From the NCBI RefSeq assembly GCF_030378065.1, contig NZ_JAUCGJ010000054.1, forward strand, positions 1 to 32,439: a DNA stretch of 32,439 bases. The letters run 5' to 3'. The number at the start of each line of letters is the position of its first letter. Positions within the stretch are counted from its first letter, which is position 1. The translations under genes were made by a program, and so were the position numbers. Below the pieces are notes generated by a model that did no database searches, had not been told where the DNA came from, and saw only the letters and a list, made by a program, of their open reading frames with translations. This document shows, one piece after another, positions 1-32,439 of this stretch. The DNA is from Candidatus Venteria ishoeyi (GTDB lineage: Bacteria > Pseudomonadota > Gammaproteobacteria > Beggiatoales > Beggiatoaceae).

Positions 1-108
1 TTGAGTTTACTTAAGCAGGATTCTTCTCATAAAACGGGTATTGCTAATAAACGACTTAAAGCTGCTCTTGATCAAGACTATCTCTATAAGATATTGACTA
101 TGCAGTAA
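1..108 (+). mobile_element. C-terminal end of an ISAs1-family-like transposase (partial)
   Basis: An open frame runs in from the window edge and stops with TAA at 106-108. Its 35 residues (core NKRLKAALDQDYLYKIL) resemble the C-terminus of ISAs1-type DDE transposases, where a leucine-rich helix is followed by a GI..KR.KA..D.DYL.K.L pattern. Only the tail is in the window, so the catalytic DDE residues cannot be checked. It lies directly beside a probable IS terminal repeat and a 5'-truncated gene, which is what an IS inserted into that gene would leave. Family assignment rests on recalled pattern, not on a search. Confidence 0.6.
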
Positions 109-128
109 ATTTGATGCGATTGCCCTAG
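109..128 (+). repeat. Probable terminal inverted repeat of the ISAs1-like element
   Basis: Immediately after the transposase stop, the bases read outward on the minus strand begin CTAGGGCAATCGCATCAAAT. This is like the ends I recall for ISAs1-family elements, and the position, a few bases after the stop codon, fits. The other end and the target duplication are outside the window, so the exact boundary (about 125-130) is not proven. Confidence 0.5.
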
Positions 129-829
129 GGCGCGGCATCCCCCCGCTACTGTGTGTCGTCCATGGCAATCATTGCGAACATGAACACATTGAACGGCATC
201 TTCTGGAACGCCTGAAAAAAAGAGATCTCTCTTTTCACAGCCTTCACGAAGCTGAACTGCAATTGGCGGGGGCGCGCAATCCGGAACAACTCCACGATGA
301 TTTATACAGCGAACTAAAAAGCAGTTTGCTTGCCGATTTCATGTCTAAATTGGGCAACGGCTCCCACCCGCTGGTACTCCACTTGACCGTTGTGCCCGGC
401 GACTGGTTTGAGCAGGGCGGCAAACATTGGTTGCAGGCTTTCGCTGAATTCTGGCGCGATAACGATGAATACCGCGCGGGTCGTCCCTGGCTGCTTATGA
501 TTTGCATCAAATACACTGGCAGCGGCCCGTTTGCCTGGTTCCAGCGTTGGCTGCGCACACGTCCTATCAATGCTTGCCTTGAATCACTGGAAAAAATCGG
601 CATTAAAGAATTTGACGAGCGTTTCGGCATACCCGGCGTGGTATTGCCGTGTTTGGGTAGCGTGCCCCATGAAGAAATCATCCGCTGGGTCGATCACAGC
701 GAAGTCGAAATTCTTTCCTACGGCCTGAATGTTGCCATCGTCAACCAACATGTGCGCGACCTGCCCGCTCACATGTCCATGTGCCAACTCGGTATGCGCT
801 TAACCAAGATTCTCAAAATCGCGGGCTGA
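128..829 (+). CDS. iSTAND-like conflict-system protein, 5' truncated by an IS
   Basis: The reading frame is open from about base 98 to the stop at 829, with no ATG near its beginning; TTG at 263 is only a nominal start. The coding signal starts right at the IS end. The residues after the junction (PPLLCVVHGNHCEHEHIERH, then LLERL) match the opening beta-strand and conserved H-G-x-x-x-E-x-H region I associate with the inactive STAND (iSTAND) P-loop-derived domain of bacterial conflict systems. A later beta-strand with aromatic and proline residues (RPWLLMICIKY) and a C-terminal helical part follow. There is no Walker A motif, as expected for an inactive P-loop fold. It sits 29 bases before a MoxR ATPase gene and is probably in the same operon. 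The N-terminal part, usually an effector-associated adaptor domain, is missing here and may lie left of the IS. Family call is inference. Confidence 0.6.
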   Translation, partial: GRGIPPLLCVVHGNHCEHEHIERHLLERLKKRDLSFHSLHEAELQLAGARNPEQLHDDLYSELKSSLLADFMSKLGNGSHPLVLHLTVVPGDWFEQGGKHWLQAFAEFWRDNDEYRAGRPWLLMICIKYTGSGPFAWFQRWLRTRPINACLESLEKIGIKEFDERFGIPGVVLPCLGSVPHEEIIRWVDHSEVEILSYGLNVAIVNQHVRDLPAHMSMCQLGMRLTKILKIAG

Positions 830-840
830 ATACACTTTTG

Positions 841-847
841 AAGGAGG
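841..847 (+). promoter_or_regulatory. Shine-Dalgarno AAGGAGG deciding the MoxR start
   Basis: A strong AAGGAGG lies 11 bases before ATG 859. It selects that ATG over in-frame codons further upstream that would overlap the iSTAND gene. Confidence 0.85.
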
Positions 848-858
848 AACCAAACACC

Positions 859-1980
859 ATGCCTTATCCCTACTACCCAAACCCCGGCGGTCGGCCTGCT
901 CAGAACCCGATTGTCGATTTGCCCGATCCTTGGGACGGGCGTGTTCTTGACCCCAAGCAGCGTGAATTGGAACTGGACCGTTACCACCCTGACCCGGAAT
1001 TGGTTCATGCCGTCAACAGTGCGCTGGTAATGCGCCGCCCACTGCTGCTCACCGGTGAAGCGGGTACGGGTAAGACGCGTCTAGCCGAGCATCTCGCCTG
1101 GCAGTTGGGACTCAAAGAAGCGCTCAAATTTGAGACTAAATCAGCCAGCAATTCCCGCGATCTGTTTTATCTTTACGATGCGGTGGGGCATTTCCGTGCG
1201 GTGCAAATGGACATCAAAGAAGGTGCAGGCGGCGATCCGCTGGAATACTTCAGTCTTAACCCGCTGGGACTGGCGATTCTACTATCACAGGAAAAGGCAA
1301 CCCTGGCGGCACGTCCCAAACTCTGCGAACTGCTGCAACGCGCCTTGGAACAACGCCAATTACCGGCCCACGACGGGCCGCGCCTAAGCGTCGTGCTGAT
1401 TGACGAAATCGACAAAGCCCCGCGTGATTTTCCCAATGATCTGCTCAATGAAATCGACGAAATGTACTTCCGCATTCCTGAACTGGTGCGAGAAATCGGC
1501 CCGCTTCCAGTAACCGCCAACCTTGCCATGCGACCGGTGGTGGTGATTACCAGCAACTCCGAAAAACACCTGCCAGAACCTTTCTTGCGCCGTTGCGTTT
1601 ACTACAACATCGCTTTCCCTGAAAAAGCACAAATGGGCAAAATCCTCACCGCTTACGCCAAAGACTTCAATTTGCCCGACAACATGCTCACAGACGCATT
1701 GAATTTATTCTACGCACTGCGCCGAGGCCGTTTGCGTAAAAAGCCCTCCACCGCCGAACTGATTGGCTGGCTGCATTTATTGCGAATGAGCTTTGACAAA
1801 GAAATCAATAATCCCGATCATGCCTTCCACCGCGCGGAACGCCCGCTGTTCGACAGCATCAACAAAACGGTTCAAACACTCAGCGCACTGGTCAAAGTGC
1901 GTGAAGACCGGGATGATGCCAAAGATGCTATTGAGCGCTGGAAACAAGGCGCTGCCGAAACGGGCAATGGAGATGCTTAA
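859..1980 (+). CDS. MoxR-family AAA+ ATPase
   Basis: A 373-residue AAA+ ATPase of the MoxR type. Walker A is GEAGTGKT at about residues 66-73. Walker B is VVLIDEIDKA with DE at about 182-183. Sensor 1 is TSN at about 231-233, and the arginine finger region FLRRC follows at about 242-246. The C-terminal helical lid occupies about 255-340. MoxR proteins are cytoplasmic chaperone-like remodelling ATPases that nearly always work with a vWA-domain partner. Here the downstream 1406-residue protein has a CoxE-like N-terminus and a vWA-like region, so it is the likely partner. The upstream neighbour is an iSTAND-like gene. The start at 859 is supported by AAGGAGG. Such MoxR/vWA/iSTAND neighbourhoods are known as ternary NTP-dependent conflict systems in multicellular bacteria; the function here is inferred from that. 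Confidence 0.9.
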   Translation: MPYPYYPNPGGRPAQNPIVDLPDPWDGRVLDPKQRELELDRYHPDPELVHAVNSALVMRRPLLLTGEAGTGKTRLAEHLAWQLGLKEALKFETKSASNSRDLFYLYDAVGHFRAVQMDIKEGAGGDPLEYFSLNPLGLAILLSQEKATLAARPKLCELLQRALEQRQLPAHDGPRLSVVLIDEIDKAPRDFPNDLLNEIDEMYFRIPELVREIGPLPVTANLAMRPVVVITSNSEKHLPEPFLRRCVYYNIAFPEKAQMGKILTAYAKDFNLPDNMLTDALNLFYALRRGRLRKKPSTAELIGWLHLLRMSFDKEINNPDHAFHRAERPLFDSINKTVQTLSALVKVREDRDDAKDAIERWKQGAAETGNGDA

Positions 1981-2045
1981 CATGAAGGTTTTTAGACGTA
2001 TCCTTTTTGTCCTTTTAAACAGCCCCAGGCCGGGATAAACAAGCG

Positions 2046-5000
2046 ATGTCCGCCTTCCCGCCCTACCGCCTTGCCGAACTCCAAAATTTTCTGGAATATC
2101 TGCGTGCGCAGGGTTATCCGGTCGGTTTGGGAGAACTCGACGCAGCGCACCGTTTGCTGCTCGGCTTGTATACGGCGGGTGGCTTGCCTGAGGCAGATAG
2201 CGACGCGCACTGGCGGGGTCTGCTGCGTCCCTTGCTCTGTCGTTCCCCGCAGCAACAACAGGATTTTGACGAGCATTACCAAAACTGGCGGGCGAGTTTG
2301 GTTAAAACCGGAGAAGCGGCGAAGAAAGCCCCTCAACAAACGCCCAAACCAGCCGCCCCACGCCGTTCCAGGCGCTTGCTTTTCGACCTCGCGGTGCTTG
2401 TCCTGGTGTTGTTATGCGGTTTGGGATTGCGGCTGAATCTCCCTATCACCCACGCTTGGCTGGACGGCAAATATGCACAGTATCTCCCGCTGCCGGAAGT
2501 TGATAAACCGAACATACACGACCGCATTACCGGCGATTTATTAGTCTCCACCCCGCCTGCGGTCAATATAAAACTGCAACTGCAATACCTGGACGGGCAA
2601 CGTCACTTGAGCGCCTACAGTGGCGAAACCATTCGCTATCTCAACCCCGGTCGCTGGCGGGTCACGTCACCTGCCGGGGAATACCCGGAAAAAAGCGCGG
2701 AAGTACAAATTCAAGCCGGCAGCCAACTCACCGCCCTGGCATTGCGTCTGGCACCGGAACCGCCCAAGGCCAGGCTGCTGGTTACGACCTTGCCGCCGAC
2801 CAGCGCCCAACTCGAACTGCGCCAGATGGCACAAAACCTTCGCCGCAATGCGCGCGCCGGGCAAACCATCGAATTACCTGCCGGGCGCTGGCAAGTGAGT
2901 ACGCATCCTGAAGGCTATCTGGCGGCAAGCAAAGAAACCACCCTGCAAGCCAGTCAGAAACACCGTTTGCAACTACCCCTGATTCTGAAACCACCGTCAC
3001 CTCCCGAACCCAAAAACTGGTGGCAGCGTTACCGTTATTGGCTGGGCGGCTTGGCTGCGTTGCTCCTGGTATGGCTCGGAATCGTTTTATTCCGGCGCAA
3101 CAAACTCAGCCGCCAACTCAGCTATGCCGGACCGGAACTTGCCCGCCTGCAACTCAGCGTTTCCGGCAAGCGCCTGTACCAGGGGCTTGCGCTGCAAGGA
3201 CTGGCGCAACAACTGCACCGTCACGTTCCCGGCGCAGCGGGGAATTTGGACGTGGTTGCAACCCTCAAACAGAGCCTGGAACAGCTCGGTCTGTTTAGCC
3301 CGGTTTACCATAACGCCCCCCACCGGCCCGAATACCTGGTTTTGGTGGAACGCCATTCCGGTATGGATCAACAGGCGCAACTGGTGGACAGTTTATTATT
3401 GCGCCTGCGCCGTGAAGGGGTGGTGCTGGATGCCTGGCATTTTCAGGGCAATCCGCGCTGGTGTTATCCCTATCCCAAACACGGCGTCAACCCGGAACGG
3501 TCGCACCTGGCCCCGGATTTTGCGCCCGATCCCCGCACCCCCTACGGCCTGGACGAACTTGCCGCCCATTACGAAGGCCGCCGTCTGCTGCTGTTCGGCA
3601 ACGGTCATGGCTTTGTCGAACACGGTCTGGCGGCAGCCTGGCTTGCGCGCCTCAGTCCGTGGTCGGAACGCGCCCTGTTCACCCTCGAACCCGCTGGTCA
3701 GTGGCGTTATTTGGAAAATGTCCTGGCGCAAACTGGCATGTTGATATATCCGGCAAGCGCCGACGGTCTCGGCCAGTTTCTCCACGCCCTTGACAGTGCC
3801 GCCCCGATGGCTGCCGAAGCCACGCTTGGCCACTACCCGGCTCTGCTCAACCAACGCCCGCGCCGCTGGCTGGAACGCATCCCGCCGACTGCCGGGGAGC
3901 GTGCCGAACTGCGTCAGCAACTGCATGTCTGGCTGGGGAACGAAGGTTTTATCTGGCTGGCGGCCTGCGCCATCTACCCCGAATTGCACTGGCCGTTGAC
4001 CCTGCACTGGGGCGAACGTCTCAAACTGCTGGATGAAGAACGTCTGGCAAAACTCGCCGTCCTGCCCTGGCTGCGTCATGCCTACCTGCCTGACTGGCTG
4101 CGCCGCGACCTCCTCAATGCCCTGCCCTGGCGTTTACGCCACGACCTGCGTGGCGTGTTCCAAACCCTGCTGCTGCGAAAACAGGGTGATGAAACCGTGC
4201 AAACCACGCTCGCAGATCCAAAACGCGCGCCGCAGCGAGGACGGCGCACAGATCAGGTCTGCCTGGGCTTTCTCGTGGGCAAACTGGGTCTGCCCCTGCC
4301 CGCCGCGCTGCTGCCTAAAAGTGATAGCGAAGGTAAACGCATGCTCAAACTCGGTGCAGCGATGCTGCTGCTGGGTGCGGCGGCGGCACTGTTCCACTTC
4401 AGCCCCTGGCGCGATGCCTTGCTGGACAAATGGGTTGAAGCCACAGCCCCGCACGGCGAAATACAGGCTATTGCCCGTCTCAAGCTCAACACCGTACCCG
4501 AGCAACTGCAACTCAGCCTCAAGCGCGGGGCGCAGGCGCTGGATGAAATACGCACAGTTAGCAACGGCGACAGCCTATGGCTGCGCGCCGGACAATACAG
4601 CTATCAGGCTCAGGCGGCGGGTTACCAAAACGCCAGTGGCAGCATCCGGCTTACAACAGAACAAAAAAGCATGACCCTGACTATTCAGCTTAAAGCGGAT
4701 AAAAAACCGGGCAGCGACGGCGTACCCGATAAAATAATCGACCTGGCCCGCCCCGCTTTCCGCGACACCCTCAAAGACGGTAGCCCCGGCCCGTTGATGC
4801 GCCCCATCAGCGCCGGCAGCTTCCTCATGGGCAGCCCGGACAAGGAATCAGGCCGTCAGGATGACGAAGGCCCGCAACACCGCATCACCCTCACCCAAGA
4901 CTTTGCCCTGGGCCAAAATGAAGTAAGTTTTGAGGAATACGATAAATTTGCCGAGGCCACCGGGCGGGACAAACCCGACGACCAAGGCTGGGGTCGGGGC

Positions 5001-6266
5001 AAACGTCCGGTCATTAATGTTTCCTGGGACAATGCCACAGCCTATGCCGCTTGGCTCAGCGACCAAACCAGGCAAACTTATGTATTGCCCACTGAAGCCC
5101 AGTGGGAATATGCCGCGCGGGCGGGCACCACAACAGCTTATTGGTGGGGTAATGAGGTCGGTCAGGCTAAAGCCAACTGTGATGGCTGCGGCAGCCTATG
5201 GGACGACAAACAAACTGCGCCAGTAGGTTCTTTTGATGCGAACCCTTTTGGTTTAAATGATACCTCCGGTAATGTTTGGGAATGGGCAGCAGACCGGTTT
5301 GGTGACTACAGCAGCGATGCACAAACTAACCCCGGTGGCCCAGACAAAGGCTCCATCCGTGTTATCCGTGGTGGGTCGTGGGGTAATACACCGCGCTTCG
5401 TGCGTTCCGCTTACCGCAACGTCAACGACCCGTCCTTCCGCAGCATCTTTGTTGGCTTCCGCCTCGCGAGGACTAACTCTTGGCCCTCGCCCATCGTGCC
5501 GCAGATGGTGAGTTTTGCGCAGGGCGTGACTTTTATGATGGGCAGTGAGCAGGGTGACAAGGATGAAAAATCACTGCACGATGTAACCCTTTCACCCTTT
5601 GAAATTGGAGCTTATGAAGTGACGAATGAAGAATATGTGCGGCTTTTGAATGCGGTGAAACAGCGCGGGCCGAAAGGCCAGGCGTGGTTTGAAACTAAAA
5701 CCGAGGATTCGCGTAGTCAAATTACAGGTGAAGCGGGTAAATACCAGGTTGAAGCGGGTTATGAAAAGCATCCAGTGGTGAATGTTTCTTGGTTCGGAGC
5801 ACAAGCCTATATTGAATGGCTGAACGAACAAACGGCTAAAGACTATCGCTTGCCTACCGAAGCGGAATGGGAATACGCGGCGCGAGGTGGAACAAAGACG
5901 GCGTATTGGTGGGGTGATGAAGCGTCGCACGATTATGCCAATTATGGTAAAGACGAATGTTGTGATGGGTTGGCGCAAGGTAAAGACCAATGGGTTGGGA
6001 CTGCACCGGTGGGTTCATTCGATGCTAATCTTTTTGGTTTATATGATACAGCGGGTAATGTGTATGAATGGACGCAGGACTGGTACGGTTCGGAGTATTA
6101 CAAGAACAGTCCCAAAGACAACCCCACAGGCCCAGACAAAGGCTCCATCCATGTTATCCGCGGTGGGTCGTGGAACGATACGCCGCGCGACGTGCGTTCC
6201 GCTGACCGCTACTTTAGCGACCCATCTGACCGCAACGGCAATGTTGGCTTCCGCCTCGCGAGGTAA
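2046..6266 (+). CDS. Three-TM MoxR-partner protein with PEGA-like, vWA-like and tandem FGE-sulfatase domains; DGR-type variable regions
   Basis: 1406 residues. Visible order: (1) residues 5-85, a helical region like the N-terminus of CoxE/vWA partners of MoxR; (2) TM 111-130; (3) two PEGA-like beta modules, about 165-235 and 242-315; (4) TM 331-349; (5) a Rossmann-like region from about 428 with VERHSGM where a vWA MIDAS (DxSxS) would be, so degenerate; (6) TM about 766-785; (7) a PEGA-like module about 810-885; (8) FGE-sulfatase domain 1 about 911-1143; (9) FGE domain 2 about 1152-1406. Basic residues flank the TMs on the predicted cytosolic sides, placing the vWA-like part inside and both FGE domains outside. 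Both FGE domains lack the catalytic cysteine pair expected after GGSW, so they should bind rather than oxidise. The last 45 residues of each have DGR-like hypervariability. The ATG at 2046 has only a weak ribosome site; a stop at 2016-2018 limits upstream extension. Partner of MoxR by inference. Confidence 0.85.
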   Translation: MSAFPPYRLAELQNFLEYLRAQGYPVGLGELDAAHRLLLGLYTAGGLPEADSDAHWRGLLRPLLCRSPQQQQDFDEHYQNWRASLVKTGEAAKKAPQQTPKPAAPRRSRRLLFDLAVLVLVLLCGLGLRLNLPITHAWLDGKYAQYLPLPEVDKPNIHDRITGDLLVSTPPAVNIKLQLQYLDGQRHLSAYSGETIRYLNPGRWRVTSPAGEYPEKSAEVQIQAGSQLTALALRLAPEPPKARLLVTTLPPTSAQLELRQMAQNLRRNARAGQTIELPAGRWQVSTHPEGYLAASKETTLQASQKHRLQLPLILKPPSPPEPKNWWQRYRYWLGGLAALLLVWLGIVLFRRNKLSRQLSYAGPELARLQLSVSGKRLYQGLALQGLAQQLHRHVPGAAGNLDVVATLKQSLEQLGLFSPVYHNAPHRPEYLVLVERHSGMDQQAQLVDSLLLRLRREGVVLDAWHFQGNPRWCYPYPKHGVNPERSHLAPDFAPDPRTPYGLDELAAHYEGRRLLLFGNGHGFVEHGLAAAWLARLSPWSERALFTLEPAGQWRYLENVLAQTGMLIYPASADGLGQFLHALDSAAPMAAEATLGHYPALLNQRPRRWLERIPPTAGERAELRQQLHVWLGNEGFIWLAACAIYPELHWPLTLHWGERLKLLDEERLAKLAVLPWLRHAYLPDWLRRDLLNALPWRLRHDLRGVFQTLLLRKQGDETVQTTLADPKRAPQRGRRTDQVCLGFLVGKLGLPLPAALLPKSDSEGKRMLKLGAAMLLLGAAAALFHFSPWRDALLDKWVEATAPHGEIQAIARLKLNTVPEQLQLSLKRGAQALDEIRTVSNGDSLWLRAGQYSYQAQAAGYQNASGSIRLTTEQKSMTLTIQLKADKKPGSDGVPDKIIDLARPAFRDTLKDGSPGPLMRPISAGSFLMGSPDKESGRQDDEGPQHRITLTQDFALGQNEVSFEEYDKFAEATGRDKPDDQGWGRGKRPVINVSWDNATAYAAWLSDQTRQTYVLPTEAQWEYAARAGTTTAYWWGNEVGQAKANCDGCGSLWDDKQTAPVGSFDANPFGLNDTSGNVWEWAADRFGDYSSDAQTNPGGPDKGSIRVIRGGSWGNTPRFVRSAYRNVNDPSFRSIFVGFRLARTNSWPSPIVPQMVSFAQGVTFMMGSEQGDKDEKSLHDVTLSPFEIGAYEVTNEEYVRLLNAVKQRGPKGQAWFETKTEDSRSQITGEAGKYQVEAGYEKHPVVNVSWFGAQAYIEWLNEQTAKDYRLPTEAEWEYAARGGTKTAYWWGDEASHDYANYGKDECCDGLAQGKDQWVGTAPVGSFDANLFGLYDTAGNVYEWTQDWYGSEYYKNSPKDNPTGPDKGSIHVIRGGSWNDTPRDVRSADRYFSDPSDRNGNVGFRLAR
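5337..5471 (+). repeat. DGR-like variable region 1 (end of FGE domain 1)
   Basis: This 135-bp segment aligns without gaps to 6129-6263 (offset 792 bases). I count 23 differences, of which 16 fall at codon positions 1 and 2 of just eleven codons. In this copy those codons are GGT, AAT, TTC, TAC, AAC, GTC, AAC, TTC, AGC, ATC and TTT. Almost all can be derived from AAC or AAT by changes at A only. The flanks are identical in both copies and the last ten bases, CCTCGCGAGG, are a perfect palindrome. This is the pattern of DGR variable regions written from an adenine-rich template repeat. Confidence 0.7.
6129..6263 (+). repeat. DGR-like variable region 2 (C-terminus of the protein)
   Basis: Counterpart of 5337-5471, ending at the last sense codon. 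Its eleven variable codons are AAC, GAT, GAC, GAC, TAC, TTT, AGC, GAC, AAC, GGC and AAT, again NNY and consistent with AAY in a template. A C-terminal position in a C-type-lectin-fold FGE domain is where known DGRs place their variable region. The invariant GC-rich end with palindrome CCTCGCGAGG would occupy the place of the initiation-of-mutagenic-homing site. Confidence 0.75.
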
Positions 6267-6702
6267 TCCTGAGCACTTTTACTCTTTTACCCTGAGTATT
6301 TAAAATGCTAAAGTCAGGCAGGATGTTGGTGCAGGTTTGTAAATGGAAGAAACGGTGCAGTGCGGGCGCGGCGTGCGATAGCCACTGCGCCAAGCGCGCT
6401 GTTTCGCGCGTAGCGCATCAGGTTTGTCCAGCTCTGTCGTACCTGTGCCGGTGGATTACCGGACGAAGAAACCCACGCCCCTTGCGTCTGGTAGCGAAAG
6501 CGAAGGCCGTCGGGGGTGTTTTTTTAATAAAAATCTGTCAAGTCTTTGCTCCGGCAATGCCATTCGAAGCTAACCTCATGCCCTATCAATGACTTAGCGC
6601 GGTATGAAAGTAATTTCCAGCATCTTTAGCACCGGGATGTTTACTTCAAACTCAGGTTATAATACATATCATCTTTGATGAGAAAACAAGGAGAAACAAT
6701 AA
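6267..6702. other. Intergenic stretch with a GC-rich block, no convincing gene
   Basis: Downstream of the variable region is a pyrimidine-rich tract (ACTTTTACTCTTTTACCCTG). A GC-rich block of about 180 bases (about 6345-6525) follows, containing the hairpin-capable GCGCGCTGTTTCGCGCG around 6397-6413. Then comes an AT-rich stretch leading to the next gene. A 95-codon open frame (6305-6592) has no ribosome site or recognisable domain and I do not call it. No reverse transcriptase, Avd or template repeat is visible here. The block may be a remnant or RNA element of the DGR module, but that is speculation. Confidence 0.4.
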
Positions 6703-8337
6703 ATGAACAAGCCCTTTTATTTAGCATTATTATGTTATTTATTATTTATTTCAGGGTGTTCTCTTGCGCCTAAGCAGTCTCCTGAACAGGTCGCAGCCAT
6801 TAAACCCGCCGGATTCACCGTGTTGGCGATTAATGATGTTTATCGCCTGGATAATCTGGCAAAAGTGCGCACGCTGCGCCAGCAATTAGAGCAACAAGGC
6901 GATGTGCTGTTGCTCCATGCCGGGGATTTTTTGTTTCCTTCTTTTTTGAGCCGTGAATTTAATGGCGCACAAATGATTGATGTGATGAACCAGCTTGATG
7001 GGGATGCCAGTGCAGAGGATGCGCGTTTATGGGTCACATTTGGCAATCATGAATTTGATAAAAGCCAAATGAAGCACCGCCAGATATTGCAAGATCGCAT
7101 TAGTGAGTCGCAATTTGGCTGGGTGTCCTCTAATGTAAGCTTTCATCCGCAAGCAGCTATTCAAGACCCGCATTTAACCGCCTCTAAAATCATGACGATT
7201 AATGGCATTCAAGTGGGTATTTTTGGGTTGACGATTAACAGCAAAATACCAGAATATGTCCAGCAAATTACTGCTCCTATCACAACGGCGCAAGCCATGA
7301 CACAGCAACTGCGGCAACAAGGCGCGCAAGTTGTGATTGCACTCACTCATTTGACGATGGCGCAGGATAAACAGTTATTGCAGCAACTGGGTGAGCACGG
7401 CCCTGATATTATTTTTGGTGGACATGAGCATAATCAACAAAGCGCGCAGGTGAATGGGCGTTATGTGCTCAAAGCGGATGCTGATGCCATTTCAGCAACA
7501 GTGGCAAAAATCAGCCTAGATGGGGCGGCGCTTAAGGTGGACTTTCAGTTCCAGTCATTGGCTGAAACTAAACCTGATAGTCTTGTTGTGCAGCGCATTG
7601 CCGATTGGAAAAGCAAGCATGAACAGCAATTTTGTGACAAAAACAACTTAAGTGCGCATTGTCTGCAAGCTCAATTAGGGCGCTCGCAGCTTGTGCTGAA
7701 AGCGGAAGAACTGGAAATTCGCCGTTTTGAAACGAATCTGGGTAGTTGGCTCATGGACTTGGCGGTGCAGGCTTATGCCGACCAGGGTGCGCAAATCGCT
7801 TTTATGAATTCAGGTTCCTTGCGGCTTAATCGTGATATTCCCGTTGATGAAATTATTACGCGCAAAACCCTTAATGAGTTATTTGCCTATCCTGCTAAGT
7901 TGGCGCTGATAAAAATCAAGGGGGCCACATTACAACGGGTGATTAACCGTGCTATTCAGGATTGGGCGGGTAATGGGCATTGGTTACAAATCAGTGGTTT
8001 TGCTTTTCGGCATAACCCGGAAACGAATACGGCTGATCAGCTCAGTTTGATTGAAGCTTCCGGGATCAGGCCGATTTCTCCTGATGAAACATTATTAGCC
8101 GTGGTGAATGATTTTTTACTCGATCCAGGCAAGGGTAATCAGGATGGTTATGATATGTTGTCAAGCAAGATGATTATTAACCCTGATGAGGACTGGCCGG
8201 ATTTACGCGAAAAAACCGCCACAGCCTTGCAGCAAGCGGGTGAAAAAGGTATTCAACCGGAAACCCTGGGGCGTATTTGTAATACGCAGCGCGCAGGGCC
8301 GTGTTTATTAGACACGGTTTATTGCCGTGTTTATTAG
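6703..8337 (+). CDS. Lipoprotein 5'-nucleotidase/UshA-like metallophosphatase
   Basis: 544 residues with a lipoprotein signal (lipobox ISGC, Cys19), so probably anchored facing the periplasm. The calcineurin-like metallophosphatase domain shows LAINDVYRLD (Asp45), GDFLF (about 74), GNHEFD (about 114-119), THLT (His215) and GGHEH (about 239-243), which together form the dinuclear metal site. The first motif has DVY where classical UshA-type enzymes have DxH, so one metal ligand differs. The C-terminal half, with FMNSGSLR and a LFAYPAKLALIKIKG segment, matches the 5'-nucleotidase C-terminal substrate-binding domain. Likely reaction: hydrolysis of nucleotides or related phosphoesters for scavenging. 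AAGGAG at 6688-6693 supports ATG 6703. The extreme C-terminus has been altered by a 26-bp tandem duplication. Substrate not determinable from sequence. Confidence 0.85.
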   Translation: MNKPFYLALLCYLLFISGCSLAPKQSPEQVAAIKPAGFTVLAINDVYRLDNLAKVRTLRQQLEQQGDVLLLHAGDFLFPSFLSREFNGAQMIDVMNQLDGDASAEDARLWVTFGNHEFDKSQMKHRQILQDRISESQFGWVSSNVSFHPQAAIQDPHLTASKIMTINGIQVGIFGLTINSKIPEYVQQITAPITTAQAMTQQLRQQGAQVVIALTHLTMAQDKQLLQQLGEHGPDIIFGGHEHNQQSAQVNGRYVLKADADAISATVAKISLDGAALKVDFQFQSLAETKPDSLVVQRIADWKSKHEQQFCDKNNLSAHCLQAQLGRSQLVLKAEELEIRRFETNLGSWLMDLAVQAYADQGAQIAFMNSGSLRLNRDIPVDEIITRKTLNELFAYPAKLALIKIKGATLQRVINRAIQDWAGNGHWLQISGFAFRHNPETNTADQLSLIEASGIRPISPDETLLAVVNDFLLDPGKGNQDGYDMLSSKMIINPDEDWPDLREKTATALQQAGEKGIQPETLGRICNTQRAGPCLLDTVYCRVY

Positions 8338-8349
8338 ATGTGGTTTATT
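8298..8349 (+). repeat. 26-bp tandem duplication across the nucleotidase stop
   Basis: Bases 8298-8323 and 8324-8349 are two adjacent copies of one 26-mer (GCCGTGTTTATTAGA plus a GGTTTATT end) with three mismatches. Because 26 is not a multiple of three, the second copy changes the frame. It replaces a predicted ending DVVYY by DTVYCRVY, with the stop at 8335-8337. Confidence 0.8.
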
Positions 8350-8497
8350 ATTGATTTAAAAAAGTAGAACTGCATGAGTAGTGATTTTTACACTATATTC
8401 CCTTTATGAACAGTAGTATAGTTGGTGCTGAATATCAGCATTTTTGGATGAAAAACCTTTTAATCAGGCGATTGCCTTAATAACCTGGAAAATATTA

Positions 8498-9334
8498 ATG
8501 AATGCTCGAAAAATACAGGATTTACTGAGATTATTTAATATGCTGCAAGGTAAAAAACTGCCTTTTGTTGTCATTATCCTGATTTTAGTTGTCAGCTTTT
8601 TTTTCGGGGATGGCGTATGGAAACGCTTTTTACCGGGAGAGCAGCAACCACAGGTGGTTGTTGATGTACCACTGGACAGCTTGCCGAAAACATCAAAAAG
8701 TTTTTCTCATGCTAAAAAAGTGCTGTATGAAAAAATTTATGAAGGTCATCCTTATACGTTTTACTGTAATTGTAAATTCACTTCCACCCGTAAAGTGTAT
8801 CTGGGCACCTGTAACGTCAAACCACGCAGTAATGAAAAACGTGCAAAACGCATTGAAGCGGAACATGTGTTTCCCGCTTATCATTTTGGGCAGCACCGTG
8901 CCTGCTGGCGGGAACAATTATGCACCGATAGCAAAGGTAAAAAATTCAAGGGGCGCTCATGTTGTGAAGACATCGATCCTGTGTTTAAGGTCGCGCACAA
9001 TGACTTGCATAACCTCTATCCTTCTGTGGGTGAAATCAATGGTGATCGCAGCAATTACCGCTGGGGCATGATCAGTGGTGAAAAACGCGCTTATGGGCAA
9101 TGTGATATTGAAGTGGATTCCAGCATTAAACGCGCAGAACCGCCGGAAAATGTGCGTGGTGATATTGCCCGTACTTATTTTTATATGGAACAAACTTATC
9201 GCCTGCAACTGTCAGATCAACAACGCCAGTTATTTAGTGCCTGGGACAAAATGGACCCGGTGGATGACTGGGAGCGTGAGCGTAATAAACGGATTGCCAA
9301 GGTGCAGGGGAATTTGAATCCTTTTATTAAATAA
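8498..9334 (+). CDS. Exported endonuclease I (EndA/Dns/NucM family)
   Basis: 279 residues from ATG 8498; ATG 8540 and a TTG at 8444 are alternatives and no ribosome site is decisive. An N-terminal hydrophobic segment (residues about 22-38 from this start) acts as a signal anchor, putting the enzyme in the periplasm or outside. The catalytic beta-beta-alpha metal motif is present as EAEHVFPAYHFG, with the family's second block NDLHNLYPSVGEINGDRSNY. Several cysteine pairs (CNCKF, SCCEDID) suggest disulfides, usual in periplasmic members. Such nucleases cut DNA and sometimes RNA non-specifically, for nutrition or handling of extracellular DNA. The next gene, 11 bases downstream on the same strand, encodes a DNA ligase that also has a signal peptide, so the two are probably co-transcribed. 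Confidence 0.88.
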   Translation: MNARKIQDLLRLFNMLQGKKLPFVVIILILVVSFFFGDGVWKRFLPGEQQPQVVVDVPLDSLPKTSKSFSHAKKVLYEKIYEGHPYTFYCNCKFTSTRKVYLGTCNVKPRSNEKRAKRIEAEHVFPAYHFGQHRACWREQLCTDSKGKKFKGRSCCEDIDPVFKVAHNDLHNLYPSVGEINGDRSNYRWGMISGEKRAYGQCDIEVDSSIKRAEPPENVRGDIARTYFYMEQTYRLQLSDQQRQLFSAWDKMDPVDDWERERNKRIAKVQGNLNPFIK

Positions 9335-9345
9335 CGGCAATAGCG

Positions 9346-10182
9346 ATGTTTTTTACAATGTATTTTCGCTGGAGTTTATTGTTATTCTGCTGTGCTCTGG
9401 GATTTGCCCAGGCCGCAGAAAAACCGGATTTGATGCATGGAAAAACCTATTCCAGTGCTATCAATCCCGATTTATATTGGGTCAGTGAAAAATTAGACGG
9501 CGTGCGTGCGCGTTGGGATGGCGACAAGCTGATTTCCAGAGGTGGGCAGGTGTTTGCCGCCCCGCCCTGGTTTAGCGCAGATTTTCCCGATGTAGCGCTG
9601 GATGGTGAATTGTGGATAAAACGCGGACATTATGCGCAAACCCTGTCGGTGGTGAGTCAGAAACAGGCGCATGAGGGCTGGAAAGAAATTAAGCTGATGG
9701 TGTTTGATTTGCCGAGACATAAAGGCAGTTTTACGCAACGCCTGCAAGTGTTATCACAAGTATTCCAGGCAAATACATCACCTTATCTGGCTTTAATCAA
9801 ACAGTTTCGGGTACAGGATGAAGCGGAATTGATGAAAAACCTGCAACAAGTCACCAGGCAAGGCGGCGAAGGTTTGATGCTGCATCATCAGGACGCCTTG
9901 TACATACAGGGGCGTACTGCTGATTTGCTGAAATTAAAACCAGTACAGGAAGGTGTCGCCATTGTGATTGATTACAAACCCGGTAAAGGGAAGTTTCAGG
10001 GCATGGTAGGTTCCTTAAAATTACGTGATAAACAGGGACGTGAATTTTATGTCGGTAGCGGTCTCAGTGACCAGCAAAGAAAACATGCGCCACCCATTTC
10101 CAGCATGGTGCGTTTTAAGTATCAGGGTTTAACAAAAAATGGTTTACCGCGTTTTCCGGTATTTTTAGAGATTGTTAAATAA
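9346..10182 (+). CDS. ligE: Periplasmic ATP-dependent DNA ligase (LigE type)
   Basis: 278 residues with an N-terminal signal peptide (hydrophobic run ending ...FAQAAEK). The nucleotidyltransferase motifs are in order: motif I SEKLDGVRARW with adenylated Lys49, motif III DGELW, motif IV GEGLMLH and motif V LKLKP. A C-terminal OB-fold half ends in FRPV-like strands. It has no extra domains, as in the minimal Lig E class found in Gram-negative bacteria. The signal peptide means it acts outside the cytoplasm, where ATP is scarce, a known puzzle of this class. Lig E proteins have been linked to uptake or extracellular DNA handling. ATG 9358 is an alternative start. Sitting directly after endonuclease I suggests a cut-and-join pair acting on external DNA. 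Confidence 0.88.
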   Translation: MFFTMYFRWSLLLFCCALGFAQAAEKPDLMHGKTYSSAINPDLYWVSEKLDGVRARWDGDKLISRGGQVFAAPPWFSADFPDVALDGELWIKRGHYAQTLSVVSQKQAHEGWKEIKLMVFDLPRHKGSFTQRLQVLSQVFQANTSPYLALIKQFRVQDEAELMKNLQQVTRQGGEGLMLHHQDALYIQGRTADLLKLKPVQEGVAIVIDYKPGKGKFQGMVGSLKLRDKQGREFYVGSGLSDQQRKHAPPISSMVRFKYQGLTKNGLPRFPVFLEIVK

Positions 10183-10186
10183 ATAC

Positions 10187-10216
10187 TTGACAATGACTAA
10201 GAACTTTTTAGATAAT
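10187..10216 (+). promoter_or_regulatory. Sigma-70 promoter of rpsT
   Basis: TTGACA (10187-10192) and GATAAT (10211-10216) are separated by 18 bases and lie about 50 bases before the rpsT start. Confidence 0.65.
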
Positions 10217-10269
10217 AGGAAATTGATCACAATTTTTTAATTAGTTAAGAATTCACAGGAGTCTTCACC

Positions 10270-10530
10270 TTGGCAAACTCTCCCCAAGCCAAAAAACGAG
10301 CGCGACAGGCTGAGACCCGTCGTTTGCATAATTCCAGTCAGCGTTCCACTTTGCGTACTGAAATCAAAAAAGTTGTTAGCGCAATTGAAAGCGGTGACAA
10401 AAGTAATGCTGAAGCAGCATATAAAGTTGCCGTACCCGTCATTGACCGGGCAGCATGCAAGGGGTTGATTCATCAGAATAAAGCCGCCAGACATAAAAGT
10501 CGTTTGAATAAACATATTCACGCGATGTAA
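10270..10530 (+). CDS. rpsT: 30S ribosomal protein S20
   Basis: 86 residues, the normal S20 length. The sequence begins with ANSPQAKKRARQAETRR, is rich in Lys and Arg, and ends KHIHAM. S20 binds 16S rRNA and helps assemble the small subunit. The start is TTG at 10270 behind CACAGGAG. A non-ATG start is also used by E. coli rpsT, where it takes part in autogenous translational control; the same is likely here. It has its own promoter and a strong terminator, so it is monocistronic. Confidence 0.97.
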   Translation: MANSPQAKKRARQAETRRLHNSSQRSTLRTEIKKVVSAIESGDKSNAEAAYKVAVPVIDRAACKGLIHQNKAARHKSRLNKHIHAM

Positions 10531-10531
10531 T

Positions 10532-10560
10532 AAAAAAAACCGGCTCAGGCCGGTTTTTTT
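10532..10560 (+). terminator. Rho-independent terminator of rpsT
   Basis: The stem AACCGGC/GCCGGTT (10538-10544 with 10549-10555, loop TCAG) is preceded by an A run and followed by seven T. Confidence 0.93.
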
Positions 10561-10612
10561 ATGCCCTTTTCTGGAAAAAGCTTGACATAATAATAACAGG
10601 ATTTAAGCTCTT

Positions 10613-10682
10613 TAAACCGTAAACCGTAAACCGTAAACCGTAAACCGTAAACCGTAAACCGTAAACCGTAAACCGTAAACCG
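10613..10682 (+). repeat. Ten perfect TAAACCG heptamers
   Basis: Seventy bases consist of exactly ten copies of TAAACCG and end 14 bases before the ATG at 10697. The unit gives a TAA in every frame, so the array is not translated. It occupies the place where the ribosome site and 5' leader should be. A TTGACA lies just upstream at 10582-10587. Confidence 0.97.
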
Positions 10683-10696
10683 CATTGGTGCATTTC

Positions 10697-11431
10697 ATGT
10701 CTAAATTCCGCACCTATTATCAAAAATTCAGTGCAAAATATCAGCGGTCATCCATACGATTAACCTTGAATAGCAGACGTGTCGAATTTGGCTTTTTTGC
10801 ATTTGCTTTGTGTTTGCAGTTTTTATTACCCGCACGATTGCCTGTTCCCCCGCAAAGTGATAATGCCTTACCTACACCGCCCGATGTCAGTTACTTATCT
10901 ATGCTCGGCTTGGGTGATAACACCTTTAGCGCACGCTTACTGATGTTGTGGTTACAAGCATTTGATATTCGCCATCAGCATAATTTCCAGGAATTTGATT
11001 ATTTATATTTGCGGCAGTGGTTAAGCCAGATTTTAGCATTGGATCCACACAGTCAGTATCCCTTATTGGCAGCAACCCGAATTTATGCGGAAGTCGCCGA
11101 TCCAGAGCGTCGCCGGATGATGCTTGGGTTTGTCTACCAGGCTTTTTTAGCGGCTCCCGAAAAACGTTGGCGGTGGTTAGCCGATGCTGTGGTTCAGGCC
11201 AAGCATCGCTTACAGGATAAAGTGCTGACTTTAAAATATGCTAAAGCACTGGCAGCGCATAGAGATGAAGGCCTGCCTTATGAAGTGACACATTTATATG
11301 CGCTGGCATTAATCGAGTTGGGGCAGGAACAAGAGGCTCGACAATATATGCATGATTTGCTGAAGAGATATCCGCAAATGGAGAATCAAGAGCGTTTGTA
11401 TATAGAATCTTTTTTAAATGGAAAAAAATAA
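10697..11431 (+). CDS. Membrane-anchored TPR-like protein of unknown function
   Basis: 244 residues from ATG 10697; TTG 10685 and GTG 10688 are in frame and nearer the heptamer array. A basic N-terminus is followed by one TM segment (about residues 30-46). A proline-rich linker and an alpha-helical region come next, with paired helices reminiscent of tetratricopeptide repeats (LYLRQWLSQILALDPHSQYP; THLYALALIELGQEQEARQY). I do not recognise a named family. By analogy with similar anchored TPR proteins it may be a scaffold, but nothing in the sequence identifies a partner. No Shine-Dalgarno is present. The heptamer array abuts the gene, and a perfect 16-bp inverted repeat follows the stop. Confidence 0.8.
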   Translation: MSKFRTYYQKFSAKYQRSSIRLTLNSRRVEFGFFAFALCLQFLLPARLPVPPQSDNALPTPPDVSYLSMLGLGDNTFSARLLMLWLQAFDIRHQHNFQEFDYLYLRQWLSQILALDPHSQYPLLAATRIYAEVADPERRRMMLGFVYQAFLAAPEKRWRWLADAVVQAKHRLQDKVLTLKYAKALAAHRDEGLPYEVTHLYALALIELGQEQEARQYMHDLLKRYPQMENQERLYIESFLNGKK

Positions 11432-11433
11432 AA

Positions 11434-11466
11434 AGACCTTCCAGGTTTTCAAAACCTGGAAGGTCT
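11434..11466 (+). terminator. Perfect 16-bp inverted repeat after the TPR-like gene
   Basis: AGACCTTCCAGGTTTT (11434-11449) is exactly complementary to 11451-11466 with a single base between. It starts three bases after the stop. It could terminate transcription, but no T run follows, so it may instead be a dispersed palindromic repeat. Confidence 0.6.
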
Positions 11467-11590
11467 AATAAGGCACAAGAATAAAATGCTGTTACCCGCG
11501 TGTTTATTTTCCATACACAAGGTTAAAATATTCGCCTTTCAGGCGAATAGATTTATCTCTAATATTTAACGGTAAAACTTAAAATATGGG

Positions 11591-11800
11591 TTTTAACGCT
11601 AACACCCCAAAGGGGTATTTTAATATAGCCTGGGGCAACGCCCCAGGGTAGAAAATGACACGTTTACGCCCTGAAAGGGCAGGTTAAAATGATGGCAATA
11701 TTTTAATTTGCCCTTTCAGGGCGTGAATGGCACGGATACAATTCCAGGGGTGTTACCCCTGGCTATATTAATGCACCCCGTTGGGGCTAAACAACAGGGC
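11591..11800. repeat. Long imperfect inverted repeat built of nested hairpins
   Basis: The region around 11695 is a large imperfect palindrome with arms of about 100 bases (11591-11690 and 11700-11797). Each arm holds smaller perfect hairpins: ACCCC/GGGGT (11604-11616), CCTGGGGC/GCCCCAGG (11629-11647), GCCCT/AGGGC (11668-11680), and mirror versions at 11710-11722, about 11742-11761 and about 11775-11787. A separate hairpin, TTCGCCT/AGGCGAA, lies at 11531-11547. The 11432-11870 stretch has no credible gene; a 71-codon frame at 11708-11923 merely reads through the palindromes. Confidence 0.8.
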
Positions 11801-11844
11801 TTGTCCGCCCTGTATCTCGGCTTTCAGCCACCAAACGCTTTAAC

Positions 11845-11866
11845 CCACCCGTCTTTTAGCGGGTGG
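11845..11866 (-). terminator. Hairpin after the BI-1 family gene
   Basis: CCACCCG/CGGGTGG with an 8-base loop lies five bases beyond the BI-1 stop on the minus strand. The following T content is poor, so termination is possible rather than certain. Confidence 0.45.
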
Positions 11867-11870
11867 TTGT

Positions 11871-12560
11871 TTAATCTTCGCCCCACAAGCCAAAAATCGC
11901 CAGCAGATGCACGAACATATTAAAAATATCCACATACAAAGCAACTGTTGCCATGATGTAGTTGGTTTCATGTCCGTTGACAATGTTACTGGTGTCATAC
12001 AACATGAAACCTGCCATCAGTAAAACCACGCCACCAGAAACCGCCAGTTGCAGACCAGGAATATTGAACAGCCATGCTGCAACCATACCCGCAAGCATTA
12101 CCAATAAACCCACAAACAGGAAACTGCTCAGATAGCTGAAATCCTTTTTGGTGGTCATGGCATAACCGGACAAACCCAGAAAAACCACCGCCGTGGTGCC
12201 AAAGGCCATAATAATCAGTTCATGACCATTGCTGAAGGTATTGATATACATATTCAGCATCGGTCCCAGGGTCATGCCCATGAAACCGGTTAAGGCAAAA
12301 ACGGAAGCCAGACCCCAGACGCTGTTACGCAGTTTGCTGGTCAGGAAAAACAAACCAAAAAAACCAACCAGAGTGATGATAAACCCTGGATGTGGCAGAT
12401 TAAATTTCATTGCCAGACCCGCAGTAAAGGCACTGAACAGCAAGGTCATGGACAACAACATATAGGTGTTGCGAATTAGTTTATTGGTGGCAAGCGTGGA
12501 TACTTCCTGGGTTTGCCCCATGCCTGCAACAACAGATTCGCTTCGGTTCAACTCGCTCAT
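11871..12560 (-). CDS. Bax inhibitor-1/YccA family membrane protein
   Basis: 229 residues with seven hydrophobic segments and the family's conserved C-terminal region (YDTSNIVNGHETNYIMATVA, then LYVDIFNMFVHLLAIFG). The length fits bacterial YccA/YbhL proteins, inner-membrane proteins of the BI-1/TMBIM superfamily. Members have been linked to FtsH modulation or pH-sensitive calcium leak. Which role applies here cannot be told. A good GAGGAG ribosome site sits about 12 bases before the ATG at 12560. The gene is flanked by a palindromic repeat cluster downstream. Confidence 0.92.
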   Translation of the reverse strand: MSELNRSESVVAGMGQTQEVSTLATNKLIRNTYMLLSMTLLFSAFTAGLAMKFNLPHPGFIITLVGFFGLFFLTSKLRNSVWGLASVFALTGFMGMTLGPMLNMYINTFSNGHELIIMAFGTTAVVFLGLSGYAMTTKKDFSYLSSFLFVGLLVMLAGMVAAWLFNIPGLQLAVSGGVVLLMAGFMLYDTSNIVNGHETNYIMATVALYVDIFNMFVHLLAIFGLWGED

Positions 12561-12717
12561 AAGCTTTGGTGTCTCCTCGTGAAAAAATTAATAAATTGGA
12601 ATAAATTTGATTATGGCATCACCTGTGTACAGGTTCAAGAGGTGTTAGCAAACCTTACCAAATGATCATTCTCAGAAGTTTCTCAGGCAATTGCCAGACC
12701 AGAAAATACCCGTACCT

Positions 12718-13323
12718 TTATAGATTCTGGCTGCAAGGCCATTCGTCCCACTGATTGGACTCCGGTTTTTTAACCGAAACCGATTCAAAATAATAGCTTT
12801 GATCGCGTTTAAATAACACTGTCTGATAATCTTTGCGATTACGAATTTCTCCTACAACCGGCAACTGATAGGCAATCTCCACCCGGCCCTGTACCCGAAT
12901 TTCTGCTTGTTTACCCATAAAGTCCTGGATATTCATTACTTTACTTTCTGTAATATGATTTTCCAGAATCTGGGTTTCCACCACCGATCCGGTTACCTGA
13001 TCCAGGACTGTACCCAGCATACCGGAAAGATCCAGGCCACCAAAACTTGTCATTGAGCTACTTTGTGATTGTTGCGTGGTAAACTGGCTGACCTCATGTT
13101 TGATTTGATCAGGTGTCAGATTTTTCTGAAAACACACTTCCAGTGAATGATTCAGCTTGGTTTCCGGTAAATTGCTGCTAATCATACCTGCCAGCACAAT
13201 TTGCTTATAGGCCACTGCTGCTACGATAATTGCTAATACACTCAGCATTAAATAGGTGGCAATTGGCTGCTTTTTAGGGTTGCGTTTTTTTCGTGTGGTT
13301 TTACTGCTTGTGGTTCTTGCCAA
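12718..13323 (-). CDS. Small single-pass membrane protein, unknown function
   Basis: 201 residues beginning with a very basic segment (ARTTSSKTTRKKRNPKKQ), one TM (about residues 22-44), and a probably periplasmic domain of about 155 residues. The start is TTG at 13323, supported by GGAG eight bases upstream. The gene begins 76 bases inside the 3' end of the cyclase gene in another frame, so translation is probably coupled. I recognise no family. The beta-rich C-terminal half (VQGRVEIAYQLPVVGEIRNR) and two cysteines are the only notable traits. A role with the cyclase is suggested only by the overlap. Confidence 0.75.
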   Translation of the reverse strand: MARTTSSKTTRKKRNPKKQPIATYLMLSVLAIIVAAVAYKQIVLAGMISSNLPETKLNHSLEVCFQKNLTPDQIKHEVSQFTTQQSQSSSMTSFGGLDLSGMLGTVLDQVTGSVVETQILENHITESKVMNIQDFMGKQAEIRVQGRVEIAYQLPVVGEIRNRKDYQTVLFKRDQSYYFESVSVKKPESNQWDEWPCSQNL

Positions 13324-15131
13324 GAGATTTTCTCCGGTTCTGATGTGTAAACAGGGTTTTTTTCGCTACAAATAACCTGATAAATCTTAATGGGTGCAAT
13401 TTTACCTTTTACCTGTATTGATTTCAGTGCCTCCAGGGTGATTTGTTGCTGCTCCAATTCTTCTGTAAAGTCTTGCATCGCCTGATAGGCATAATCTGAA
13501 ATCACGGTTACTTCTGGCTGTGCAGCACTGCATAAACGCGCACCCAGGTTTACATTATCACCTAAAATGGTGTAATCCATACGCTCTTCGCTGCCCATTG
13601 CGCCCATCACCATATCACCGCTATTAATGCCAATGCCAACACGAATATCCCACACCTGCTGCTTATTAAGTTCTTTAATTACCCGATGAATTTCACAGGC
13701 GCAAAGTATGGCATTTTTTACCATATCTTCACCTTGAAACACGGCAATCAATTCATCGCCGACAAACTTATCAATATCACCGTGATGTTTTTTAACCAGT
13801 TTAGCTTGTGCGCGTAAATAGGTATTTAACATGGAAATAACAGTTTCTGGCGTCACTTTTTCAGAAAATGCAGTAAAACCACGAATATCTGAAAATAACA
13901 CCGTGGCAAACCGGCGCTCACCGCCCAGTTTGACACCTTCCTGCCCTGCTTGTTTAATTGCAGCTAAGGTGCCACCGGAGACAAATTTTTGCAGGTGAAA
14001 TTTTTCCATCAAACCCTGGATCATTTCATTGACATTCTCTCCCAGCAGACTGATTTCATCGCGGCTATCCAAATGCTTTACCCGTTGACTGAAATCCCCT
14101 TCACCAACCGGGCGCACTACCTGGGCAATTTCCAGAATTGGGCGGGTCAGATGGCTGGAAAACCAGATGGCGCTAAGTACGGCAACCAATAACCCCAGGC
14201 AAAACCATAATAATAAAGAACGTAACATATCGCTAATTGTCAGATACGCTTTATCCGCTTCCAGCGTGGTAACAACTGCCCACGGCAGATGTGCCAGCAC
14301 TGCATAAGCACCCAGCATCTCTTTACCTTCCGGAGAGGTGAAAGGCGTGGCGCTGATCGCCTGGGTTTGTTGTCGCAGCAGTGCAGTCACATTGTGGGTA
14401 ATATCACCAGTTAAAGTCTTTCCGTATTGGGAGGCAAATAAAGTATTGCCCTGTCTATTGAGTAAATAAACCTGCCCAACCTGATTTAATTGCTGTTTAT
14501 TGATAATGCGTTCAATGTGGCTCAGATTAATACGCGCCACCAGCATTGCGGGCTTGCCGGATAAAGGGTTTTTTAACGGGTAATATAAATCCAGCAACCA
14601 GATATCGGCATCAGATAAATAATGTGGATTTTGATCAACATAAAAAGCGGCATCACCGATTGCCATCTGTACTTCAGCCAAGCGTTTACGGGCTTGTAAA
14701 GTGGGTGCTTTGCCTTTGGTAAATCGCTCTTTAGAGGCTTCTGCCTGTTGATAGGCAGTTTGCAGATGATTCTGCGCAATTAATATGGGGGGGAAATCAG
14801 CCACAGAAATTTGCAAAACGATAAAATCATCCAAACTGTGAATTGCACTTTCCAATAAAGCAATTTTTTCATCTACACCCAAATCAGGATTATCTACTGC
14901 ATTAGCGACTAATTGCAGTGTAGCGCGCCAGGTACGGGTAAATATATCATCAATTTCTGTGGCAGATTGCTGCGCGGCGTGAATCATGGTGTCATTCACT
15001 GCACTTTTCAGTTCATTCTGGGTGATGCTGATCATTGAATAACTGGAAAAAGCCAGGGGCAGCAAGGCTAAGGCCAATGAGAAAAAAATAACTTTTTTGC
15101 GTAATCCAGGTTTAATGAAGTAAGTTTTCAT
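13248..15131 (-). CDS. Membrane-bound class III adenylate/guanylate cyclase with Cache-like sensor and HAMP
   Basis: 627 residues. TM1 is at about 13-33, followed by a periplasmic Cache-like double domain of about 270 residues and TM2 at about 308-330. HAMP follows, with the SSHLTRPILEIAQVV and GEGDFSQRV segments. The catalytic domain lies at about 420-580. Metal-binding aspartates are in FSDIRGFTAFS and GDELIAVF. The Lys in DKFVGDE favours ATP. The DYTILGDNVNLGARL block supplies the transition-state Asn and Arg. Ligand sensing outside should control cAMP production inside. The C-terminal 45 residues after the catalytic domain are not typical. The gene is followed, with 76 bases of overlap, by a small membrane protein and preceded 41 bases upstream by the acyltransferase gene. 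Confidence 0.9.
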   Translation of the reverse strand: MKTYFIKPGLRKKVIFFSLALALLPLAFSSYSMISITQNELKSAVNDTMIHAAQQSATEIDDIFTRTWRATLQLVANAVDNPDLGVDEKIALLESAIHSLDDFIVLQISVADFPPILIAQNHLQTAYQQAEASKERFTKGKAPTLQARKRLAEVQMAIGDAAFYVDQNPHYLSDADIWLLDLYYPLKNPLSGKPAMLVARINLSHIERIINKQQLNQVGQVYLLNRQGNTLFASQYGKTLTGDITHNVTALLRQQTQAISATPFTSPEGKEMLGAYAVLAHLPWAVVTTLEADKAYLTISDMLRSLLLWFCLGLLVAVLSAIWFSSHLTRPILEIAQVVRPVGEGDFSQRVKHLDSRDEISLLGENVNEMIQGLMEKFHLQKFVSGGTLAAIKQAGQEGVKLGGERRFATVLFSDIRGFTAFSEKVTPETVISMLNTYLRAQAKLVKKHHGDIDKFVGDELIAVFQGEDMVKNAILCACEIHRVIKELNKQQVWDIRVGIGINSGDMVMGAMGSEERMDYTILGDNVNLGARLCSAAQPEVTVISDYAYQAMQDFTEELEQQQITLEALKSIQVKGKIAPIKIYQVICSEKNPVYTSEPEKISWQEPQAVKPHEKNATLKSSQLPPI

Positions 15132-15172
15132 AAGCTTATTCTAACTTAAACAAGGCCGAGCAAAAAGTAATA

Positions 15173-16036
15173 TTAAAAATTTGTATTATCATATAATGGT
15201 TTTTTATATTTCCATTTTTTATAAGACCACAACCAGTCTTCCGGTGCCTGCTGAATCTGCTGTTGCACTTTAGCAATATAAGGCGCAACAACCGATGATT
15301 CAGTTTTTGCATAAGGTGGTTCGGCTAACAGCTCAAACCAAACTTCATAATAGCCGCGTTTGAGTCGTTTCATGCCCACAAAAAAAACCGGGTAGCGCGT
15401 CAGGCGGGCAATTTTATCAGCACCTACCGCAAAAGGTGTTTCCTGATTTAAAAACACTGTCCAGTATTTTTCCCCCTGCTCTGGTGGTGACTGATCCGCC
15501 ACCAGCGCAAAAGCGCGTTGCTCTTTGCGCCTTTGCATAATGTGCATCAAGGTATCCTGCACTGCAATTGGCTTTGCGCCAAAACGGGCGCGTAAAGCGT
15601 ACATTAATGCATCACCGGGTTGATAACGCAAGGGTTTATAAATCGCATCCACCGGTAGACGCAGATTCAGGCAACTGGCCAATAGTAACCACTCCCAGTT
15701 GCATTGATGTGCCGCCATGAATAACAGCGATTGTTGGCTTTCCAGCCACGGCGTTAAAACTTCCGGGTTACGAAACACCACCCGCCGTTTTAACTCAGCT
15801 TCTGATATGCGTAATGCGCGAATACTTTCCACCAACACATCGGCAATATGCCGGTAAAAAATTTTTTGTAAGCGTTTAAGCTCCGCTGTTTCTTTTTCCG
15901 GGAAGGCATTACGCAGATTATCCAAAATCAGTGTTTTTTGATAGGGTGTCAGATAACAGATAAATATATAAATAATATCAGCAAGTCGATACAAAATCGG
16001 CAGGGGCAACCAGGCGAGTAATTTAAGCAAAAGCAT
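15173..16036 (-). CDS. LpxL/HtrB-family lipid A acyltransferase-like protein
   Basis: 287 residues with an N-terminal membrane anchor (residues about 1-29). The family H-x4-E catalytic pair is seen as AHQCNWEW (His110, Glu115), followed by IYKPLR and ADQSPPEQG. The C-terminal signature is EDWLWSYKKWK. Lysophospholipid acyltransferases of this family add a secondary acyl chain to Kdo2-lipid A on the inner face of the cytoplasmic membrane. Whether this is LpxL or LpxM, or a paralogue for another lipid, cannot be decided. A long hairpin lies 27 bases before the start codon. Confidence 0.88.
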   Translation of the reverse strand: MLLLKLLAWLPLPILYRLADIIYIFICYLTPYQKTLILDNLRNAFPEKETAELKRLQKIFYRHIADVLVESIRALRISEAELKRRVVFRNPEVLTPWLESQQSLLFMAAHQCNWEWLLLASCLNLRLPVDAIYKPLRYQPGDALMYALRARFGAKPIAVQDTLMHIMQRRKEQRAFALVADQSPPEQGEKYWTVFLNQETPFAVGADKIARLTRYPVFFVGMKRLKRGYYEVWFELLAEPPYAKTESSVVAPYIAKVQQQIQQAPEDWLWSYKKWKYKKPLYDNTNF

Positions 16037-16062
16037 GACAGATTCCTGATGTCTGAATGATA

Positions 16063-16107
16063 AGGTAACTCGCAGCGAAATGGGGGGTTATTTCTTGCGA
16101 GTTACCT
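16063..16107 (-). promoter_or_regulatory. Long hairpin in the leader of the acyltransferase gene
   Basis: AGGTAACTCGCA (16063-16074) is exactly complementary to TGCGAGTTACCT (16096-16107). An inner GAAAT/ATTTC pair lengthens the stem. It lies 27 bases upstream of the ATG at 16036 and is too far from a T run to be a simple terminator. It may be an operator, RNA element or repeat. The rest of 16037-16240 shows nothing else. Confidence 0.5.
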
Positions 16108-16240
16108 AAGAGGGTGTTGGCGCTGGTTTAGTGCCTATTTGACCACTTAATATTCTACCGTTTTTTTATCACGATATAGGAAATTGATTATCTGAAAGTC
16201 TATAGTTTTTGGGTGTGAAACCGAGAATAAGGGGGCCATA

Positions 16241-16266
16241 AAATAAAAAACCTGGCGTTAGCCAGG
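16241..16266 (-). terminator. Terminator of tmRNA gene
   Basis: On the minus strand the stem CCTGGC/GCCAGG (loop TAAC, 16251-16266) is followed by TTTTTTATTTT. It lies 58 bases past the encoded CCA of the tmRNA. Confidence 0.85.
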
Positions 16267-16323
16267 CTTTATTTTTAGAATTATTTGCAGGTTATTTGAT
16301 ATTATAAAACCCGCATCATAAAA

Positions 16324-16701
16324 TGGTGGAGGCGGCGGGAATCGAACCCGCGTCCGCAAATCCTCTGCCTTCAGCTCTACATGCTTAGTGCCGTCTATTA
16401 AAATTTAACTGCCTGATACCCGACGAACAGGGCGCTCAGAACAGCGGTTCCGAAAAGTTTTAACAAATCCACCTCGGACAGGTTTTTCTGCGATCTTATG
16501 AGAGATGATGCCTGATTGCTCTAAAAGAGCCTGGACGCATAAGCACGGCTCCAGTCAGACAGCCTCTACTGGTTTTTAAGCAGCGAGTGCGTAGTTGTCG
16601 TCGTTGGCAACTAAAAAGTTACAGATGGTTTTATGAGGTAATCTGTATCCTCAGCATGCACTTCAGGTTTTGTAATCCACGTCGAAGCCAATGTCGCCCC
16701 C
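16324..16701 (-). ncRNA. ssrA: Transfer-messenger RNA (tmRNA)
   Basis: 378 nt. The 5' end GGGGGCGACATTGGCTTCGA and the 3' end ...CGCCTCCACCA pair as a 7-bp acceptor stem (one G-U). The T arm GCGGGTTCGATTCCCGC is intact and CCA is encoded. The tag frame inside reads ANDDNYALAA followed by TAA (about 16580-16609), very close to the E. coli tag. With SmpB it rescues stalled ribosomes and marks the product for proteolysis. It has its own promoter and terminator and follows a tRNA cluster on the same strand. Confidence 0.97.
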
Positions 16702-16726
16702 AAAAAAGCTTAAACCCTGTTTAGAT

Positions 16727-16754
16727 ATAATAAAGGATTTTATTTAATTTTCAA
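16727..16754 (-). promoter_or_regulatory. Sigma-70 promoter of ssrA
   Basis: TTGAAA (16749-16754) and TATTAT (16727-16732) on the minus strand, with 16 bases between, lie about 25 bases before the tmRNA 5' end. Confidence 0.7.
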
Positions 16755-16768
16755 GGAGAGAAAGGAGA

Positions 16769-16845
16769 TGGGGTGAACGATGGGGCTCGAACCCACGACC
16801 ACCGGAATCACAATCCGGGGCTCTACCAACTGAGCTACGCTCACC
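16769..16845 (-). tRNA. tRNA-His (GUG)
   Basis: 77 nt including the extra 5' G(-1), which faces a C discriminator, the hallmark of tRNA-His. The anticodon arm is CCGGA TTGTGAT TCCGG. The acceptor stem GTGAGCG/CGTTCAC has one G-U, and CCA is encoded. Confidence 0.97.
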
Positions 16846-16901
16846 ACAATAGATAACAATATAAATAATAAAATGACAGCAGGCAATTAATTACCTGAAA
16901 A

Positions 16902-17279
16902 TGGTGCGCCCGGCAGGACTCGAACCTGCTACCCTCGGCTTCATCCCAACTACAGTTTTCACTGCCATTGTTTATATAGGCTGCTAAACAATGTTTGTGG
17001 GCTGGACCATATCTTTGCCATTTCAGGCATGGTGCGTATGGCCTCTACGGATCCCTGAGCAGTTTACTGTTTAGATTACCGATAATGCACAGCGCCTTAT
17101 CCCTTCATACTAAACATGATTTTCATCATTACTAATGAGTCAAATCAGCAGGTTTCCTCGGTATTGCCATTTTACAGGTTTCACCGAAACAGCACCATCC
17201 ACCATAACGGTTATGTTTCCCATTATGGGTCCAATTTTACTTAGAAGGCCGATGCTCTATCCGGATGAGCTACGGGCGC
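16902..17279 (-). tRNA. tRNA-Arg (UCU) interrupted by a group I intron
   Basis: Two exons, 17279-17243 and 16941-16902, give a perfect 77-nt tRNA when joined. The acceptor is GCGCCCG/CGGGCGC, the anticodon arm TCGGC CTTCTAA GCCGA, and the T arm GCAGG TTCGAGT CCTGC. CCA is encoded. The 301-nt insert lies after the third anticodon base (between positions 36 and 37). Without splicing the tRNA cannot form. The UCU anticodon decodes AGA and possibly AGG. Confidence 0.95.
16942..17242 (-). ncRNA. Group I self-splicing intron in tRNA-Arg(UCU)
   Basis: 301 nt. The 5' exon ends in U and the intron ends in G, as group I introns require. The core is readable. P3 pairs ATGGTGC (17198-17192) with GCACCAT (17035-17029). 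P7 pairs GGATC (17054-17050) with GGTCC (17008-17004). P8 is the small hairpin GCC..GGC between them. The hallmark AAGATATGGTCC holds the 3' side of P7. There is no intronic open frame on the sense strand long enough for a homing endonuclease. Splicing should be autocatalytic or protein-assisted. Confidence 0.9.
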
Positions 17280-17304
17280 ATCTTCTGTTAATGCAAATTC
17301 TTAA

Positions 17305-17381
17305 TGGTCGGGGTAGAGGGATTCGAACCCCCGACCCTCTGCTCCCAAAGCAGATGCGCTACCAGCCTGCGCTATACCCCG
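17305..17381 (-). tRNA. tRNA-Pro (UGG)
   Basis: 77 nt. The acceptor is CGGGGTA/TACCCCG, the anticodon arm CTGCT TTGGGAG AGCAG-type with UGG, the T arm GGGGG TTCGAAT CCCTC-like, and CCA is encoded. It is the first gene of a Pro-Arg-His cluster read on the minus strand. Confidence 0.96.
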
Positions 17382-17429
17382 ACAAACTTCATCAAAAAAC
17401 ACTTAAATGCTCTCGATTAAGAGGGCAGA

Positions 17430-17458
17430 ATGATATAGAACCAGGCTTGCCTTGTCAA
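17430..17458 (-). promoter_or_regulatory. Strong promoter of the tRNA cluster
   Basis: TTGACA (17453-17458) and TATCAT (17430-17435) are separated by exactly 17 bases and lie 49 bases before tRNA-Pro. Confidence 0.8.
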
Positions 17459-17481
17459 CTGCTTTTTGGAGAAAATGAGAT

Positions 17482-17516
17482 AAAAAAACTGTAAGCCTGG
17501 GCTTGTAGTTTTTTTA
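17482..17516 (-). terminator. Terminator of the ankyrin gene
   Basis: Imperfect hairpin with A run and T run on its two sides (AAAACT..AAGC / GCTT..AGTTTT), just after the ankyrin stop. It can act in either direction. Confidence 0.7.
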
Positions 17517-17528
17517 TTGTTGTTTTTA

Positions 17529-18491
17529 TCAAGGCATATCCTCATGTTCTGCCGGATTAGGCGTCGTGAATATTTTCTCAATTTTTTGATTTTTATTGTC
17601 AATCGCCAGTTGCAGTGCCGTTTTAGCATTGGTATTTTTCAGACTGGCATCGGCTTTATGTTCCAGCAGCAACATGACACATTTTGCCTGGCTATTTTCT
17701 GTGGCCACCATCAGCGCAGTATTGCCATCACTGTCTTGTAAATTAATATTACTGCCATGTTTCAACAGTAACTTTAATATATTGGAATCCCCTTGCTCAG
17801 CCGCCAAAATCAAGGCATGTGCGCCCAGCTTGTCTAGCGTATTTATGGGTGCTTTATGTTTTAATAGCAGTGTCGCAATTTCCAGGCGTTTGCTTTCTAC
17901 GGATTGCATCAGGGGCGTAACCCCATCCTTATTCGCCAGAGTTAAGCTTGCCTGCTGGCTTAGCAGTTGTTTCACCACTGCCAGGTGACCACGTTTTATG
18001 GCACCGATTAAGGCAGTATCGCCGTATTTATCAGTGCCATTAACATCCGCACCAAACATTAATAGCTGTGCGACAATACCGTCATAACCTTGCTTGGCTG
18101 CAATCATTAATGCATCCCAGCCAGCATGGGTGCGCTCATGTACATTAGCACCCAGTTCCACCAGCATGGCAGAAATTGCCAGGTGTCCAAATTCTGCCGC
18201 AATAATCAAAGCACTACGCCCCTCTGACGTGCGCATATTGACATCAGCACCCAGGGATAATAATACGGCAACAGTTTCAATATCACCGCCTTCAATCGCA
18301 CGTAATAACGGCGTCATACCAAAGCGATTGCTGGCGTTGATCTGCGCACCTGCTTTTACCAGTTCATTAACACGGTCAATTTTGCCAGCCAGTGCCGCTT
18401 CCCGCAGTTCTTGATCCTGCTTATCATCAGCCAGCACCAGCAGGGGGGCCAGCAGCAATCCGAACAGGAATATTCTGAGTTGTTTTAGCAT
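17529..18491 (-). CDS. Exported ankyrin-repeat protein
   Basis: 320 residues with a signal peptide (hydrophobic core LFGLLLAPLLVL, then ADDKQ). Eight or nine 33-residue ankyrin repeats fill almost the whole chain, with consensus pieces such as GMTPLLRAIEGGD, GRSALIIAAEFGH and GDTALIGAIKRGH. A short charged C-terminal tail ends in EHEDMP. Ankyrin repeats bind proteins, and the signal places this one in the periplasm. It is the last gene behind fccA, fccB and a diheme cytochrome on the same strand, 35 bases after the cytochrome stop. A role in assembling or protecting the periplasmic sulfide-oxidising proteins is plausible but inferred from position alone. Confidence 0.88.
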   Translation of the reverse strand: MLKQLRIFLFGLLLAPLLVLADDKQDQELREAALAGKIDRVNELVKAGAQINASNRFGMTPLLRAIEGGDIETVAVLLSLGADVNMRTSEGRSALIIAAEFGHLAISAMLVELGANVHERTHAGWDALMIAAKQGYDGIVAQLLMFGADVNGTDKYGDTALIGAIKRGHLAVVKQLLSQQASLTLANKDGVTPLMQSVESKRLEIATLLLKHKAPINTLDKLGAHALILAAEQGDSNILKLLLKHGSNINLQDSDGNTALMVATENSQAKCVMLLLEHKADASLKNTNAKTALQLAIDNKNQKIEKIFTTPNPAEHEDMP

Positions 18492-18526
18492 GTTTGAATT
18501 TACTCTTATATTATAAGGTTATTCGC

Positions 18527-19270
18527 TTACTGATTGGGCATCCGGCTTCTGAAATTTTGAGAAAAATCAGGATTATTCCAGCCTTGTTTTGCTTTTAAAT
18601 TATCAGCCACTGGCAAGCGTGAGATATAGTCGGATACTGCGTCTAAATCACGCATGTTAAAAGTTCTGATTTTTTTCAACATATCGTCATTGGCATTACG
18701 CCGCTTACCATTTTGCATCCATAATAACTGCCGCAGAATGTAATGGTAGTGCTGCCCATGAACTCTGGGGAAAGTGCTTTTATTATCCCCCTCGCCATTG
18801 TCGCCATGACATTCTGTACAGTGTTTGTCATACAGGGCTTTACCGTGTTGCAGATCCATGCCAGATCCTTTTTCATTATATGGACTCATAGGCAGACTGG
18901 CGACATAAGCGGAAACATTGGCAATATCCTGATCACTTTTCATCACGGATTTCAAAGTGAATGGATACATGGTCGGGTTGTCACGATTGCCGCTGCGGAT
19001 ATCAAGCATTTGCTTAATAACCACTTGCTGATGTTGACTGGCAATTTGGGGATAATGCCCGTCTGGTGTACCCCAGGCGGTTGGTGCATGACAGACTGCA
19101 CAGGTTCGAAAAAGATTGCGGCCTTTTTTCAGATTAGGCTCAAGATGCATAATGCCTTGTTGTTCTTTACTGATACTCCAGGCCATAACAATATGACTGG
19201 TAAAAAATAAACCAGTACCCAGAGCAATAAGGAAAGGGGCAATAACGAAAGTTTGAAGGATCTTATTCAT
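18527..19270 (-). CDS. Periplasmic diheme cytochrome c (c4-like)
   Basis: 247 residues. The N-terminal signal or anchor is at about 6-31. Two CXXCH heme-binding motifs are CAVCH (57-61) and CTECH (151-155), each followed by about 80 residues with conserved methionine-containing segments for axial ligation. The layout of two class I cytochrome domains is that of cytochrome c4/FccA-like electron carriers. It follows fccAB on the same strand after a 249-base gap that contains a hairpin, so it may be separately transcribed or attenuated. A role as electron acceptor for the sulfide dehydrogenase or as a link to the terminal oxidase is inferred. Confidence 0.88.
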   Translation of the reverse strand: MNKILQTFVIAPFLIALGTGLFFTSHIVMAWSISKEQQGIMHLEPNLKKGRNLFRTCAVCHAPTAWGTPDGHYPQIASQHQQVVIKQMLDIRSGNRDNPTMYPFTLKSVMKSDQDIANVSAYVASLPMSPYNEKGSGMDLQHGKALYDKHCTECHGDNGEGDNKSTFPRVHGQHYHYILRQLLWMQNGKRRNANDDMLKKIRTFNMRDLDAVSDYISRLPVADNLKAKQGWNNPDFSQNFRSRMPNQ

Positions 19271-19428
19271 GTTGAATGCCTCGGAAGAGACTGAAAAATT
19301 GATTAAATCCAGGGATAACAGGCATTCCTTGTTGATGTTTTTTCGTTTTTAGTAAAAACGGAATCCATCTCATATATGCCTATCGCTATAAAATAAATAT
19401 ATCATTTTCTTAAAAGGAAAGTAAGAAA

Positions 19429-19470
19429 GCCGAATTTGTCTGAATATTAAAATAAACAGGCAAATCCGGC
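19429..19470 (-). terminator. Hairpin between fccB and the cytochrome gene
   Basis: GCCGAATTTG/CAAATCCGGC (one mismatch, 22-base loop), followed on the minus strand by TTTCTTACTTTCC. Possible terminator or partial attenuator after fccB. Confidence 0.55.
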
Positions 19471-19519
19471 ATTTTCATTACGCTTAAATAACACTGTTAA
19501 GCGTTTTATTTACTTAAAC

Positions 19520-20824
19520 TTAGTTAAAAATATCTTGAGTGATATTTTCAAACCAGCTATAAGCATACTGCACTTCACGTTTTCTGTGCTCAGCACTGGC
19601 ATCTACCGGGGTCAGACCACCTGCACCTTTAACGCCAGCAATAATATCCTTCTCTTCATTGAGACGATAAACGGCAGCAACGGAAATACCATAGTCTTTA
19701 CCGACAATACTGTAGCAGGTATTAACATAAGATGGGGTAACCATCTCTTTACCTTGCAGTGAGGCAACAATTGCCGCTGCGCAGACTTTAGCCTGAGAGC
19801 TTGCCGCGTAAGCGGATTTAGGCATTTTGGTTGCAATGCTGGCATCACCAACAACGTGAACACCTGGAACCAGAGTGGATTCAAAGGTTTTCTTGTTAAC
19901 CGGACACCAGCCTGTGTCATCAGTCAAACCTGAAGCCTTGGCAATGCTGCCTGCTTTTTGAGGTGGAATGATGTTCAGTACGCCGGCTTTGATTTCGTCT
20001 TCAAATTCACCTGCAAAAACACTGCGTTTGTCAGCATCAACCCGAGATACTTTACCGCCATTAGAGACTGCACGCCACTCAATCATGCTGTTATCTGTGC
20101 CGTAACCATAGAGGTCTTTCCAGCCTTGGGTAAACAGCCTCTGCTTGGAGAATTTAGGCTTGGAATCCAGAATAATGATTTTGGATTTTGGTTTTTCGCG
20201 TTTCAGATAATCCGCAATCTGGCAGGCGCGCTCGTAAGGTCCTGGTGGGCAGCGGAAAGGATTGGGTGGCGCTGCAATAACAACAGTACCGCCATCTTTC
20301 ATGTCTTTTAGCTGCTGCCGCATCATAACGGTCTGGGCACCTGCTTTCCAGGCATGAGGCACTTTTTTGGAAGCGGCTTCATCATAACCGGGAATAGCGT
20401 CCCATAAGAAAGATACACCAGGGGAAACTACAGCGCGATCAAAAGCAAAATTGCCTGCTGCAGTTACAACTTGTTTTTTCTCGCCATCAATAGCAGTAGC
20501 GCGGGCATTAACAACTTTAATGCCATGCTTGCCAACGCCATCATAGCCAAATTTAATGGAATCTAACTCGCGGTTACCACTGAGTATTTCGTTACTCAGG
20601 AAACAGGTGTAATAAAATTTATCCTGCTCAATCAGGGTCACATCCAGAGAAGGATCCATGATTTTCAGGTATTTGGCAGCCGTTGCGCCACCAACACCAC
20701 CACCCACAACAACTACTTTTTTACCAGCGCTTGCATTTGCGATATGTGGCGCGCCAATTAAACCCGCAGAAGCGGTTGCTGAAGCGGAGAACTTCAGAAA
20801 ATTACGTCGATTCATTTTACTCAT
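19520..20824 (-). CDS. fccB: Sulfide dehydrogenase (flavocytochrome c) flavoprotein subunit
   Basis: 434 residues from ATG 20824, chosen because GGGAGAG lies about five bases before it; a GTG two codons upstream is the alternative. A Tat signal ([10 protein letters not shown]) is followed by an FAD-binding GGGVGG motif (about 41-46). [10 protein letters not shown] (Cys74) matches the cysteine that covalently holds FAD in FccB. The redox-active disulfide cysteines fit [11 protein letters not shown] and [29 protein letters not shown] is the second FAD motif. It oxidises sulfide to sulfur or polysulfide in the periplasm and passes electrons to the heme subunit FccA encoded 12 bases upstream. Confidence 0.96.
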
Positions 20825-20836
20825 GCTCACTCTCCC

Positions 20837-21430
20837 TTATTTATGGCTGCCATAATACTGAATAATGGTATCGATACTTTCTTTACCTTTGACTTTAACC
20901 ATCTTATTCAGTTTTTTCTTCATTTTTTTACCCATAGGACGGGTGCCATCAACGTAGTCAGCTAATGAGTACTCCAGGTAAGGTATCCATTGCCCTGCCA
21001 GTATGCCGGTACCATCTGGGTCAGTGGTGCCACCATCTTCATGACATTTTTCACAATATTTATCATGTAATTCTTTGCCGGCTGCCACTTTTGATGCATC
21101 TGCTTTTTGAACAGCAGGTACCATTTTTTGTGCAGCAAAATACTTAGCCATTGCCGCAGTTTCTTCCTCGGTATAACCTCTGGCAATACGCCCCATAATG
21201 GTGGAAGGACGCTCATTGGAAGCATAAGCATTCATTGCTTCAACAAAACCTTCATCATTCATGCCTGCAATACTAGGTGTTGCAGGGCCGGTGCTGGAAC
21301 CATTGTTACCGTGGCAACCAACGCAGGTATAAGAGAGCATGGCAGAGCGATCAGCATCTGCCCAAACAGCAGTACTGGCGAGAGTGAGTGCAGAGAGCAG
21401 AAAAGCCTGCCCAAGTTTCTCAAGTTGCAT
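20837..21430 (-). CDS. fccA: Sulfide dehydrogenase cytochrome subunit
   Basis: 197 residues from ATG 21430, selected by an AAAGGAGG ribosome site; frames upstream of this have no such support. A Sec signal peptide ends at ...STAVWA. Two heme motifs are CVGCH (36-40) and CEKCH (125-129), so it is diheme as in FccA of phototrophic and chemotrophic sulfur oxidisers. The C-terminal part is lysine-rich (GKKMKKKLNKM). It transfers electrons from FccB flavin to a soluble cytochrome. It is co-transcribed with fccB (12 bases apart). Confidence 0.94.
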   Translation of the reverse strand: MQLEKLGQAFLLSALTLASTAVWADADRSAMLSYTCVGCHGNNGSSTGPATPSIAGMNDEGFVEAMNAYASNERPSTIMGRIARGYTEEETAAMAKYFAAQKMVPAVQKADASKVAAGKELHDKYCEKCHEDGGTTDPDGTGILAGQWIPYLEYSLADYVDGTRPMGKKMKKKLNKMVKVKGKESIDTIIQYYGSHK

Positions 21431-21690
21431 AAAACAACCTCCTTTAGGGAATGAAATAGAAATATATACGCCTAAAGCCAAACGAAATATGGGAGTGACC
21501 CCCTTTTATTATTATCAGGCAGGGGAACTATAGCAAAAGCTAAAGAGAAAAACCAATGGTTTCAGTATATTAGATAGTCGTAATAAACTTAAGAAGGTAT
21601 TCAGAAATGAAAAGTTGTGATGAGAATTAAACAAAGAAGGGAAGTAATAAACCCCATCCACCTTGAAATCGACAAAAATATTCTATTAAT

Positions 21691-21770
21691 GTCATACCTG
21701 TGCAAGCAGGTATCCAGTCGCTGTTCACGAGGACTGGATTCCCATCTGCACGGGAATAACAAAAACTGCG
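21691..21770. repeat. Inverted-repeat element (MITE- or Correia-like)
   Basis: About 28-base arms (GTCATACCTGTGCAAGCAGG... and its partner ending CTGCACGGGAATAAC) surround a short centre near 21720-21740. Several mismatches are present. The GTCAT-CCxGTGCA...ATCCAGT layout resembles dispersed repeats seen in many proteobacteria. Confidence 0.65.
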
Positions 21771-21822
21771 GTTTTCAACTTAGACGGGGTTTACTATGAA
21801 AATTGACCTGCTACTCAATAAT

Positions 21823-21844
21823 AGCGCCAGTTTGAACTGGCGCT
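21823..21844 (-). terminator. Terminator of the secreted repeat protein gene
   Basis: AGCGCCAGTT/AACTGGCGCT, a perfect 10-bp stem with a 2-base centre, lies 15 bases after the stop, with an AT-rich flank. Confidence 0.7.
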
Positions 21845-21858
21845 AAATAAATAATAGA

Positions 21859-23604
21859 TCATTCAGTTATGTTAAGTGCACCTTCAAAACCAGGGCCACC
21901 ATAAGCTGAATCAGTATCATTCCCAGACCAAACTTTCCATGTGTAATCACCTGCTGGCAAATCAAGCCTTGAATAATCAGTGGCATGTAAGCCTTCACCA
22001 CATTCTACTGGCGCATAAGAAGGATTATCTGTATTTTCTGCCGCAATAATATCTATGCAATAATAGGTATGATTGCTCCGGCATCCCCACTCCAAAGTTT
22101 CTGCACTGGGAGACTTTAATGCTACTGAAACACAATCACCACCCAGCTTAAATGCCCCCTCAAAGCCAGTACCACCATAGTTCTCAGTGCCATCTATATT
22201 TTTAGACCATATTTTCCACGTCACAATAAAATCACTATATTGCTTTTTTAGATTTTTTAACCCCTCTTCTGAAAGCTTAAATCGCTTCATTGCATACTCT
22301 GCAGTACTAAATTTATATGGTTTAATATTACATTTTTTGCTATGTTCATATTCTTCACCTGTCTTATTACTTATTTCATTTAGCATGCTACCATTATAGA
22401 AGATATCTACACAATACTCATTAATCTCTGTACCAAACCTCCACTCAATATTATTGATAGTAGAAGTATATTCATAGACATTAAATACCCCCTTAAATTC
22501 TTCTTCAATATTTTCAGGAAAACCTTCAGCAGAGTTAGACCATACTCGCCATTGATATTGACCAGGTAGTAAAGATAATTGTTGCGGGTTGATAGAGTGC
22601 AAACCGGTATTGCACACATAAGGATTATATAACTCCTTACCCTCTTCATCAAGAATATCTAGACAATAGGAGGCATCAGTTTTTCTGCATCCCCACTGTA
22701 ATTGGTTTGAGTTGGAAACATATGGTAAATCTGCTGTACAAACTGAAAATTCACCATTATCAAATACTTTAAGTTCATCACCCTCTTTTAATGCTGAAGA
22801 AACTTCCCAGGTATAGTTATCTTCCCCTAGATTTAAATCATTTAGTGGGTATTTGTGCATACCATAGCCACACTGTTGTTCCTCAAGCACATTTCCAGAG
22901 CTATCAATCACCTTTGTACAGTAATACGTATGAGCGCCATTACATGCCCAGCTAATTCCGCTGGAATTAGATATGCGTTCCTCACCACAGGTTACTTTAA
23001 AATTGTCATATTTAATATCCATCTGATGATGATTTTCTATGCCTAACGATACATTACTACAATCTTCTACTTTCAGAACAGTCTCATCATTGTTAAGTCT
23101 GACAGGTTCATTGTTAACATAAAACTCAAAGCCTAAAAAATCAAAAGTTTCCTTACTCATTATTTTTTTTATTGTTAAAGAGTTTCCAGCATCTCTTACT
23201 GCTACTTCAATATCACCCACATCTGTTATATTAACTTTACCTTCTTTAAATAAATGAAAGCTGATTTTTTTCCCGCTATCACAATGCAGAACCAATCCAT
23301 ACCCTTTACTCACATTACCAGCTTCCCAAGTAGTATCTACAGAAACCTCATTAAAATAAGTAAATTTATTATTATCCTCCGCATTCCACATGGCTGATGA
23401 CATTAAATCCAGTCCATCACCACGATATAATAATTTTTTGTTTCCAGGTTCTTTGTTGGAGGTAAAATAGTTGCCATTTAATAAAAAAGAGTCTGTACCA
23501 TTTTCAAACCCCTCATTTACCAGTGCTCTAGCAAAGCCATGCATGGAAAAACTCAGCACCATACTAAGAAATAACAATATGAATTTCTTGACTTTCTTAC
23601 CCAT
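21859..23604 (-). CDS. Secreted protein with jelly-roll-like N-domain and four cysteine-containing repeats
   Basis: 581 residues with a signal peptide (hydrophobic core FILLFLSMVLSFSM). Residues about 30-205 look like a beta-sandwich (alternating hydrophobic strands, few charges in strands). Four repeats of about 80-100 residues follow. Each begins near (I/L)xWxC, continues (Y)YCxDI, has a C-x-x-G-(L/M)-H or equivalent block, then a D/QYxWxVWS strand, and ends GFEGxFxV. Clear copies are LEWGCRSNHTYYCIDI, LQWGCRKTDASYCLDI, ISWACNGAHTYYCTKV and IEWRFGTEINEYCVDI; the last listed (third in order) has lost the first cysteine. The regular cysteines suggest disulfides outside the cell. No family recognised; surface adhesion or matrix binding is a guess. 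Confidence 0.8.
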   Translation of the reverse strand: MGKKVKKFILLFLSMVLSFSMHGFARALVNEGFENGTDSFLLNGNYFTSNKEPGNKKLLYRGDGLDLMSSAMWNAEDNNKFTYFNEVSVDTTWEAGNVSKGYGLVLHCDSGKKISFHLFKEGKVNITDVGDIEVAVRDAGNSLTIKKIMSKETFDFLGFEFYVNNEPVRLNNDETVLKVEDCSNVSLGIENHHQMDIKYDNFKVTCGEERISNSSGISWACNGAHTYYCTKVIDSSGNVLEEQQCGYGMHKYPLNDLNLGEDNYTWEVSSALKEGDELKVFDNGEFSVCTADLPYVSNSNQLQWGCRKTDASYCLDILDEEGKELYNPYVCNTGLHSINPQQLSLLPGQYQWRVWSNSAEGFPENIEEEFKGVFNVYEYTSTINNIEWRFGTEINEYCVDIFYNGSMLNEISNKTGEEYEHSKKCNIKPYKFSTAEYAMKRFKLSEEGLKNLKKQYSDFIVTWKIWSKNIDGTENYGGTGFEGAFKLGGDCVSVALKSPSAETLEWGCRSNHTYYCIDIIAAENTDNPSYAPVECGEGLHATDYSRLDLPAGDYTWKVWSGNDTDSAYGGPGFEGALNITE

Positions 23605-24580
23605 AAAAGTTCTCCGTTATGTTTTTTATAAAAGATTTCAGCAAAATTAATGAAAATTGCATAATGAAATAGACTATATAATTAAATTTCAGCTATCTAT
23701 GGAAGGAATGTAAACCCCATGTCTGTAGCCTTTAAGTAGTTGTTAATCTGAGAGATCGCAGATAGATAAAGTAAGTGAAAGATTTAGCATGCTAACTACG
23801 AGAGAAATTAATCTAATTTTACTTTAATAAAAAAATAATCTATTTTTCCTGACTTTACATACTACTATCTTAGCACTAAAAAGGTCAATAGTTAATACTC
23901 TTTTTTTATAAAAACAACTACCACAAGTATTTGAATGTGATATTATTCCAAATACTGGCTTCAAAAAAGCCTGGCATTTTTTAGAAAAATAGTATCAATC
24001 AAGTAAGCAGGACGCTTCTAGTACAGCGAATACTAAGTTCACATAATAATTTTAAGCGTAGGACTGCCAGTCCTGAAGTTATTATTTGTTTTTACCCGTT
24101 ACTGTTCTAGCCATTTTCTCAAATTTCAAATTAATACTGGCAGAAGTTTGAGCGCCTTTACCTGTGAGTATGGTCAAAATAAAACAAATTTTGTTATAAA
24201 GCAAAGGACAAGCGAGGGCATGATCACATTTATAAAATATCCGGGCTAACAGAAGGAATAGTAAACAATAATGTTTCCATTCATTCATTAGACTTACTGA
24301 ACACCATTAGTAGATAGTATGTAAATGTTCAGCCCCTCATTGTAGATTTTGCCACGAAATTTGCTGAAATACGTGGAATGAGTTAACTTTAGGTTATTTT
24401 CTGTATTTTCCGCATATTTTGGGGTAAAAAATAATTGGGGTCTGAATGGTTTCGATAGTATAGGTATATTTACTTAGCCGTAGATCCTATAAATTTTCGT
24501 ATATATAAAATAGTATTCTAAGTTTTAAATGTTTCCTTTTTTTGTATAAAGGAAAAAATCACAATGAGAGGTAACTTGGT
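23605..24580. other. AT-rich intergenic stretch without a supported gene
   Basis: 976 bases, strongly AT-rich, hold a hairpin at 24043-24090. A 68-codon minus-strand frame (24082-24288) has no ribosome site or recognisable domain. The last 200 bases must carry the promoter of the beta-barrel gene; I cannot pick one with confidence. Confidence 0.5.
24043..24090. repeat. Hairpin around AGGACTGCCAGTCCT
   Basis: AGGACT (24060-24065) and AGTCCT (24069-24074) form a stem. Outer AATAAT/ATTATT arms extend it imperfectly. It may be a terminator or dispersed repeat. Confidence 0.45.
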
Positions 24581-25450
24581 ATGAAAACTAAAAAAATCTA
24601 TTTTCCAGTAGTTATGGCTTTAATAGCAACAAATGGATTCGCAAAAGAAATTAAAATTGGAAAATATTTTGAACTATATTCAACATTAGGGGTTATGAAT
24701 TATACGTATGAGTCTGCAACATCTACTAGTAAAGATAATAAAATAACTGATAACATTCCTTTAGCTGGCATTGGAGGCGCTGCTTCCATTTTTTACGATA
24801 ACTTTGGTTTTTTAGGTATTAATGGGCGCTATGAGACAACGGGTGGCGGTCAGGATAACCTTGGTAATACTTTAGTAAAGTTAGAGCGTCAGGATTGGTC
24901 TACTGCACTATTTTACAAGCCATCAACAAATATTTCTATTCTTAAAGATTTAAGTTTTTCTGCAGGTTATCAAAATGGCAGAACTAATTTAGACCATATT
25001 TCCGATCTTGAAGGTAGAGGTGTCAATTCTCATTTCACTGCAAAAGGTCCTTTTATTGGACTAATTTATGGGCATACTTTTGGTGTAAGTCAGACCAATA
25101 AAAATGGTTATGGTAAACTCAATATTAGCATAGCAGCAGCAAAATTGGATGGCGAGGAATCAGTATACAATCCAGTCAGTACTTTTGAAAAAATTGGTAT
25201 GGGTGATACCTTAGCTGGAAAATTGAGTTTGAGTTGGAGTGGTGTATTTCTCCCTAAAACTATAAAAAGTAAGAGCACAGATCCTGCGGTTGCTTATAAA
25301 ATATCACTGGATGCTTACAGATATGATTTTAACGTAGATAAAATGGTAGAGAAGAGAAATGGAATTATTGTAAATCCTTCAGCCACTGGGAACTTTGGTT
25401 TAACAGAAACAGTGTTTAGTATCAAATTTCAACTATCTTATCTATTTTAA
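24581..25450 (+). CDS. Outer-membrane beta-barrel-like protein
   Basis: 289 residues. The signal peptide ends ATNGFA-KE. The mature part alternates short glycine/aromatic strands and polar turns, and the last residues SIKFQLSYLF end in phenylalanine with alternating aromatics, the usual BAM recognition signature of outer-membrane proteins. I count roughly ten to twelve possible strands. No named family is recognised; transporter, adhesin and lipid-A-modifying barrels are all possible. GAGAGG about ten bases before the ATG supports the start. It converges with the 880-residue protein gene, and the two share a terminator hairpin. Confidence 0.75.
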   Translation: MKTKKIYFPVVMALIATNGFAKEIKIGKYFELYSTLGVMNYTYESATSTSKDNKITDNIPLAGIGGAASIFYDNFGFLGINGRYETTGGGQDNLGNTLVKLERQDWSTALFYKPSTNISILKDLSFSAGYQNGRTNLDHISDLEGRGVNSHFTAKGPFIGLIYGHTFGVSQTNKNGYGKLNISIAAAKLDGEESVYNPVSTFEKIGMGDTLAGKLSLSWSGVFLPKTIKSKSTDPAVAYKISLDAYRYDFNVDKMVEKRNGIIVNPSATGNFGLTETVFSIKFQLSYLF

Positions 25451-25463
25451 TCTCTATGAGCTT

Positions 25464-25487
25464 CTTTCAGTGCTTAATGCACTGAAG
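25464..25487. terminator. Shared terminator hairpin between convergent genes
   Basis: TTCAGTGC/GCACTGAA with loop TTAAT lies between the stops at 25450 (+) and 25501 (-). It can serve both directions. Confidence 0.7.
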
Positions 25488-25500
25488 ATATGCTTTCATA

Positions 25501-28143
25501 TTACCAAGGTGAGGGAGCCATTTCTCGGTGAATATTTTGTGATGGTGATGATTCCATTAATTGGCTTAATTTGGTTTCTAAATCATTTAAATATTTTGAA
25601 TAGGTATTATATTTTTTTAAACGATTTATATACTCTTTTGCTTCCTTAGTTCTATTATTCCGCAATGCATTTTTTGCAGAATTTACAATAGCTAATTCTT
25701 TTTCAATAGCAGATAACTTATATTCTAAGTCATTTATATATCTTGATTTTCTATTAAGCTGTTTTAAATTCCTTAGTTCTTGTCTTGCCTTATGGATATT
25801 TTCTTGCACCAAGGCAGTTTCGATAGATTCAGCAACAGCTATTTCTATTTCCAAATTATGCTCATCTTGTAATCTTTGTTCAATATTTGATAACCTAGAT
25901 TTTAATGTTCTTAGAGATTTAGATCTTGGAAAATTAGATTCTAACTCCTTTAATTTATTTTTTGCAGTATAAATATTTTTATTTAATAAGGCATTATTAA
26001 TGGAGTTAACTATATTAAGTTCTTGGTTCTTGAAATCCTGCTTTATTTTATTTTTCTTAGCTATATTTAGTTGACTCCTTAAACCAAATAAATCAGCAGA
26101 TTGTGAGTTAAATCGTTCCAGGCGTCTTAATTGATTTTCAGCGCCAGCAATATTTCCATTGTGTAATTCATTTCTAACCGCTTTTATAAGCTGCCGCTCT
26201 TTAGTGTTGCGCTCAATATCACGGTTTAGTATTAGGAGCTGGCTTGAATTTGGGTAATCCCTTTTTAAGCGTGCCAATTTATTTCTAGCCGTAGAAACCT
26301 CCCCTTTTGCCAATGCATTCCTAATAGATTGGATAGCATTATTTTCATCTTTTTGTAGTTTCTCAGCAGCAAGCAATTGTCCCTTTAAGCCTCTCAGCTT
26401 ACGCGATTGAGAATTAAATCTCTCTAACCTATTTAAATAATTCCTTGCTTCAGTTAAACGTTTAGTTGTCAGTTTATCCTGAATAGTTCTAACCAGTTTA
26501 TTTTCTACGCGATCTTTTATATCAGCTAGTAATGCTGACTGAGGATTAACTATTATAATTTTATTAATATACTCTGATATTTTATTAAATTGCTGTTTAT
26601 TTAGCGCCTGATCCGCCCATTCCTGGTAACGCTGCTCAATACTAAATAGACCATCGTTAGCTAATTTCTGGGCTTTAGTATTATTTTTATAATTTTCTTT
26701 GATATTCTGGTAACAGAATAAAGCAGTATTACTATCACCTTCTGGAGAGGAAGTTAGCCAATTATTACGAAATAATGCTTTACAGTTATCTAAACCCACC
26801 ATTAATTCAGCTTGGCGCTGTGTTAGTTCTGTTTCTTGAATTTTTTTATTAAAACTTGTTTTTACAGTTTGTAATGCTGATGAATAAGGCGCTATAACAT
26901 TCCAGTTATTTAAATATTTCTGAGCCTGCTGCTTATTATTATCTGTTAGTTTTCCTGTCAGGATAATATTCAATTCCCGCTGATAAATATTACTTAACTC
27001 TCTTATAGCCACATCATTATCTGGGTTATTTTGCAAAAAACTTTGGTAACAATGAATAGTTATTTTCAGTGAATTTTTATTTTTACATAAAGCTAATTGC
27101 TCTAATTTTTTAATATTCTGATTTTCTTCATATTTCCTCTGCTGTTCTTCAATTTGTAAACGCTGTTGTAATTTAGATACAACTAAAGAATTTGGACTTA
27201 GTTTAAGTAACTCGGATTGAATATATTCTACTTGGTTTTTTTTATTTTCAGTCCAACTATCTATTTCTAATAACTCCTGAGCCTGCTGTTTATAATTTTT
27301 AATACCAGATAATGTATCTTTTAATTCAAGTTTTATTGATGAGTTGTCAATCATCTGAATTACTCTTTCCGCATGATCGAGTTCATCTTTATATAAATAG
27401 TGAGAAACCAATTTTTTTCTTAAAGTAGATAACCCAAAAAACCTTGGATGAATTTCTGATAATTTTACTAAAGATTGTTCTGCATTAGTTAGTTGGCCTG
27501 ATTCTATGGTATGCTCAATTTGTTGACGATAAGTATTTTCAACTCTTTCTATACCATTTTTTTTCAGCTTATTATCAGCTAGATTTCGATAACAATTCAG
27601 TGCCTTTTTGAGTTTGTTATCATTTAAGGCATTAATACAAATTACATCAACTTTCTCTTTCTCTTTCTCTTTCTCTTTCAAACAAAATCTATTATATTCT
27701 CTAGGTGGCCTACATTTCTTTAAATCACTTAATATAGAAGATAACTCAGAAGATGCCTTACCTTTTAGGTTGATATGTAAAATCTTTTCTGTTTTATATT
27801 CTTTGATTTTTAAAATACGGTTCCTAATTGATATATTTTTATTTTTTGCAACAGTATAGGCAAGTTCAAGATAATAATTTTCTAATTCTCTAATCCCCTT
27901 AATGGCTTCTTTTCCTCCATCAAAATTAGTATCTAAATCGGAAAAACAATTTACCACATCTGTTATTTTAACCTCACCAGACCGTTCTTTCTTAGAAAGT
28001 TCAACACATTCTTTTAATTTTATTTTCTTCTTGTCATCCTCAGCAATTAAAGGTGAGCTTACTGATAGCAATACAATAAACAATAAGCCGATAGATATTA
28101 TCCGAAAAATAGAAGTATATTGATATTGTAGAAAATTTATCAT
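25501..28143 (-). CDS. 880-residue exported helical-repeat protein
   Basis: The N-terminal hydrophobic segment (about 14-34, ending SSPLIAED) is a signal peptide or anchor. The rest is charged and almost wholly helical. From about residue 570 to 870 at least five repeats of 50-60 residues recur with the theme (A/S)(I/V)xxALxxxxxxxAxxxLxxLxxxxPxSxxLxxLxxxL, as in RNALAKGEVSTARNKLARL, RNELHNGNIAGAENQLRRL, NNALLNKNIYTAKNKLKEL and KNALRNNRTKEAKEYINRL. Repeats are also visible, more diverged, in the N-terminal half. This is a TPR/coiled-coil-like alpha-solenoid. The last gene of the ABC/M48 operon, 66 bases after the protease. A periplasmic scaffold or adaptor role is inferred. No name recognised. 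Confidence 0.78.
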   Translation of the reverse strand: MINFLQYQYTSIFRIISIGLLFIVLLSVSSPLIAEDDKKKIKLKECVELSKKERSGEVKITDVVNCFSDLDTNFDGGKEAIKGIRELENYYLELAYTVAKNKNISIRNRILKIKEYKTEKILHINLKGKASSELSSILSDLKKCRPPREYNRFCLKEKEKEKEKVDVICINALNDNKLKKALNCYRNLADNKLKKNGIERVENTYRQQIEHTIESGQLTNAEQSLVKLSEIHPRFFGLSTLRKKLVSHYLYKDELDHAERVIQMIDNSSIKLELKDTLSGIKNYKQQAQELLEIDSWTENKKNQVEYIQSELLKLSPNSLVVSKLQQRLQIEEQQRKYEENQNIKKLEQLALCKNKNSLKITIHCYQSFLQNNPDNDVAIRELSNIYQRELNIILTGKLTDNNKQQAQKYLNNWNVIAPYSSALQTVKTSFNKKIQETELTQRQAELMVGLDNCKALFRNNWLTSSPEGDSNTALFCYQNIKENYKNNTKAQKLANDGLFSIEQRYQEWADQALNKQQFNKISEYINKIIIVNPQSALLADIKDRVENKLVRTIQDKLTTKRLTEARNYLNRLERFNSQSRKLRGLKGQLLAAEKLQKDENNAIQSIRNALAKGEVSTARNKLARLKRDYPNSSQLLILNRDIERNTKERQLIKAVRNELHNGNIAGAENQLRRLERFNSQSADLFGLRSQLNIAKKNKIKQDFKNQELNIVNSINNALLNKNIYTAKNKLKELESNFPRSKSLRTLKSRLSNIEQRLQDEHNLEIEIAVAESIETALVQENIHKARQELRNLKQLNRKSRYINDLEYKLSAIEKELAIVNSAKNALRNNRTKEAKEYINRLKKYNTYSKYLNDLETKLSQLMESSPSQNIHREMAPSPW
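27651..27679 (-). repeat. In-frame hexamer microsatellite coding Lys-Glu
   Basis: About four and a half copies of TTTCTC encode KEKEKEKEK at about residues 156-164 of the exported helical protein. Unit gain or loss would change length by two residues without frameshift. Confidence 0.85.
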
Positions 28144-28209
28144 AATATTTTTCCTTTATACATCAGCTTATTTTAAGAAAATTTTACTAAAACTTTAGAG
28201 AGTAAAGTA

Positions 28210-29193
28210 TTAATGTGAACGTCCATAATTATGTACCTTAAAAGTAATATTTTTTTTATTACTAGATTTCTTTAGTTGTTTATATTCTGGAGATTGCTTA
28301 AACTCGTAAATAGATACCACCCGACTACTGATAAATGGATGCGTTGCAGTTGCTTCTGTCAACAATACAGGGATTTTCTTCAGAATAAATGCATTATCAA
28401 TTTCCTGTTTCTGCTTTTTTAGTTCATCAATATTAACATCATAATGATGTAAGCCAGACATTAGTTTAGCCAATGCTTGAGAAGCAATTTCGTTTGAACC
28501 ACCTACTGCTAGCATACCCATTCTATCGGCTGATATCTCTGCTTCGCGTGACCATTTTAAAAAGCTAAACATGGCAATACCTGCTACTGTATCCCTTAAA
28601 AATTGAGTTGGAATCAGATCAATACCATAAAATAAAGTTTGTACTATTTCCATACTCAGTACATGTTTAAATTTTAAATGCCCCAGTTCATGACCAATAA
28701 TAAACAAAAGTTCATCTTGATCTAACAGTTCTATTAATCCTGAATGAATGACTAAAATTGGGCTGCTAATATTGGTAACATAGGCATTAGGTTCATGATC
28801 TGAAACCAAAAAAATATCCGGCATTGGTATTCTTAGTGCTTCTGTCATGGTTTTAACCATGTCATACAACCAACCAAGCTGTTTTGGTGTTACATGAAGC
28901 ATTGTGGATGTTTTTTTATAATAACTTAACTGATCCTGCCATTTCCCATAGTACCAGTCAATGACTGTTTTGACATATTCATTATCAGCCAATTCATTAA
29001 CTTTGCCAGATAAAATGAGGTCTGCCTCAGTTTGAAGCAAGGCATTGTTACTAATAACAGGTATTGAAAAAGTTAACCTATCTTTTTCACGATACACAGT
29101 TTTTTCTGGTTCATCACTACAGGAAATTAGAAAGAAAATACTTAAAAAAGTAAGTAGTCCTCTCCAGGGTTTTTTCATATGATATATTTTCAT
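28210..29193 (-). CDS. M48-family zinc metalloprotease lipoprotein
   Basis: 327 residues. A lipoprotein signal with lipobox FLISC (Cys25) predicts membrane anchoring in the periplasm. The zinc motif is HELGH (168-172) in FIIGHELGHLKFKH, with the third ligand in EAEISADRMGM (about 217-227), both characteristic of peptidase M48 (HtpX/BepA/LoiP group). The segments DIFLVSDHEPNAYVT and SPILVIHSGLI are the usual substrate-edge strands of that fold. ATG 29193 is supported by AGGTGA at the tail of the permease gene, whose stop is three bases before; ATG 29178 is the alternative. M48 lipoproteins often degrade misassembled outer-membrane or LPS-transport proteins, which fits an envelope quality-control role with the neighbouring ABC transporter. 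Confidence 0.92.
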   Translation of the reverse strand: MKIYHMKKPWRGLLTFLSIFFLISCSDEPEKTVYREKDRLTFSIPVISNNALLQTEADLILSGKVNELADNEYVKTVIDWYYGKWQDQLSYYKKTSTMLHVTPKQLGWLYDMVKTMTEALRIPMPDIFLVSDHEPNAYVTNISSPILVIHSGLIELLDQDELLFIIGHELGHLKFKHVLSMEIVQTLFYGIDLIPTQFLRDTVAGIAMFSFLKWSREAEISADRMGMLAVGGSNEIASQALAKLMSGLHHYDVNIDELKKQKQEIDNAFILKKIPVLLTEATATHPFISSRVVSIYEFKQSPEYKQLKKSSNKKNITFKVHNYGRSH

Positions 29194-29196
29194 TTT

Positions 29197-31071
29197 TCAC
29201 CTAAATAAATAAGCAGGTTCTATATTTCTGGAAATTATTTTTCTAAATAAACCTGTTGTCACAAAAATTAATAATACAAAAAATCCCCCTCCAATAATTA
29301 TATACTCCAACCAAGCTAAAGGTAATAAATCCAAATCACCCGCAACAATATGGTCAATAAAAGGTGTTTTTGTTACCACATTATTTAACTGATATGCAAA
29401 AATTCGTTGCATAATCTCACTAGTCAAAAATGCAAGAACGAATCCCACTATAAAACTGATTGTGACTTGAAACCGCAATAACATTAATATTTGATTCCAA
29501 GACAAGCCTTTAGCCAGTAAAATACCATAATTATGTTTTCTGTGATCAATCACAATACTTAATTGTACTAATAATAAAATAAATAGAAAAAACCCAAAAA
29601 AAGGTGCATAACTATTTTTGAGAATAGTCATAATTTTATCAATAAAACGAAACCTGATTAATGCATCATCATAAGTGGGATGAATATAAAAAAGTCGCCG
29701 ATTATCTAAATACTGGGATTTAATCCAATTTATTTGTTTAGCTAATGACTTACGATCTGCTACATAAATAAATGCTTTCTGATAACTACCCGCAGCATGA
29801 ATCATATCTATTTTTTGCCCATCCAGGCAGTTTGTCACTTTTCTTAATGAAGGCACAATGTCACAGGGATTGCAGGACTTCATATCATCAGCACAAAGTA
29901 CTGTCAGGTAATCGTCTGAGTCATACTTAAAATAATGCCCCTCTTCCTGTTCAGTGATACTAATATAAGGAGGGAATGGAGCGCTATTTCCGGTATGTAA
30001 AGGAATCAGTGATTGCTGAGCAATACAAGCAACCACTTGAAATTCAGGTAAAGGTGACACTTGCTCTCGCTCCCATGTCAAACGGTTATTTTTCAGCTCT
30101 CCACCTTTTAAACAGGTTTGTAGAGTGGTCATAACATCATCTGGCAGCATCATTTTTCCCTGACGGATAATGAGTTGCCAAACACGGGGAGAGTGAGCAA
30201 ATTGGGCTTCCGGATAATAACGCATTTCCGGGTAATACCTTGATAACCTGAGTGCATTAAAGGTACTGAGTGGAAACAGAAAAGCAACTTTCTGCATAGT
30301 AGGAATATGGGCTTGCCAGCGGATGTAAAATGGTATCAATTCTTTTTTTGCATTAACATTAACATCCAGCCACAAAATACCACTATCCAAACAAGAAAGA
30401 ACATTCCCTCCTGAAGAAGAAGCATCCGACCATTTCCAAAATGGTAAGCGCGTTTGTATCACTTCCTGATAAGCTGCACAATCAAAATATTGTTTAAATA
30501 AACTGAGATTTAGTACAACTTCCAAGGGTAGACCTGAGTCATCCTGAAACTGGGGTTGTGAGATTTCCATTTGCCAAAGTGGATCATTTAAGGCAACAGC
30601 CCAGCCTTCAAAAGGTATTATTGAGGTATTTGAATTTTTACTTTTGACTTCTGTAGAGTCTGGTTTTATATTCCTTTTTATACTTGCTTGATTATTTTCC
30701 AGATTTTTTGAATGCCAAATATTTTGCTTATAAGTACCATTTTCAGTAGGTAAATTAATTTCATGGGATTCCACTTCCCTATAGGGAAAAAATTCTAATT
30801 GCTGTTCTTGTCGTATCTTATTTAATAGCTTACGATCAATACCTGTTCGAGTATTTGAAGCCAACCAGACAGGAATACCTGCCCCCTCTATCCTACCTAT
30901 TGAAACGTCAACAAACTTTTCCAGTAAGCCAGATCGAGCCCCCCAAAGCAATAATGCTAAAGTAAGCGTTAGGAATAGCAATACTGTCAACCAAAAATAA
31001 TCACGATTATCTTTACCGTATCTTGCGCTACGCCACCATTCCAGCCAACTTAATCTCAACCATATTTTCAT
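29197..31071 (-). CDS. FtsX/MacB-like ABC transporter permease
   Basis: 624 residues from ATG 31071; a TTG at 31095 would add eight residues and neither has a clear ribosome site. One TM at about residues 29-50 is followed by an extracytoplasmic domain of about 420 residues and three C-terminal TMs (about 478-497, 522-545, 574-598). This is the four-TM plan of FtsX/MacB/LolC-type mechanotransmission permeases. KGLSWNQILMLLRFQ matches the conserved cytoplasmic coupling helix between the first two of these. Such complexes do not pump small molecules through a channel but transmit ATPase strokes to the periplasm. The periplasmic domain has paired cysteines (CADDMKSCNPCD) and is not one I recognise. 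The ATPase gene precedes it by 34 bases, and the M48 protease gene follows by three bases. Confidence 0.85.
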   Translation of the reverse strand: MKIWLRLSWLEWWRSARYGKDNRDYFWLTVLLFLTLTLALLLWGARSGLLEKFVDVSIGRIEGAGIPVWLASNTRTGIDRKLLNKIRQEQQLEFFPYREVESHEINLPTENGTYKQNIWHSKNLENNQASIKRNIKPDSTEVKSKNSNTSIIPFEGWAVALNDPLWQMEISQPQFQDDSGLPLEVVLNLSLFKQYFDCAAYQEVIQTRLPFWKWSDASSSGGNVLSCLDSGILWLDVNVNAKKELIPFYIRWQAHIPTMQKVAFLFPLSTFNALRLSRYYPEMRYYPEAQFAHSPRVWQLIIRQGKMMLPDDVMTTLQTCLKGGELKNNRLTWEREQVSPLPEFQVVACIAQQSLIPLHTGNSAPFPPYISITEQEEGHYFKYDSDDYLTVLCADDMKSCNPCDIVPSLRKVTNCLDGQKIDMIHAAGSYQKAFIYVADRKSLAKQINWIKSQYLDNRRLFYIHPTYDDALIRFRFIDKIMTILKNSYAPFFGFFLFILLLVQLSIVIDHRKHNYGILLAKGLSWNQILMLLRFQVTISFIVGFVLAFLTSEIMQRIFAYQLNNVVTKTPFIDHIVAGDLDLLPLAWLEYIIIGGGFFVLLIFVTTGLFRKIISRNIEPAYLFR

Positions 31072-31105
31072 AATTACTTGAATCCAATATATCAAAATAT
31101 TCTAT

Positions 31106-31912
31106 TTACTCTAATGCCTTTTCCATCCAGTTTTCCAACCACTGGCGATTACGAAAATCACATTGCTGATTGTCAACAAATAATAGGTCATTGGTTTCCA
31201 TTAACTTAAGGTCCCCCGTATGATGATGCGTGACCCATACCAGGCAATGTTTCCCATTCCCATTTTTAACCCAGTTTCTCAAAACCTCCATAACCTGTCG
31301 GCGAGTATGTAAATCTAATTGCCCCGTAGGTTCATCGGCAAATAATACGCAAGGATCATGAATAACAGCTTGTAATAAAGCTGCGCGTTGACGCTGTCCA
31401 CCAGAGATTCTTGAAGGGTAAGAATTCATCAAAAATTTTTTATCCTCTTTTTCATCCGGGAGAAAAAATACATCATCAAATCGGCTTTCAGCTTTTTCCA
31501 GTGCATTTTTCCAGGATTGCCCCTGCAATAACAAAGGATAGGCGATATTTTCAATTAAAGTCAGATGATTTGATAGACTACTTGCCTGAAAAGCGAAACC
31601 AAAATATTTTCGGTGCAGTTGCACCAGGCTCTCTTCTGATAAATGTTTGCCTTCTGCATGCCATTCTATCATCTTGCCGTCAGGCAGGTGCCAGACAATA
31701 CTTCCACCTTTAGGCCATTTAAGTGCGGCAAGTAAATATAACAAGGTACTTTTTCCTTGTCCACTTGGCCCCATAATAGGCAGCACTGTAGTTATACCAT
31801 CTTTGATCTCAAGCTTAAAATTAATATTATTCAGTGTATCTTTATTTTTTTTACTTGTTTTCCAGGCTGCTGAAATATTATTAAGTTCAAACCCCCAATT
31901 ATTTTTTGTCAT
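31106..31912 (-). CDS. ABC transporter ATP-binding protein (LolD/MacB type)
   Basis: 268 residues. Walker A GPSGQGKST (48-56), Q-loop FAFQASS, signature ISGGQRQRAA (169-178), Walker B VLFADEPTGQLD (about 189-200) and H-loop WVTHHHTGD are all intact. The ADEPTGQLD wording is typical of the FtsE/LolD/MacB clade that pairs with four-TM permeases like the next gene product. ATG 31912 overlaps the stop of the preceding ORF as ATGA, implying translational coupling; a TTG at 31936 behind GGAG is a weaker option. It powers the envelope transporter encoded in this operon. Confidence 0.93.
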   Translation of the reverse strand: MTKNNWGFELNNISAAWKTSKKNKDTLNNINFKLEIKDGITTVLPIMGPSGQGKSTLLYLLAALKWPKGGSIVWHLPDGKMIEWHAEGKHLSEESLVQLHRKYFGFAFQASSLSNHLTLIENIAYPLLLQGQSWKNALEKAESRFDDVFFLPDEKEDKKFLMNSYPSRISGGQRQRAALLQAVIHDPCVLFADEPTGQLDLHTRRQVMEVLRNWVKNGNGKHCLVWVTHHHTGDLKLMETNDLLFVDNQQCDFRNRQWLENWMEKALE

Positions 31913-32319
31913 GGTAGAAAATCCACTGGTAGCCAATAAATTTGTTCTCCGTATAAACTATGGAGGTAGCTGTATTCGTTGCCAGGTCCCAATAAAGATG
32001 GTGGTTCTAATACCATTTTTTTAATTTTTTTCCCCTTCTCGCTTAGTTGGCAACCTGAATCTCTATAGTCTTGCAACTTAAAGGATATTTTCTTCATTGG
32101 TTCTTCGGCAACACTTATTAACACCTTTCTAATAGATTTCAGCCAGTCTGCTAAGTATCTCATTTCACAGGCTTCCATTGTCTGAAGTTCATTTAATGAA
32201 TACTGTAATAATGGCCCTCGATTACGTATAGGTAAGCCAGTTTTTCGCATTATGAGCTGTTCGCCTAGTGTTGTATTTTCATCTAATGATGGCTCACCAA
32301 TAATAGATTTAATCAGCAA
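31909..32319 (-). CDS. Unknown protein, first clear gene of the ABC/M48 operon
   Basis: 136 residues starting at TTG 32319, just after an in-frame stop; ATG 32250 is an alternative giving 113 residues. No ribosome site is convincing, so the true N-terminus is uncertain and the frame could be the tail of a longer, frameshifted gene. The content is mixed helix with basic patches (LADWLKSIRKVLISVAEE) and a C-terminal aromatic strand (YSYLHSLYGEQIYWLPVD). No signal or TM and no family recognised. Its stop overlaps the ATPase start (ATGA), so the two products are probably made together. Confidence 0.6.
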   Translation of the reverse strand: MLIKSIIGEPSLDENTTLGEQLIMRKTGLPIRNRGPLLQYSLNELQTMEACEMRYLADWLKSIRKVLISVAEEPMKKISFKLQDYRDSGCQLSEKGKKIKKMVLEPPSLLGPGNEYSYLHSLYGEQIYWLPVDFLP

Positions 32320-32370
32320 TTCCCGCTACATCCTGACTATTTCAGTCAACAATCATTTTCCATTTTTTTC

Positions 32371-32439
32371 TTAAGGTAATTTTTCATATCCACAAAAATA
32401 CCTGTCCCGGCCTAATGCCAAGCAGCTAAAAAGGAGAAT
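32371..32439 (-). CDS. Possible 3' end of a gene continuing beyond the window
   Basis: A frame open from the window edge ends in TAA at 32371-32373, giving 22 residues (LLFSCLALGRDRYFCGYEK in the middle). It is too short to classify, and the other two frames also stay open for part of this stretch. Confidence 0.25.
   Translation of the reverse strand: MLLFSCLALGRDRYFCGYEKLP

Follow-up and report, generated by a model that had tools for sequence, protein, structure and literature searches.

Organization of the window and of the P0001 gene

The window analysed in this study is a stretch of 32,439 nucleotides from Candidatus Venteria ishoeyi, which makes up the entire contig C69 of a 4.41 Mb genome (115 contigs, 98.8% complete). 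At its start (Table 1) lies one end of a multicopy insertion element, which abuts, and probably truncates, the gene upstream of the MoxR-like ATPase. The copy of this element in C35 contains a 418-aa frame, presumably a transposase, with the same terminal peptide as the window copy. An array of the heptamer TAAACCG was also observed at positions 10613-10689 of the window.

Table 1. Coordinates of the features discussed in the text; positions refer to the window unless another locus and contig are given.
Feature	Location	Strand	Remarks
Multicopy insertion-element end	1-127	+	96-100% identical stretches in C35, C42, C88, C33 and C57
iSTAND-like gene fragment	98-826	+	its homologues have an additional N-terminal adapter/effector part
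MoxR-like AAA ATPase	859-1980	+	AAA_5, 39.2 bits (cut-off 22); directly upstream of the P0001 gene
Target/sensor gene P0001	2046-6266	+	ORF of 1406 aa
vWA-like module (P0001 residues 426-587)	3321-3806	+	AlphaFold model, mean pLDDT 62
FGE domain 1 of P0001	4803-5471	+	PF03781, 184 bits; TvpA 2y3c sequence match, E 5e-16
FGE domain 2 of P0001	5499-6263	+	PF03781, 208 bits; TvpA 2y3c sequence match, E 4e-17
Variable region 1 (VR1), internal	5337-5471	+	tip of FGE domain 1
Variable region 2 (VR2), 3' end of gene	6129-6263	+	tip of FGE domain 2
21-nt end of VR1	5451-5471	+	putative IMH site; same letters in both copies
21-nt end of VR2	6243-6263	+	second copy, putative IMH site; same letters in both copies
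Complete C10 DGR	L023 (C10), 3062-15300		with three caspase-FGE targets
C27 template	L175 (C27), 9254-9374		four targets on C27, C40 and C5
RT-Cas1 fusion protein	L033 (C86), 1276-4263	-	995 aa
Second two-FGE protein	L026 (C93), 605-4261	-	1218 aa; one FGE internal, one before a 49-aa tail
Two adjacent FGE genes	L028 (C9), 2051-2857 and 3020-3847	-

The iSTAND-like fragment has no Pfam match of its own; its homologues occupy the corresponding operon position in the relatives L136 (bDLD3), L137 (EAD2 + iSTAND) and L143 (caspase + iSTAND). The gene order in these three loci is that of the window, with longer upstream genes (encoding a death-like domain, EAD2-iSTAND and caspase-iSTAND, respectively). 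No upstream iSTAND-type gene was detected in L133, L134, L135 and L144, some of which are short contigs, and L135 alone among these four has a homologue of the AAA gene. In the window, the ORF of the AAA gene opens at position 781, and an AAGGAGG resembling a ribosome site precedes the ATG at 859. The AAA homologue adjoins the same vWA-like module in four of the seven relatives' stretches (L135, L136, L137 and L143).

Part of the N-terminal half of P0001 models as vWA-like, the model being a middling one. The best VIA-align rows for the module were vWA/I domains (Z up to 9.9, rmsd 3.7, 135 residues), the Foldseek search returned nothing under E 0.001 (best row, a NorQD chain at 5e-3), and the module had no match by sequence. 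In the relatives, it is found in the same ORF as a single FGE domain (L137, L143), leucine-rich repeats (L135), a caspase (L136), CHASE2 (L133) or vWA/DUF11 modules (L134). As in ternary systems, a MoxR-like AAA gene adjoins the target; the inspection for a third component, which covered the upstream fragment, identified no VMAP gene.

The C-terminal part of P0001 consists of tandem FGE-sulfatase domains, whose PF03781 and 2y3c sequence matches identify them as C-type-lectin-fold domains of the kind that host DGR variable regions. One contig search with this FGE pair revealed 30 relatives, including Candidatus Parabeggiatoa, Thiomargarita and other Thiotrichaceae, and the organism itself is probably related to filamentous sulfur bacteria. 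A fold model of the tandem pair, built on three sequences, had a pLDDT of 40.5, and no inference was drawn from it.

Sequence pattern of the variable-region pair

An earlier note on this DNA had described VR1 and VR2 as DGR-type variable regions, one in each tandem FGE domain of a single protein and one of them internal. The placement of both copies, including the internal one, is supported by the present analysis. The gapless alignment over 135 bp with 23 differences was reproduced exactly, and the interspersed codons (CGC, GTG CGT TCC GCT and GAC) are the same in both copies, as had been noted. The last 21 nt are also shared. A repeat finder run on the window reported the pair as 5328-5471 / 6120-6263 (144 bp at 82%).

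The differences are distributed over the three codon positions as 9/8/6, and 12 codons replace the amino acid, with four being silent. All 12 amino-acid-changing codons are NNY in both VR1 and VR2, a pattern that is weak on its own because 34 of the 45 codons of the tract are NNY in both copies anyway. The codons reported earlier as compatible with AAY correspond to 11 of these 12, the twelfth being CGT/CAT at 5358/6150. The derivation of both copies from a single shared AAY template held less well, since four third-position C/T differences (CGT/CGC, GGT/AAC, GTC/TTT and TCC/TCT) do not fit one such template and need added drift.

The similarity of the two tracts exceeds chance. Third-position identity between VR1 and VR2 is 0.87 in the tract versus 0.39 over the 173 aligned codons in the rest of both domains, and among codons specifying the same amino acid, 29 of 33 are identical in the tract versus 48 of 89 outside it (Fisher p = 6e-4). 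The tract reaches to the final codon of the domain, AGG, which is also where the match between the C10 template and its targets stops. In the first FGE tree, based on 47 domains that passed length and motif filters after removal of duplicates, the two domains of P0001 were placed apart. Their reading as non-sister domains was given up after a clade test without the long-branched rows L169_201, L170_726 and L164_125 (44 of 47 rows), in which the tree with both window domains together scored better and was not rejected (p-AU 0.688). Thus, the pair may have arisen by a shared duplication followed by local conversion.

DGRs of the genome, templates and age of the proposed writing

The earlier note had called for a search of the genome for a DGR reverse transcriptase (RT) and Avd, and both were found. 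The RVT_1 profile hit four places, in C86, C45, C10 and C27. The C86 protein was rejected as a DGR component because it is an RT-Cas1 fusion (with a part that we take, from motifs only, to be Cas6), and the C45 protein because it is a truncated group II maturase. The other two are DGRs, each with an RT, an Avd or Avd-like protein, a template and three or four targets. In the C10 DGR, Avd scores 91.5 bits against NF033474 (cut-off 80), and the template differs from its own three targets at 16-18 of 30-32 adenines and at 0-1 of 84-86 other positions. The Avd-like protein of the C27 DGR is below threshold (30 bits against a cut-off of 40), two of its four targets lie on other contigs (C40 and C5), and one target is an Lcl_C protein. 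The mismatches between its template and targets amount to 17-27 of 39 adenines and 0-1 of 81-82 other positions.

The template matching the 135-bp pair, which had also been proposed, was not found. Genome searches with VR1 and with an adenine-restored template, in which AAC had been typed in at the variable codons, returned the pair itself, the C10 template and short weak matches, a result that is not final for an assembly of this completeness. Likewise, neither an RT nor a template was found near the P0001 gene. Only the restored query returned the C10 template, with 78% identity over 105 nt and the codon registers in agreement. The pair itself differs from the C10 template at 16-19 of 31 adenines and at 22-23 of 86 other positions; therefore, the C10 template in its present form is not the writer of the pair. 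The C27 template was rejected as well, as it belongs to another target family.

Among 42 genomes of the family, the own genome included, the restored template matched ten at E values up to 0.001; an order-level search spanned the same 42 genomes and added nothing, and no second genome of the genus was returned. Thirteen matches lie outside the own genome. Eight are situated within 0.8 kb of an RT (L125, L126, L128, L129, L138, L139, L140 and L142). Where these overlap an FGE-tip match, the frames concerned are short (43-108 aa); the L138 match overlaps none. Three others are tips of FGE genes (L131, L132 and L141), and the remaining two, in L127 and L130, are short copies for which the fetched stretch shows no RT. 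The nearest match is a template in G027 (80% over 95 nt), and the cognate template of the window pair is not among the 13. Outside cellular genomes, two exact motifs of the window had no match in viral contigs, and the restored template had none in phages; in plasmids it matched two cyanobacterial plasmids at ~75%.

The matches of the restored template to real templates arise partly by construction. A register test escapes this circularity because it uses only the positions at which VR1 and VR2 differ. The alignment of ten templates with the two tips of P0001 spans 27 codons and needs no gaps; eight of the templates are found beside an RT in the stretches fetched (the own C10 template, L125, L126, L128, L129, L139, L140 and L142), the remaining two being those of L127 and L130. 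With the analyst-chosen threshold of AA- in at least half of the templates, 10 of the 11 amino-acid-changing codons fall at template AA- positions, versus 2 of the 16 other codons (Fisher p = 8e-5, the codons being assumed independent). When one or two templates were left out, in three runs, p ranged from 1e-5 to 3e-4 under the same assumption. The exception among the variable codons corresponds to AGG in five templates, to AAC in four and to AAG in one. The variable codons of the pair are thereby found in the AAY register of real templates, as in a DGR target.

For comparison of the age of the writing, the window pair and seven other pairs were scored over 34 codons starting from GGSW. The window pair shows 11 nonsynonymous and three synonymous codons, with five third-position differences. 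The three pairs written by C10 have 11-12 nonsynonymous and 0-1 synonymous codons and two third-position differences each, and the C9 pair, the C93 pair and two C93-C2 pairs have 10-16, 0 and 0-1, respectively. In both synonymous codons and third-position differences, the window pair is thus above all seven others. It looks DGR-written with ordinary drift added, and its silent differences suggest that it was written some time ago and has since drifted, which argues against recent writing.

The C93 protein represents a cleaner double case. In the terminal 75 codons of its two FGE domains, every difference is a replacement and none is silent, and its VR pair has 12 nonsynonymous and no synonymous differences over the 34 codons. 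The C93 gene also lies behind an AAA_5 gene. Its VR family is shared by C2, with a third-position identity of 0.96 in the VR versus 0.48 in the rest of the domain; therefore, at least one further template seems to be a recent writer. The tips of the two C9 genes differ by 16 replacements and no silent change over 34 codons. No template for the C93/C2 or C9 sets was found in the assembly, which, with that of C69, makes three template-less VR sets. Among the loci compared, which do not amount to a census, ORFs with two complete FGE ends occur in the window, C93, L127 and L057. That of L127 (G032) is a 1396-aa frame at 8499-12686 on the minus strand, and a short template-like copy downstream matches its C-terminal tip (14 adenine and five other mismatches); no RT was seen on that piece of the contig.

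Interpretation and comparison with known systems

Based on these results, P0001 probably carries a DGR-type double variable region, which is likely orphaned. The reading of P0001 as a DGR target, advanced in the earlier note, is partly supported, by the VR-like pair, the tandem FGE domains and the RT and Avd proteins of the genome, but a matching template has so far not been found. The evidence in favour consists of the identity limited to the tract, the codon register, the likeness to the pairs written by C10, the presence of two DGRs in the genome, the C93 double case and published precedent, together with the remote targets of the C27 DGR on other contigs. Counting against it are the lack of a template in the assembly, the four third-position C/T differences, a clade test compatible with sister domains and the middling vWA model.

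The gene order and the vWA-like module fit a MoxR-vWA ternary conflict system, in which P0001 would probably act as the sensor. In the proposed mechanism, the tip of each FGE domain would be a DGR variable region, and mutagenic retrohoming from a single template family, with AAY at the variable codons, would have rewritten both tips, so that one polypeptide would present two ligand-binding faces that vary separately. The writing template would be neither that of C10 nor that of C27, and the searches of the assembly did not find it. The silent drift would make an older, orphaned pair likelier than one that is currently being rewritten.

The pair might nevertheless still be written by a template and RT located outside the assembly, in a gap or on an unbinned plasmid or phage. 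This is possible, although rather improbable: the C93/C2 and C9 sets also have no template, yet show no synonymous differences, and at least one template missing from the assembly therefore seems active of late, but the silent differences of the window pair exceed those of every other pair compared. The lack of matches in viral contigs and phages, and the two distant ones in plasmids, speak against a mobile source as far as sequenced elements go; an unsequenced element could still carry it. An earlier form of the C10 template, since diverged, is a very improbable writer of both regions. The similarity of the restored template and the shared register point to it, but the non-adenine differences from the C10 template are far more numerous than those of the three C10 targets, and the G027 template is equally close. 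Moreover, no C10-type template matching the constant codons of the window was found in the 42 family genomes searched.

The pattern could also have formed with no DGR at all, if gene conversion had acted between the domains and selection had then favoured new residues at the ligand contacts. The tract is homologous inside one gene, the clade test permits sister domains, and the loops of FGE domains are natural contact sites. However, a match with templates is not expected from conversion, while the variable codons of P0001 coincide position by position with template AA- codons, and the same genome has other DGRs with matching targets, as well as the cleaner C93 case. This explanation is therefore considered quite unlikely. 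A wider scheme can be put forward, tentatively and as an unlikely one: this lineage would keep several sets of FGE sensors (C69, C93/C2 and C9), two of them in two-faced proteins, whose writing templates would act in trans from outside the assembled chromosome. Diversification would then come and go with a mobile element, and among relatives the iSTAND/MoxR/vWA-like chassis would exchange its DGR-FGE sensors for other modules, such as leucine-rich repeats, caspase or CHASE2. Templates located on a mobile element would make the ability to diversify immune-like sensors transferable. In any case, the assembly, although nearly complete, provides examples of VR sets for which it contains no template.

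Among known systems, the TvpA protein of Treponema denticola has one variable domain. By sequence match, P0001 resembles it (PDB 2y3c) in the FGE-type C-type-lectin fold of a DGR variable protein. The C10 DGR of the own genome is similar in having FGE targets in the same codon register with a 3' boundary at the same AGG, but differs in the single FGE domain and caspase N-terminus of each target, the presence of a template and the near absence of non-adenine mismatches (0-1). Phage DGRs with two variable regions have been described, these being in separate target proteins as far as the available text shows (PMC11792537).

According to the available text of Kaur et al. (2020; PMC7159879), gammaproteobacterial VMAP ternary systems include vWA-FGS fusions with DGRs, the templates being nearby or elsewhere in the genome. 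P0001 is like these systems in the combination of a MoxR AAA protein with a putative vWA module fused to probably diversified FGS and in its likely DGR association. Unlike the systems described there, P0001 has two FGE domains, no identified VMAP gene and an upstream gene cut by an insertion-element end. The closest likeness in domain layout is offered by Thiohalocapsa PB-PSB1, in which the DGR 4 and DGR 5 targets combine a vWA domain with three tandem CLec domains (Dore et al. 2024; PMC10907252). In the text available from that paper, three VRs are named for DGR 4, VRs inside one target differ in activity, and degenerate loci without machinery occur. P0001 shares with DGR 4 and DGR 5, as described there, several tandem CLec domains per sensor, a putative vWA N-terminal module and a probable ternary system with a MoxR ATPase, but it has two such domains instead of three, its upstream gene is an iSTAND-like fragment, and its gene has no RT or template found nearby, whereas the Thiohalocapsa target is part of a DGR locus. 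Two VRs in one polypeptide are thus uncommon but already in print, and what is new here, within a literature search that left most subscription journals outside, is a probable conflict-system sensor with two variable domains, in a family other than the purple sulfur bacteria for which tandem CLec targets were described.
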